Source: Alcaligenaceae bacterium | GTDB lineage: Bacteria > Pseudomonadota > Gammaproteobacteria > Burkholderiales > Burkholderiaceae_B | Assembly (NCBI GenBank): GCA_947379755.1 | Contig: CANCOC010000012.1 | Span: forward strand, 1 to 55,596 | Direction: 5' to 3' | Length of the DNA: 55,596 nucleotides | The notes under the pieces: model-generated | Told to the model about the DNA's origin: nothing | The model's database searches: none | The model's input: the letters and a program-made list of their open reading frames with translations, nothing else | Translations under genes and position numbers: made by a program | Part shown: positions 1 to 55,596 of the stretch, one piece after another | How positions within the stretch are numbered: the first letter of the stretch is position 1 | Layout: each line of letters opens with the position of its first letter

Positions 1-1159
1 TAAAGGGCACAGAACAAAAAAGCTCGGCACCATCTGCACCCATCAGACGAAAACGGAACTGACCGTCCTCATCACGAAAGCTCACATATCTTGCGCCTTT
101 ACTTACCGCCCTGGCTGCCTTGCCTGTTTGTTCTGAAGAAGTTGTCACGAGTGCACGCAAACCAACTGCCTGGCGCAACTCATGCATAAAAGGTGTGGCA
201 ATCGCACGCGCTTTACGCGCACCTTCCTGCAAGATCTCTTCGATGCGCTCAGGATGTGCCATCAGATCCTGGTAGTGAGCACGCAACGGTCCCATCTCCT
301 GCTCAATACGCTCGCACAGGCGCTGCTTGGCATCGCCCCATCCCAGGCCAGCAATCAGTTCATCACGAAATATTGCTGCCTCTCTAGGCTGGGCAAAGGC
401 CTTGTAAATCAGATAAAGATGTGAGGCGTCTGCATCCTTGGATTCGCCCGGGCCGCGTGAATCAGTCACGATCTTTGCGACCGCTGATTTGAGCGCTTTG
501 GCGCCCCCCTCAAACAGCGGCACCGTGTTGTTGTAGCTCTTGGACATTTTGCGCCCATCAAGGCCAGGCAGCGTGGCAACGTCTTCAGCAATTACAGCCT
601 CTGGCATGACAAAAAAATCATGCCCCCGACCAAACAAATGATTAAATCGCTGGGCGATATCGCGCGCCATTTCAAGATGCTGGGTCTGATCACGCCCCAC
701 AGGGACCTTGTGCGCATTGAACATCAGGATATCCGCAGCCATCAGAATGGGATAGGAAAACAATCCCATATTGATGCCATCATCTTCCTCAAGGCCTTTG
801 GCGACATTTTGATCTACAGAGGCTTTGTATGCATGCGCGCGGTTCATCAACCCCTTGCCGGTGACGCAGGTCAGCATCCAGGAAAGCTCTGGAATCTCAG
901 GCACATCAGACTGGCGATAAAACGTTACCCGAGCAGGATCCAGTCCCGCAGCCAGCCAGGTGGCGGCAATCTCAAGTCTCGAACGTGCAATCCGATCTGG
1001 ATCTTCACATTTGATCAGTGCGTGATAGTCGGCAAGAAAAAAGAATGCATCTACATCACGGCTCTGACTGGCCTCGATGGCGGGACGAATCGCTCCAACG
1101 TAATTCCCCAGATGCGGGGTGCCAGAGGTTGTAATGCCAGTCAGGACACGGGTATTCAT
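1..1159 (-). CDS. trpS: Tryptophanyl-tRNA synthetase, 3' end cut by window edge
   Basis: Charges tRNA-Trp with tryptophan in the cytoplasm (class Ic synthetase). I translated the minus strand from the ATG at 1159; 386 codons are present and the frame is open to the left edge. The protein starts [13 protein letters not shown], and residues 14-17 (PHLG) are the HIGH-type ATP signature. The KMSKS loop appears as [10 protein letters not shown] near residue 200, and the GRDQTQH tRNA/Trp pocket motif precedes it. The catalytic core resembles the roughly 334-residue enterobacterial enzyme, but here the chain continues after [10 protein letters not shown]. The extension includes [15 protein letters not shown] and [10 protein letters not shown], which looks like a YegP/DUF1508-type beta module. 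The gene lies 46 bp downstream of zapE and could be co-transcribed. No strong Shine-Dalgarno sequence is visible. Identity is secure; the nature of the C-terminal module is inference. Confidence 0.95.
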
Positions 1160-1205
1160 GTGGAGGCCAGGAAATTAAATTAAAAAGCACAAAGGATAAG
1201 CGACG

Positions 1206-2297
1206 TTACAAATCAACCGTATCACGTCTTTCAGAGTCGAGATACTCTTTGGACTGCATCTCAAGAATACGGGATACCGTGCGGTGAAATTCACCCGACA
1301 TCGGTCCGGTGGTGTAGAGCTGCTCTGCTTCACACGCTGCCGACATGATCAGCTTGACCTTATGATCATAAAAAACATCAATCAACCAGGTAAAGCGTCT
1401 GGCCTCGGAAGCTTGACGCGGCCCCATCTCGGGCACCTCGGACAAAATCACCGCGTGAAATCTGCTGGCGAGTTCAAGGTAATCGTTTTGCGATCGTGGC
1501 CCACCACACAGCGTAGCAAAATCAAACCAGACCACACTCCCCGCCCGTTTTCTGGCGCGCAACTCGCGATGTTCGATCAGCAAGACTGGCTCCATCGGTG
1601 GCGTATCCGAGAGCTGCTCAAAGGCATGCTGCAAAGCCTGCTCTGTTTCAGCATTCAAGGGGCTGTGATAACACTTCACCTGCTCAAGTGCACGACGACG
1701 GTAGTCCACACCGGTATCGACATTCAATACATCCATCTGCGCCTCGATGAGCGCAATCGCGGGCAAAATCCGGTCACGATGCAAACCATCAGGGTACAGT
1801 AAGGATGGTTTGTAGTTTGATGTCATGACAAACGAGGTGCCATGCTCAAAAAGTTTGAGCAGTAAACGATACAAGATCATGGCATCGGCAACATCCGACA
1901 CGTGGAACTCATCAAAGCAGATCAGGCGATACCGTCTGGCAATACGCCTGGCGACTTCGTCAAGCGGATCCTGCATGCCTTTGACTTCTTCGAGCTGTCG
2001 ATGCACGCTGCGCATGAATTCATGAAAGTGCAGGCGTGTCTTGCGTGTGACGGGAACGGTTGCAAAAAAAGCATCCATCAGAAAGCTTTTACCACGCCCC
2101 ACACCACCCCACAGATAGACGCCTTTAGGCACAGCAGGCCGTTTGAGCAGGCGTTTGACCGCATTGGAACGCTTGCCTTTAAAGGCAATCCATTCGTCGA
2201 AATAACGTTGGAGACGCTCGATCGCAATGCGCTGTGACGCATCAGGTTGATAGCCCCGGTCGGCTAATGTTTTCTCGTAGTACTGAAGAACATTCAT
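1206..2297 (-). CDS. zapE: Cell division protein ZapE (AFG1-like ATPase)
   Basis: Predicted cytoplasmic P-loop ATPase of the ZapE/AFG1 family, which in E. coli associates with the divisome and affects FtsZ ring stability. The 363-residue length fits the family. The Walker A motif GGVGRGKS is at about residues 64-71, and the Walker B LICFDEFHVSD is at about 125-135 with the family-typical DEFHV. A sensor-like segment FVMTSNY follows at about 156-162. Two starts are in frame, GTG at 2300 and ATG at 2297; I prefer the ATG. The gene follows lpdA on the same strand but is separated from it by a strong hairpin terminator (2320-2364), so it probably has its own promoter or relies on readthrough. trpS follows 46 bp downstream. 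Confidence 0.93.
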   Translation of the reverse strand: MNVLQYYEKTLADRGYQPDASQRIAIERLQRYFDEWIAFKGKRSNAVKRLLKRPAVPKGVYLWGGVGRGKSFLMDAFFATVPVTRKTRLHFHEFMRSVHRQLEEVKGMQDPLDEVARRIARRYRLICFDEFHVSDVADAMILYRLLLKLFEHGTSFVMTSNYKPSLLYPDGLHRDRILPAIALIEAQMDVLNVDTGVDYRRRALEQVKCYHSPLNAETEQALQHAFEQLSDTPPMEPVLLIEHRELRARKRAGSVVWFDFATLCGGPRSQNDYLELASRFHAVILSEVPEMGPRQASEARRFTWLIDVFYDHKVKLIMSAACEAEQLYTTGPMSGEFHRTVSRILEMQSKEYLDSERRDTVDL

Positions 2298-2319
2298 CAC
2301 ATGCCACTCATCAGTAACA

Positions 2320-2364
2320 GATAAAAAAATGGTCTGAACAGATCAGGGATTGTTCAGACCATTT
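2320..2364 (-). terminator. Strong intrinsic terminator after lpdA
   Basis: A perfect 14-bp inverted repeat has arms at 2327-2340 and 2351-2364 with a 10-nt loop. Read on the minus strand it runs into a T-rich stretch at 2323-2329. It lies 20 bp after the lpdA stop and 22 bp before the zapE start, and so closes the sucA-sucB-lpdA operon. Confidence 0.88.
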
Positions 2365-2383
2365 AACAGGCTTCAAAGCAGAA

Positions 2384-3811
2384 TCAGAAATTCAGCGCGC
2401 GCTTATCAACAGCCAACGCAGCTTCTTTCATCGACTCTGACAAAGTAGGATGTGCATGACAGATCCGTGCGATGTCTTCAGCTGCACCACGGAATTCCAT
2501 GATGGTGACGGCTTCAGCGATCAGCTCGGAGGCCTGGGGGCCGATGATATGAACGCCTAAAACTTCGTCGGTTGTTGCATCTGCAAGGATTTTGACAAAG
2601 CCAGTGGTATCACCCAGAGCGCGTGCACGTCCATTGGCAAGGAAAGGAAAGCTGCCGGACTTGTAGGCATGGCCAGAGGCTTTAAGCTGCTGTTCGGTCT
2701 GACCCACCCATGCAATCTCAGGCGAGGTGTAAATCACCCAGGGAATGGTATTGAAATTGACGTGACCATGCTGGCCAGCAATCCGCTCGGCAACTGCAAC
2801 GCCTTCTTCTTCAGCTTTGTGTGCAAGCATCGGACCGCGCACCACATCACCAACAGCCCAGACGTTTGGCAGATTGGTTTTGCAGTCGCCATCGACTACG
2901 ACAAAGCCGCGTTCGTCGAGCTGGAGACCGACCGATTCAGTATTCAATCCACCGGTGTAAGGCACACGGCCAATTGAGACAATCAGCTTGTCCACAACCA
3001 GTTTGTGCTCAGCACCTGCTGCATCGGTATAGGGAACGGTCACTTGTTTGGCGGTTGCCTTGATCTCACCAATCTTGACACCCATCTGGATCGACAGGCC
3101 CTGCTTGGTGAAAATCTTTTGCGCTTCTTTGGCAACCTGGTTATCAACAGCAGCCAGAAACTCAGGCATGGCTTCGAGAACAGTCACTTCAGCACCAAGA
3201 CGACGCCAGACGCTTCCCATTTCCAGACCAATCACACCAGCACCGATCACACCAAGTTTCTTTGGCACGGCAGCGATATTGAGAGCACCGTCGTTTGAAA
3301 GGACCTGCTGTTCATCAAAAGGCAGACCTGGCAATTCGCGGGCCGATGAGCCCGTTGCAATCACAATGTGTTTGCCGACCAGCTCAGCAGTGGTGCTACC
3401 TGTCACCTTGATCGCATAGCCACCTTCGACGGGACCTGCAAAAGCGCCTTTGCCGTGGAAAAATGTGATCTTGTTCTTTTTGAACAGATACAGGATGCCG
3501 TCGTTATTTTGTTTAACAACAGTGTTTTTACGACCGATCAGCTTATCAAGCTTGAGTGTGACGCCCTTGACCTCAATGCCATGTTCGGCAAAGTGGTGAT
3601 TGACCTGATCGTAGTGCTCAGACGACTGCAGCATGGCCTTGGAAGGAATACAACCAACGTTTGTGCAAGTACCACCTGGTGCCGGACCACCCTGGCCATT
3701 TTGCCAGGCATCGATACAAGCGACGGTTTTGCCGAGCTGGGCCGCACGAATGGCGGCAATATACCCGCCTGGGCCTGCGCCAATAACAACTACATCAAAT
3801 TGATTAGACAT
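2384..3811 (-). CDS. lpdA: Dihydrolipoamide dehydrogenase (E3)
   Basis: FAD-dependent E3 component that reoxidises dihydrolipoyl groups with NAD+. Its position directly after sucA and sucB marks it as the E3 of the 2-oxoglutarate dehydrogenase complex. It has 475 residues. The FAD-binding GAGPGG motif is at 11-16, and the redox-active disulfide is Cys49/Cys54 in GGTCTNVGCIPSK. A second nucleotide-binding motif, GAGVIGLEMG, lies near residue 190, and the C-terminal HAHPTLSE contains the active-site His-Glu dyad. Start ATG 3811 is preceded by GGAAAT. The gene is 13 bp after the sucB stop. Unlike some betaproteobacterial pyruvate dehydrogenase E3 proteins, it has no N-terminal lipoyl domain. Confidence 0.96.
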   Translation of the reverse strand: MSNQFDVVVIGAGPGGYIAAIRAAQLGKTVACIDAWQNGQGGPAPGGTCTNVGCIPSKAMLQSSEHYDQVNHHFAEHGIEVKGVTLKLDKLIGRKNTVVKQNNDGILYLFKKNKITFFHGKGAFAGPVEGGYAIKVTGSTTAELVGKHIVIATGSSARELPGLPFDEQQVLSNDGALNIAAVPKKLGVIGAGVIGLEMGSVWRRLGAEVTVLEAMPEFLAAVDNQVAKEAQKIFTKQGLSIQMGVKIGEIKATAKQVTVPYTDAAGAEHKLVVDKLIVSIGRVPYTGGLNTESVGLQLDERGFVVVDGDCKTNLPNVWAVGDVVRGPMLAHKAEEEGVAVAERIAGQHGHVNFNTIPWVIYTSPEIAWVGQTEQQLKASGHAYKSGSFPFLANGRARALGDTTGFVKILADATTDEVLGVHIIGPQASELIAEAVTIMEFRGAAEDIARICHAHPTLSESMKEAALAVDKRALNF

Positions 3812-3824
3812 GGATATTTCCGGC

Positions 3825-5039
3825 TTAGATTTCGAGCAACAGGCGCTGTGGGTCTTCGAGCGCTTCTTTCATGGCAACCAGACCAAGGACGGCTTCGCGG
3901 CCATCAATAATGCGGTGATCATAGGACATCGCGAGATAGTTGATCGGACGGATCACAATCTGGCCTTTTTCAACCACTGCACGTTCTTTGGTGGCATGCA
4001 CGCCCAGAATGGCTGACTGAGGTGGGTTGATAATCGGTGTCGACAGCATCGAGCCAAAGACGCCGCCGTTAGAGATCGAGAATGTACCGCCAGTCATTTC
4101 TTCAATTCCGAGCTTGCCTTCGCCTGCGCGTTTACCAAAATCAGCGATGGTTTTTTCGATCTCTGCAATCGACATTTGGTCAGCATTACGCAGGATGGGT
4201 ACGACCAGACCGCGCGGGCTGCCAACGGCGATGCCAATATCAAAATAGCCGTGATAAATGATGTCTTTACCATCCACTGAAGCATTCAGCAGGGGGTAGC
4301 GTTTGAGTGCTGCGACAGCCGCCTTGACAAAGAAAGACATGAAGCCGAGCTTGACGCCATGCTCTTTTTCGAACTTGTCCTTGTACAGGTTACGCAAGTC
4401 GATTACAGCCTGCATATTGACTTCGTTAAACGTGGTCAGAATGGCGTTGTCTTGCTGCGATTGCAACAGGCGCTCAGCCACACGCGCACGCAGGCGGCTC
4501 ATGGGAACACGCTGCTCTGGACGACCATCCAGGGACTGCGTCATGGGCACAGCAGGTGCTGCTGGCTTGGCGGGCGCTGCTGCGGGTGCAGCAGACGCAC
4601 CCATTGCATCACCTTTGGTTACACGACCATCACGGCCTGAACCCGCGACGCCATCTGCTGAAACGCCTTTTTCGGCAAGAATCTTTGTGGCAGCAGGCGA
4701 CGCAATCGCACCAGCGGCGGCCTTCGCTGCAGGCGCTGCAGCAACAGGTGTGGCGGCTGCGACAGGGGCTGCCGCAGCAGGTGAGGCGGCTGCAGTTGCA
4801 GCAGTATCAATACGCGCAATCACTTCGCCAGAAACGACCAGACTGCCGTCAGCCTTGACGATTTCTTTGAACACACCAGACGCAGGTGCAGGGACTTCAA
4901 GCACGACTTTGTCAGTTTCGACTTCGATCAGAATTTCGTCTGCCTGAACCATTTCGCCCGGCTTCTTTTTCCAGGTGAGCAAGGTTGCTTCGGACACTGA
5001 CTCTGACAACTGAGGCACTACAACATCGGTGATAGCCAT
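3825..5039 (-). CDS. sucB: Dihydrolipoyl succinyltransferase (E2o)
   Basis: Core E2 component of 2-oxoglutarate dehydrogenase, which transfers the succinyl group from lipoyllysine to CoA. It has 404 residues. An N-terminal lipoyl domain carries the lipoylated Lys44 in EVETDKVVLEV. An Ala/Pro-rich flexible linker follows at about 75-110. A peripheral-subunit-binding domain lies at about 112-146 (ATKILAEKGV through GRDGRVTKGD), and a second Ala/Pro linker runs to about 165. The catalytic domain ends with the active-site MSYDHRIIDG (His375, Asp379). The gene is 50 bp after sucA and 13 bp before lpdA. The linkers are extreme in Ala codons, which creates long meaningless open frames on the other strand. 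Also called odhB in this lineage. Confidence 0.96.
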   Translation of the reverse strand: MAITDVVVPQLSESVSEATLLTWKKKPGEMVQADEILIEVETDKVVLEVPAPASGVFKEIVKADGSLVVSGEVIARIDTAATAAASPAAAAPVAAATPVAAAPAAKAAAGAIASPAATKILAEKGVSADGVAGSGRDGRVTKGDAMGASAAPAAAPAKPAAPAVPMTQSLDGRPEQRVPMSRLRARVAERLLQSQQDNAILTTFNEVNMQAVIDLRNLYKDKFEKEHGVKLGFMSFFVKAAVAALKRYPLLNASVDGKDIIYHGYFDIGIAVGSPRGLVVPILRNADQMSIAEIEKTIADFGKRAGEGKLGIEEMTGGTFSISNGGVFGSMLSTPIINPPQSAILGVHATKERAVVEKGQIVIRPINYLAMSYDHRIIDGREAVLGLVAMKEALEDPQRLLLEI

Positions 5040-5089
5040 TATTTTTTCCGTAATGAATGAGATGCGTCTTTCTGATTGATTGGATGTGG

Positions 5090-7957
5090 TTATTTGGTCA
5101 GTACAAAGGATTTGAATTTGCCAAAAGCTTGTTCAACCAGCGCTTTCTGCTGTTCCTGATGCTTGGCCAGATAGCCCACCGCTGGTGAGGCAGAAGCCGC
5201 ACGCCCGGCATAACCCAGTTTTTGTCCCGACGACATGTTCTCGTACAGGTGATGTTCCACATAAAACCAGGGGCCCTGATTTTGTGGTTCGTCCTGTACC
5301 CAGACAACTTCAGTCGCCTTGGGGTATTTGCGCAGCTCTGTTTCGAAGGTCTTGTGTGCGAACGGATAGAGCTGTTCAACACGAATGATTGCAACGTTAT
5401 CCAGCTCACGCTCACGACGACCGTTGATCAGGTCGTAGTAGACCTTGCCTGAACATGCCAGCACCCGTTTGACTGTCGCGGGATTGATCGCTTCATCGAC
5501 CTCGCCAATGATCGGACGGAAACGACCGCCTGACAAATCTGTGAGTGGCGAGCCGGCATCCTTGTTACGCAACAGGGATTTGGGAGTGAGGATGACCAGT
5601 GGCTTGCGGAACTGACGAATCATCTGACGACGCAACAGGTGGAAAATCTGCGCAGCACTGGTTGGCTGCACCACCTGGATATTATTATCGGCACAGAGCT
5701 GCAAAAAGCGTTCAATACGGGCCGAAGAGTGCTCAGGACCCTGACCTTCGTAGCCGTGTGGCAGCATCATGGTCAGACCAGACTGGCGACCCCATTTGGC
5801 TTCGCCCGACACGATGAACTGATCGATCACGACCTGTGCACCATTGACGAAGTCACCAAACTGCGCTTCCCAGATGGTCAGCGTATTAGGATCGGCGCAT
5901 GAATAACCATATTCAAAACCGAGCACAGCTTCTTCGGAGAGGACAGAATCAATCACTACAAATGGGGCCTGACCTTCGGCCACATTTTGCAGGGGGATGT
6001 ATGTACCATCATTCCAGCGTTCACGATTCTGATCATGCAGCACGGCATGACGATGCACAAAGGTACCGCGGCCGGAATCCTGGCCCGTGATACGCAGGGC
6101 ATAGCCCGATGCAACGAGAGACGCGAAAGCAAGGTGCTCGCCCATTCCCCAGTCCAGATTCTGGTCACCACGCGCCATGGCGCTGCGGTCTTTCAAAAGT
6201 TTGTTCACCAGCATGTGCGGTGTAAAACCTTCTGGCACCTGAGTCAGGCGCTCACCCAATCGCTTGAGTTCAGCCAGTGGTACGGCGGTATCGGCCTGGT
6301 CCGTCCACTTGGCACCCAGATAAGGTGACCAGTCAATGGCGTACTTGCTCTTGTAATTAGTCAGTACGGGCTCGATCGTACGACGACCATCTTCCATATA
6401 CTGGCGATAGTCTTTGACCAGCTGGTCGCCATCACCCTCGTTGAGCACACCTTGAGCGGTGAGTTTGTCAGCGTAGAGCTTGCGCGTACCAGGGTGCACG
6501 CCAATACGCTTGTACATCAACGGCTGGGTCAGTGCAGGTGTGTCCTGCTCGTTGTGACCAAGCTTGCGGAAACAGACGATATCGACGACGACATCGCGAC
6601 CAAACTGCATGCGGAAATCAAGTGCCAGACGGGTCGCAAACACGACAGCTTCGGGATCATCGCCATTGACGTGAAATACGGGAGCTTCGATCATCTTTGA
6701 CACGTCGGTACAGTAGATGGTCGAACGTGTATCGCGCGGATCAGAAGTGGTAAAACCGATCTGGTTGTTAATCACCAGATGAATGGTGCCGCCCGTGCCG
6801 TAGCCACGTGTTTCGGCAAGGTTGAGGGTTTCCATGACGACGCCCTGTCCAGCGAAAGCAGCATCACCGTGCACCAAGACTGGCAAGACCTGTTTATAGC
6901 CTTCGGCACCACGTCGTTCCTGACGTGCGCGCACACTGCCTTCGACGACAGGGTTGACGATCTCAAGGTGTGAAGGGTTAAAGGCCAGCGACAGGTGCAC
7001 CGGACCACCGCGGGTCGACAGATCACTTGAAAAACCGTTGTGATATTTGACATCGCCATCGGTCAGGCCTTCAGCATGATGGCCTTCGAACTCTGCGAAC
7101 AGATCACCGGGCATCTTGCCCATGATGTTGACCAGCATATTCAGGCGACCACGGTGGGCCATGCCCACAATGATTTCCTGGACGCCTGACTCGCCGGCAT
7201 GGTTGACCAGCTCGTCCATCGAAGCGATAAAGCTGTCTCCGCCTTCCAGGGAGAAGCGTTTTTGACCGACGTACTTTGTGTGCAAAAAGCGTTCAAGGCC
7301 TTCGGCCTCGGTCAGCTGCTGCAACAGGTGACGTTTGCGCTCAGGCGTGACAGCCGGGGCACTGAACGTGGTTTCGAGACGCTCCTGAATCCAGCGCTTG
7401 ATGGCCGGGTCCGAGATGTGCATGTATTCGGCACCCACTGACCGGCAATACGTATCACGCAAAGCCTTCAGGATGTCGCGCAGCGACATCGTCGTCGCTT
7501 TGGAAAAATAAGTATTGGAAGCCGAAAACACCTGATCCAGGTCGGCCTCAGTCAAGCCATAGAACGCGGGATCAAGCTCTGGAATGGCCGGGCGATCCTG
7601 ACGCTTGAGGGGGTCGAGATCCGCCCAACGTGCGCCAAGTGAACGGTAAGAAGCAATCAGTGACTGGACATGAACCTGCTTCATGGCAACAGCGAGATCG
7701 GGCTCTTGTCCGCGCTGCACAAAAGCGTTGGCTTTGGCGCGCTGAGCAAAAGATTCAACAATCGGCGCATGGGCCTGATCGCGTGTGGCTTCCTGACCAT
7801 CTGAGGCAGGCATATTCTGGAGCTGATCGAAATAGTTTCGCCAGTTATCCGGCACGGAGCCAGGATTATCCAGATATGACTCGTAGAGTTCTTCTACGTA
7901 GGGCGCATTGCCCCCAAAGAGGTATGAATTAGCTAGTGATTCAAGTTCTGATGACAT
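5090..7957 (-). CDS. sucA: 2-oxoglutarate dehydrogenase E1 component
   Basis: Thiamine-diphosphate enzyme that decarboxylates 2-oxoglutarate and transfers the succinyl group to the lipoyl arm of SucB. It has 955 residues, normal for E1o. The N-terminal E1o signature (SYLFGGNAPYVEELYESYL) is present, and the TPP/Mg region includes HVNGDDPEAVVFA and FRKLGHNEQDTPALTQP. Conserved PMLPHGYEGQGPEHSSAR-like residues appear as MLPHGYEGQGPEHSSAR, with the acceptor-site His in that loop. ATG 7957 is preceded by AAGGTGAAG about 8 nt upstream. It is the first gene of the sucA-sucB-lpdA operon, divergent from maeB across a 322-bp spacer. Confidence 0.97.
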   Translation of the reverse strand: MSSELESLANSYLFGGNAPYVEELYESYLDNPGSVPDNWRNYFDQLQNMPASDGQEATRDQAHAPIVESFAQRAKANAFVQRGQEPDLAVAMKQVHVQSLIASYRSLGARWADLDPLKRQDRPAIPELDPAFYGLTEADLDQVFSASNTYFSKATTMSLRDILKALRDTYCRSVGAEYMHISDPAIKRWIQERLETTFSAPAVTPERKRHLLQQLTEAEGLERFLHTKYVGQKRFSLEGGDSFIASMDELVNHAGESGVQEIIVGMAHRGRLNMLVNIMGKMPGDLFAEFEGHHAEGLTDGDVKYHNGFSSDLSTRGGPVHLSLAFNPSHLEIVNPVVEGSVRARQERRGAEGYKQVLPVLVHGDAAFAGQGVVMETLNLAETRGYGTGGTIHLVINNQIGFTTSDPRDTRSTIYCTDVSKMIEAPVFHVNGDDPEAVVFATRLALDFRMQFGRDVVVDIVCFRKLGHNEQDTPALTQPLMYKRIGVHPGTRKLYADKLTAQGVLNEGDGDQLVKDYRQYMEDGRRTIEPVLTNYKSKYAIDWSPYLGAKWTDQADTAVPLAELKRLGERLTQVPEGFTPHMLVNKLLKDRSAMARGDQNLDWGMGEHLAFASLVASGYALRITGQDSGRGTFVHRHAVLHDQNRERWNDGTYIPLQNVAEGQAPFVVIDSVLSEEAVLGFEYGYSCADPNTLTIWEAQFGDFVNGAQVVIDQFIVSGEAKWGRQSGLTMMLPHGYEGQGPEHSSARIERFLQLCADNNIQVVQPTSAAQIFHLLRRQMIRQFRKPLVILTPKSLLRNKDAGSPLTDLSGGRFRPIIGEVDEAINPATVKRVLACSGKVYYDLINGRRERELDNVAIIRVEQLYPFAHKTFETELRKYPKATEVVWVQDEPQNQGPWFYVEHHLYENMSSGQKLGYAGRAASASPAVGYLAKHQEQQKALVEQAFGKFKSFVLTK

Positions 7958-8279
7958 TTTGACGCTTCACCTTGTCGAGTGCTTCACCCGTTGCGATGCA
8001 GGAAAACCTTCCGCTTGTTCGGCCTAACCGGTTTGCGGATAGCGGGGCAGAAGGCAGTTTTGAAAAGCCTAAAGTACCGGCCATAAATTATAACCCCTCA
8101 CCTCGTTAACCGCTTGGTTTTTCTTGGCTTGCCTGCGGACTTTAAGCCTGAACCTGCTGATTTTGTTGGTTTTTCTATGCTGCAACGCAAAATCGAAAGA
8201 TTCACGGACATGCTGTCAACAGCAGTACTTGCCTGTAAGCTTACGCAAACCTTTCCATCATGTTTAGATAAAGTTGCCC
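7958..8279. promoter_or_regulatory. Divergent control region between sucA and maeB
   Basis: This 322-bp spacer holds no convincing gene. On the minus strand a perfect TATAAT lies at 8087-8092, giving a possible sucA leader of about 120 nt, but no good -35 box is seen 17 bp upstream. The sucA leader contains a short direct repeat GGTGAAGC, whose second copy forms part of the sucA ribosome-binding region. On the plus strand a 10-bp palindrome GTAAGCTTAC lies at 8235-8244, about 36 bp before the maeB ATG. I see no copy here of the 21-bp operator found before mdh and acnB. Confidence 0.45.
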
Positions 8280-10565
8280 ATGGACGAAAACCTCGCAAAA
8301 CTGGCCCTCGACTACCACGCTTACCCGACTCCGGGAAAGATTTCGGTCACTCCTACCAAACCGCTCGCCAACCAGGATGACCTGTCCCTGGCCTATTCGC
8401 CAGGTGTCGCACATGCCTGCATGGCGATTTTTCATGAGGGTGACGAAGCTGCAGCCAAATACACTTCGCGCTCCAACCTGGTAGGTGTCATCACAAACGG
8501 TACGGCAGTGCTGGGCCTGGGCAATATCGGACCATTGGCCTCCAAGCCCGTGATGGAAGGTAAAGGATGCCTGTTCAAGAAATTTGCCGGCATTGACGTC
8601 TTTGATATCGAGCTCGACGAAACCGATCCTGAAAAGCTGGTTGAAATCATTGCCGCGCTCGAACCCACACTGGGAGGCATCAACCTTGAGGACATCAAGG
8701 CGCCCGAGTGCTTCTATATTGAGAAAAAACTCAAAGAGCGCATGAAGATCCCGGTCTTTCATGACGATCAGCACGGTACCGCCATCATTTCTTCGGCTGC
8801 AATTCTCAATGGCCTGAAGGTTGTCGGCAAACGTATGGATCAGGTCAAACTGGTCGTATCGGGCGCAGGTGCCGCTGCCATTGCGTGCCTGGATCTGCTG
8901 GTTCATCTGGGCATCGCAAAAAAGAACATCTTTGTCTGTGACTCACGCGGTGTCATTTACGAAGGCCGTGATGCCGAAATGGAACCGAACAAGTTGCGCT
9001 ATGCGCAACAAACCACTTTGCGCACACTGACTGAGGCCATGCAAGGCGCGGATGTATTCCTGGGATGTTCTGCAGCAGGCGTCGTCAATGCCGAGATGGT
9101 CAAGAGCATGGCGGTGACGCCTCTCATTCTGGCGCTGGCAAACCCGGAGCCTGAAATCCGTCCCGAAATCGCCAAGGCCGCACGTCCGGACTGCATCATT
9201 GCGACAGGTCGCTCGGATTATCCCAATCAGGTCAACAACGTCTTGTGTTTTCCGTTCATTTTCCGTGGGGCACTCGACTGCGGTGCAAGCCGCATTACCG
9301 AAGAAATGAAGCTCGCCTGCGTCAAGGCCATTGCCGAACTCACAGAGGCCGAGCAAAGCGACGAAGTCGCGCAGGCCTATGCGGGGCAAGACCTCACCTT
9401 CGGTCCTGAATACATCATCCCCAAACCGTTTGATCCTCGGCTGATCATGATGATCGCACCGGCTGTCGCACAAGCTGCCGCAGACTCTGGTGTGGCACGT
9501 CGTCCGATCAAGGACATGGATGCCTACCGCGAAAAACTGCAGGCGATGGTCTATCACTCCGGCCAGCTGATGAGTCCCCTGTTTAGCCAGGCAAAACGTG
9601 CGCCCAAGCGTGTCATCTATGCAGATGGTGAAGACGAACGGGTATTGCGCGCAGCGCAGACCGTCTCGGACGAAAAAATTGCACACCCTATCCTGATTGG
9701 CCGTCCTTCGGTCATCAATATGCGGATCAAGAAAATGGGGCTGCGCCTGGAAGCCGGCAAGAATTTCGAAATTGTCGACCCAGAAGATGATGCCAGATTC
9801 ACCGAAGCGTGGACCGAGTATTACAACCTCAAGGGACGCGAAGGCGTGACACCCACGATTGCCAAGGCAATGGTGCGCAAGCACAACACGCTGATTGGTG
9901 TGCTGTTGCTCAAACGCGGCGATGCGGATGCCTTGCTGTGCGGCATGAGCAGCAGCTTTGACAACCAGCTGAAGTATGTTGCCGATGTGATTGGCCTCAA
10001 GCCTGGTGTCTCAACGTTTGCTGCGATGAATGTCCTGATGTTGCCGGATCAGACATTGTTTATCTGCGATACACATGTCAACATTGATCCTACGGCAGAA
10101 CAGGTTGCAGACATGACCGTCCAGGCTGCGCAGGAAGTGCGCCGGTTTGGTCTGGTACCCAAGATTGCCCTGCTTTCGCATTCAAACTTTGGCAGTCGCC
10201 CGACAGAGTCCTCACGCAAGATGGCGCTGGCACGCAAACTCATTGGCGAGCGGGCTCCGAGCCTGGAGGTCGATGGTGAGATGCATGCAGACTCAGCGCT
10301 ATCCGAAAGCATTCGTATGGCGAGCTACCCTGACAGCACACTCAAGGGTAGCGCGAACTTGTTGATCACACCCAACCTCGATACCGGCAATGTCACGTAC
10401 AACTTACTCAAGATGACAGGCAGCAACGGTGTGGCAATGGGCCCTGTACTCCTGGGTGCTGCGCGCCCTGTGCATATCCTCACAACAAGCGCGACCGTCA
10501 GACGTGTCGTGAACATGACGGCACTTGCTGTAGTCAATGCCCAGATGGAGTCAGAAAACCGATAA
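8280..10565 (+). CDS. maeB: NADP-type malic enzyme with phosphotransacetylase-like domain
   Basis: Oxidatively decarboxylates malate to pyruvate, linking the TCA cycle to gluconeogenesis and NADPH supply. It has 761 residues from ATG 8280; a TTG at 8274 is also in frame, but the family start [13 protein letters not shown] favours 8280. The N-terminal malic domain contains [23 protein letters not shown] and HDDQHGTA. The NAD(P)-binding domain contains [15 protein letters not shown]. The C-terminal part, from about residue 430, is a phosphate acetyl/butyryltransferase-like domain ([18 protein letters not shown]). That domain is usually catalytically inactive and regulatory in MaeB proteins. No strong Shine-Dalgarno sequence is visible. 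It is convergent with gltA, the two sharing a symmetric terminator. Confidence 0.95.
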
Positions 10566-10576
10566 TGTAAGCTGAC

Positions 10577-10608
10577 AAAAAAAAGACAGCCTAGGCTGTC
10601 TTTTTTTT
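10577..10608. terminator. Perfectly symmetric bidirectional terminator between maeB and gltA
   Basis: A 32-bp perfect palindrome: eight A, then the self-complementary core GACAGCCTAGGCTGTC, then eight T. Because the A and T tracts mirror each other it should terminate maeB on the plus strand (12 bp after its stop) and gltA transcripts on the minus strand. Confidence 0.92.
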
Positions 10609-10639
10609 CACCCGTTTGTAGACAACAAAAACAGATGTA

Positions 10640-10665
10640 AAGGGATGCACCTGAATGCACCCCTT
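10640..10665 (-). terminator. Possible first hairpin after gltA
   Basis: Arms AAGGGATGCA and TGCACCCCTT are complementary except for one pair and surround a 6-nt loop. The hairpin is 8 nt after the gltA stop. On the minus strand it is followed by TTTACATCTG and TTTTTG, a weak T tract. It may act with the symmetric terminator further on. Confidence 0.45.
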
Positions 10666-10673
10666 GCTGAGAG

Positions 10674-11987
10674 TTACTTCTTCAGTTTGTTCGCAGGAAT
10701 ATCACGCGCAACAGAACCCTCGAATAACTGACGGGGACGACCAATTTTATAGTCGGCATCAGAGATCATTTCGTTCCATTGTGCAATCCAGCCCACGGTG
10801 CGGGCAAGCGCAAAGATCGCAGTAAAGAGTGCGGTCGGTACGCCAATCGCGCGCTGAACAATACCTGAGTAGAAGTCAACGTTCGGATACAGTTTACGCT
10901 CGACAAAATATGGATCTTCGAGTGCAATGCGTTCGACTTCCATTGCAAGTTTGAATAACGGATCGTTTTCGAGGCCTAAAGCTGCCAGGACCTCTTTACA
11001 CGTCTGTTGCATCAGTTTGGCACGAGGATCGTAGTTCTTGTAGACACGGTGACCAAAGCCCATCAGGCGCACGCCAGAGTTCTTGTCTTTAACTTGTTCC
11101 ATGAACTCAGCCACGACTGACATGCCGCCTTTGGCCTGTAATTCTTCGAGCATCTGCAGACAAGCTTCGTTCGCACCGCCGTGAGCAGGGCCCCACAGGC
11201 ACGCCACACCTGCAGCAATTGCCGCAAACGGGTTGGTACCTGACGAACCACACAAACGCACGGTTGAAGTCGAAGCATTCTGCTCGTGATCGGCATGCAG
11301 GATAAATATACGATCCAGTGCACGTTCAACTACAGGATTGACGACGTACTCTTCGCAAGGCGTAGCAAACATCATGCGCAGGAAGTTGCCCGTGTAGGAC
11401 AAATTGTTTTGCGGATAGACGTAAGGCTGACCCTGTGAATATTTATAAGCCATCGCCACAAGTGTCGGCATTTTTGCAATCAGGCGGATCGCTGAAACAT
11501 GGCGATGATGTGGATTGGTGATGTCATTGGAGTCATGATAAAAAGCAGACAAAGCACCGACCAGACCAGTCAGGACAGCCATTGGGTGCGCATCACGACG
11601 AAAACCGCGCAGGAAAAACTGCATCTGCTCGTTGACCATTGTGTGGTGGGTCACGAGATCGTCAAAATCTGACTTCTGCGTGCTGTCTGGCAGTTCGCCA
11701 TTCAGGATCAGATAGCAAATATCCATGAAATCGCAATTGACAGCGAGTTGTTCGATTGGGTATCCGCGATAAAGCAGTTCACCCTTGTCACCGTCAATGT
11801 ATGTAATGCTTGATGAGCACGCTGCTGTGGACATAAAGCCCGGATCAAAGGTAAACATACCTGTCTGACCATAGAGCTTACGAATGTCGATGACCTGTGG
11901 GCCGACAGTACCGTCGTATACAGGAAAGTCAACAGAGGGGCTTCCGTCTGAAAACGATAGCGTGGCTTTTTTATCGGATAGTTTCAT
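10674..11987 (-). CDS. gltA: Citrate synthase (type II, hexameric type)
   Basis: Condenses acetyl-CoA with oxaloacetate to citrate, the entry step of the TCA cycle. It has 437 residues, typical of the Gram-negative allosteric type. Catalytic regions are visible: [10 protein letters not shown] and [14 protein letters not shown] hold the two His residues, and [11 protein letters not shown] holds the Asp. The [14 protein letters not shown] stretch and the C-terminal [21 protein letters not shown] are also family hallmarks. The start [15 protein letters not shown] matches the N-terminal beta domain of type II enzymes. It is 21 bp downstream of sdhE, at the end of a gntR-sdhCDAB-sdhE-gltA series. 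A second citrate synthase-like gene, prpC, lies at 18674. Confidence 0.97.
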
Positions 11988-12008
11988 CGATCATTCCTTC
12001 AGTTAAAT

Positions 12009-12269
12009 TCAAAGCGCGCGGATCTGGAACAGAACATCTCGCACAGCAGGTCGGTCAAGGGCGCCATCAGGCTCTGTACGGGCCAACAACAAATCCATCA
12101 GTTCATTGTCACCCAACTCAAATAATTGAGTGAGTGCTCCAACTTCGACATCAGTCAACTCAGTTTCAAATGCATCGAGATAACGCGTGAGCATCAGATC
12201 ATTTTCAAGCAAGCCACGGCGGGCTCGCCAGCGAAGCCTGACCCGATCCTGATCTGATAGCTTTCCCAT
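12009..12269 (-). CDS. sdhE: FAD assembly factor SdhE (succinate dehydrogenase flavinylation)
   Basis: Small cytoplasmic protein of 86 residues that promotes covalent FAD attachment to SdhA. The family RGxxE motif is present: Arg18-Gly19 and Glu22 in RARRGLLENDLML. The all-helical, acidic sequence (YLDAFETELTDVEVGAL, LFELGDNELMDLLL) fits the SdhE/Sdh5 fold. It starts 2 bp after the sdhB stop, so translational coupling is likely, and gltA follows 21 bp later. Its position inside the sdh operon, rather than elsewhere as in E. coli, supports the call. Confidence 0.93.
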   Translation of the reverse strand: MGKLSDQDRVRLRWRARRGLLENDLMLTRYLDAFETELTDVEVGALTQLFELGDNELMDLLLARTEPDGALDRPAVRDVLFQIRAL

Positions 12270-12271
12270 TG

Positions 12272-12988
12272 TTATACCGACCTGCGAACCAGCATTTCTT
12301 TAATCTTGCCAATGGCCTTGGAAGGATTCAGGCCTTTGGGACACACGTCCACACAGTTCATGATTGTGTGGCAACGGAACAAACGATATGGATCTTCGAG
12401 GTTATCCAGACGCTCTTCTGTCGCATGATCACGCGTATCAGCAATAAAGCGATATGCCTGCAACAAACCGGCAGGACCGACAAACTTGTCAGGATTCCAC
12501 CAGAATGAAGGGCAGGAAGTCGAACAGCATGCACACAGAATGCACTCATACAGACCATCGAGCTCTTCGCGCGCAGCAGGTGTCTGCAAACGCTCTTTCT
12601 CTGGTGGCTGCGTATCATTGATCAGGTAAGGCTTGATCGAATGGTACTGGTTAAAGAACTGTGTCATATCGACGATCAGGTCACGAATCACTGGCAGGCC
12701 TGGCAAAGGACGCAATACGACCGGCTCTTTGAGCTCCAGCATATTGGTCGTACATGCCAGACCGTTTTTGCCGTTGATGTTCATGGCGTCCGAACCACAG
12801 ACGCCTTCACGACATGAGCGGCGCAACGAAAGACTGTCATCAACGTCCATCTTGATGCGAATCAACGCATCAAGCAACATCTTGTCAGTTGGCTGCAACT
12901 CGACTTCGAGTTTTTGCATGTAAGGGCGCTCGTCCTTGTCAGGATCGTAGCGATAAATTTCAAACTTCACGATGCGTTTTGTGCTCAT
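12272..12988 (-). CDS. sdhB: Succinate dehydrogenase iron-sulfur subunit
   Basis: Electron-transfer subunit of complex II, carrying 2Fe-2S, 4Fe-4S and 3Fe-4S clusters between FAD in SdhA and ubiquinone. I start it at ATG 12988 (MSTKRIVKFEIYRYDP, 238 residues). The frame is open to 13105, but that extension overlaps the end of sdhA and has no family similarity. The 2Fe-2S ligands are in CREGVCGSDAMNINGKNGLAC-type spacing (written here only as its two ends, CREGVCGSD and GLAC). The other clusters are bound by CILCACCSTSCP and by CHTIMNCVDVCPKGL. Located 23 bp after sdhA and 2 bp before sdhE. Confidence 0.96.
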   Translation of the reverse strand: MSTKRIVKFEIYRYDPDKDERPYMQKLEVELQPTDKMLLDALIRIKMDVDDSLSLRRSCREGVCGSDAMNINGKNGLACTTNMLELKEPVVLRPLPGLPVIRDLIVDMTQFFNQYHSIKPYLINDTQPPEKERLQTPAAREELDGLYECILCACCSTSCPSFWWNPDKFVGPAGLLQAYRFIADTRDHATEERLDNLEDPYRLFRCHTIMNCVDVCPKGLNPSKAIGKIKEMLVRRSV

Positions 12989-13011
12989 GATGGGTATCCA
13001 GAAATCCTGAC

Positions 13012-14790
13012 TTAGAAGGTCCGCGACTTGGGCGGAAAGCTTTCGACTGTGAGCGGCTGCAGTTGCACAGGCTTGTAATCCAGGCGGTTGTCTGCCGAGT
13101 ACCACAAGGTGTGCTTGATCCAGTTCTCATCATCGCGCGTTGGATGGTCATCGAGCGCATGCGCACCACGACTCTCTGTACGTGCAGCGGCAGAGTGAAT
13201 CGTCGAGCGGGCAACTTCAATCATGTTGCTCAATTCGAGGGCTTCGATCCGTGCGGTGTTAAACACCTTGGACTTGTCATTGAACGCAATGTTGTCGACT
13301 CTTGCAGCGAGGGCGTCAATTTTGGCAACGCCTTCTTTCAGTGTTGCGAGTGTACGGAATACACCACAATGCTGTTGCATCGCGTTGCGGATGTCGTTAC
13401 CAACTTCCTGAGTTTTTTCACCCGTCGTGCGTGACTCAATTTTATTGACGCGATCGATTGAGTAATCGACCGAAGCCTGAGGAAGTGGCTTGTGCGTGAG
13501 TTTCCCTGCAGCGTGTGCGGCAACGATATGATTGCCTGAAGCACGTCCGAACACAATCAAGTCGAGCAACGAGTTCGTACCCAGGCGATTTGCACCGTGG
13601 ACCGAAACTGCTGAACACTCACCGATTGCGTACAAACCATTCACGACCTGATTCTGCGTACCATCCCATGTCACAACCTGACCGTTATAGTTGGCCGGGA
13701 TACCGCCCATCTGGTAGTGAATGGTCGGAACAACAGGGATTGGTTCTTTGGTGGCATCAACGTTGGCAAACTTATGACCAATTTCAAGAATCGATGGTAA
13801 ACGCTTGCTGATGACATCGGCACCGAGATGATCGAGCTTCAGGTGAACGTAGGCGCCATCAGGACCACAGCCTCGGCCTTCCTTGATTTCCTGGTCCATG
13901 CAGCGTGAAATAAAATCACGTGGCGCAAGATCTTTCAGGGTCGGTGCATAGCGTTCCATGAAGCGTTCGCCGTCTTTGTTGAGCAGAATACCGCCCTCAC
14001 CGCGCACACCTTCAGTAATCAGCACACCTGCTCCGGCAACCCCGGTTGGGTGAAACTGCCAGAATTCCATGTCCTGCATCGGGATGCCCGCGCGCGAAGC
14101 CATACCCATGCCGTCGCCCGTGTTAATAAAGGCATTGGTCGAGGCAGCCCAGATACGGCCCGCACCGCCAGTCGCTAGCACGGTCGTCTTGGCTTCGAAA
14201 ATATACATTTCGCCGGTTTCCATCTCGAGGGCGGTCACGCCCACGACATCACCCGCCTCGTCACGAATCAGGTCCAGCGCCATCCATTCAACAAAAAATT
14301 GCGTGCGTGAAGCAACGTTGCGCTGATACAGGGTATGCAACATGGCATGGCCCGTGCGATCAGCTGCGGCACAGGCGCGCTGCACGGGTTTTTCGCCAAA
14401 GTTGGCAGTATGCCCACCGAACGGACGCTGATAGATGGTGCCATCAGCATTGCGGTCAAAAGGCATACCGAAATGCTCAAGCTCGTACACCGCATTGGGT
14501 GCCTCGCGGCACATGAATTCAATTGCGTCCTGATCACCCAGCCAGTCTGACCCCTTGACGGTGTCATACATGTGCCAGTACCAGTTGTCTTCACTCATGT
14601 TGCCCAGTGAAGCACCGATACCGCCCTGCGCAGCAACTGTGTGCGAACGCGTAGGAAATACTTTGGACAACACCGCAACATTGAGACCTGCGTTCGCAAG
14701 CTGTAATGAACAACGCATGCCAGCACCGCCGGCACCTACGACAACCACGTCAAATTTACGACGTGGCAATGATGATTTGACTGAAGTCAT
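13012..14790 (-). CDS. sdhA: Succinate dehydrogenase flavoprotein subunit
   Basis: Catalytic subunit of complex II, oxidising succinate to fumarate on covalent FAD. It has 592 residues. The N-terminal dinucleotide fold VVVGAGGAGM is at 16-25. His50 in TRSHTVAAQGG is the expected covalent FAD-histidyl ligand. Substrate and active-site regions include FHPTGVAGAGVLITEGVRG and RFMERYAP, and HGANRLGTNSLLDL lies near the C-terminal part of the FAD domain. The start MTSVKSSLPRRKFD at 14790 is 3 bp after the sdhD stop. SdhE, which helps flavinylate this protein, is encoded two genes downstream. Confidence 0.97.
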   Translation of the reverse strand: MTSVKSSLPRRKFDVVVVGAGGAGMRCSLQLANAGLNVAVLSKVFPTRSHTVAAQGGIGASLGNMSEDNWYWHMYDTVKGSDWLGDQDAIEFMCREAPNAVYELEHFGMPFDRNADGTIYQRPFGGHTANFGEKPVQRACAAADRTGHAMLHTLYQRNVASRTQFFVEWMALDLIRDEAGDVVGVTALEMETGEMYIFEAKTTVLATGGAGRIWAASTNAFINTGDGMGMASRAGIPMQDMEFWQFHPTGVAGAGVLITEGVRGEGGILLNKDGERFMERYAPTLKDLAPRDFISRCMDQEIKEGRGCGPDGAYVHLKLDHLGADVISKRLPSILEIGHKFANVDATKEPIPVVPTIHYQMGGIPANYNGQVVTWDGTQNQVVNGLYAIGECSAVSVHGANRLGTNSLLDLIVFGRASGNHIVAAHAAGKLTHKPLPQASVDYSIDRVNKIESRTTGEKTQEVGNDIRNAMQQHCGVFRTLATLKEGVAKIDALAARVDNIAFNDKSKVFNTARIEALELSNMIEVARSTIHSAAARTESRGAHALDDHPTRDDENWIKHTLWYSADNRLDYKPVQLQPLTVESFPPKSRTF

Positions 14791-14793
14791 GGC

Positions 14794-15177
14794 TTAAGCT
14801 CTCCAGAGGATGTGTACGAAATACACGACCGAACCAACCAGCCACAAGATGGTTAGAACCATTAAAAATAAACGCAGACCAACGGGTTTGATGTAATCCA
14901 TCCAGATGTCACGAATACCAATCCAGGCATGCCATGTAAGCGAGATCATGGCGAGCGACGCCAGGATCTGGCCAACAGGCACCATCAGACAGGTGAAAGT
15001 GAACAGATTTTTCCAACCCTGATATGTGAACCCTGACATCGTCAGAATTCCAGCGAGCAAAACCAGTGTGTAGATCGCCATAATAATGGCGGTGACGCGC
15101 TGGACAATGAAGCCAAACGTACCGTAATGGGCACCGACTACCAGGCGTTTTGGACCGATGTTTTCAATAGGGGTCAT
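14794..15177 (-). CDS. sdhD: Succinate dehydrogenase membrane anchor subunit D
   Basis: One of two hydrophobic subunits that anchor complex II and form the quinone/haem b site. I start it at ATG 15177 (MTPIENIGPKRLVVG, 127 residues). Its first base overlaps the sdhC stop as TGATG, a coupling arrangement, whereas the upstream in-frame GTG codons at 15180 and 15183 would lie inside sdhC. Three transmembrane helices are visible: about 22-45, 57-80 and 97-120. SLTWHAWIGIRDIWMDYI holds the conserved haem-ligand-region His. It is 3 bp before sdhA. Confidence 0.92.
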   Translation of the reverse strand: MTPIENIGPKRLVVGAHYGTFGFIVQRVTAIIMAIYTLVLLAGILTMSGFTYQGWKNLFTFTCLMVPVGQILASLAMISLTWHAWIGIRDIWMDYIKPVGLRLFLMVLTILWLVGSVVYFVHILWRA

Positions 15178-15587
15178 CACCACACTCCGAACAATTTAAG
15201 ACCAAAAACAGCTGTCAGTGCCAGACTCACGCCCAGAACAAGACTTGCGCTTTTAGCCGCTGATTCTTTGTCCATGCCGATATGGAGGTCGAGCACGAGA
15301 TAGCGGATACCGGCACAGAAATGATGCAGGTAACCCCAGATCAGAACCAGCAGGATAAGTTTGACAATTGGATTGCCAACCACAGCAGACATGGAGGCAA
15401 AGCCAGCTTCTGACACAAAGCTCATCGCAAACAGCGCGATCAGCAAGGGCAGACAGAGAAATAACAAGGCGCCGCTTACGCGATGCAAAATGGACACCTT
15501 ACCGGCCATGGGCAGACGGTAATTCATCAAGTCAACGGGACTGATGTTGCGAAACTGAGGACGCGGCTTTGGAGCTGAGTCAGACAT
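15177..15587 (-). CDS. sdhC: Succinate dehydrogenase cytochrome b556 subunit
   Basis: Membrane subunit of complex II that takes part in ubiquinone and haem b binding. The start chosen is ATG 15587 (MSDSAPKPRPQFRN, 136 residues) because family members begin this way; the frame is open to 15626. HRVSGALLFLCLP is the SdhC signature before helix 1. WGYLHHFCAGIRYLVLDLH contains the conserved His cluster, and three helices are visible. The stop overlaps the sdhD start. The 89 bp between the GntR gene stop and this start may hold a promoter (TTGAAT, 17 bp, then a weak -10), but I could not settle this. Confidence 0.92.
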   Translation of the reverse strand: MSDSAPKPRPQFRNISPVDLMNYRLPMAGKVSILHRVSGALLFLCLPLLIALFAMSFVSEAGFASMSAVVGNPIVKLILLVLIWGYLHHFCAGIRYLVLDLHIGMDKESAAKSASLVLGVSLALTAVFGLKLFGVW

Positions 15588-15676
15588 AACGACCTCGAAA
15601 AGAGAGCGATGGGATGGGATAAACACTACATTTTCGCCGATATGAGTCTTTCATTCAAATCAGCTAAATTACTGAA

Positions 15677-16456
15677 CTAATTCAAGCTATTGCGATAATA
15701 ATACTGATCAGTCACATAATGACCACTCCGTAATTCTACCGGACGATCTGCATAAGTGTAAGAAATTCTGTCCACTCGCAGCAAAGGTGTTGCCAAATTC
15801 ACTTTTAACAGGCCTGCAACGTCAGCATCGGCGGGCACTGCACGCAGTTTTTCTTCTGCACGGACCATGCTGACGCCAAACTGGGTTTCAAAAAAGCCAT
15901 AAAGTGGCCCGACATAGCCGGCTAGTGATTCTGCCGTCAAGCCTTTGAACAAGGCGCTCGGCAAATAAATATCATCCACAACCGTGGGTACACCGGAAAA
16001 TGACAGCAAGCGGCGGATCGCCACAACAGGATCCCCTGCCTTAAGCTCGAGGCTACGCGCCATTTCGGCGTTGGCCCTGATGCGACGGCAATCAAGAATG
16101 CGGCTTTCGGCAGGCTGGGGTTCACCTTCGTTTGGTGCGAGTCGCAAAAACCTGAACCGCACGCGGGCTTCGTGGTGGGTAGAGACAAACGTGCCTTTGC
16201 CCTGCCTGCGCATGAGCAGATGCTCTGCAGCCAGCTCGTCAACGGCCTTGCGCACGGTGCCCTGACTGACCTGAAAACGCGCCGCCAGTTCGATTTCGCT
16301 TGGAATCGCCTCGCCGGGCTTCCACTCACCACGGTCGAGCGACTGCACGAGCAAGGCTTTAATTTGCTGATACAGCGGGCTAAAGGCTGCGGAACCGGTT
16401 GCGGGAGCTGTCCCACGCTCGGCTGGCGCAGAGCTGCGTACGGTTAAATCAGACAT
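15677..16456 (-). CDS. GntR-family regulator with UTRA domain (HutC-like)
   Basis: Predicted DNA-binding regulator of central metabolism. I start it at ATG 16456 (MSDLTVRSSAPAERG, 259 residues); an upstream in-frame start at 16486 is possible. The winged helix spans about residues 26-92, with the recognition helix region VSQGTVRKAVDEL at 63-75 and the wing RRQGKGTFVS. From about 110 to 255 there is a UTRA ligand-binding domain (GDPVVAIRRLL, LLRVDRISYTYADRPVELR). It lies upstream of sdhC on the same strand and divergent from mdh. The 21-bp palindrome at 16524-16544 is in their shared spacer, and a near-identical copy precedes acnB. Its ligand is unknown from sequence; a TCA or methylcitrate intermediate is a guess. 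I do not recognise an established gene name. Confidence 0.88.
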   Translation of the reverse strand: MSDLTVRSSAPAERGTAPATGSAAFSPLYQQIKALLVQSLDRGEWKPGEAIPSEIELAARFQVSQGTVRKAVDELAAEHLLMRRQGKGTFVSTHHEARVRFRFLRLAPNEGEPQPAESRILDCRRIRANAEMARSLELKAGDPVVAIRRLLSFSGVPTVVDDIYLPSALFKGLTAESLAGYVGPLYGFFETQFGVSMVRAEEKLRAVPADADVAGLLKVNLATPLLRVDRISYTYADRPVELRSGHYVTDQYYYRNSLN

Positions 16457-16523
16457 GTTGAAGGGCAATTGAATACATAGGCTCATTGTTACACAGACAT
16501 GGCCGCAAGTCCACGACTCTTGT

Positions 16524-16544
16524 GTCTTATATAAGATATAAGAT
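16524..16544. promoter_or_regulatory. Candidate GntR operator, copy A (gntR/mdh spacer)
   Basis: Near-perfect 21-bp palindrome with arms GTCTTATA and TATAAGAT around TAAGA. It differs from copy B (24541-24561) at the last base only. It ends 3 bp upstream of the proposed mdh -35 box and lies 68 bp upstream of the gntR start. It could therefore act on mdh and on gntR itself. AT-rich palindromes of this length fit GntR/HutC-type dimers; assignment to the neighbouring regulator is inference. Confidence 0.72.
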
Positions 16545-16547
16545 TGG

Positions 16548-16576
16548 TTGACGCGCCCGGCAATTTACACTAGCAT
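16548..16576 (+). promoter_or_regulatory. Probable sigma-70 promoter of mdh
   Basis: TTGACG at 16548-16553, a 17-bp spacer and TAGCAT at 16571-16576. It predicts a start near 16583 and a leader of about 100 nt before the mdh ATG. Operator copy A lies immediately upstream. Confidence 0.6.
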
Positions 16577-16683
16577 CCTGTGCAGAATCCAGACCGCCTG
16601 GTTGAGATCGAACCGTCAGCCAGACGCGTTAAAAACGTTAAACTTAGCTTTGAACTTTTACATTAGTCATTTCGGAGATTGTT

Positions 16684-17673
16684 ATGTCAAAACCCGCCAT
16701 GCGTGTTGCGGTCACCGGTGCAGCAGGCCAGATCGGTTACGCCCTGCTGTTTCGTATTGCCTCGGGTGAAATGCTCGGCAAAGACCAGCCAGTGATTTTG
16801 CAGCTGCTTGAGATCCCTGACGAAAAAGCGCAAAAGGCGCTCAAAGGCGTCATGATGGAACTCGACGACTGCGCCTTCCCATTGCTGCAGTCGATGAGCG
16901 CACACAGCGACCCACGCGAAGCCTTTAAAGATGTCGACGTCGCACTGCTGGTTGGCTCGCGTCCACGCGGCCCTGGCATGGAGCGTGCCGAGTTGCTGGC
17001 TGTCAATGGCCAAATCTTTACCGCCCAGGGCAAAGCGCTCAATGACGTTGCCAGCCGCAATGTAAAAGTCCTGGTGGTTGGCAACCCTGCTAATACCAAT
17101 GCATATATCGCGATGAAATCGGCACCCAGCCTGCCAGCTAAAAACTTCACCGCCATGTTGCGCCTGGACCATAACCGCGCACTGTCGCAGCTTGCCACCA
17201 AACTGAACAAGCCAGTCGCCGACATCCAGAAACTCGCAGTGTGGGGCAATCACTCACCTTCGATGTATGCAGACTACCGCTTTGCCACGATCGGTGGCCA
17301 GAGCGTTTCAAAACTGATCAATGACGACGCATGGAATCGTGACACATTCCTGCCAACTGTTGGCAAACGTGGCGCAGCCATTATCGAAGCACGCGGCCTG
17401 TCTTCAGCCGCTTCGGCCGCAAACGCAGCGATTGATCACATTCGTGACTGGGTCCTGGGCACCAACGGCAAGTGGGTCACCATGGGTGTGCCATCCGATG
17501 GCACCTATGGCATTCCTGAAGGCATCATGTATGGCGTGCCAGTCACCTGCGAAGGTGGTGAATATCACCGCATCACAGGTCTGGAAATTGACGGGTTCTC
17601 GCGCGAGCGCATGGACCTCACTCTGAAAGAGTTACTCGAAGAGCGTGATGGCGTTGCCCATCTGTTGAACTAA
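16684..17673 (+). CDS. mdh: Malate dehydrogenase
   Basis: Interconverts malate and oxaloacetate with NAD(H), closing the TCA cycle. It has 329 residues, the length of the MDH group II enzymes found in Burkholderiales. The N-terminal nucleotide fold [19 protein letters not shown] is at about 9-27. The substrate-binding loop carries [23 protein letters not shown] and [12 protein letters not shown] follow, the latter with the catalytic His. ATG 16684 is preceded by CGGAGA at good spacing. A terminator follows the gene at 17686, so prpB downstream is likely a separate unit or depends on readthrough. Confidence 0.97.
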
Positions 17674-17685
17674 CGCACTAAACGA

Positions 17686-17713
17686 ATGGGCCCACTGATG
17701 GGCCCATTTTTTT
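17686..17713 (+). terminator. Terminator after mdh
   Basis: Arms ATGGGCCCA (17686-17694) and TGGGCCCAT (17699-17707) form a 9-bp perfect stem with a 4-nt loop, followed by a run of T. It lies 12 bp after the mdh stop and 28 bp before the prpB start. Confidence 0.9.
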
Positions 17714-17740
17714 AATAATAATTAAGCACTGGAGTCATGC

Positions 17741-18634
17741 ATGTCTAACCAAGCTACCGCTGGCCAACGTTTTCGCGCTGCACTTGCCGCAGAAAAACCT
17801 CTACAAATTATTGGCGCGATCAACGCCAACCATGCGCTGCTTGCCAAGCGTGCCGGCTTTCATGCCATCTATCTGTCTGGCGGCGGAGTCGCTGCAGGTT
17901 CACTGGGTTTGCCAGACCTGGGCATCAATACGCTGGACGACGTGCTGACAGACGTACGCCGCATTACCGACGTCTGCGACACACCACTGATTGTCGACAT
18001 CGACACCGGCTTTGGTCCCTCAGCCTTCAACATTGCTCGCACCATCAAAAGTCTGACAAAATTTGGCGCGGCTGGATGCCATATTGAAGATCAGGTTGGC
18101 GCCAAGCGTTGCGGCCACCGCCCTGGCAAGGAAATTGTCACCACAGAAGAAATGCGCGACCGCGTCAAAGCAGCAACCGATGCGCGTACAGATGACAGCT
18201 TCTACATCATCGCGCGTACCGATGCGATTGCCGCCCAGGGCGTTGATGCAGCCATTGAGCGTGCACTGGCATGTGTAGAAGCAGGTGCCGATGCAATCTT
18301 TGCCGAAGCCGCCTACGACCTGGCCACTTTTGACAAATTTGCCAAAGCCATCAGCGTGCCTTTGCTTGCCAACATTACCGAGTTCGGACAGACACCGTTA
18401 TTTACGGTTGAAGAGTTACGCTCAGTTGGCGTGGGCATGGTGCTCTATCCCCTGTCTGCATTCCGTGCGATGAACAAAGCCGCCGAAACGGTCTATCAGG
18501 CCATTCGTCGCGACGGTCACCAGAAAAATGTCGTCGATATGATGCAGACCCGCGAAGAACTCTACGACCGTATCAATTACCACGCCTTTGAAGGCGCACT
18601 CGACAAGTTGTTTGCTGAGAACAAGTCCAAGTAA
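17741..18634 (+). CDS. prpB: 2-methylisocitrate lyase
   Basis: Cleaves 2-methylisocitrate to pyruvate and succinate, the last step of the methylcitrate cycle for propionate breakdown. It has 297 residues, the normal length for PrpB. The PEP mutase/isocitrate lyase motif region is [19 protein letters not shown], with the active-site Cys in KRCGH. DIDTGFG carries the metal-binding Asp residues, and the [17 protein letters not shown] loop is typical of the PrpB clade. The start is ATG 17741, with GGAG 7 nt upstream. It is the first gene of prpB-prpC-acnD-prpF. The cleaved succinate would enter the SDH encoded nearby. Confidence 0.95.
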
Positions 18635-18673
18635 TCATTGCAACACACCGAATCTGAATCAAGGAAAATCAAC

Positions 18674-19900
18674 ATGGCCACAAGTAAAAAAGTTGCAGCA
18701 AAAAAAACTGCACCCGCCAAAGTCGTCACCGCTAAAGTCGCACCTGCTGCAGAAGCAGTTGCACCCGTTTTCAAACCTAAAAAATCCGTTGCACTTTCAG
18801 GCGTGACCGCAGGCAATACCGCACTGTGTACAGTGGGTCGCAGCGGCAACGACCTGAACTATCGCGGCTATGACATTCTGGACCTCGCCGATGTCAGCGA
18901 ATTCGAGGAAGTGGCCCATCTGCTGATTCATGGCAAGCTGCCCAACAAAGCCGAACTGGCTGCTTACAAAGCAAAACTGCGCGCCTTGCGCGGCCTGCCC
19001 GCCCAATTGCAGACCGTGCTCGAATCCCTGCCCGCAGCCAGCCACCCGATGGATGTCATGCGGACAGCCGCCTCGGCTCTGGGATGCATGCTGCCCGAAA
19101 AAGAAGATCATAACGTTCCTGGCGCACGCGACATCGCCGACCGCCTGATGGCAAACCTGGGTTCAGCCCTGCTTTACTGGTATCACTTTAGCCACAACGG
19201 TCGCATCATTGATGTACAAACCGATGATGACACGATCGGTGGCCACTTCCTGCATCTGCTGCACGGAACCAAACCCAACGCCGACTGGGTGCGTGCGATG
19301 CACACATCCTTGATTCTGTATGCAGAGCACGAGTTCAATGCGTCGACCTTTACCTGCCGCGTGATCGCAGGTACTGGTTCAGACATGTACTCAGCAATTT
19401 CGGGTGGTATTGGCGCACTGCGCGGACCCAAGCATGGCGGTGCAAACGAAGTCGCTTTCGAAGTACAGAAGCGCTACGAAAACCCCGCTGAGGCAGAGGC
19501 TGACATCCGTGCCCGTATCGAAAACAAAGAAGTTGTGATTGGCTTTGGACACCCTGTCTACACGATTGCCGATCCACGCAACAAGGTCATCAAAGAAGTT
19601 GCGCTGCGCCTGTCCAAAAAAGAAGGCACTACCAAAATGTACGACATCGCCGACCGTATCGAAGCCACGATGTGGGATGCCAAGAAGATGTTTGCAAACC
19701 TGGACTGGTTTTCCGCAGTGTCTTATCACATGATGGGGGTGCCGACTGCCATGTTCACGCCATTGTTTGTGATCGCACGCACCGCAGGCTGGTCAGCCCA
19801 CATTATCGAACAGCGCATCGACAACAAGATCATTCGTCCCGCCGCCAACTACACCGGCCCCGATGATCAAAAATTCGTGCCTCTCGCAAAGCGCAAATAA
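18674..19900 (+). CDS. prpC: 2-methylcitrate synthase with Lys/Ala-rich N-terminal tail
   Basis: Condenses propionyl-CoA with oxaloacetate to 2-methylcitrate. I start it at ATG 18674 (408 residues) because AAGGAAAAT lies just upstream; the frame is also open to 18638. Catalytic regions are clear: [27 protein letters not shown] and [12 protein letters not shown] hold the His/His/Asp triad. [14 protein letters not shown] and [12 protein letters not shown] mark the PrpC clade. Residues 1 to about 40 form an unusual low-complexity tail containing [16 protein letters not shown], resembling histone H1-like tails; the conserved core begins at about [14 protein letters not shown]. No alternative start would remove the tail without cutting the core. 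The acnD start follows 1 bp after the stop. Confidence 0.94.
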
Positions 19901-19901
19901 T

Positions 19902-22496
19902 ATGAACACAGCGAACCGCAAGCCCCTGCCCGGGACCAAACTGGACTACTTCGACACACGTGCTGCTGTTGAATCCATCAAGCCCGGCGCCTATGACACG
20001 CTGCCATACACGTCGCGTGTATTTGCCGAAAACCTGGTGCGCCGCTGCGATCCTGCATCGCTCGCCGCATCGCTCGCGCAGATCATTGAACGCAAGCGAG
20101 ACCTGGACTTTCCATGGTTTCCTGCACGGGTAGTTTGTCACGACATTCTGGGTCAGACTGCATTAGTCGACCTGGCGGGTCTGCGGGACGCAATCGCTGC
20201 GCAGGGCGGTGACCCCGCACTGGTTAACCCTGTCGTACAGACACAACTGATTGTCGACCACTCACTGGCAGTCGAAGCCGGTGGATTCGATCCGGACGCC
20301 TTTGAAAAGAACCGTGCGATCGAAGACCGCAGAAACGAAGATCGTTTTCACTTCATCAACTGGACCAAAAAGACATTCAAGAATGTCGAAGTGATTCCGC
20401 CCGGCAATGGCATCATGCACCAGATCAATCTGGAACGTATGTCGCCGGTGGTGCATGCTCTTGACGGTGTCGCCTTCCCGGACACACTGGTGGGCACGGA
20501 CAGCCATACCCCGCACGTTGATGCACTGGGTGTCATTGCGATCGGAGTTGGCGGCCTGGAAGCCGAAAGCGTGATGCTGGGCCGCGCTTCCTGGATGCGC
20601 CTGCCCGACATCATTGGCGTGGAACTGACCGGCAAACTTCAGCCGGGCATTACTGCGACTGACATGGTGCTGGCACTTACGGAATTCCTGCGTAATCAAA
20701 AAGTGGTGTCATCTTTCCTGGAGTTCTATGGCGAAGGCGCTGCCCACCTGACACTGGGTGATCGCGCAACCATCTCCAACATGACGCCTGAATATGGCGC
20801 CACGGCCGCGATGTTCTACATCGACCAGCAAACTATCGATTACCTTACCCTGACCGGACGCGATGCCGAGCAGGTCAAACTGGTAGAAATCTACGCAAAG
20901 CAGGCTGGTCTCTGGGCAGACAGCCTCAAGCACGCCGAGTACGAGCGGGTCATCCGATTCGACCTGTCTTCGGTCGTGCGCAATATTGCAGGACCGTCCA
21001 ACCCACACCGCCGGGTGCCAACCTCTGAATTGGCCACACGAGGCATTTCTGGCATCGTTGAGAATGAACCCGGTCTGATGCCCGACGGCGCGGTCATCAT
21101 TGCCGCCATTACCAGCTGCACCAACACCAGTAATCCGCGCAACGTCATTGCAGCGGGGCTGCTGGCTCGCAACGCCAACGCACGTGGCCTGACACGCAAG
21201 CCCTGGGTCAAAAGCTCGCTGGCACCAGGATCCAAGACTGTAGAGCTGTATCTCGAAGACGCAAAACTGCTGCCCGAACTTGAAAAACTGGGTTTTGGCA
21301 TTGTGGGCTTTGCCTGCACCACCTGTAACGGCATGAGCGGTGCGCTCGATCCCGTTATTCAGCAAGAAATCATTGACCGCGACCTGTACGCCACTGCGGT
21401 CCTGTCGGGTAACCGGAATTTTGACGGACGCATCCACCCCTACGCAAGACAGGCCTTTCTGGCCTCGCCCCCGCTGGTAGTCGCCTACGCGATTGCAGGC
21501 ACCATCCGTTTTGACATCGAACGCGATGTGCTGGGCATCGATCAGGCAGGCTTGCCCGTCACACTCAAAGACATCTGGCCATCCGATGCAGAAATCGATG
21601 CCATCGTTGCGGCTAGCGTCAAGCCCGAACAGTTCCGTAAAGTATACGAACCAATGTTTGCCGCGAGTGTTGAAACCGGCGAAAAGCTCAGCCCGCTGTA
21701 CGACTGGCGCGCACAAAGCACCTATATCCGTCGCCCCCCTTACTGGGAAGGCGCACTGGCGGGTGAACGCACGCTCAAGGGCATGCGCCCGCTTGCCGTA
21801 CTGGGGGACAACATCACCACGGATCACCTGTCACCTTCGAACGCCATCATGCTCGACAGCGCTGCGGGTGAATATCTGGCAAAAATGGGATTGCCTGAAG
21901 AAGACTTCAACTCCTACGCGACCCATCGTGGCGACCATCTGACTGCGCAGCGTGCGACGTTTGCCAACCCAAAACTGCTCAACGAAATGGTGCTCGAAAA
22001 TGGCCAGATCAAACAAGGATCACTGGCACGCATCGAACCTGAGGGCAAGGTCACCCGTATGTGGGAAGCCATCGAGACATACATGGATCGAAAGCAGCCA
22101 CTGATCATTGTGGCAGGCGCCGATTACGGTCAGGGATCTTCGCGAGACTGGGCAGCTAAAGGTGTACGACTGGCCGGCGTAGAGGCCATCGTCGCAGAAG
22201 GCTTCGAACGTATCCATCGCACCAACCTTGTTGGCATGGGCGTCGTGCCGCTTGAATTCAAGCCTGGCGTCAATCGTAAAACACTCAATATTGACGGCAC
22301 TGAAACCTATGATGTGCTCGGTGAACGTACGCCGCTTGCAACACTGACACTGGTGATCACACGCAAGAACGGAGAGCGAGTCGAAGTCCCGGTCACCTGT
22401 CGCCTCGATACGGCTGAAGAAGTATCGATCTACGACGCGGGCGGTGTATTGCAGCGCTTTGCCCAGGACTTTCTTGAGTCGACCTCCGCTGCTTAA
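19902..22496 (+). CDS. acnD: Fe/S-dependent 2-methylcitrate dehydratase AcnD
   Basis: Aconitase-superfamily enzyme that dehydrates 2-methylcitrate to 2-methylaconitate in the PrpF-dependent route, replacing the cofactor-independent PrpD. I start it at ATG 19902 (MNTANRKPLPGTKLDYFDTR, 864 residues), 1 bp after prpC; the frame is open earlier, inside prpC. Cluster-binding regions [10 protein letters not shown] and CTTCNGMSGAL supply the three Cys ligands. GTDSHTPHVDALGVIAIGVG and [11 protein letters not shown] are aconitase-family active-site segments. CNGMSGALDP in place of CIGNSG is typical of AcnD. prpF follows 40 bp downstream. No prpD is present in the window. Confidence 0.95.
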   Translation: MNTANRKPLPGTKLDYFDTRAAVESIKPGAYDTLPYTSRVFAENLVRRCDPASLAASLAQIIERKRDLDFPWFPARVVCHDILGQTALVDLAGLRDAIAAQGGDPALVNPVVQTQLIVDHSLAVEAGGFDPDAFEKNRAIEDRRNEDRFHFINWTKKTFKNVEVIPPGNGIMHQINLERMSPVVHALDGVAFPDTLVGTDSHTPHVDALGVIAIGVGGLEAESVMLGRASWMRLPDIIGVELTGKLQPGITATDMVLALTEFLRNQKVVSSFLEFYGEGAAHLTLGDRATISNMTPEYGATAAMFYIDQQTIDYLTLTGRDAEQVKLVEIYAKQAGLWADSLKHAEYERVIRFDLSSVVRNIAGPSNPHRRVPTSELATRGISGIVENEPGLMPDGAVIIAAITSCTNTSNPRNVIAAGLLARNANARGLTRKPWVKSSLAPGSKTVELYLEDAKLLPELEKLGFGIVGFACTTCNGMSGALDPVIQQEIIDRDLYATAVLSGNRNFDGRIHPYARQAFLASPPLVVAYAIAGTIRFDIERDVLGIDQAGLPVTLKDIWPSDAEIDAIVAASVKPEQFRKVYEPMFAASVETGEKLSPLYDWRAQSTYIRRPPYWEGALAGERTLKGMRPLAVLGDNITTDHLSPSNAIMLDSAAGEYLAKMGLPEEDFNSYATHRGDHLTAQRATFANPKLLNEMVLENGQIKQGSLARIEPEGKVTRMWEAIETYMDRKQPLIIVAGADYGQGSSRDWAAKGVRLAGVEAIVAEGFERIHRTNLVGMGVVPLEFKPGVNRKTLNIDGTETYDVLGERTPLATLTLVITRKNGERVEVPVTCRLDTAEEVSIYDAGGVLQRFAQDFLESTSAA

Positions 22497-22536
22497 AGCA
22501 AGTTGATTCAATTCACTTTTTTCAGGATTTCGTCAT

Positions 22537-23733
22537 ATGACTCATGCACCCCAGATCAAAGTGACCGCCACCTATATGCGTGGCGGCACAAGCAAAGGTG
22601 TATTTTTTCGCCTGCAAGACTTGCCCGCGGCTGCGCAGGTCCCTGGAGCAGCGCGCGATGCACTGCTGATGCGCGTCATTGGCAGCCCGGACCCCTACGG
22701 CAAGCAGATTGACGGTATGGGTGCCGCGACCTCCAGTACAAGCAAGACCGTCATCCTCTCCAAAAGTAGCCGCCCAGATCACGATATTGACTACCTGTTT
22801 GGTCAGGTCTCCATTGACAAACCCTTTGTCGACTGGAGCGGCAACTGCGGCAATTTGTCTGCAGCTGTGGGGCCCTTTGGTATTAGCAACGGGCTGGTCG
22901 ATCCAGACCGTATCCCGCAAAACGGCATGGCCGTCGTAAGAATCTGGCAGGCGAATATCAGCAAGACCATCATTGCGCACGTACCGATGACCAATGGTGC
23001 TGTGCAGGAAACGGGCGACTTTGAACTCGACGGCGTCACGTTTCCTGCCGCTGAGGTCCAGCTCGAATTCATGGATCCTGCAGCCGACGAAGACGGTGCT
23101 GGCGGCTCGATGTTCCCGACGGGCAACCTGGTCGACGACCTTGAGGTTCCTGGCGTTGGCATCCTCAAAGCGACCATGATTAATGCGGGAATCCCGACAA
23201 TTTTCGTCAATGCCTCAGATATCGGCTACACCGGCACCGAGCTTCAGGATGATATCAATGGCGACGCAAAAGCACTGACGATGTTCGAGACGATTCGCGC
23301 TTACGGTGCGGTACGCATGGGCCTGATCGGACATATCGATGAGGCGGCCAAACGCCTGCACACACCAAAAGTCGCGTTTGTTGCACGGCCTGCCGATTAC
23401 GTATCATCCAGCGGCAAAGCCGTGCCTGCGCGCGAGATCAACCTGCTGGTTCGGGCGATGTCCATGGGCAAACTGCACCACGCCATGATGGGCACAGCGG
23501 CGGTGGCGATTGGTACCGCCGCTGCCATTCCCGGCACGCTGGTCAACCTCGCCGCTGGCGGGGGGAATCTGGATGCGGTCAGGTTCGGTCACCCGTCAGG
23601 CACTTTGCGCGTTGGCGCACAGGCCAGCGAGGTCGCAGGCGAATGGAAAGTCACGAAAGCTATCATGAGCCGCAGCGCCCGCGTCCTGATGGAGGGCTCG
23701 GTCCGTGTACCTGGTGATGTAAAAGGTCTCTGA
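22537..23733 (+). CDS. prpF: 2-methylaconitate cis-trans isomerase PrpF
   Basis: Isomerises the 2-methylaconitate made by AcnD so that an aconitase can hydrate it to 2-methylisocitrate. It has 398 residues, normal for the family, and a diaminopimelate-epimerase-like fold. Conserved segments include YMRGGTSKGVFF at about 11-22, the glycine-rich DWSGNCGNLSAAVGPF with the active-site region Cys, and AAGGGNLDAVRFGHPSGTLRVG near the C terminus. It directly follows acnD, its obligate partner, and is closed by a terminator at 23758. With acnB or acnA as the final hydratase, all methylcitrate-cycle steps are present locally. Confidence 0.95.
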   Translation: MTHAPQIKVTATYMRGGTSKGVFFRLQDLPAAAQVPGAARDALLMRVIGSPDPYGKQIDGMGAATSSTSKTVILSKSSRPDHDIDYLFGQVSIDKPFVDWSGNCGNLSAAVGPFGISNGLVDPDRIPQNGMAVVRIWQANISKTIIAHVPMTNGAVQETGDFELDGVTFPAAEVQLEFMDPAADEDGAGGSMFPTGNLVDDLEVPGVGILKATMINAGIPTIFVNASDIGYTGTELQDDINGDAKALTMFETIRAYGAVRMGLIGHIDEAAKRLHTPKVAFVARPADYVSSSGKAVPAREINLLVRAMSMGKLHHAMMGTAAVAIGTAAAIPGTLVNLAAGGGNLDAVRFGHPSGTLRVGAQASEVAGEWKVTKAIMSRSARVLMEGSVRVPGDVKGL

Positions 23734-23757
23734 TCTCAACTACACTAGCTCCATCAT

Positions 23758-23790
23758 AAAGACGCCGCCCCTTTGTGCGGCGTCTTTTTT
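23758..23790 (+). terminator. Terminator after prpF
   Basis: Arms AAAGACGCCGC (23758-23768) and GCGGCGTCTTT (23777-23787) form an 11-bp perfect stem with an 8-nt loop and run into T residues. It closes the prpB-prpC-acnD-prpF operon and lies just before the next small gene. Confidence 0.93.
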
Positions 23791-23802
23791 ATCTGGTTCA
23801 AT

Positions 23803-24198
23803 ATGGCTCACTACATTTCAATTGCTCTGGTTTTTTCGTTCAGCTTGTTTACAACCTGTGCATTCGTTTTTTTCATATCTGGCGCTTATCTGTTTTTGTT
23901 CAAGATCAAACAGGCCAACCAGATCTTTAAACATCCATATTTGATGGATACAGACTTTGGTCAGTATCAATTTGCGGTCAAAATGGAAATCGTGCTTGAT
24001 TACTTTTTGCGCCTGATGTTCCCAAAATCCAAAATCTGGATCGCAGGCAACGCCAATCAGTTACTCGCGCATGTCGATCCAAAAAAAGTGCCGTGGAATA
24101 TCAGATGGCCCATCGTCGGCCTGTGGAGCGGATGTCTGATCGGAATGGTCGCCATGCTGGTGTTGTGGACCATCATCCTGAGTGGCATGGCAAAATAA
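23803..24198 (+). CDS. Small membrane protein of unknown function
   Basis: I do not recognise the family. The start is taken as ATG 23803 (MAHYISIALVFSF, 131 residues). An in-frame start at 23773 would lie inside the prpF terminator hairpin and is unlikely. Two hydrophobic helices are visible, at about 4-32 and about 106-129, with a charged middle segment containing FKHPYLMDTDFGQYQF and KVPWNIRWP. The predicted topology is a two-pass inner-membrane protein with a roughly 70-residue hydrophilic loop. It is followed by a GNAT gene 25 bp away. No functional link to the flanking aconitase genes can be shown. Confidence 0.7.
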   Translation: MAHYISIALVFSFSLFTTCAFVFFISGAYLFLFKIKQANQIFKHPYLMDTDFGQYQFAVKMEIVLDYFLRLMFPKSKIWIAGNANQLLAHVDPKKVPWNIRWPIVGLWSGCLIGMVAMLVLWTIILSGMAK

Positions 24199-24223
24199 AT
24201 ACAACATATCCGGAGCGTTCGTC

Positions 24224-24499
24224 ATGACCTTACCCATCACGCACAATACGCAAGCTCATTGCTTTGAAGCCGTGGTGGACGGTCACCGTTGCGTCATCGA
24301 CTATGTCCTGCACAACCAGGTCATAACAGTGACACACACTGGCGTACCCGACGCTGTGGGCGGCAGGGGCATTGCGGCAGTGATGACCCAGCACGTCCTC
24401 CAGGCCGCACGCACGGCAGGCTGGAAGGTCATCCCTGCGTGTACGTACACTGCAGCATATATGCGCAAACATACTGAGTTTTCTGACTTGCTTGAGTAA
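24224..24499 (+). CDS. Small GNAT-like N-acetyltransferase (YjdJ/COG2388 type)
   Basis: Short acetyltransferase-fold protein of 91 residues, from ATG 24224 with CCGGAGCG upstream. The family pattern is visible: an N-terminal beta hairpin (FEAVVDGHRCVIDYVL), then ITVTHTGVPDAVGGRGIAAVM with the acetyl-CoA loop GGRGIA. The closing segment GWKVIPACTYTAAYMRKH, ending in a Tyr and basic residues, is typical of this single-domain GNAT group. The substrate is unknown. It lies between a membrane protein gene and the acnB control region and shows no obvious metabolic link to them. Confidence 0.85.
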   Translation: MTLPITHNTQAHCFEAVVDGHRCVIDYVLHNQVITVTHTGVPDAVGGRGIAAVMTQHVLQAARTAGWKVIPACTYTAAYMRKHTEFSDLLE

Positions 24500-24540
24500 A
24501 AATCGCACCGAAAAAGCTAAGCATTGCTTTTTAAATTCAA

Positions 24541-24561
24541 GTCTTATATAAGATATAAGAC
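24541..24561. promoter_or_regulatory. Candidate GntR operator, copy B (acnB promoter)
   Basis: Perfect 21-bp palindrome: arms GTCTTATA and TATAAGAC around TAAGA. Twenty of 21 bases equal copy A before mdh. It ends 2 bp upstream of the proposed acnB -35 box and 129 bp before the acnB ATG. It contains a smaller palindrome TCTTATATAAGA as well, so two dimer registers are possible. Confidence 0.75.
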
Positions 24562-24563
24562 AC

Positions 24564-24592
24564 TTGCTCCAATATCATCTTCGATTTACAAT
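24564..24592 (+). promoter_or_regulatory. Probable promoter of acnB
   Basis: TTGCTC at 24564-24569, a 17-bp spacer and TACAAT at 24587-24592. The -35 box is weak and the -10 box good, a pattern common at activator-dependent promoters. Predicted start near 24599, giving a leader of about 90 nt. Spacing to the operator is almost the same as at mdh. Confidence 0.58.
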
Positions 24593-24689
24593 CGTCTCAA
24601 GATTTTGAGTCTCGGTTTTATCTGTATTTTTTGTTCACTGTCGGGCAGCTTTCATGGCGCCCTCCTCCAATCTTTTCAAAGGCGCTCCC

Positions 24690-27275
24690 ATGCTTGAAGC
24701 CTACCGTCAACACGTTGCTGAACGCGCAGCCCTCGGTATTCCGCCGCTGCCACTTACTGCCAAACAGACTGCCGAGCTGATTGAATTGCTCAAAGCCCCC
24801 CCTGAGGGTGAAGGTCCTGCACTGCTGGACCTCATTACTCACCGCGTCCCCGCGGGCGTGGATGATGCGGCAATGGTCAAGGCCTCCTATCTGGCTGCAG
24901 TCGCACTGGGTCACGAAAAATGCCCTCTGATTTCACGCATAAAAGCAACTGAATTACTCGGCACGATGCTGGGTGGCTATAACATCGGCCCACTGGTTGA
25001 GCTGCTGGATGACGCTGAAATTGGCACGATCGCTGCTGATGCACTGAAAAAGACACTACTGATGTTTGACGCCTTCCATGACGTCAAGGAAAAAGCTGCA
25101 AAAGGCAATGCCAATGCAAAGTCAGTCATGAAGAGCTGGGCAGATGGCGAGTGGTTTACCAGCCGTCCTGAAGTCCCCGAGAGCCTGACCATCACGGTAT
25201 TCAAAGTCACCGGCGAAACCAACACGGATGATTTGTCTCCCGCTCCTGACGCATGGAGTCGCCCTGATATTCCACTGCATGCACTGGCCATGCTCAAGAA
25301 TCCACGCCCCGGTATCGAGCCACAGGAATCAGGCAAAATCGGCCCTATCAACTTCATCAATGACCTGAAAAACAAAGGCCATCTGGTGGCTTATGTTGGT
25401 GATGTGGTCGGGACCGGCTCCTCACGTAAATCAGCAACCAACTCGGTGCTCTGGTTTACTGGTCAGGATATTCCCTTCGTTCCAAACAAGCGTTTTGGTG
25501 GTGTCTGCCTGGGCAACAAGATTGCTCCGATTTTCTACAACACCATGGAAGACGCAGGCGCGCTGCCAATCGAGCTGGATGTTGAGAACATGAACATGGG
25601 CGATGTGGTTGAACTGCGCCCATATGAAGGCAAAGCCCTGAAAGACGGCAAAGTGATTTCAACTTTTGAAGTGAAATCAGAAGTGCTGTTTGATGAAGTC
25701 CGTGCAGGCGGTCGTATTCCACTGATCATCGGCCGTGGCCTGACAGGTAAAGCACGCGAAGCACTGGGTTTGCCACCCTCGACCTTGTTCCGTCTGCCGC
25801 ATAATCCAGCAGCATCAACCAAAGGTTTCACGCTCGCCCAGAAAATGGTCGGTCGCGCCTGCGGTCTGCCAGAAGGCACCGGCGTGCGTCCAGGTTCGTA
25901 CTGCGAACCCAAGATGACATCAGTCGGCAGCCAGGACACCACCGGCCCGATGACACGCGACGAACTCAAAGACCTCGCCTGTCTGGGCTTTTCGGCAGAC
26001 CTCGTGATGCAGTCGTTCTGCCACACCTCTGCATACCCTAAGTCGGTCGACGTTAAAACGCATCACACACTGCCCAAGTTCATGAGCACGCGTGGCGGGA
26101 TTTCGTTGCGTCCAGGCGATGGCGTGATCCACTCATGGCTCAACCGCATGCTGTTGCCCGACACAGTTGGCACAGGCGGTGATTCACATACCCGCTTCCC
26201 GATTGGTATCAGCTTTCCAGCTGGCTCTGGGCTGGTGGCTTTTGCCGCAGCAACAGGCGTGATGCCGCTGGATATGCCTGAATCAATTCTGGTTCGTTTC
26301 AAGGGCAAAATGCAACCTGGCGTGACCTTGCGTGATCTGGTCAGCGCGATTCCTTTGTATGCAATCAAAGCAGGTCTGCTGACTGTTGAAAAACAGGGCA
26401 AGATCAACGCATTCTCAGGCCGTATTCTTGAAATCGAAGGCTTGCCAGACCTTAAAGTCGAGCAGGCATTTGAATTGTCAGATGCATCAGCAGAGCGTTC
26501 AGCTGCAGGCTGCACAGTCCGCCTGAACAAAGAACCTATCATTGAGTACATCAACAGCAACATCGTGATGCTCAAGTGGATGATCGCCAATGGCTACGAA
26601 GACGAACGTAGCCTGGTGCGTCGTATCCATGCGATGGAATCCTGGCTGGCCAACCCTGAGTTGCTCGCCCCCGATGCGGACGCAGAATATGCATCTATCA
26701 TCGAGATTGATCTGGCAGACATTCACGAGCCAATCGTGGCGTGCCCGAACGATCCTGATGATGTCAAGATGCTGTCAGAGGTCGCTGGCACCAAGATTGA
26801 CGAAGTCTTTATCGGCAGCTGCATGACCAACATCGGCCACTTCCGCGCAGCCTCAAAGCTGCTCGAAGGCAAGCGCGACATGCCAGTCAAACTCTGGATT
26901 GCTCCACCAACCAAAATGGATGCTGCCCAACTGACGGAAGAAGGCCATTACGGCGTCTTTGGCTCGGCTGGTGCTCGCACTGAAACACCAGGCTGCTCGC
27001 TGTGCATGGGTAACCAGGCACAGGTCCGCGAAGGCGCAACTGTCATGTCAACCAGTACACGTAACTTCCCCAACCGTCTGGGCAAGAACACCAATGTGTA
27101 TCTGGGATCGGCCGAATTGGCTGCGATCTGCTCGAAACTCGGCAGAATCCCGACCAAAGCGGAATATATGACAGATATGGGTGTGCTCACGGCTCATGGC
27201 CACGAGATTTATCAGTACCTGAATTTTGACAAAATCGCAGATTACAAAGATATTGCAGATTCAGTCGATGCCTGA
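24690..27275 (+). CDS. acnB: Aconitate hydratase B
   Basis: 4Fe-4S hydratase that converts citrate to isocitrate and can also hydrate 2-methylaconitate in the methylcitrate cycle. I start it at ATG 24690 ([16 protein letters not shown], 861 residues), the usual AcnB start; the frame is open to 24654. The N-terminal HEAT-like and swivel domains precede the catalytic core, which is the AcnB order. [19 protein letters not shown] is present. The cluster Cys ligands are in [11 protein letters not shown] and [12 protein letters not shown]. The operator and promoter upstream suggest separate control. It is closed by a terminator at 27337 and followed by acnA. Confidence 0.96.
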
Positions 27276-27336
27276 AAAACTCGATCTCCGGATGCATTGA
27301 AACCTGATCATCCGGAATATTGATATTTCTGATCTG

Positions 27337-27364
27337 ACCCGCTCGAAATGAGCGGGTTTTTTTA
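27337..27364 (+). terminator. Terminator after acnB
   Basis: Arms ACCCGCTC (27337-27344) and GAGCGGGT (27350-27357) make a perfect 8-bp stem with a 5-nt loop, followed by a run of T to 27364. Confidence 0.92.
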
Positions 27365-27433
27365 TGCCCAAAACCGTTCAGACAGGTGTAGCATGAAGCT
27401 TACGCATGCTGTCTTTCCAAGGAGTGCCCCAAG

Positions 27434-30139
27434 ATGTCGCACGATACCCTGAACACATTAAAAAAATTCAAAATCGGTAAGAAGGAATCGCAGTTTTATT
27501 CTCTCCCGGCACTCGGAAAATCACTGGGTGTGGATATGGCTCGCCTGCCCCTGTCGATCCGCATTGTGCTCGAATCGGTCTTGCGCAACTGCGATGGAAA
27601 AAAAGTCACCGAAGCCCACATCAGAGAGCTTGCCGGCTGGCAGCCCAACACCAAACGCGAGAATGAAATCCCGTTTGTCGTGGCGCGCGTTGTGCTGCAG
27701 GACTTTACCGGCGTGCCACTACTGGCCGATATCGCTGCCATGCGCGCAGTCGCTAAAAAAATGGGAAAAGAGCCTAAATCCATTGAACCGCTCGTGCCGG
27801 TCGATCTGGTTGTCGACCACTCGGTGATGATTGATTACTTTGGCACAAAGGACGCACTCGATCTCAACATGAAGGTCGAATTCCAGCGTAACAAAGAGCG
27901 CTATCAATTCATGAAGTGGGGCATGCAAGCGTTTGATACGTTTGGTGTGGTTCCTCCCGGCTTTGGCATCGTCCACCAGGTCAACCTGGAGTATCTGGCC
28001 AGGGGTGTGCACTACAACAAAAAAGAAGATGTCTACTATCCTGACACGCTGGTCGGCACCGATAGTCACACCACCATGATCAACGGCATCGGCGTTGTTG
28101 GTTGGGGTGTAGGCGGCATTGAAGCCGAAGCAGGGATGCTAGGGCAGCCTGTGTACTTCCTGACGCCTGACGTCGTTGGCGTCGAACTGAGCGGCAAATT
28201 ACGCGGTGGAGTGACGGCAACCGATCTCGTACTCACGATCACCGAATTGCTGCGTCGCGAAAAAGTGGTTGGCAAATTCGTGGAATTCTGTGGTGCCGGC
28301 ACTGCGAGCCTCTCTACGACTGATCGCGCAACGATTGGCAACATGGCACCAGAATATGGCGCCACCATGGGATTCTTTCCTGTCGATGCGCGCACGATCG
28401 AATACTTTGAAGGCACCGGCCGCACCAAAGACGAAATCAAAGCATTTGAGGCCTATTTCAAAGCACAGGAAATGTTTGGCATTCCCAATGCCGCTGACAT
28501 AAATTACTCACAAGTCGTCAAGCTGGATCTGGGCTCAGTCGTGCCGTCTCTTGCCGGCCCCAAACGGCCCCAGGACCGGATCGAGATCGGACAGGTCAAG
28601 AAAACTTTCAAAAAATTGTTTTCAGCATCCATTACAAATAATGGTTTTAACCAGCCAGCGGCCAAGCTCAACAAAAATTTTGTGACCTCAGCAGGCTCCA
28701 CGCTGCACAATGGTGACATCCTGATCGCAGGCATTACCTCCTGCACGAATACATCCAACCCAAGTGTCATGCTTGCGGCAGGATTACTCGCCAAAAAAGC
28801 CGTTAAAGCAGGACTGAAAGTGCCGCGGCACGTCAAGACCTCTCTCGCGCCAGGCTCACGCGTGGTGACAGAATATCTCGAGCGCGCAGGCCTGTTGCCC
28901 TATCTGGAACAACTCGGCTTTGATGTCGCAGCCTATGGCTGTACCACCTGTATTGGGAATGCTGGCGATATTGCGCCCGAGTTCAATCAGGCCATCATTG
29001 AACAGGACCTGATCTGTGCCGCCGTGCTGTCGGGTAACCGTAACTTCGAAGCCCGTATTCACCCGAACCTGAAAGCAAACTTCCTCGCCTCGCCACCCCT
29101 AGTTGTTGCCTATGCGATCGCGGGCAATATCACACGCGACCTGATGACTGAGCCGGTCGGTACGGGTACAAAAGGTGACGTGTATCTCGGAGATATCTGG
29201 CCCACCGCAAAAGAAGTCCAGGCACTCATGCCGTTTGCCCTGGATCCTAAAGTATTCCGTAAAAACTACGCTCAGGTTCAAACCAAACCTGGCAAGCTTT
29301 GGGAGCAGATAAAAGGAGTCTCTGGCAATCTGTATGACTGGCCTGAGTCGACCTACATTGCCGAGCCACCCTTCTTCAATGACTTCACGATGCAGCCCTC
29401 GCCGATGCCCGCCGTGCGCGGCGCACGCGCACTGGGTATATTTGGTGACTCTGTGACCACGGACCACATCTCACCAGCGGGATCGATTAAAGACACGTCT
29501 CCGGCTGGACAATGGCTGCTGGCGCATGGCGTCATGAAAGAAGACTTCAACAGCTATGGCTCACGTCGCGGCAACCACGAGATCATGATGCGCGGCACCT
29601 TTGCCAATGTGCGCATCAAAAACCTCATGATTCCCGAACGCGCCGACGGTTCTCGCTTTGAAGGCGGCGAAACGCTCTTTCAGCCCGGCAGCGTTCAAAT
29701 GCCGATTTACGATGCCGCCATGCAGTATGTCAGTGCCGGCATTCCTACTGTGGTGTTTGGTGGTGAAGAATATGGGTCGGGCTCCTCGCGCGACTGGGCC
29801 GCCAAGGGTACCCAGTTGCTGGGCGTCAAGGCAGTCATCACGCGCAGCTTTGAAAGAATCCACCGCAGCAACCTGGTCGGGATGGGCGTACTCCCCCTGC
29901 AGTTCAAGGGCAACGATAGTGTCGCCTCGCTCGGGATTACAGGATTCGAAGTCTTTGATATCGAAGGCATTGAGCATGGCATCACACCTCAGCAGGACGT
30001 CGAGCTGGTGATACACCGTGCTGATGGTACGGTCTCACGCGTCAAGGTGCTGCTCAGGATTGATACCCCAATTGAGGTGGATTACTACCAGCATGGCGGG
30101 ATTCTGCCTTTTGTCCTGAGGCAGCTACTCCAGGCCTGA
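27434..30139 (+). CDS. acnA: Aconitate hydratase A
   Basis: Monomeric IRP-type aconitase of 901 residues. In enterobacteria AcnA is the more oxidation-stable, stress or stationary-phase enzyme compared with Acn[21 protein letters not shown] is at about 207-226, the first cluster Cys is in [14 protein letters not shown], and the other two are in [28 protein letters not shown] lies in the swivel domain near the C terminus. ATG 27434 is preceded by AAGGAG about 9 nt upstream, a strong ribosome-binding site. It has its own upstream spacer after the acnB terminator. This is the third aconitase-superfamily gene within 10 kb. Confidence 0.97.
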
Positions 30140-30191
30140 TTTCTTTGTTCGTTACACTAGACCTCTTTTCGCTCGTATTGGTTTTGTTTTT

Positions 30192-31403
30192 ATGGCTCGT
30201 TCAAGTTCGACTCCACCCAGCCGCCTGACTCGTGAAGCTTCACGTCTGGTGGCCTTGTCACGCGCGTTGTATAGCTCAGGCAGCCGCGTGGAGGATCGTT
30301 ACTGGGAAGCCGAACTTGGCGCAGTCATCACCAAACTGCTGCGCACAGGCAACGATGCAGCCTTGGATGCTGCCCTTGAACATATGTCAGAAACCCACCT
30401 TGGGGCGTATGAGGTGCTGATCGAGCAGGCTGAAACCTTGTCTGAGTCCTGCATACTCGAAGTTGAAGGCCAGCGTTTTGACGTGTTGCTGGTGGTAGCG
30501 CCACTCGTTGCCTGGACCCGTTACAGCATTCCAGCTACAACCATTCCTGCAGCAAGCCTGCAGACGCTGGGTGATCAGCTTAAAGAGCACATTCTTGCCA
30601 AGGGTGCCAGGATTGCACTCCTGCCACATCTGGCGAGCCTGGATCAAATGCCACGGACGTTTTGTGAAACGTGGGACTGGCTGCAAAAGCTGGGTGGCAT
30701 TGCGCTGGGAACAGGTACGGATATTCCGTCACTCAACGCTGAGCCAGAATCATTCAATATGCTCGCCGATACACGCTATCTCGTTGCGGCCGTTGTTGTC
30801 CCCGAGGGCAAGCGCATCTTTCACTGGCAGCAAGAGCCAGGTGAGCTTGGCGAGGCCCGCCTGGACTGCCTGGCAAAGTGGATTGCCCATACGCACGATA
30901 CATTTACCGCTTTGCTCCCTGGTTGTGGCTTTGAAATTCTGGTGCCTGACGCCTACTACGTCAGCAATCGCGAAGCTGACCGCAGAGTGCGCCCACTCTC
31001 GGTCAAGGCTGCAGTGTCCTGGCTGGGCAGTGCGCTCACTCTGGAGCCGAACCAGCTGCGTGCCATCATTGCCGGATGCGGCGAACGACGCGTTGATGAA
31101 TACAGGATCGGCTTTACCCAAAAGAATCAGACTGAAGTGATTTATGGCTGTCTCTGGCCGATGTATGGACGAGAGGATGATCATGAACCCCTCGAACACG
31201 AAGCGCCACCTCTTGAGACGCCGGACGAAATCGCCGCACTGCTCAAAGAATGCGGTCTGACCGATATACGGCGCCTACCTGGCGTGCTGCCTCCCGAAGT
31301 GTGTGAAGATTGCGGAGCACCCTACTTCCCCAATCCATCGGGTGAAATGGTGCATGCCGAGTTACCCGAAGACGCTGAAACGGCACCTACGCATTTTCAT
31401 TAA
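30192..31403 (+). CDS. DUF2863 family protein
   Basis: A 403-residue protein of the DUF2863 family, known mainly from Burkholderiales and without an assigned function. The sequence shows no signal peptide or membrane helix and is predicted cytoplasmic. The start MARSSSTPPSRLTREASRLV is preceded by a basic N-terminal helix. The C-terminal VCEDCGAPYFPNPSGEMVHAE holds a CxxC pair that could bind a metal. It ends 2 bp before earP, so the two may be translationally coupled. Recognition rests on overall sequence and context; function is not claimed. Confidence 0.8.
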   Translation: MARSSSTPPSRLTREASRLVALSRALYSSGSRVEDRYWEAELGAVITKLLRTGNDAALDAALEHMSETHLGAYEVLIEQAETLSESCILEVEGQRFDVLLVVAPLVAWTRYSIPATTIPAASLQTLGDQLKEHILAKGARIALLPHLASLDQMPRTFCETWDWLQKLGGIALGTGTDIPSLNAEPESFNMLADTRYLVAAVVVPEGKRIFHWQQEPGELGEARLDCLAKWIAHTHDTFTALLPGCGFEILVPDAYYVSNREADRRVRPLSVKAAVSWLGSALTLEPNQLRAIIAGCGERRVDEYRIGFTQKNQTEVIYGCLWPMYGREDDHEPLEHEAPPLETPDEIAALLKECGLTDIRRLPGVLPPEVCEDCGAPYFPNPSGEMVHAELPEDAETAPTHFH

Positions 31404-31405
31404 TC

Positions 31406-32638
31406 ATGCGGGCGGACATCTTCTGCCGGGTCATTGATAACTTTGGTGATATCGGAGTTACCTGGCGCCTGGCCAGACAACTTCAGACAGAATATGGTTG
31501 GGCGATCCGATTATGGGTCGACGATCTGCTGAGCTTTCAGCACCTTGAGCCGCGCGTTCAATGCGTGGATCACCAGACTGTTGCAGGGATAGAAATCGTG
31601 CTTTGGTCTGATTCAAGCGTGCACGATCCGGCCTTAGTCGCCATCGCAATGTTTTCATGTGATTTGCCCAGTTCATATATTGAACGCATGCGCGCACGCC
31701 AGACGCGCTGGATCAATCTTGAATATCTCAGCGCCGAAGACTGGGTGCAAGGCTGTCACGGTCTGCCTGCGCTGCGCAGCGACGGTCTCGCCTCGCACTT
31801 TTACTTTCCGGGATTTACAGAAAGGACAGGGGGGCTCCTGCGTGAGGCCGACCTCCTTGCAAGGCGCGATCGCTGGCAGGCGGATCCTGCCGCGCAACGC
31901 ACATTCCTGGAGCACCTCGGCGTATCGGCTGAGGCGCTCGCGGCATGGACTGGTCACGGCGCCCGACCCGTTGATGCAAAAACAAATAGGCAAGATGTGC
32001 CCGCAAGGCTGATTTCGTTATTTTGTTATCCGGATATATCAATACCCGCACTGGTTGAAACCCTGTCAACTGAAACCCATCAAACCGTGTTGCTCATCCC
32101 TGAGGGGATCGGTCCGACACTCGTACCAGGCCAATATGGCAATTTGTTTGTCGAACGCATCCCCTTTTTGCCCCAGACTGAATATGACAAGGTTCTATGG
32201 ATGGCAGATTTAAATTTTGTCAGGGGGGAAGACTCCATTATTCGTGCCCTGTGGGCGGGCAAACCACTGGTCTGGCAGATTTATCCGCAGACAGAAGACA
32301 CACACCTCATCAAACTCAATGCCTGGCTCAGCCGCTCAGCACTCCCTGCGCATGCACAGTCCCTCATTCAGGCCTGGAACCAGGGCAGTCCGCAAGAGGA
32401 GAGCACGCCAGACAGAGCGGTGCAACCGACAGACAGCCGTAAGATGGTCCAGTCCACGGTCAAACCCCCGTTACCCGTCAATGATGCCTTTGCCAGCGCA
32501 CTGCGTGCCTGCCTCACGCCGACGAACTTTCAGGCCTGGCAAGAACAGGCCGCAGGCTTTTGTCGCGAACAGGCCATGCTCCCAGACCTCGCCAGGACCT
32601 TGAACCAGTTCTGCCTGAGTCAGCAAAACCTTCAATAA
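31406..32638 (+). CDS. earP: EF-P arginine rhamnosyltransferase EarP
   Basis: Transfers rhamnose from dTDP-rhamnose to Arg32 of EF-P, which activates EF-P for rescue of ribosomes stalled on polyproline. It has 410 residues. The N-terminal CRVIDNFGDIGVTWRLARQL contains the acidic pair (Asp11, Asp15) in the family DNxGDIG catalytic motif. The C-terminal donor-site segment FVRGEDSIIRALWAGKP carries the conserved RGEDS. The substrate gene efp follows 113 bp downstream and encodes the matching SGRN loop. No EpmA/EpmB or DHS-type modification gene is seen here, consistent with the rhamnose pathway. Confidence 0.94.
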   Translation: MRADIFCRVIDNFGDIGVTWRLARQLQTEYGWAIRLWVDDLLSFQHLEPRVQCVDHQTVAGIEIVLWSDSSVHDPALVAIAMFSCDLPSSYIERMRARQTRWINLEYLSAEDWVQGCHGLPALRSDGLASHFYFPGFTERTGGLLREADLLARRDRWQADPAAQRTFLEHLGVSAEALAAWTGHGARPVDAKTNRQDVPARLISLFCYPDISIPALVETLSTETHQTVLLIPEGIGPTLVPGQYGNLFVERIPFLPQTEYDKVLWMADLNFVRGEDSIIRALWAGKPLVWQIYPQTEDTHLIKLNAWLSRSALPAHAQSLIQAWNQGSPQEESTPDRAVQPTDSRKMVQSTVKPPLPVNDAFASALRACLTPTNFQAWQEQAAGFCREQAMLPDLARTLNQFCLSQQNLQ

Positions 32639-32700
32639 AGGGCCAATGCTGCATTCAAAGCAACATTAGCCCAGAAAGGCTAAAATAGCGGGCTATCCAT

Positions 32701-32744
32701 AACTCCGGCAATTTCAGTCCCGGAGATCTATCGCTACCGGAGTT
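32701..32744 (+). promoter_or_regulatory. efp leader with two mutually exclusive hairpins
   Basis: AACTCCGG at 32701-32708 can pair with CCGGAG at 32720-32725 (6 bp) or with CCGGAGTT at 32737-32744 (8 bp). The second partner contains the efp Shine-Dalgarno CGGAG, 9 nt before the ATG at 32752. One fold would expose the ribosome-binding site and the other would hide it. Function is inference from complementarity only. Confidence 0.42.
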
Positions 32745-32751
32745 TATACGA

Positions 32752-33309
32752 ATGAAAACCGCACAAGAGTTGCGCGTCGGCAACGTGATCATGATCGGCA
32801 AAGACCCGATGGTCATTCAGCGTGCTGAATACAGCAAGTCAGGCCGCAACGCCTCAGTCGTCAAGTTCAAGTTTAAAAACCTGCTGACCGGATCCGGCGC
32901 AGAGACAGTTTCAAAAGCTGACGAAAAATTCGAACTCGTCGTACTCGACCGTAAAGAATGCACCTACTCATACTTTGGCGATCCAATGTATGTGTTCATG
33001 GATCAAGACTTTAACCAGTACGAAATCGAAGCAGACAGCATGGGCGATGCGCTGAACTACCTCGAAGAAGGCATGCCTGTTGAGGCAGTCTTTTATGATG
33101 GCCGTGCGATCTCGATCGAATTGCCCACCATGGTCGTTCGTGAAATCATCTACACCGAACCTGCTGTACGTGGTGATACCTCAGGCAAGGTCATGAAACC
33201 TGCCAAGATCAACACTGGCCATGAATTGCCAGTACCTTTGTTCTGCGCAATCGGTGACAAGATTGAAATCGACACACGTACTGGCGAATACCGCAGCCGC
33301 GTGATGTAA
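32752..33309 (+). CDS. efp: Elongation factor P, arginine type
   Basis: Translation factor that stimulates peptide-bond formation at polyproline stalls. It has 185 residues with the three-domain beta-barrel EF-P pattern (N-terminal KOW-like domain, then two OB-like domains ending in [11 protein letters not shown]). The tip loop reads [11 protein letters not shown] with Arg32 at the modified position, where lysine-type EF-Ps have Lys34. This matches the neighbouring EarP. ATG 32752 has CGGAG 9 nt upstream, inside a possible switching hairpin. A strong bidirectional terminator follows. Confidence 0.96.
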
Positions 33310-33361
33310 AGACAGCGACGCCTGAATGGGATAGTCATCACACGTTCAGAGTCAAGTCCAT

Positions 33362-33406
33362 AAAAAAACCCTGGCCGATTCAAATGATCGGCCAGGGTTT
33401 TTTATC
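33362..33406. terminator. Bidirectional terminator between efp and the ykgJ-like gene
   Basis: Arms at 33365-33379 and 33387-33401 form a 15-bp perfect stem (core CCTGGCCGAT / ATCGGCCAGG) with a 7-nt loop. A residues lie on the left and T residues on the right, so it can serve both efp and the converging minus-strand gene. Confidence 0.93.
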
Positions 33407-33432
33407 GGAGTCAGACTCAAGACGTAGCGGAA

Positions 33433-33699
33433 TCAGTTCATGACTGCCCGTGTGGCAATTTCGAGAGCACTGAGCCAGGTCAATGCATATTCGCGATCAG
33501 GACCGCACATCTCTGCATCGGGCTTGAGGCCTGCACAAAAAGCAGGACGTTCAGGTGACATAAAAATGGCACAGCGCTGATCTGGCAATAATTGCACGCA
33601 GCGCACGCCAGCAGGCTTGCCCTGTGGCATCCCAGGTATAGGACTCGTAATGGAAGGCGCGGTACAGCACGCACCGCAATCCGGGCGACAGGTCACCAA
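33433..33699 (-). CDS. YkgJ-type cysteine cluster protein
   Basis: Small 88-residue protein of the YkgJ/UPF0153 family, thought to bind zinc or iron through a conserved Cys set. The sequence shows CRPDCGACC near the N terminus, then [22 protein letters not shown] and AEMCGPD, the family order. The stop of the preceding gene, DUF1178, is directly adjacent. The start is TTG at 33699 or GTG at 33696; neither has a clear ribosome-binding site apart from the upstream coding end. Co-translation with the DUF1178 gene is likely. No specific function is known. Confidence 0.85.
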
Positions 33700-34203
33700 T
33701 TACTGCATCCGGTCCGTATCAAGAAAATCAGGCAGCGCCACGACCGCGATTCCGTCCTCGGCCAGGGACTCACGCTCTTCGCGCGTAGCGGTCCCACGGA
33801 TCGGACGCTCTTCGATCTCACCTTCGTGGATCTTGCGTGCTTCGTCGGCAAAACGATCGCCAACATTCTCAGTCTTGCGAATGAATTCACGCATCTGCAT
33901 CATGACAGCCGCCTGGATCTGAGCCAACTCAGGCGAGGCCGCAACAACACTTTGCGCGTCATGAGGCTGCACGCGCGTTTCGGTAGATTCTCGCTGAGCA
34001 GATTCCCCGTCCTGGTGCGAGGCATTGAAATGCCCAACATTTAACCGGGGAGCAGACAGACGCTTGGTAATAGAATCACTGTGGCATATAGGACACGTGA
34101 GCAACCCGCGTGCCTGCTGAGAATCATAATCATCGTGCGAGCCGAACCACCCCTCAAAGAGATGGTCGTTACTGCACTGCAAATCGAATACTTTTAAGCC
34201 CAT
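33700..34203 (-). CDS. DUF1178 family protein
   Basis: A 167-residue protein of the DUF1178 family, common in beta- and alphaproteobacteria and of unknown function. The start chosen is ATG 34203 (MGLKVFDLQCSNDHLFEGWF), the conserved family beginning; the frame is open to 34227. FDLQC and LLTCPICHSDSITKRLSAPRL supply a Cys and a CxxC pair that resemble a small zinc ribbon. The C-terminal helix carries the conserved FADEARKIHEGE segment and EERPIRGTATREE. It lies directly before the YkgJ-type gene and 60 bp after the ABC transporter fusion, on the same strand. Confidence 0.88.
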   Translation of the reverse strand: MGLKVFDLQCSNDHLFEGWFGSHDDYDSQQARGLLTCPICHSDSITKRLSAPRLNVGHFNASHQDGESAQRESTETRVQPHDAQSVVAASPELAQIQAAVMMQMREFIRKTENVGDRFADEARKIHEGEIEERPIRGTATREERESLAEDGIAVVALPDFLDTDRMQ

Positions 34204-34263
34204 AGAACCAGTAATGAGGACAAACACTGAAAATTCAAGTCCCAGCCAGTATACCGGAGGCCG

Positions 34264-37200
34264 CTATCGACCAAAGCTCAGTCTTGGGACTGCTTCAAGC
34301 AGCTCACGCGTGACTTGACTGATGGGTTCATGCAGCACTTGCTCAGCATCGCCCAACTCCACAATCCTGCCTGCGTTCATGACTGCCACACGATCAGCAA
34401 GGTATTCGACCACACCAAAATTGTGTGTAATGAACAGATATGCCATTCCGGTTTCGCGCTGGAGATCAGACAACAAATCAAGAATCTGAGCCTGCACAGA
34501 GACGTCTAGCGCCGAAGTCGGCTCATCCAGAATCAGCACCTGCGGTTCAACAGCCAGTGCACGGGCAATGGCGATGCGTTGACGCTGCCCACCCGAAAAT
34601 TCATGAGGATATCGATCCGCAGCATTCTCAGGCAACCCCACGCGTTCCAGCAGATAGGCAATGCGGCGCTTTTGCTCGACAACAGACCACTCTGGGCGCA
34701 GGGCGGCAATCCCTTCTTGCAAAATGGCGCCTACTCGCATCCTGGGATCCAGCGATGCATAGGGATCCTGAAAAACGATCTGAATCTGACGACGCATCGC
34801 CATCAGTTCACGGCCAGCGACATTCAGGACATTGATGCTCGCCATGCGAGCAGTGCCCATCACGGCCACACTTGGATCGATCAGTCTGAGCAAGGCCTTG
34901 GCAACAGTCGTTTTACCGCAACCCGAGGCACCCACCAACGCCATGGTTTCACCGGCGCGCAGACTAAAACTCACCCCCTGCACCACCTTGTTCCAACCTG
35001 TAATCCGACGTAAAAAACCTGTTCGAATGGGGTAATGCACTTGTAACCGATTGACCGACAGCACCACTTCGCCAACCGACCGGGGTGCGACTTGCGCCAG
35101 GGACGCTGCACGCGATTGTCCGGCTTGCGAAAGCGGTCGACCTCGTTTGGCATAGGTCGGAATGGCATCGAACAATTCGCGCGCGTAAGGGTGTCTGGGC
35201 GCATTAAAAAAATCATCTGCTGGAGCATGTTCGACAATTTCACCATGGCGCATCAGTGCCACAGTATCCGCCACGTCACGCACAACGGCCAAATCATGTG
35301 TGATCAGCAAGACCGCCATGCCAAGCTCTTGCTGGATCTGCGCAAGCAGTCGAAGCACCTGCGCCTGCACGGTCACGTCCAGCGCTGTCGTGGGTTCATC
35401 AGCAATCAGCAATTCAGGTTCGGCGGCAAGCGCGATGGCAATCATGATGCGTTGCTTTTGTCCACCGGAGAACTGGAAAGGATAGTCATCCATCCGTGCT
35501 GCGGGCTGTTCAATCCCCACCCGTGCAAGCCAGTCAATCGCGCGTGCCCGGGCGGCCTTGCCGCGCAAGGTCGTGTGCGTCTGGATCGGTTCGATAATCT
35601 GATCACCAATACGCATCACGGGATTCAGGCTGGTGGCCGGCTCCTGGAAAATCATTCCTGCGCGCCCGCCTCGCACCTTACGCATGGCGGACTCAGAGAG
35701 CCGATTGAGCTCCATACCTTCCAGGTCGATCCGCCCGCGTGTGACACGCAAAGCTTCAGGCAGCAAACGCATCAGCGCCATGGCCGTCATGCTTTTGCCG
35801 GAGCCTGATTCGCCAACCAGTGCAAAGGTTTCACCGCGCTGCACACTCAAGGCCAGTGCTTTGACGGCATAGCGCATCTGATCATCCGCATCGATCGCAA
35901 TATCCAGATCCGTCACACGCAACACCGGAGATGCAGGCAGCGCATGGAGCGCCATTCCTGAAGTCTGCACGTCAGCACTGTCCAGCCGTCCGAATTTGAA
36001 TCGTTTAGGCCTGAACATCCTGCTGCGAGGATCAAAAGCATCGCGCACAGCATCAGAAAATAAATTCGCAGACAGCACGAGCGCTAGCATGAACGCAAAC
36101 GCTGCCAGCAGATTCCACCAGATCATCGGATCGCGCGACATTTCGAAGCGTGCCTTTTCAATCATGGAACCAAAGGAGTTCATCGTTGGATCTACGCCGA
36201 TCCCGAGATATGACAAGACGGCTTCATATAGAACCAGTCCCGAAAACTCAAGCACGACGGTGATCAGCACGATATGCATGACATTGGGCACCAGATGCCG
36301 CGCCATGATGCGCCAATGCGAAATCCCAAAGGCGCGTGCGGCCTGCACATATTCAAGTTCGCGTAACTTAAGCGCCTCGGCGCGCAACAGACGGCATAAG
36401 CCCGCCCAGCCGGTCAGCCCCAGGATCATGCACAGGAGAAAGAGTCTTAAATCCGCGCGCTGGGCCGCCGTTGGAAACAGACCGGGATTTGTATCAATGT
36501 ACACCTGCATCATCAATACGCAGGCGGCAATCAGCAGCACGCCTGGAATCGAGGTGAGTGTCGTATAGAAATACTGGATCACATCATCTATCCAGCCTTT
36601 GAAATAGCCTGCAGCAATACCCAGAATCATGGCAGGTGGCAACATCGCGACCGTCGTCAGACTTCCGATCACCCAGGCTGTGCGGATGCTTTTAAGAGCC
36701 TGCCACAAGACATCATTACCCGTGCGGTCCGTACCCAGCACGTGATAACCCGAAGCCATTCCAAATACTGCACCCAGCACCAGAGACATCAGGACTATGG
36801 TGAAAAAGATCGCACGCCAGGGTAAGTCTGTCTCGCGTAACCAGATCTGACCGGCGAGACTGCTCCAGCTAAAGTTCGCCCGAGTGACTACCTGGCTAGA
36901 TTGATTTGCTTGCTGGTCAGTCCCACGGCGGTTGCACACCATCATGCCAAACGTCACAATGACAAGCCCCAGTCCCACCAGCAATCCGGCGAGCAGACCC
37001 AGACCCAGACGGGAGAGCACATCACGCCCCCATTGCTGCTGCGGCTGCTCAAGATGCCTGCCGCCAAAGCGCAGACGCGGAAAGTCTCGCGTGGGCTCTC
37101 CGCCCTCCTGCAAAACCGACTCTTTGGTGAACTGCAACCATGCGAGAGGCGATGAGTAAGTTTTTTCGGGACGTACAAAAGCAGTGTCTTCAAGCAAGGC

Positions 37201-37482
37201 ATCCAGCACAGAAACCACTTTCGGGGCATAGATGGGCGCCGCGCTGGCCGTGGCACCTGCAGCGGGTGCGAGCCGCGGCTGATAGTGCATGCTGTCGAGC
37301 AAACCAATCACAACAAAGGCCAGTAGCACGACCGCAGAGCACATGGCAGGTGCGCTGCGCGCAACGCGATTCCATGTGGCGCGCAATGCGTGCGAATGCG
37401 CAACATGCCAGGCATAACCGATCACCGAAGCCAGTAGGGCAAACAGCGCGATATCGGTCCAGAGGAAAATGATCTTTGGCAT
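34264..37482 (-). CDS. Peptide-type ABC transporter: permease fused to two ATPase domains
   Basis: A single 1072-residue chain that combines a DppC-like inner-membrane permease with DppD- and DppF-like ATPases. I start it at ATG 37482 (MPKIIFLWTDIALF); the frame extends to a TTG at 37494. Membrane helices cover about 5-70 and 155-485, with the DppC signature HVLGTDRTGNDVLWQAL near 251 and the EAA loop YVQAARAFGISHWR near 380. ATPase 1 has Walker A GESGSGKS (about 557), FSGGQKQR and LLIADEP. ATPase 2 has GASGCGKT (about 851), FSGGQRQR and VLILDEP. Both ATPases keep their signature, Walker B and switch His residues, so both look active. It follows the DppB-like permease after 4 bp. Fusion of all three parts is uncommon. 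The substrate is unknown; peptides are likely from family. Confidence 0.93.
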   Translation of the reverse strand: MPKIIFLWTDIALFALLASVIGYAWHVAHSHALRATWNRVARSAPAMCSAVVLLAFVVIGLLDSMHYQPRLAPAAGATASAAPIYAPKVVSVLDALLEDTAFVRPEKTYSSPLAWLQFTKESVLQEGGEPTRDFPRLRFGGRHLEQPQQQWGRDVLSRLGLGLLAGLLVGLGLVIVTFGMMVCNRRGTDQQANQSSQVVTRANFSWSSLAGQIWLRETDLPWRAIFFTIVLMSLVLGAVFGMASGYHVLGTDRTGNDVLWQALKSIRTAWVIGSLTTVAMLPPAMILGIAAGYFKGWIDDVIQYFYTTLTSIPGVLLIAACVLMMQVYIDTNPGLFPTAAQRADLRLFLLCMILGLTGWAGLCRLLRAEALKLRELEYVQAARAFGISHWRIMARHLVPNVMHIVLITVVLEFSGLVLYEAVLSYLGIGVDPTMNSFGSMIEKARFEMSRDPMIWWNLLAAFAFMLALVLSANLFSDAVRDAFDPRSRMFRPKRFKFGRLDSADVQTSGMALHALPASPVLRVTDLDIAIDADDQMRYAVKALALSVQRGETFALVGESGSGKSMTAMALMRLLPEALRVTRGRIDLEGMELNRLSESAMRKVRGGRAGMIFQEPATSLNPVMRIGDQIIEPIQTHTTLRGKAARARAIDWLARVGIEQPAARMDDYPFQFSGGQKQRIMIAIALAAEPELLIADEPTTALDVTVQAQVLRLLAQIQQELGMAVLLITHDLAVVRDVADTVALMRHGEIVEHAPADDFFNAPRHPYARELFDAIPTYAKRGRPLSQAGQSRAASLAQVAPRSVGEVVLSVNRLQVHYPIRTGFLRRITGWNKVVQGVSFSLRAGETMALVGASGCGKTTVAKALLRLIDPSVAVMGTARMASINVLNVAGRELMAMRRQIQIVFQDPYASLDPRMRVGAILQEGIAALRPEWSVVEQKRRIAYLLERVGLPENAADRYPHEFSGGQRQRIAIARALAVEPQVLILDEPTSALDVSVQAQILDLLSDLQRETGMAYLFITHNFGVVEYLADRVAVMNAGRIVELGDAEQVLHEPISQVTRELLEAVPRLSFGR

Positions 37483-37486
37483 GAGG

Positions 37487-38464
37487 CTACTCAAAACGCA
37501 CCCGCGGATCCGCGAGTGTGTAGGAAATATCAGCCAGAATCAGGCCAACGATATAGAGCGCGGAGCCCAGGAACACCATCGCGCGCACCACTGAAAAATC
37601 CTGTCCGCTGATGGCATCAATGGTGTAGCTGCCAAGCCCGGGAATCCCGAAGAACGATTCTGCAATCAGACTGCCCATAAATAGCAGCGGCAGCGCAGAA
37701 ACGGTCCCCGTCAGGATCGGCAGCATGGCATTACGCAGCACATGCCTAAAAAGGACGAGCCGCTCGCTGAGCCCTTTGGCCCGGGCCGTACGCACATAAT
37801 CCTTGCTGATTTCTTCAAGGAACAAACTGCGATAGAAACGCGCTTCGGAGCCGAGCCGGCCAATAATAGCCACCACAATCGGCAAGGCGAGGAACTTGAT
37901 CATGTCCCAGCCACCCGCAAAGCCTGAGTACGGCACCAGCCTGAGAAGCTTGGAAAACAACCACTGCCCGGCAATAATGTAAAACAGACTGGAGATCGAC
38001 AGCATCACCACGCAGAGCACCACGCCCCAGAAATCCAGCCGTGTCGTGCGAAAGAACACCAGCATCAGCGAGAAGGCAACGCTCGCCATGAGTCCCAGGA
38101 CAAACGTTGGTAAGGCCAACGCCAGACTCGGGCCCATGCGTGCGCCGATTTCGCGACCGATGTCACGCCCCCCATCCGACGCACCAAAATCAAAGGTCAG
38201 CAAGGGAACCGATCGCTGGTAAAAAATCGTGTCAGTATATTTTTTGGAACCAGCTTCCTGGGTATTCAGAAACAGCGGCTTGTCGTAGCCCCGCTCAACT
38301 TTCCACTTTTCAATCGCATCCGCGCTCACGCGTTGACCACCGATCGCCAGCCTGGCCATATCATCAGGTGTATTGACGGCAAAAAACAAAATGAACGTAA
38401 ACAGATTGACGCCTATCAGAATCCAGACACCATAGAGCAGTCGACGCAACACATAACCAATCAT
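37487..38464 (-). CDS. DppB/OppB-like ABC permease
   Basis: Inner-membrane permease of the peptide/nickel ABC family, 325 residues. It starts MIGYVLRRLLYGVWILIGVN, the typical first helix of DppB. A periplasmic loop of about 100 residues follows (KWKVERGYDKPLF, GRDIGREIGARMG), and then five more helices. The EAA motif is DYVRTARAKGLSERLVLFRH. The C terminus ends YTLADPRVRFE, the family-typical LADPRVR. Its start overlaps the stop of the binding-protein gene by 4 bp (ATGA), and its stop is 4 bp before the fusion gene. It presumably pairs with the fused DppC-like half to form the channel. Confidence 0.93.
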   Translation of the reverse strand: MIGYVLRRLLYGVWILIGVNLFTFILFFAVNTPDDMARLAIGGQRVSADAIEKWKVERGYDKPLFLNTQEAGSKKYTDTIFYQRSVPLLTFDFGASDGGRDIGREIGARMGPSLALALPTFVLGLMASVAFSLMLVFFRTTRLDFWGVVLCVVMLSISSLFYIIAGQWLFSKLLRLVPYSGFAGGWDMIKFLALPIVVAIIGRLGSEARFYRSLFLEEISKDYVRTARAKGLSERLVLFRHVLRNAMLPILTGTVSALPLLFMGSLIAESFFGIPGLGSYTIDAISGQDFSVVRAMVFLGSALYIVGLILADISYTLADPRVRFE

Positions 38465-40689
38465 TGCGAATCTCCCGACGCAGCATCACCAAAGGCAGTC
38501 TGACGGTCCTGCCTGCGCAGTGCACGCCATGCCGGCCAGATGGCCAACCCAAACAAGGCAATCAAGAGCCCAAGTGGCCACCATACCGGCGGATTCCATT
38601 GCTGAATTTTTTCAGAGCGTAAAGCGGGGTTGACCTTCAGGTATTGCAGCGTATTGCGGACCATCTGTGTCGGCTTGGCGTTGCCCACCCACTGCTGGAA
38701 CGCGCCACCTGATTTGGGAAACATGCCGAACATCCAGGGTGCATCCTGCTGCAGGATATGCGTCATCTCAGCAATCACCTGTTCTTTTTCAGGCCCATCG
38801 GGCAGGTCACGCATTTTTTCGAACAGTGCATCGTAGGCAGGGTTTACGTAGTTCGAGGCGTTCTCTCCTCCCTTCTCTGCCTTGACGTTCGGACCATACA
38901 AGAGAAACAAAAAGTTTTCTGCATCCGGATAGTCTGCTACCCAGCCCCACAGGTACATCTGGGCGACACCGCGTGCCATTTTTTCCTGAAAACGGTTGTA
39001 GTCCGTTGCGCGAATATCCATTTGCACACCGATCTGCGCAAATTGCCTGCGCATCCAGTCCAGCGTTGGACTCGAACCACCCGCGCCACCCATGGCGTCA
39101 AAATGCAGCACCAGTGGTTCACCTGACTGCGCATCGCGCCCATCGGGATAGCCTGCCTCAGCGAGCAGGCGTCGCGCCTCATCCAGAGACTTGCGCACGG
39201 CCTTGCCATCCTTGACGTCGTACACCACCCGGTTGATTCCCTCAGGACCCGCCTGATACCCCAGAACGCCAGGGGGAACAGGCCCATATGCCACCTGCGC
39301 CTGATCATTTTCAAAGATCGCGACATAATCCTCCCAGTTAAACGCGATACTCAGCGCCTGGCGCAACTTGCGATTACGCTCCTGTTGCTCAGGCGTGTCG
39401 CCTTGCCCGACAACAGGATCTTTCCAGTTAAAGCCAAAATACTGCATTTGCGCCTCAACCGTAGTCGGCAACTGAATGCCGTGCTGCGCATATAACGCAG
39501 CTTTTTCTGTCGAGTCACTTGCAGCTACCAGCATGGCCACACCCGTATCGCCACGATCCGCTTGTGGAATATCGTAATAACCCTGCATGAACTTACCCTG
39601 CAGGGGAATACTTTCCTTTTCCATATTAAAAACAACACGGTCAAGAAATGGTGTCATCTTGCCGCAATCTGCCAGCAAACCAGCAGCACGATCTGCCGGC
39701 TCACCCTCACAGGGATAGGGTTCACCGCGAAAATTAGGATTGCGTTCCAGCACATGACGGCGATTCTGTATCGACTCACCCAGCATGAAAGGCCCCGTGC
39801 CGACCGGCCAGTTATTGAGCGACAGGTTTTGCTGGGCCATCCCGCTCTGACTATAAAAACGGTCCGCTTCCCAGGCAATGGGCGCGACAAAGGTCATGGC
39901 CAGCCAGTATTTGAATTGTGGATACAAGCCTTTGACACGAATCCGCAAAGTGTGTGCATCAAGCGCCTCGACGCCTGAAAACCCGACGTCCCGCAAGTCC
40001 AGCCAGGGCAAATCGCGCGTGCCGGGCGCAACAGCTTTGCGTAGCTCTGCATCAATTTCGCGCAGACGATCGCCATAAGCCTGCATCCCGACAATATGAT
40101 CGGCAAGTGTAGAAAAAATCGGCGAAGCCACCCGTGGGCTCGCGAGCCTGCGAATCGCATAGACATAATCGTAGGCAGTCAGCGCCCGTGTGCCTGTTTT
40201 TTGAAAATCTCCGATCACAAACTTGTCACGCAAATCCTGGGGACTGATTGGCCAGTAACTGAACTGACCATCCGCTTCGCGCGCAAACACAGGATGTGGC
40301 GCAAAAAGAATGCCTGGCTTGAGAGGGATGTCGTAGACACTCTCTGCAATCAACGCTACATCTGCATCCGCAGCAAGCGGATCACCTTGCTGATCAACAA
40401 ACTGCGGCTCTACTACGGCTGTGGCCGTGCGTGCAATCAGCTCATACGGACGTTTGAGATAGTGGTAGCCATAGAGCGGCTCATAGATGTTGTAGGTATA
40501 GGGCGTTTCGTCAGTCGAGTAAGAACGTGCAGGATCAAGAAACTTGGGAGAGCGCTGTGCGAACGCCGTATACAACACATTCTTTTGTTCTGCCCCGCGC
40601 GCATAGGGGCTATTGATCGGCGACTCGATTCCCTGTGGTCCGCAACCTGCCAGCACAAGACACAACAGTGATCGGAATATTATTCGCAT
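38461..40689 (-). CDS. Peptide-type ABC solute-binding lipoprotein with C-terminal membrane helix
   Basis: Family 5 extracellular solute-binding protein, 742 residues from ATG 40689 (MRIIFRSLLCLVLAGCG). The lipobox LVLAGC puts Cys16 as the lipidated residue. SBP_bac_5 features are visible: TAYDYVYAIRRL, NNWPVGTGPFML, VLERNPNFRGEPYP, and a late LRQALSIAFNWEDYV. The C terminus is odd. After the binding domain there is a hydrophobic segment WWPLGLLIALFGLAIWPAW, followed by basic RALRRQDR, which looks like a real membrane helix with a cytoplasmic tail. It is longer than typical OppA/DppA proteins (about 530-550). It overlaps the nuclease gene upstream by 10 bp and the permease gene downstream by 4 bp. 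Confidence 0.92.
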   Translation of the reverse strand: MRIIFRSLLCLVLAGCGPQGIESPINSPYARGAEQKNVLYTAFAQRSPKFLDPARSYSTDETPYTYNIYEPLYGYHYLKRPYELIARTATAVVEPQFVDQQGDPLAADADVALIAESVYDIPLKPGILFAPHPVFAREADGQFSYWPISPQDLRDKFVIGDFQKTGTRALTAYDYVYAIRRLASPRVASPIFSTLADHIVGMQAYGDRLREIDAELRKAVAPGTRDLPWLDLRDVGFSGVEALDAHTLRIRVKGLYPQFKYWLAMTFVAPIAWEADRFYSQSGMAQQNLSLNNWPVGTGPFMLGESIQNRRHVLERNPNFRGEPYPCEGEPADRAAGLLADCGKMTPFLDRVVFNMEKESIPLQGKFMQGYYDIPQADRGDTGVAMLVAASDSTEKAALYAQHGIQLPTTVEAQMQYFGFNWKDPVVGQGDTPEQQERNRKLRQALSIAFNWEDYVAIFENDQAQVAYGPVPPGVLGYQAGPEGINRVVYDVKDGKAVRKSLDEARRLLAEAGYPDGRDAQSGEPLVLHFDAMGGAGGSSPTLDWMRRQFAQIGVQMDIRATDYNRFQEKMARGVAQMYLWGWVADYPDAENFLFLLYGPNVKAEKGGENASNYVNPAYDALFEKMRDLPDGPEKEQVIAEMTHILQQDAPWMFGMFPKSGGAFQQWVGNAKPTQMVRNTLQYLKVNPALRSEKIQQWNPPVWWPLGLLIALFGLAIWPAWRALRRQDRQTAFGDAASGDSQ

Positions 40690-41243
40690 TGATGTTTTTG
40701 CCAGCATTGATTGCGCCAGACCCAGGGTGCAACAGGCCTGGACTCAGACCAGAGTCCGGTGCGCGCAGCTTTTGCTTGTTTTTCAAGTTCAACGAGACTA
40801 CGGTCGCGCAAATACTTTCCGTGCCCTTGCTGATTGGCCCAGGCCATTCCGCTTTTGACTTGCAGCAAATTGGCGGTCGTGTCACCGACCGGTATATCGC
40901 ACACATCACGGCCATAATGATCTTTTTCAAAGCAGATCAAGGTGAGCGTCTGACCGGCCACATGCTCGGCCAGATTCTTGCGCGAGGCCTCGCCAAAGGG
41001 CTGCCCGGGCCGCGAGCTGCCGTGGCTGGTTTCTGGGGCGTCAATGCTCGCCAGCCGAACGCGATGCGTCTGGCGAGCCACCAGAATATTGACAGTATCT
41101 CCATCAGAGACCTGCACAATACGGCCAGTCAGGGTGTATTGACCTGCGGCCGTTGCAGCGGGCATCCCCGATACAGCAGACAGACCGAGTCCACCTAGCA
41201 AACAAAGCAAGAAAAAGGCAGCAGTTGAAAAACGTTTTTTCAT
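40680..41243 (-). CDS. Exported thermonuclease-family protein (SNase-like)
   Basis: Predicted secreted nuclease of the staphylococcal nuclease OB fold, 187 residues. A signal peptide is evident (MKKRFSTAAFFLLCLLGG, cleavage likely near PAATAAG). Catalytic features match the family: SDGDTVNI with the metal Asp, VRLASIDAPE with the Arg/Glu pair, and EKDHYGRDV with the second Arg. It also has NLLQVKSGMAW and ARTGLWSE near the C terminus. Its last 10 bp overlap the start of the solute-binding protein gene, and corA lies upstream. Any functional link with the transporter is unproven. Confidence 0.92.
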   Translation of the reverse strand: MKKRFSTAAFFLLCLLGGLGLSAVSGMPAATAAGQYTLTGRIVQVSDGDTVNILVARQTHRVRLASIDAPETSHGSSRPGQPFGEASRKNLAEHVAGQTLTLICFEKDHYGRDVCDIPVGDTTANLLQVKSGMAWANQQGHGKYLRDRSLVELEKQAKAARTGLWSESRPVAPWVWRNQCWQKHQCE

Positions 41244-41297
41244 TTAACCCGTTGATTCATTTGAATTTAAATCCGAACTTGCCCTAACAGGCAGAAA

Positions 41298-42305
41298 CTA
41301 GAGCCATTTTGCCTGGCGAAAACGATAATACAGAAAACTGCACACACTTCCCATCAAACCGACCGCAATCAGAAAGCCGTATTTCCATTTGAGTTCGGGA
41401 ATGTTCTCAAAGTTCATTCCATAAATGCCGGCGATGGCCGTCGGGACTGCAAGAATGGCCGCCCATGCAGCCAATCGGCGGGTGGTGTCAGTCTGTCTGG
41501 ACTGCTCGATCAACATACCCGCTTCAAATGCAAAGGCCAAGCCGTCACCCAGATTGTCCAGCAATTTATCGACGCGGCTCGCCCGATCGGCCAGGTCTCC
41601 AAAATGGGACTGCGTCGTCGCACGTATTGGAGTCATCACCATGTGAGAAAGACGTCGGCACACTTCACCGAGCGGTGCAATCGTAACGTGCATGCGCTGA
41701 AAATCGCGACGCATCTGATAGAGCCGTCTGATCCGCAGACCTTCATAACCCCGCAATATCAATGCCTGTTCCATCGATTCCACAGATTTCTCAAACAAAT
41801 CGTAGGCGATGTTGTAACGATCAATTAACAGATCAATCAGCTCAGCGGCAATATAGTCGCTGCCACGTGCAAGACGATCAGGTTTATTTTCAAGACGGCG
41901 ACGCAGCTCGGTATGAGGAGCCATCGCCCCCCGGCGAATCGTCAGCAAGAAATTCTTGCCAATCAGCATCTGCGTTTCACCAAAGGCGGGCAAGCCATCG
42001 GCAGCCCGAATTTCTACGGTCATCGCGACTACAAGCACCACGGCGTCATAGTCCATGACTTTTGGCAGACGGTGCCTCGCCTGCAGATCCTCAAGCACGT
42101 GCGGCTCAAGACCTAGCTGCGCGGAGACACGATCAATGAGACTGTCTTCAGGATCCTTCAGACCGATCCAGAGCAAATCATCGGGATCAATGATCGATGC
42201 TGCGATGGAATGGATCGGCACGTCATAGGCGTCCTTGCCATGACGGTAGGCCTTAGAGGCAATAATTCCTGCCTGATGAGCAAATTCATCCGGAATGACT
42301 GTCAC
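41298..42305 (-). CDS. corA: CorA-family divalent metal transporter
   Basis: Magnesium/cobalt channel of the inner membrane, 335 residues. The GMN selectivity signature is at 296-298 (IYGMNFENIPELKW), between two C-terminal helices (about 275-295 and 308-328). The N-terminal cytosolic alpha/beta funnel domain is present, with LLWIGLKDPEDSLID and HVLEDLQARHRLPKVMDYDA. The long stalk helix RRDFQRMHVTIAPLGEVCRR is also recognisable. The C terminus is rich in basic residues (YYRFRQAKWL), as in CorA. It is divergent from the hydroxyacid dehydrogenase gene, with a 22-bp palindrome between them. No Mg-sensing leader structure is apparent. Confidence 0.94.
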   Translation of the reverse strand: MTVIPDEFAHQAGIIASKAYRHGKDAYDVPIHSIAASIIDPDDLLWIGLKDPEDSLIDRVSAQLGLEPHVLEDLQARHRLPKVMDYDAVVLVVAMTVEIRAADGLPAFGETQMLIGKNFLLTIRRGAMAPHTELRRRLENKPDRLARGSDYIAAELIDLLIDRYNIAYDLFEKSVESMEQALILRGYEGLRIRRLYQMRRDFQRMHVTIAPLGEVCRRLSHMVMTPIRATTQSHFGDLADRASRVDKLLDNLGDGLAFAFEAGMLIEQSRQTDTTRRLAAWAAILAVPTAIAGIYGMNFENIPELKWKYGFLIAVGLMGSVCSFLYYRFRQAKWL

Positions 42306-42384
42306 TTAATGCTCCAAACTTGATTAAACAAACAGGTCATGCTCGCCCGAGGCTTGCCAGCATGATTTAATGCCAACTGAGGCA

Positions 42385-42406
42385 ATATAGGTGATTTCAC
42401 CTATAT
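42385..42406. promoter_or_regulatory. Perfect 22-bp palindrome between corA and the hydroxyacid dehydrogenase gene
   Basis: Arms ATATAGGTGA and TCACCTATAT are exact reverse complements with a 2-bp TT centre. It lies 41 bp before the ATG at 42447 and 80 bp before corA. There is no T run after it on either strand, so a dimer-bound operator is more likely than a terminator. No regulator gene is adjacent. Confidence 0.6.
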
Positions 42407-42446
42407 CTTTCAGTACTTACCCTTTTCTACAGATCAAAGTTTAACC

Positions 42447-43394
42447 ATGCAGATCGTCTTTCTTGACAGCGATACCATTCCAAACCTGCTCGCCACACCC
42501 GAATGGGCTGACGAATGGACCAACCGTCCTGCGACAGAACCCGATCCAGAAAGGGTGATCCAGGCGCTGGCCCATGCAGACATCTGCATCACGAACAAAG
42601 TCAAACTCACTGCCTCGATTTTACAAAAGCTGCCGCGCCTGAAGTTTGTATGTGTCGCGGCTACCGGTTATGACTGTGTAGATTTGCAAGCCTGTCGCGA
42701 ACACGGCGTGGTCGTCTCCAACGTACCCGGCTACTCACGGCAAAGTGTGGCAGAAGGCGTGATTGGCTTTATATTTTCGCTGCGCCGCGCACTGCCCTAT
42801 TATCAGTCAACAGCACGTGCCTTGTGGCCTGAATCGCCGCATTTCTGCGTGCATGGCACGCCACTACTTAACATCCGGGGCGCAACACTCGGTATTTTTG
42901 GTCGGGGTGCAATTGGCAATGAAGTCGCCGTACTCGCCCAGGCACTTGGAATGAAGGTGCTTTTTGGTGAACATCGCAATCGTCCTGAAATCCGGCCTGG
43001 TTATGTACGCTTTGAAACACTGCTCGCCCAGAGTGATGTCATCACTCTGCATTGCCCCCTGACCGAAGCCACACGCGGCATGATCGGGCACGCCGAAATC
43101 TCACACATGAAACCCGGTACGATGCTGATCAATACTGCACGCGGCCCACTGATCAATGAACAAGCCGTTCTGGATGGCCTGATCAGCGGCCACCTCGGCG
43201 GTGCTGCGCTCGATGTCCTGTCTGCAGAACCCCCGGCATTGCGCCCGCCGCTGCTTGAATGCCAGCATCCCAACCTCATCATCACGCCCCACATCACCTG
43301 GGCCAACGAGGATGGCGTTACCCGGTTGATGCAAGGTATCCAGGACAATCTTGAAGCCTTCCATCAAGGCGCACCAATCAATGTGGTGAGCTGA
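42447..43394 (+). CDS. D-2-hydroxyacid dehydrogenase (glycerate/hydroxypyruvate reductase-like)
   Basis: NAD(P)-dependent reductase of the D-isomer-specific 2-hydroxyacid family, 315 residues, cytoplasmic. The Rossmann motif GIFGRGAIGNEVA is at about 149-161. The catalytic Arg is in NTARGPLINEQAVLDGL, the Glu in LSAEPPALRPP, and the His in LIITPHITWAN. LDSDTIPN at the N terminus and the PEW/TNRP segment resemble HprA-type glycerate dehydrogenases. The exact substrate cannot be fixed, so no symbol is given. It starts a plus-strand series with an exporter gene 6 bp downstream, and a palindrome lies 41 bp upstream. Confidence 0.88.
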   Translation: MQIVFLDSDTIPNLLATPEWADEWTNRPATEPDPERVIQALAHADICITNKVKLTASILQKLPRLKFVCVAATGYDCVDLQACREHGVVVSNVPGYSRQSVAEGVIGFIFSLRRALPYYQSTARALWPESPHFCVHGTPLLNIRGATLGIFGRGAIGNEVAVLAQALGMKVLFGEHRNRPEIRPGYVRFETLLAQSDVITLHCPLTEATRGMIGHAEISHMKPGTMLINTARGPLINEQAVLDGLISGHLGGAALDVLSAEPPALRPPLLECQHPNLIITPHITWANEDGVTRLMQGIQDNLEAFHQGAPINVVS

Positions 43395-43400
43395 TCCCTG

Positions 43401-44309
43401 ATGCCATCACACGCAACATCATTGAACTGGACCTATGCAAAACTGGTGCTGTGCTCGCTGTTCTGGGGCGGCACCTTTATCGCCGGCAGAATGATCGCTG
43501 GCAGCATGCCGCACATGACGATCGCCTTTGGTCGCTTTTTTGTGGCGACAATTCTCCTGCTGGTCGTAGCGTATCGCCTTGAGGGCGGTCTACCCAGGCT
43601 GAGCCGGCAACAGTTTTTTTCCACACTGGCGCTTGGATTAACAGGTATCGCCATCTACAACATTTTCTTTTTAGCCGCACTCGAACGCATGCCTGCTGGT
43701 AAAACGGCCTTGCTTGTTTCAATGAGCCCAATTTTGACGGCGATCACTGTCTCCATCATTCTCAAAGAGCGTCTGGGTGGTTACCGCTGGGGAGGGTTGA
43801 TCCTTGCATTTATCGGCGTCATCACCATCGTGACACAAGGTGACATCCTGCACGCCACACGCAGCATCATCAGTGCATTTGGCTGGGGTGAATTGTTCAT
43901 GATGACAGCGGTAGTGAGTTGGGTCGCCTATACGGTGATCAGCCGCTTTGCCCTGAGAGGATTGTCACCGATCGCAGCAACTACGTATGCGACAATGTTC
44001 GGTGCTGCGGTGCTTGCAGTCGGTGCAGCATTCGAATTGCCTGAACTGACACCTGCCATGCTGACCTGGAAAAATGCTGGTGCGATTTTTTATCTGGGCA
44101 GTTTTGGTTCGGCGCTCGCATTCATCTGGTTCAGCGAAGGTGTTAAAAAAATTGGCCCGGCACGTACGGTCGTATTTACCAACCTGGTGCCTGTTTTTGG
44201 TTTACTGCTCGGCTATCTCGTACTGTCAGAACCCATCCTGATCTCCATGGTAGTGGGTGGAGCCATTGTGATTGCAGGCGTTGCGCTCACCAATCAGGCT
44301 AAAAAATAA
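43401..44309 (+). CDS. EamA/DMT-family transporter
   Basis: Inner-membrane protein of the drug/metabolite transporter superfamily, 302 residues with about ten helices in two EamA repeats. FWGGTFIAGRMI in helix 1 and PMLTAITVSIILKERLGGYRWGGLILAFIGV-like residues (seen as SPILTAITVSIILKERLG) end the first repeat. FTNLVPVFGLLLGYLVLSEP marks the second. It begins 6 bp after the hydroxyacid dehydrogenase stop, so co-expression is very likely. The proximity may mean it exports a product related to that enzyme, but this is inference. Confidence 0.9.
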   Translation: MPSHATSLNWTYAKLVLCSLFWGGTFIAGRMIAGSMPHMTIAFGRFFVATILLLVVAYRLEGGLPRLSRQQFFSTLALGLTGIAIYNIFFLAALERMPAGKTALLVSMSPILTAITVSIILKERLGGYRWGGLILAFIGVITIVTQGDILHATRSIISAFGWGELFMMTAVVSWVAYTVISRFALRGLSPIAATTYATMFGAAVLAVGAAFELPELTPAMLTWKNAGAIFYLGSFGSALAFIWFSEGVKKIGPARTVVFTNLVPVFGLLLGYLVLSEPILISMVVGGAIVIAGVALTNQAKK

Positions 44310-44329
44310 TCCACACTTCAGAGTCTTAC

Positions 44330-45301
44330 ATGAAAATCAAACTTCTTCGCGCAATGCTTGCGATCTGTGCAATGTCACTGGTGAGCAGCCTCGCCGTCGC
44401 ACAGGACTACCCAACCAAAGCCATCAAGCTGATCGTGCCCTTTCCTGCTGGCGGCGCAACAGACATCGTGTCGCGCGTCGTTGCACAACAACTGAGCACA
44501 GAGCTTGGTCAGAGTGTCGTGGTCGACAACCGGGCAGGCGCGGCAGGCGTCATCGGCGCAGAAGCCACTGCCCGAGCGGCGCCCGACGGATATACCCTTG
44601 TATTGACAACCTCTAGCACGCACACCATCGGCCCGCTGTTAAATCCCAAGATTCCCTATTCAGCGACCAAGGATTTCACGCCCATCATTTATCTGGCCTC
44701 CTCGCCCCAGGTCGTGATCGTGCCCCTCACCTCGCCTGCAAAAACCATGCAGGAACTCATAGACTACGCGCGCAAAAATCCAGGAAAACTGAATTTTGGC
44801 TCCGCTGGTACGGGTGGCATTCCACATCTGTCGACCGAACGTTTTCTGGCGATGACGGACTTGAAAATGACCCATGTTCCCTACAAAGGCACTGCGCTCG
44901 CGATGCCTGATCTCATGGCTGGCCGGTTAGACATGATGTTTGATTCCATTTCTGTTTCGTTGCCACATATCCGTGAAGGCAAGGTCCGTGCGTTAGCCGT
45001 CACTACTGCGCAGCGCACCTCAGTCGCACCTGACCTGCCCCCACTGTCCGACACGGTTCCGGGTTACGAGTCATTGACATGGTTTGGTGTGTTCGGACCA
45101 GCGGGCCTGCCTGCTCCAATCGTGACCAGGCTTAATACGGCACTGAACCAGACTCTGAAAAATCCTGCAGTCTTGCAGCAATTAGCGAAGCTCGGATTTG
45201 ATGCAGGAGGTGGCACTCCAACAGCGTTCTCTGACAAAATGAAAGAAGAAACAGCCATGTGGAAAAAAGTCATCGATGATGGAAAAATTACCCTTGAATA
45301 A
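44330..45301 (+). CDS. Bug/TctC-family periplasmic binding protein (orphan)
   Basis: Periplasmic solute receptor of the tripartite tricarboxylate transporter (Bug) family, 323 residues. It has a clear signal peptide (MKIKLLRAMLAICAMSLV, cleavage after AVA). Family motifs are present: IKLIVPFPAGGATDIVSR, VVDNRAGAAGVIGAE, PDGYTLVLTTSSTHT and FGSAGTGGIPHLSTERF. No TctA or TctB genes are adjacent, which is typical for the many orphan Bug proteins of Burkholderiales. Ligands of the family are usually carboxylates or aromatic acids; this one is unknown. Its last 26 bp overlap the next small gene. Confidence 0.93.
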   Translation: MKIKLLRAMLAICAMSLVSSLAVAQDYPTKAIKLIVPFPAGGATDIVSRVVAQQLSTELGQSVVVDNRAGAAGVIGAEATARAAPDGYTLVLTTSSTHTIGPLLNPKIPYSATKDFTPIIYLASSPQVVIVPLTSPAKTMQELIDYARKNPGKLNFGSAGTGGIPHLSTERFLAMTDLKMTHVPYKGTALAMPDLMAGRLDMMFDSISVSLPHIREGKVRALAVTTAQRTSVAPDLPPLSDTVPGYESLTWFGVFGPAGLPAPIVTRLNTALNQTLKNPAVLQQLAKLGFDAGGGTPTAFSDKMKEETAMWKKVIDDGKITLE

Positions 45302-45551
45302 ACTGGCGGCGGAGGTGACTGGTATCAAACCCAATCCAGTCAGTCCAAAAAAACTGCTGCTCAGCAAATGGACAGCTGTGAACCCTGTCAACAAAGAAAA
45401 ACATTTTTTGGTGGTGGAGGTCATACAACCTGCGCTTGCCGGAGACCCTGTCCAGGAAATTATTCTTGAGGCAGCCATGACGGGCAATACGACACACATG
45501 CCGTGGCGTGCACTCAAAGACTCTGGAACATGGTTACGCGGCTGGGTTTAG
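45276..45551 (+). CDS. Small Trp-containing protein (TIGR02450 type)
   Basis: A 91-residue cytoplasmic protein that matches the TIGR02450 small-protein pattern: LNKL at the N terminus, then NPVSPKKLLLSKWTAVNPV and NKEKHFLVVEV. The C-terminal half carries ILEAAMTGNT and PWRALKDSGTWLRGWV. Function is unknown. Start ATG 45276 or 45279; both lie inside the end of the Bug gene in another frame, giving a 26-bp overlap. The family match is from memory of the consensus. Confidence 0.82.
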   Translation: MMEKLPLNKLAAEVTGIKPNPVSPKKLLLSKWTAVNPVNKEKHFLVVEVIQPALAGDPVQEIILEAAMTGNTTHMPWRALKDSGTWLRGWV

Positions 45552-45558
45552 CCGCAAA

Positions 45559-46134
45559 TCAGCGCTTAGGCAGGGCTACACGCAAGATCAGTGCGATCAG
45601 ATAAAGCATGATGAGCGTGCCTGAGACATCACCAATAAACATGGGTGTCACCCCCGCAAAGGGTGTTTCCATCCGGTCTGAAAAATAAAAATAGAGGTTG
45701 TGCGGAATTACGTTACACACCGCACCAATCAACCCAAAAATCGTGAGCTGCTTCAGATTCAATCCACTCAGACTAGAGGGCAGGTTGAAAAAATGCGTGC
45801 AGATCAATAATGCAAGCATCGGCCCGAAGGCGGACATTCCAGAAAGAACGATGGCCTCTGAAAAGTTATTAAACTGGGTCGGATCACTTGTATACAGGGC
45901 ACCTAAAAAAAGGCCTGCCACACCCAGCCATTCAAACACCATCACAGATGCCATGCGAATCGCCGCAGGCAAGAACACCCAGGAAATATATTTGCTGACA
46001 CCCATCGAAGTAAAAATGACTTCGTTGAGTTTGAATAGCACAATCCAGGCTATCGCAACGGCCAAGACAAAGCCCAAAGAAAATACCCAGCTCAGTTTAC
46101 GAGATGCTGGAGGATTTTCAGTCACGAACGCCAT
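45559..46134 (-). CDS. Membrane protein, MASE1-like
   Basis: Predicted inner-membrane protein of 191 residues with about six hydrophobic segments (about 15-36, 48-75, 82-105, 108-120, 128-145, 160-188). The ISWVFLPAAIRMASVMVFEWLG stretch (given here in part: FLPAAIRMASV) and the late MFIGDVSGTLIMLYLI resemble the MASE1 integral sensor domain. MASE1 normally precedes a GGDEF, kinase or other output domain; here no output domain is attached. It is 22 bp downstream of a winged-helix regulator gene on the same strand. It converges with the small Trp-containing gene. The MASE1 link is tentative. Confidence 0.65.
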   Translation of the reverse strand: MAFVTENPPASRKLSWVFSLGFVLAVAIAWIVLFKLNEVIFTSMGVSKYISWVFLPAAIRMASVMVFEWLGVAGLFLGALYTSDPTQFNNFSEAIVLSGMSAFGPMLALLICTHFFNLPSSLSGLNLKQLTIFGLIGAVCNVIPHNLYFYFSDRMETPFAGVTPMFIGDVSGTLIMLYLIALILRVALPKR

Positions 46135-46156
46135 TAGTCAGGGCTCTGGCCGTTAT

Positions 46157-46513
46157 TCATTCGGATTGCTGCGCACGCTCTAGAGCCTGCCCCATCGAAG
46201 TGAAATATTTGGTGGCTAACTCGGTTGGAACAACATATTTGACCCGGCTGTCAATCTTGTCTATATCCAGGGCAATCATGCCTTTTTTCACCAGGGTCTT
46301 TAGACGACGATGTGCCGTTGTTGCCGAAATTTCGGAGGACAAACCCATGGCTTCTAGCACGCTGATATTTTTGCCCACATGCCAGCCAGCAGCCAGCAGA
46401 TTCAGCAAACGCTCCTCCACCGGATCCATCTCTGGAAATGTCGGAATCTGCCGGATTGCCTGAATCAGGTTTAAAAACCTGAGGTAGACAATGGAATTCT
46501 TTGAGTTATTCAT
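46157..46513 (-). CDS. Winged-helix (MarR-like) regulator
   Basis: Small DNA-binding protein of 118 residues. The core resembles MarR/replication-initiator winged helices: ERLLNLLAAGWHVGKNISV, then the helix-turn-helix ISATTAHRRLKTLVKKGMI, then a wing with DSRVKYVVPTELATKYF. No ligand or dimer extension beyond the short C-terminal helix is evident. The ATG at 46513 lies 81 bp downstream of the ScfR-like gene on the same strand. The spacer contains the imperfect palindrome ACTCCAAAAGGTGT. The MASE1-like membrane gene follows 22 bp later, so the pair is probably one operon. Confidence 0.78.
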   Translation of the reverse strand: MNNSKNSIVYLRFLNLIQAIRQIPTFPEMDPVEERLLNLLAAGWHVGKNISVLEAMGLSSEISATTAHRRLKTLVKKGMIALDIDKIDSRVKYVVPTELATKYFTSMGQALERAQQSE

Positions 46514-46594
46514 AACCTGATCTTAACTTAATAGACATTAATGAAGGTACAAGCATATTTTATACTCCAAAAGGTGTAAGAGACCAGATCAGTC

Positions 46595-48160
46595 TCAATC
46601 AGAAGCCGCCTGCAGCTGATCCAGAATCTCTCTCTTAATTTCAGCGATATCACGCACGCGTCTTGAGGCCGTTGTATTGCAGCGTCCCTTTCTCGGACAG
46701 CGAGAGCTACGTTGACAAATCACACGAGCTGGCTGCGTCAGGGCATCCTCAATCCAGCCGATGCTCAAAATTCGTGCGACGGCGCGTAACGCATCAGTCT
46801 CCGCCCGATTGAGCATCGCCTCGCCACCCTCCTCCAGGCAACGCTCACCAATACTATTTACGATGTCAGCAGCGCGTGCATCATTGGAGGATAACGCCGC
46901 AGCCAAATCAACACCGACGGACAGCACATGCGGGACGCCTGCCATATCCTTGGTATGCAAGGTATGGCAGCAATACAGTTGCCACTGATCATTTTCACGA
47001 ATCACAGAAAGCTGCGAGCTCGAAGTGTTCTGCTTTTTTTCGGTCATGCGAAAAACTGCCCAATTTGGACAAGGATCTTTCGCCTGCGTCATATTGCCCC
47101 AGGGCAATGGGATGCCGTTGCCCCGATACACTGCTCGAAAATGCCCGGAAGATGTCGCATCAAAAAAATGCCAATACGGATATGAAGATACTTTGGTCAT
47201 TCTGCGCATCATGACTGCAGGTGTCAGTTCCACTTTGTGCCCTGCTTCGACCCGGTGTTGCTCCCGGGTGAGAAAACGACGAAATGGAATCTTTGGGCAC
47301 AACAATGCACCAGCAAAAAAACTGCATTCGAAATCTCGCCATGCAAGCAGCACATCACTCGCTTCAATTCCTGCATGAATGGGTGAACCGCTATCCGGAC
47401 TTTCGCCAAACTCACCACCCGAAGCATGCGCGGATCTCAACCCGTCACCGCCATGCAACACTTTATGTCCCAGCAAAGAAGCCAGATCAAATTTAAGACG
47501 TGCAGGATCAGACTCTAAAACTTTATTCAGATAGATCGTTGAGGGAGGCTCATAAAACGAGCGCAAGACGCTTCGAACTTCGGCATCTTTATCACGTGCA
47601 ATCACAGGTTTATGTTCAAACCACCGGATTTCCAGGCCATGCTGCCTGCACATGTCCATGAGATCATCAACTGACAGTGGAAATTTTCGATTACCGACCT
47701 GCTCGGCCATGCGTTCAAGATCAGGATATTCATTGCGGGATGTTTCCTGGTGCGAGCGAATGAGCAAATGTGCAAACTGCCGACCTGTCGTGCCTGTTTG
47801 CGAGAGCAGCTCGGGAATCGCAGCCTGCAGGATATTTTTTGAAAAAAGAAAGCCTGGATCAAAGGGAATCCTGGCAGCGCCCCCCGCCGCCCGTTCTGAC
47901 GTGACGGGGGAAAACTCCGTGTTGTGATCAAGAAACCAGCTGGCCTGGCGCTGAAAGACCCTGGCAATCACAGCAAGCACCTCAGCAGAGGGACTGCGAC
48001 GACCACTTTCAATCATGCTGAGATAAGAGGTCGAAGGAGCACGCTGCGGATCAACCTCTGCACACCGTGCAGACAAGTCCTCAAGTGTGATGCGATGCTC
48101 TTTGCGCAAATTACGCAGTTTTGCACCGAGGAAATGATTATTTCTATTGAGTGCATCCAT
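46595..48160 (-). CDS. RamB/ScfR-type XRE regulator of short-chain acyl metabolism
   Basis: Large transcription regulator of 521 residues from ATG 48160 (MDALNRNNHFLGAKLRNL); the frame is open to 48181. The XRE helix-turn-helix covers about 9-75 (LEDLSARCAEVD, YLSMIESGRRSPS). A middle M78/IrrE-like domain has lost the HExxH zinc motif, reading GHKVLHG at 231-237, but keeps ECSFFAGALLCPKIPF. The C-terminal part carries Cys364 in KDPCPNW, Cys397/398, and a Cys482-x5-Cys488-x5-Cys494 set that could bind a metal cluster. Actinobacterial relatives (RamB, PrpR) control glyoxylate and methylcitrate genes, and the Mycobacterium PrpR is reported to carry Fe-S. It is divergent from aceA and so probably controls it. 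Confidence 0.87.
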   Translation of the reverse strand: MDALNRNNHFLGAKLRNLRKEHRITLEDLSARCAEVDPQRAPSTSYLSMIESGRRSPSAEVLAVIARVFQRQASWFLDHNTEFSPVTSERAAGGAARIPFDPGFLFSKNILQAAIPELLSQTGTTGRQFAHLLIRSHQETSRNEYPDLERMAEQVGNRKFPLSVDDLMDMCRQHGLEIRWFEHKPVIARDKDAEVRSVLRSFYEPPSTIYLNKVLESDPARLKFDLASLLGHKVLHGGDGLRSAHASGGEFGESPDSGSPIHAGIEASDVLLAWRDFECSFFAGALLCPKIPFRRFLTREQHRVEAGHKVELTPAVMMRRMTKVSSYPYWHFFDATSSGHFRAVYRGNGIPLPWGNMTQAKDPCPNWAVFRMTEKKQNTSSSQLSVIRENDQWQLYCCHTLHTKDMAGVPHVLSVGVDLAAALSSNDARAADIVNSIGERCLEEGGEAMLNRAETDALRAVARILSIGWIEDALTQPARVICQRSSRCPRKGRCNTTASRRVRDIAEIKREILDQLQAASD

Positions 48161-48220
48161 CTCAACCCCGCTATGAAACACGTTGATTTACTGAAAACCA
48201 AATCGTCAGTCATATTATTT

Positions 48221-48264
48221 TGTAAAATTTACACTGTCAAATTCTATTAACTATTATTCACAAA
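48221..48264. promoter_or_regulatory. Candidate regulator sites in the scfR-like/aceA spacer
   Basis: The 156-bp spacer is very AT-rich. It holds the 13-bp palindrome TGTAAAATTTACA at 48221-48233 and, 24 bp further, TTCACAAA at 48257-48264. The sequences TTTGTAAA (48220-48227) and the reverse complement TTTGTGAA resemble the TTTGCAAA-like boxes of RamB/PrpR proteins. Assignment to the adjacent regulator is inference. Confidence 0.45.
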
Positions 48265-48316
48265 TATTTTCAACTATTGTCAATCCATCAACTTTTAACA
48301 ACCGGAGATTGACATC

Positions 48317-49627
48317 ATGAAAAAGTATTCAGCAGCCATTGAAGCGATCCAGGAAGACTGGAACGAAAATACTCGCTGGCAGGGCATTCAGCGTGATTAC
48401 ACAGCAGAAGACGTGTTTCGCCTGCGCGGTTCAGTCATGATCGAACACACGCTCGCCCAGAAAGGTGCAGACAAACTCTGGCGTTTGCTACACGACAGAC
48501 CTTTCGTCAACACACTGGGCGCACTCACAGGCAATCAGGCTATGCAGCAAGTCAAGGCAGGACTAGAAGCCATCTACCTGTCCGGCTGGCAGGTTGCAGC
48601 CGACGGCAACGACTCCGGCCAGATGTATCCTGACCAGTCCTTGTATGCAGCCTCAAGCGTACCGAGTGTCGTACGCCGTATCAACAACGCCCTGATGCGC
48701 GCCGACCAGCTGCATCATGCCGAAGGTGACCACTCCATCGACTGGTACGCACCGATTGTTGCAGATGCCGAATCGGGTTTCGGTGGGGTATTGAACGCCC
48801 ACGAACTCATGAAAGCCATGATTACGGCCGGTGCGGCAGGCGTGCACTTCGAAGACCAGCTGTCTTCGGTCAAAAAATGTGGACATATGGGTGGAAAAGT
48901 TCTGGTAACCACACAAGAAGCTGTCCAAAAGCTCGCTGCTGCCCGACTCGCTGCCGACATCATGGGTGTACCCACCATCCTGCTGGCACGTACCGATGCA
49001 GAGTCCGCCACGCTCGTCACCAGTGACATTGACGAGAACGACAAACCATTCCTGACAGGCGAACGTTCAAGCGAAGGCTTTTATCGCGTGCGCAACGGAC
49101 TGGATCAGGCGATTTCACGCGGACTGGCTTATGCGGCCTACGCAGATATGGTCTGGTGTGAGACAGGTACGCCTGACCTTGAGTTTGCACGTAAATTCGC
49201 TGAGGCCATTCACCGTGTCTATCCCAAAAAATTACTCGCCTATAACTGCTCACCCTCGTTTAACTGGAAACGTCACCTCGACGATGCCACGATTGCAAAG
49301 TTTCAGCGAGAGTTAGGTGCGATGGGCTACAAGTTCCAGTTCATCACACTTGCAGGCTTTCATTCGCTCAACTATGGCATGTTCGATCTGGCACGCCGTT
49401 ATGCAACTGAAGGCATGGCCGCCTACGCCCCCTTGCAGGAAGCAGAGTTTGCTGCCGAACGCTTTGGTTATACAGCCACCAAACACCAGCGCGAAGTTGG
49501 TACGGGCTATTTTGACTCGGTCACACAAGTCATACAGGGTGGCAAATCCTCAGTCACAGCATTGACAGGCTCAACAGAAGAAGAGCAATTCAATGCGCAT
49601 GCAGAGCCGTTGCGTGCGGTGGCATAA
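48317..49627 (+). CDS. aceA: Isocitrate lyase
   Basis: Splits isocitrate into glyoxylate and succinate, the first step of the glyoxylate shunt used on acetate and fatty acids. It has 436 residues, the length of the short bacterial form. The catalytic loop [15 protein letters not shown] contains KKCGH with the active-site Cys. [20 protein letters not shown] and [11 protein letters not shown] are near the N terminus, and [18 protein letters not shown] is the C-terminal substrate loop. ATG 48317 is preceded by CGGAGA. It is divergent from an ScfR-like regulator and convergent with cydB. Malate synthase is not in the window. Confidence 0.97.
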
Positions 49628-49634
49628 GTAACGC

Positions 49635-49681
49635 ATCACATCCCGGGGCATGGGCATTGTGTCCATGTGCCAGGCTGTGAT
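49635..49681. terminator. Imperfect hairpin between convergent aceA and cydB
   Basis: Arms starting ATCACA (49635) and ending TGTGAT (49681), with the core GGCATGG/CCATGTGCC, pair over about 19 positions with roughly four mismatches and a 9-nt loop. There is no long T run, so terminator strength is uncertain. No cydX-like small gene is seen in this 68-bp spacer. Confidence 0.5.
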
Positions 49682-49695
49682 TAATTTACAAACAA

Positions 49696-50727
49696 TCAAT
49701 AAGCCAGCGGTGTTGATTTACCGCTGAACACGTTGTACGTAACAACGGTATAGACAACAATCACCGGCAACACCACGATGACGCCATAAAAAATCACCAG
49801 CAAAGCCTCAGGTGTACTGGCAGCTTGCCAGAGCGTCAGGCGATCCATCACCAGCCACGGAAACAAGCTGTAAGCCAGGCCGTAGAACGACAGTAAAAAA
49901 ATCCCGATCGTACAAAAAAATGGAACACCCGAACCGTATTGATTGCCCTGTTCCAGACGATAAGGCAGTCGATCGAGACTGCGTCTGATCACGGCAAACA
50001 GTACGATGGTGATGACGGGAATCGGGAACAGCAAAACAACATTGGGAAAGCTGAACCACTTGTCAAAAATTTGCGGACTCACCCAAGGGGTAGCAATTGA
50101 AATAAACAAAACACCTGCAGCAGTCATCAGCAGGCTCTGTCGCGCCCAAACGATCGCCTGCCTCTGGAGCACACCTTCTGTTTTAAGAATGAGCCAGCCA
50201 GCACCAAGCAGCCGGTAACCGAACACTAGGCAGATACCAATCAGAGCGCTAAAAAGCTGTCCCGGTGTCGTGCCATCAAAGCCGGTGATCAGCTGACCCA
50301 GCATAAAACCCTGTGACCACGACGCCACGAGCGAGCCAACATAAAAAGCTCCATTCCAGAAAGCATGCTGGGAGGCCTTGGCTTTACTCCTGAAGTCAAA
50401 GGCCACGCCACGCAGTGTCAAGGCCACCAGCATCAGGGCGACCGGCAAATACAGCGCACCAAGAATCACACCGTGCGCTGCAGGGAAAGCAACCAGCAAG
50501 ACCCCCACCCCCAGAACCAGCCAGGTTTCGTTTGCATCCCAAAAAGGGCCAATGCTCGCAATCATCGCATCTTTATCTTTCAGACTGGCGGCCTGGGCAA
50601 GCAGTACACCGACGCCTAAATCATAGCCATCCAGCACGACATAAGCGAGGATTGCAGCAGCCATGACCATTGCAAACACAACGGGCAGCCAGACCTCAGC
50701 AGACGTACTCAAGATCAGTGCATTCAT
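49696..50727 (-). CDS. cydB: Cytochrome bd-type quinol oxidase subunit II
   Basis: Membrane subunit of the cytochrome bd terminal oxidase, 343 residues with about eight helices. The N-terminal region has the family VLDGYDLGVGVLL, and SIGPFWDANETWLVLGVGVL with the conserved Trp/Glu of the bd subunit II core. FDFRSKAKASQHAFWN is also characteristic. Length and match fit the CIO-type (cyanide-insensitive) clade, where the gene is called cioB. It starts 1 bp after the subunit I stop. No CydX-like peptide gene follows. Confidence 0.94.
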   Translation of the reverse strand: MNALILSTSAEVWLPVVFAMVMAAAILAYVVLDGYDLGVGVLLAQAASLKDKDAMIASIGPFWDANETWLVLGVGVLLVAFPAAHGVILGALYLPVALMLVALTLRGVAFDFRSKAKASQHAFWNGAFYVGSLVASWSQGFMLGQLITGFDGTTPGQLFSALIGICLVFGYRLLGAGWLILKTEGVLQRQAIVWARQSLLMTAAGVLFISIATPWVSPQIFDKWFSFPNVVLLFPIPVITIVLFAVIRRSLDRLPYRLEQGNQYGSGVPFFCTIGIFLLSFYGLAYSLFPWLVMDRLTLWQAASTPEALLVIFYGVIVVLPVIVVYTVVTYNVFSGKSTPLAY

Positions 50728-50728
50728 G

Positions 50729-52144
50729 TCAGACCTTTAAGGGTTGAAGGGCCGTGCGCAAAGTCGGCATCGCCACCTGTGGCGCTGCGATATGCACCAG
50801 GGAATCAACATCTGGCGGATACTTTGCATCGAGCGGATCAACAGAACTATATTTATTTGCGAGATGATAAATAGCAGCCAGGTAAGCAATCAGAAGTGCG
50901 ACGTACAACGTCAGATACAACATCAGCGTCATCGCAATATTGACCGCAGGTACGGCCGAGGCGGCTTGAGCGGTTGTCAGCAAACCATAGACCAGCCATG
51001 GCTGGCGGCCAATCTCGGTCACATACCAGCCCGCCACCAGCGCAATCCACCCAGAAAATGTCATACCAATCAACAGCTTTGCGAGTAAAGCGTCAAGTTG
51101 CTTGCGTTTGAAGATACGCCAGGCTGCAAACCAGCTCACCAGCAGCATCAGCATTCCGACTCCAACCATAATTCTAAAAGCAAAGAAAACTGGCGCGACT
51201 GGTGGATGCGCATCACCAAACGCGTCAATCCCCTTGACCTCACCGTTCCAGTCATGTGTCAGATAAAACGAAGCGAGCCTGGGGATGGATACTTCATAGC
51301 GGTTCGAAGCGCTGGCTGCATCAGGCATGCCAAACAACACGGCCGCAGCACCCGTTTGTGTCTGCCAGATACCTTCCATTGCGGCAATCTTGGCGGGCTC
51401 ATGTTCAAGAGTATTCACTCCGTGCATGTCGCCAACCACAATCTGCAGTGGAATGAGACATGCAGCAACAGCAACACCCATTTTAAGCGTCACCATCACG
51501 TCAGCGGAGCGGCTATTGCGCAACCACCGATAGGCACTGATTCCGGCTAGCAGGAATGCCACAGTCAAGCCTGAGGCCAGCAACATATGTGCCAGGCGAT
51601 ATGGAAAGGACGGATTAAAAATCACCTCAAACCAACTGGTCACATGTGCCTGACCGTTAATCATTTCGTAGCCAGCAGGCGTGTGCATCCAGGAATTCAA
51701 TGCCAGAATCCAGAATGCTGAAAGCGTTGTACCGAAGGCAACCAGAAAGGTGGCAAAGGTATGCATCCGCTCACTGACCCGTCCCCGACCAAATAGCATG
51801 ACGCCCAGCATGGTGGCCTCGAGAAAGAATGCCGTCAATACTTCATAGGCCAGCAGAGGTCCTGCAACATTACCGACCGTATTCATGAAGCCCGGCCAGT
51901 TTGTGCCGAACTGAAAGCTCATGGTGATACCACTGACAGCCCCCAGAACAAAGGTCAAGGCAAAAATCTTGATCCAGAACTGGTACGCATCCATCCAGTA
52001 GCGCGCACCCGTTGCAGCAAAGCGCAATTTGAAAATAAGTAAGAACCAGCCAAGCGCGATGCTGATTGTTGGAAAAAGAATATGAAAGGTAATGTTTGCC
52101 GCAAACTGAATGCGCGCAAGAACGACAGGATCAATGGCTTCCAT
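50729..52144 (-). CDS. cydA: Cytochrome bd-type quinol oxidase subunit I, short Q-loop form
   Basis: Haem-bearing subunit that oxidises quinol and reduces O2 to water. It has 471 residues. Predicted haem ligands are His21 (NITFHILFP) and His186 (YRLAHMLLA). VGDMHGVNTLEHEPAKIAAMEG at about 238-258 is the CIO-type signature, where the E. coli-type enzyme has GDESGY. The Q-loop between about residues 255 and 315 is short. GWYVTEIGRQPWLVYG at about 372-387 is the conserved GRQPW. This pattern fits the cyanide-insensitive CioA group. It lies 18 bp after the GbsR-type regulator gene and 1 bp before cydB. Confidence 0.94.
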   Translation of the reverse strand: MEAIDPVVLARIQFAANITFHILFPTISIALGWFLLIFKLRFAATGARYWMDAYQFWIKIFALTFVLGAVSGITMSFQFGTNWPGFMNTVGNVAGPLLAYEVLTAFFLEATMLGVMLFGRGRVSERMHTFATFLVAFGTTLSAFWILALNSWMHTPAGYEMINGQAHVTSWFEVIFNPSFPYRLAHMLLASGLTVAFLLAGISAYRWLRNSRSADVMVTLKMGVAVAACLIPLQIVVGDMHGVNTLEHEPAKIAAMEGIWQTQTGAAAVLFGMPDAASASNRYEVSIPRLASFYLTHDWNGEVKGIDAFGDAHPPVAPVFFAFRIMVGVGMLMLLVSWFAAWRIFKRKQLDALLAKLLIGMTFSGWIALVAGWYVTEIGRQPWLVYGLLTTAQAASAVPAVNIAMTLMLYLTLYVALLIAYLAAIYHLANKYSSVDPLDAKYPPDVDSLVHIAAPQVAMPTLRTALQPLKV

Positions 52145-52162
52145 GATGTGCTCTGAGGTTGA

Positions 52163-52750
52163 CTAATCGACGATTTTTTGCGACGGGGATCTGGATGCTT
52201 TGGATTTAAGGCCTTGCTTGACACGATTTTTCATGTCGACAAGTTTTTTGACTGTTGAGCCCATTTGCATGAGCGAGACCAGCGTGTCTGAATCCATCGT
52301 CTGGATATCATCAAGCCACTTAGTCATCATTTCCATAAACTCATGCATCTGCTGCATGCGGACCTGCGCATGGATGTCCTGGGCGCCGCTGGGCTTTTCT
52401 AATAGTGCGTTGCGTAGCATCGACAAGGTCGGATCGATTTCGCGCTTGCGACGTTCGACCGCAAGGGTACGAAAGATTTGCCAAATATCATCAGGCGCCT
52501 GAAAATACTCACGCCGATCCTTGGGCAAATGAATCAGCTTGACCAGGCTCCAGGACTGGAGTTCTTTGAGGCCCATACTGACGTTAGAGCGTGAAAAACT
52601 GAGTGCTTCGCCAATTTCTTCCGCATTAAGCGGTTTGATCGCAACATACAGCAATGCGTAAATCTGTCCGACTGTCCGGTTGATCCCCCACCGGCTACCC
52701 ATTTCACCAAAGTGCAAGACAAACTGCTGAGAAAGAGGTGGGATATTCAT
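52163..52750 (-). CDS. GbsR/MarR-type regulator of cytochrome bd
   Basis: Transcriptional regulator of 195 residues, the first gene of the cyd operon. The winged-helix core is NRTVGQIYALLYVAIKPLN, EEIGEALSFSRSNVSMGLKEL and VKLIHLPKDRREYFQ, the GbsR-family arrangement. FGEMGSRWGINRTVG precedes it. A long alpha-helical C-terminal half follows (FMEMMTKWLDDI, VKKLVDMKNRVKQGL), ending in a basic Ser/Lys tail. Direct linkage to cydAB suggests it regulates the oxidase. A palindrome just upstream of its start (52763-52789) is its likely operator. The effector is unknown. Confidence 0.87.
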   Translation of the reverse strand: MNIPPLSQQFVLHFGEMGSRWGINRTVGQIYALLYVAIKPLNAEEIGEALSFSRSNVSMGLKELQSWSLVKLIHLPKDRREYFQAPDDIWQIFRTLAVERRKREIDPTLSMLRNALLEKPSGAQDIHAQVRMQQMHEFMEMMTKWLDDIQTMDSDTLVSLMQMGSTVKKLVDMKNRVKQGLKSKASRSPSQKIVD

Positions 52751-52762
52751 ATTTTCCTGTAA

Positions 52763-52789
52763 TTTCAGTTATTTCACTAATTACTGAAA
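52763..52789. promoter_or_regulatory. Candidate GbsR operator at the cyd promoter
   Basis: Arms TTTCAGT (52763-52769) and ACTGAAA (52783-52789) are perfect complements, and several inner bases also match, over 27 bp. It starts 12 bp upstream of the regulator ATG and covers the predicted transcription start, an autorepression position. Confidence 0.6.
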
Positions 52790-52793
52790 ATTG

Positions 52794-52832
52794 AGAATAT
52801 CACAAATCTAATCAATCATTGAGATATATCAA
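52794..52832 (-). promoter_or_regulatory. Cyd promoter with FNR/Anr-like box
   Basis: TTGAG-ATAT-ATCAA at 52819-52832 matches the FNR consensus TTGAT-N4-ATCAA at nine of ten bases. A -10-like TATTCT (minus strand) lies at 52794-52799. The box centre would be about 40 bp upstream of the start, as at class II FNR promoters. This supports low-oxygen control of the bd oxidase. Confidence 0.6.
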
Positions 52833-52931
52833 ATATTCTGTCACGGTCTGTGGCAACGCCTCTGACTGATGCACACTGCGCAACTTTTAAGCAGCGATCC
52901 GTCTAGCCAGCAAAGACAAAGTCCTTAAGAC

Positions 52932-52952
52932 TTATCCCTGAAGTTATCCACA
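52932..52952 (+). other. Perfect DnaA box with a degenerate neighbour
   Basis: TTATCCACA at 52944-52952 equals the consensus DnaA box. TTATCCCTG at 52932-52940 shares the first six bases and lies on the same strand one helical turn earlier. They sit in the otherwise gene-free stretch 52751-53101. No dnaA, parA or origin-type gene is nearby, so a DnaA-binding or titration site is only possible. Confidence 0.35.
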
Positions 52953-53060
52953 TGCTTAGCCCCACATATTGGGGAGAACCACGGCAAGGCTTCAACGCGT
53001 CATTGTCAATCCATTCGTGCGTCTGTCTGTCGCCCTGATCGCCGAGACTATTGAAAATGA

Positions 53061-53094
53061 CAAAGGGCTACAGACCGAAGTCTGTAACCCTTTG
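53061..53094 (-). terminator. Terminator after tRNA-Arg with TTCG loop
   Basis: On the minus strand the arms CAAAGGG and CCCTTTG enclose an inner stem ACAGAC / GTCTGT closed by a TTCG tetraloop, with a 2-nt internal mismatch on each side. TCATTTTC follows. It begins 8 bp after the tRNA 3' CCA. Confidence 0.85.
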
Positions 53095-53101
53095 ATAATG
53101 C

Positions 53102-53178
53102 TGGTGCGCCCGGCAGGAATTGAACCCACGACCCCTTGGTTCGTAGCCAAGTACTCTATCCAACTGAGCTACGGGCGC
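53102..53178 (-). tRNA. tRNA-Arg (anticodon ACG)
   Basis: 77-nt tRNA with encoded CCA. The acceptor stem pairs GCGCCCG with CGGGCGC, followed by ACCA. The D arm contains AGCTCAGTTGGAT, the anticodon stem is CTTGG/CCAAG with loop CTACGAA (anticodon ACG), and the T arm contains GTGGGTTCAATTCCTGC. A34 would be deaminated to inosine by TadA to read CGU, CGC and CGA. Confidence 0.97.
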
Positions 53179-53192
53179 TGAGAAGAACGAAA

Positions 53193-53198
53193 GTATAG
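53193..53198 (-). promoter_or_regulatory. Extended -10 promoter of tRNA-Arg
   Basis: On the minus strand TATACT is preceded by TGC, an extended -10 element. It places the start about 8 nt before the tRNA 5' end. No good -35 box is present at 17 bp. The rest of 53199-53436 shows no gene or clear signal. Confidence 0.55.
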
Positions 53199-53436
53199 CA
53201 GCTTTTTTAAGTCATTGCCATCAACCGGATTTTCTGTGTGAATGAACAGTCTTGATCGCTCTTCCCATCCCGGCGTAGCCATTTTCGATGGTTATCGAGA
53301 TATGGCATTCCAGCCAGAGAAGACGGGACAGGCGCGGCGAGGAATGAGGAGGGATGACTGGATGATTGTGTCATTGCTTGCCTCGTAAATGCGCTTATAA
53401 ATATTTCTATTTACTCATGCACAATTTTTGACAAGT

Positions 53437-54378
53437 TCAATCAGAAGAAATACCCAGTACCTTTAAAGAAGCTGCTAAAACGTCTTCGGCCAATACCTGT
53501 TTGATCTCGGTTGAGCCATCAGCAGGCAGCACATCTGCAGTATTGTCGCGGGCCCAGAACCATTCCCGATTACGTTCGTGAAAGACGCCAACATAAGGCT
53601 TGCCTGAAAACTGTGCCAGATGAGAAGGTCCACAGTCATTGGCCACAATCAACTGGGCCTTGAGCACGACCTGTGCAATCTCTGGCAAGGGGCGCGTCAT
53701 GACAAACGTAAAGTCTTCACGCCCAAGATGCTTGAGAAATTCATATTCTTTTGCTTCATCTGGGCCAAGAACAAAACAAAATTTTGTTGCTGATCCAAGA
53801 TGAGGCTTGAGCAAATCAGCAAGAAGTACAAAGTCGTTAATCGGCCAACGTTTAAAGTCCCCTGCTCCTCCACCTGGCATTAATACGACGTTAGCAGCAA
53901 CATCAACCGGTGGAGATTGTCGGGCAATGACCTCGATACTCTGACGTGCTGCGACAGCAGGATCAAATTTTTTAAAGGTCGACAACAACTGCATATTGCC
54001 AAGACCCATGTATTCAGCAAAATCTTTACGGTGTGAATGCGTCCAGACAAAATCAGTGATGCGTTTATATTTGAAGCCGAGACGATATTTGGGGCGTTTG
54101 AGCATTGCCGCTGCACCATACTTATCGCTGGCAAAATGCAGCACGATGAGCAGATCATCCCTATGATGCATGGCGCGATACACTTCGCCAAAACGATCAG
54201 CCTGCACAAATTCATCGACCCAGGGCAGAGACAGGTAGTGTTTGCCCACATTATCCTGAGCCACTACACGCAGGTGACAGTCGGGCCAGAATTGTTTGAT
54301 TTGATAGAGCAGAGGATAGGAAACGATCTGTGTTCCTAAAAACTGCATACTGCGGATAAAAACGACGACGTCTTTCAT
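53437..54378 (-). CDS. Glycosyltransferase family 9 (heptosyltransferase-like)
   Basis: Predicted cytoplasmic or membrane-associated GT-B glycosyltransferase of the LPS heptosyltransferase family, 313 residues. The C-terminal domain holds VLMPGGGAGDFKRWPINDF, the family nucleotide-binding loop with the basic-RWP motif. VANDCGPSHLAQFSGKPYVGVF is the conserved donor-site D/H segment. The N-terminal KDVVVFIRSMQFLGTQIV lacks the usual GDxxxxxP motif start, reading QFLGTQIVSYP instead, so it is a divergent member. It starts 9 bp after feoB. It probably acts in LPS or capsule synthesis; the acceptor is unknown. Confidence 0.87.
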   Translation of the reverse strand: MKDVVVFIRSMQFLGTQIVSYPLLYQIKQFWPDCHLRVVAQDNVGKHYLSLPWVDEFVQADRFGEVYRAMHHRDDLLIVLHFASDKYGAAAMLKRPKYRLGFKYKRITDFVWTHSHRKDFAEYMGLGNMQLLSTFKKFDPAVAARQSIEVIARQSPPVDVAANVVLMPGGGAGDFKRWPINDFVLLADLLKPHLGSATKFCFVLGPDEAKEYEFLKHLGREDFTFVMTRPLPEIAQVVLKAQLIVANDCGPSHLAQFSGKPYVGVFHERNREWFWARDNTADVLPADGSTEIKQVLAEDVLAASLKVLGISSD

Positions 54379-54387
54379 AAATGACAG

Positions 54388-55596
54388 CTACATGAGCGCA
54401 AGTGCGCAGCGATACGTTATAAAAGAAGCCAGGTATGCCAGGGCAAACAGATATCCCGCACTAATGAGCGGGATCGTCCAGCCGCCACTTTCTCGCTTGA
54501 TCGTGGCGAGGGTCGATAAACACTGAGGTGCAAATACGTACCAGGCAAGCAGGGAGAGCGCCGTAGGCAAACTCCACTGCTGGGCAAGCAGTGGACCTAA
54601 GGTATCGGCAGCGGCCGGGCCTGTCGCAGAAAGTGCATAGACAGTACCCAGTGCGCTGATAGCGACTTCACGTGCAGCCATACCAGGCACAAGCGCAATG
54701 GATATTTGCCAGTTAAAACCAATCGGCCCCAGCACTACCGCCAGCGCTTTGCCTATCATCCCGGCAAAACTGTATTCAATCGGAGCCCCAAGTGCGCCCT
54801 CAGGGGCACCTGGAAAACTGGCCAGAAACCATAGCGCAAGCGTCATCACCATAATGACACCACCGACCCGCCCCATGAAAAGCTTGGCTCGCTGCCACAA
54901 ACCAATTGCGATATTGCGCGCCTGAGGCAGACGATAAGTGGGTAACTCCATCATGAGGGGACGCACGTGACGCCCGGCAGCAGTAAATTTCTTGAGCACC
55001 CAGGCCACGGCCATCGCACCAAGAATTCCTGCGAGATAAAGAATAAACATGACCACGCCCTGCAATTCAAGCACGCCCCAAACAAGCTGATTTGGGATAA
55101 AGGCCGCGATCAACAAGGCATACACCGGCAAACGGGCGGAACAGGTCATCAGCGGTGCAATCAGCATCGTGACGGTTCGGTCGCGGGCATTGGGAATCGT
55201 ACGAATCGCAATGATGCCTGGAATTGCACAGGCAAAACTTGAAAGCAAAGGAATAAATGATCGGCCAGACAAGCCAACAGAGCCCATCAACCGATCGAGC
55301 AGAAAGGCGGCACGTGGCAGATAACCTGATTCTTCGAGCAACAAGATAAAACCAAACAGAATCAGAATTTGCGGTAAAAAAACAACCACAGCTCCTGCTC
55401 CTGCGATCACTCCATCGACAATCAGGCTGCGCACCCAGTTATCTGGCAAGAACCGAACCACCTGCTCGGACAGTAAGACAGTCAGATCCTTGATCCACTC
55501 CATCGGCACGGCAGCCCAGCTGAACATTGCCTGGAAAATCACGAACAGCAAAATAACCAGCAGCATCGGACCGGCGACAGGATGCAACAAGACGCT
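54388..55596 (-). CDS. feoB: Ferrous iron transport protein B, C-terminal part (cut by window edge)
   Basis: Membrane portion of the Fe2+ transporter FeoB; the N-terminal G domain lies beyond the right edge. The frame is open through 55596, and 402 codons are present before the stop. Gate-domain features are clear: LLHPVAGPMLLVILLFVIFQ, then GAGAVVVFLPQILILFGFILLLEESGYLPRA-like residues (seen as LEESGYLPRAAFLLDRLM), SFACAIPGIIAIRTIPN, and GMAAREVAISALGTVYALS. Conserved Cys in SFACAIPG and TCSARLPVY belong to the two gate repeats. It is upstream of the glycosyltransferase gene by 9 bp. Confidence 0.94.
   Translation of the reverse strand, partial: SVLLHPVAGPMLLVILLFVIFQAMFSWAAVPMEWIKDLTVLLSEQVVRFLPDNWVRSLIVDGVIAGAGAVVVFLPQILILFGFILLLEESGYLPRAAFLLDRLMGSVGLSGRSFIPLLSSFACAIPGIIAIRTIPNARDRTVTMLIAPLMTCSARLPVYALLIAAFIPNQLVWGVLELQGVVMFILYLAGILGAMAVAWVLKKFTAAGRHVRPLMMELPTYRLPQARNIAIGLWQRAKLFMGRVGGVIMVMTLALWFLASFPGAPEGALGAPIEYSFAGMIGKALAVVLGPIGFNWQISIALVPGMAAREVAISALGTVYALSATGPAAADTLGPLLAQQWSLPTALSLLAWYVFAPQCLSTLATIKRESGGWTIPLISAGYLFALAYLASFITYRCALALM

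Follow-up and report, generated by a model that had tools for sequence, protein, structure and literature searches.

Two copies of a short operator, one in the spacer between the divergent genes sdhR and mdh and the other upstream of acnB, are well supported by comparative evidence as binding sites of the neighboring GntR/UTRA protein SdhR, which probably acts through them as a class-II-like activator. Binding, activation and the response to a ligand are what we infer from the operator sequences, their conservation in relatives, their co-occurrence with the sdhR gene and their placement relative to predicted promoters. Both the operator and the regulator have already been named in print, and this genome is a further member of the group that carries them.

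The operator copies and the adjacent regulator

Within the window (the whole 55,596-nucleotide stretch of DNA that was analyzed), the sequence GTCTTATATAAGATATAAGA[T/C] occurs at positions 16524-16544 and 24541-24561 with 20 of 21 bases identical, exactly where a sequence-only reading had described a duplicated 21-bp operator. That reading had seen no further copy in other intergenic regions, and indeed, with up to three mismatches allowed, the 21-mer matches nowhere else in the window; 100 dinucleotide shuffles gave no match. A search of the whole assembly (3.37 Mb, 94.6% complete) with the 19-bp part of the motif, again at up to three mismatches, returned these two places alone, apart from hits that overlap them or read them in reverse. 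A backwards control pattern gave two assembly matches at up to three mismatches and none at one mismatch; the two operator copies are exact matches there.

In relatives, the operator spans 26 bp centered on TCTTATATAAGA, which puts its axis at 16530/16531 in the copy beside mdh (site A) and at 24547/24548 in the copy before acnB (site B). Site A (16518-16543, plus strand), a predicted SdhR operator on the strength of its conservation and its match to the published consensus, lies in the sdhR/mdh spacer and reads TCTTGTG-TCTTATATAAGA-TATAAGA, with both outer arms present. Site B (24535-24560, plus strand), predicted from its conservation and intact core, has the right arm only (TATAAGA), the left one being degenerate (ATTCAAG). 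A 7-bp unit is repeated here, and the 21-bp palindrome represents one way of reading it. We derived a weight matrix from 29 orthologous sites; over 26 positions it scored site A at 48.9 bits and site B at 29.9 bits, with a maximum of 3.6 in the reversed window; over the window itself it found these two sites only, all other positions reaching at most 2 bits except for overlapping readings of A and B.

The gene beside site A, sdhR (15677-16486, minus strand), encodes a HutC-subfamily regulator with Pfam UTRA (8.6e-33) and GntR (3.4e-21) domains. Its ATG at 16454-16456 is the likelier start, because the predicted sdhR -10 overlaps the first ATG. A full-text literature search with TCTTATATAAGA produced a single match, Suvorova et al. 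2015 (PMC4494728), which places SdhR in the HutC subfamily and, with a citation of Suvorova et al. 2012 (J Bacteriol 194:3234), gives its operator as TCTTATGTCTTATATAAGACATAAGA, described as a "palindrome with additional symmetry." Site A differs from this published 26-mer at 2 of 26 positions and site B at 5 of 26, all of them outside the core.

On the basis of Pfam matches, the genes downstream of sdhR are sdhC, sdhD, sdhA, sdhB and a citrate synthase gene, with sdhCDAB (12272-15626, minus strand) located 50 bp downstream of sdhR and perhaps reached from the sdhR promoter. On the other side of site A lie mdh, encoding malate dehydrogenase (16684-17673, plus strand; NF003916, 1.1e-169), then prpB, prpC, acnD, prpF, two small genes and acnB, encoding aconitase B (24654-27275, plus strand; TIGR00117, 1499.9 bits). 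A terminator-like stem follows mdh at 17684-17709. The window thus holds GntR and UTRA domains in one protein, the 26-bp operator and sdhCDAB adjoining the regulator gene, as would be expected of an SdhR regulon; the expectation that the regulator adjoins sdh genes was taken from the name SdhR. The GntR/UTRA protein encoded beside site A had been proposed as the regulator from its location, and this choice is strengthened by the SdhR motif as published in PMC4494728 and, as described below, by conserved adjacency and by co-occurrence. Binding of SdhR to sites A and B is, on these comparative grounds, very likely.

Conservation in relatives and co-occurrence with SdhR

If the sequence-only reading is right, relatives that keep the GntR gene should also keep the motif upstream of mdh and acnB, and for the most part they do. 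An SdhR orthologue was found in 111 of 121 family genomes (E ≤ 1.6e-78), the other 10 having a best match of 5e-18 or none. Among 67 of the 111, picked to span genera, 63 have the operator in the sdhR-mdh spacer at a threshold of at most one mismatch in the core and seven over the 26-mer. One genome below this threshold (G030) has an intact core with 8 mismatches over 26, and the core has decayed in G027, G034 and G112, the last two belonging to genus g34. Named genome records (the best 80 of 566 relatives, with titles including Bordetella, Achromobacter, Caballeronia, Undibacterium, Janthinobacterium, Acidovorax and Ralstonia) were assessed with up to one mismatch in the core and eight over the 26-mer. 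The operator stands between sdhR and mdh in 79 of these 80 loci, and the sole miss, L258, has no more than 126 bases of contig before the gene. In the same best 80 of 566, the divergent neighbor is mdh in 78 loci, and sdhC lies behind sdhR in 75, with gaps of 28-275 bp.

The site before acnB is retained nearly as often in the family. The acnB gene was found in 110 of the 121 genomes, and the core, allowing one mismatch within ~350 bp upstream, was present in 61 of the 66 that were examined. Two of the five misses (G023 and G058, genus g24) have no SdhR orthologue; their genus-mates G085 and G107 have both the regulator and the core. In G082 and G104, acnB lies directly behind mdh, so the mdh operator can serve acnB as well. 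The fifth miss, G032, has SdhR and a site before aceA, and none before acnB. Among the named records (best 80 of 566 relatives), acnB is present in 19 of the 80 loci, with its own site in eight and none in 11. In 10 of those 11 it lies on the same strand as mdh and 1.6-2.7 kb behind it, so one operator may serve both genes; in L198, also without its own site, acnB is 4.1 kb from mdh. Two loci with a layout similar to the shared-operator loci (L241 and L266) have kept their own acnB site.

A scan of relatives for joint occurrence of the motif and the GntR gene, which the sequence-only reading had suggested as a check, yielded an association. With a strict definition of the motif (the 19-mer with at most one mismatch), it was present in 106 of the 111 family genomes that have SdhR and in 3 of the 10 that lack it (Fisher p 1.3e-6, kinship ignored). 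Genomes with SdhR and no strict motif are G027 and four members of genus g34 (G034, G066, G090 and G112), and those with the strict motif and no detected SdhR (G069, G079 and G099) are assemblies that are 83-95% complete in 160-540 contigs. The backwards pattern occurred at one mismatch in none of the 121 family genomes. At three mismatches the motif loses all discrimination, being found in 120 of 121 family genomes, and reduced genomes match the backwards control about equally often. Among 274 genomes of the class, seven have the strict motif, seven have a protein matching the SdhR alignment (1e-60) and four have both; the backwards control matched in two of the 274.

These data bear on two explanations in which SdhR has no part. 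That the duplication is a functionless resemblance, due to chance or to a repeat element, is so improbable that we set it aside: although the sequence is AT-rich and of low complexity, and the backwards control reaches the same number of assembly places at three mismatches, the shuffles and the one-mismatch control in the family came out empty, and conservation at orthologous places already contradicts this explanation. We also consider it quite unlikely that some other protein binds the motif and that the GntR gene is merely adjacent, given the co-occurrence of motif and SdhR, their joint loss in G023 and G058, the adjacency conserved in 80 loci (best 80 of 566 relatives) and the prior assignment of the motif to SdhR in PMC4494728. 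What speaks for another binder is that a GntR protein in G263, only 35% identical, adjoins a similar motif, and that the motif is present in the three family genomes with no detected SdhR.

Promoter geometry and the sign of regulation

The -35/-10 pairs with a 17-bp spacer that the sequence-only reading had drawn next to both copies are present, as the predicted promoters TTGACG-17-TAGCAT for mdh (16548-16576, plus strand) and TTGCTC-17-TACAAT for acnB (24564-24592, plus strand). A weak sdhR promoter, GTGGAC-17-TAACAA (16486-16514, minus strand), is predicted from the sequence, and scoring picked a pair one base further, TGGACT-17-AACAAT. Promoter-like matches between 15600 and 24700 number 6 against 5.8 expected, and the acnB pair is not among the 6. 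Taken alone, the mdh and acnB pairs are not above chance, but their conservation in relatives supports them: median promoter scores in relatives exceed the level of 95% of shuffles for mdh (10.8 versus 9.4) and for acnB (10.6 versus 8.5). The median for the sdhR promoters of relatives (7.5) falls below its 95% shuffle level (8.0).

We predicted the promoters of relatives by score and took distances from the operator center to where the predicted -35 begins. Of 64 mdh promoters, 50 have a distance of 16-17, as do 49 of 64 sdhR promoters on the opposite strand. Before acnB, it is 15-17 in 43 of 60 sites, 9 in five sites that have the left outer arm only, and 23 in four sites with two right arms (G091, outside the 60, would by eye be a fifth), with eight of the 60 fitting none of the three spacings. 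In each of the three acnB classes a half-site ends 2-4 bp, mostly 3 bp, before the -35, and it is the core that shifts by one 7-bp unit. Counted in this way, with the three acnB classes together, the proximal half-site is fixed next to the predicted -35 in 52 of 60 acnB promoters, alongside the 50 mdh and 49 sdhR promoters. A constant operator position just upstream of the -35, as originally proposed, is supported by the geometry of relatives; the proposed operator center at -48/-49 is not, since the conserved axis at 16530/16531 puts the center near -52. A half-site held ~3 bp before the -35 despite a 7-bp shift of the core is, as read from these predicted promoters, possibly a new feature. 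We weighed a -35-like GTCCA/GTCTA on the sdhR side as a possible additional half-site; it lies at different distances in different groups.

The aceA sites of relatives (18 sites from 8 genera) have a different anatomy. The best -10, with hexamers resembling TAGACT or TAGAAT, lies at 37 from the center in 16 sites and at 36 or 38 in the others, and the -35 region agrees with TTGACA at 1-3 of its 6 positions (median 2, the level of random sequence), compared with medians of 5 for mdh and 4 for acnB. When mdh promoters were picked by the -10 alone, 34 of 64 had it at 39-40 from the center; the geometry of 15 acnA sites is scattered. Possibly new as well is the predicted arrangement at the aceA genes of relatives, where the spacing of operator and -10 is constant and no -35 can be recognized.

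Because the operator is fixed next to the -35 and some targets have no recognizable -35, SdhR looks like a class II activator. Well-known activators of this class are CRP, at -41.5, and FadR at fabA. Like them, SdhR would have its proximal half-site near -42, next to the -35; unlike them, it has a 7-bp repeat array and a variable core position, and its activating role is one that we infer. In the mechanism that we propose, SdhR would bind ATAAGA half-sites arrayed every 7 bp, which make up the core palindrome and one or two outer arms. Site A would be a two-armed operator between the divergent promoters of sdhR(-sdhCDAB) and mdh, the -35 of both lying about 16-17 from the center, and site B a one-armed copy before acnB. 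With the proximal half-site ending about 3 bp before the -35 (roughly -45 to -39), SdhR could touch RNA polymerase in the manner of a class II activator, perhaps while also limiting its own gene. It would respond to a ligand of its UTRA domain, which we can only guess to be an acid of the TCA cycle or one related to it.

The earlier proposal was of an activator, or of a dual regulator that also represses its own gene. This promoter anatomy, in particular the half-site distance and the aceA promoters, favors activation, which seems to us reasonably probable. Against it count the strong -35 of mdh (TTGACG), at which no activator should be required, the sdhR-side scores that do not exceed shuffles, the mdh -10 spacing shared by only 34 of 64, the scattered acnA sites and the eight acnB sites outside the three spacings. 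Less probable, but to be taken seriously, is that SdhR is a repressor that binds directly upstream of the -35 and gets in the way of RNA polymerase at the mdh, sdhR and acnB promoters until a ligand releases it. Characterized HutC-subfamily regulators are mostly repressors, and SdhR may share the habit of its subfamily. The strong mdh -35 would suit repression, as would the acnB promoters of spacing 9, in which the -35 occupies the place where the right arm would be, and a single operator in a divergon with the regulator's own gene is an arrangement that PMC4494728 describes as common in the family. Repression fits poorly, however, with an operator that overlaps neither the -35 nor the -10 in most promoters, with a half-site spacing that survives 7-bp shifts of the core, and with aceA promoters of relatives that have no recognizable -35. 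Within the activation model, we advance more tentatively, at somewhat under even confidence, the general view that SdhR, as an activator from the HutC family, controls TCA and glyoxylate genes by reading a modular array of 7-bp half-sites, with the distance from the last half-site to the -35/-10 held fixed and the core free to lie one unit nearer or farther. If this is true, operators could lengthen or flip without altering the contact with RNA polymerase.

Breadth of the regulon and related systems

The compact regulon tying mdh to acnB that the sequence-only reading had implied stands in part: both genes have a conserved operator, but the regulon, as read from operator placement, is wider, with site A also facing sdhR-sdhCDAB, and relatives have further sites at aceA and acnA. 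In 40 stretches around further motif matches, hand-picked among the matches listed and with genes placed by tblastn, the neighbor of the site was isocitrate lyase (aceA) in 18 cases and aconitase A (acnA) in another 15. The other seven comprise an sdhR locus (L277), a distant GntR locus (L278) and five stretches (L104, L111, L291, L292 and L293) with no tblastn match to any gene tested. In this genome, scans of the window and the weight matrix detected no operator upstream of aceA (48317) or acnA (27434), and each of five genomes of the window's genus has three strict readings of the motif, as many as the sites at mdh and acnB would yield by themselves. With sites at aceA and acnA in relatives and none at these genes here, the mdh-acnB pair gives the impression of a TCA/glyoxylate regulon in reduced form.

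The system shares with the SdhR regulon, as presented in PMC4494728, the same operator, a GntR/UTRA regulator and a location beside sdh genes; compared with that presentation, site B has one outer arm and the genome only two sites. Most HutC-subfamily sites have GT and AC 4 nt apart, and the same source lists SdhR as an exception. The domain architecture of SdhR is that of the HutC-subfamily proteins DasR (4zs8, E 1.6e-22), YvoA (2wv0, E 1.1e-17) and PhnF, whose model TIGR02325 SdhR matches at 5.9e-32, below the model cut-off. The 162-residue chain of PDB entry 3cnv, a putative GntR-family transcriptional regulator, matches SdhR residues 109-269 (E 6e-61) and is by this match a close homologue of the ligand-binding domain, and of that domain alone. 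Among the matches listed by our literature searches, which did not extend to Suvorova et al. 2012, neither the four targets (mdh, acnB, aceA and acnA) nor the geometry of the half-sites came up, and there was no experimental study of SdhR, a name that has other meanings too.

Together, these results assign a core-metabolism regulon in a genus that includes Jezberella montanilacus, and they link the named regulator SdhR with mdh and acnB, as well as with aceA and acnA in relatives. From the promoter anatomy come a testable sign of regulation, activation, and a concrete prediction of how an odd operator of this kind would be read.

Start codon of sdhR and the mdh-prp interval

The first ATG of sdhR (15677-16486, minus strand) overlaps the predicted -10 element of the gene's own promoter, and, judging from the sequence, translation more probably starts at the ATG in 16454-16456. 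In the interval 17684-17741, directly 3' of mdh, lies a stem resembling a terminator (17684-17709), 31 bp ahead of prpB; neither a motif search of the window nor a weight matrix found a separate SdhR site for prpBC-acnD-prpF.

Promoters of aceA and acnA

Within the region 46595-49627, a scan of the window found no SdhR site upstream of the isocitrate lyase gene aceA (start at 48317, plus strand). Its divergent neighbor (46595-48181, minus strand) encodes a protein with HTH_3 and DUF3612 domains that, as a guess, could be a successor regulator of aceA. Upstream of acnA (aconitase A) in three relatives (loci L097, L282 and L287), a second inverted repeat, TTGTC...GACAA, spans the presumed -10 and is perhaps a site for a different regulator.

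SdhR-like loci in other families

In a genome of another family (locus L278, G263:C4), a TCTTATATAAGATATAATA site adjoins the gene for a GntR protein with 35% identity to SdhR, and the identical site sequence is present in a genus-mate (G376). Another locus (L277, G280:C1), from a genome of another family in the same class, encodes an SdhR orthologue (54% identity) accompanied by the exact 19-bp operator, and this regulator and operator were possibly acquired by transfer.
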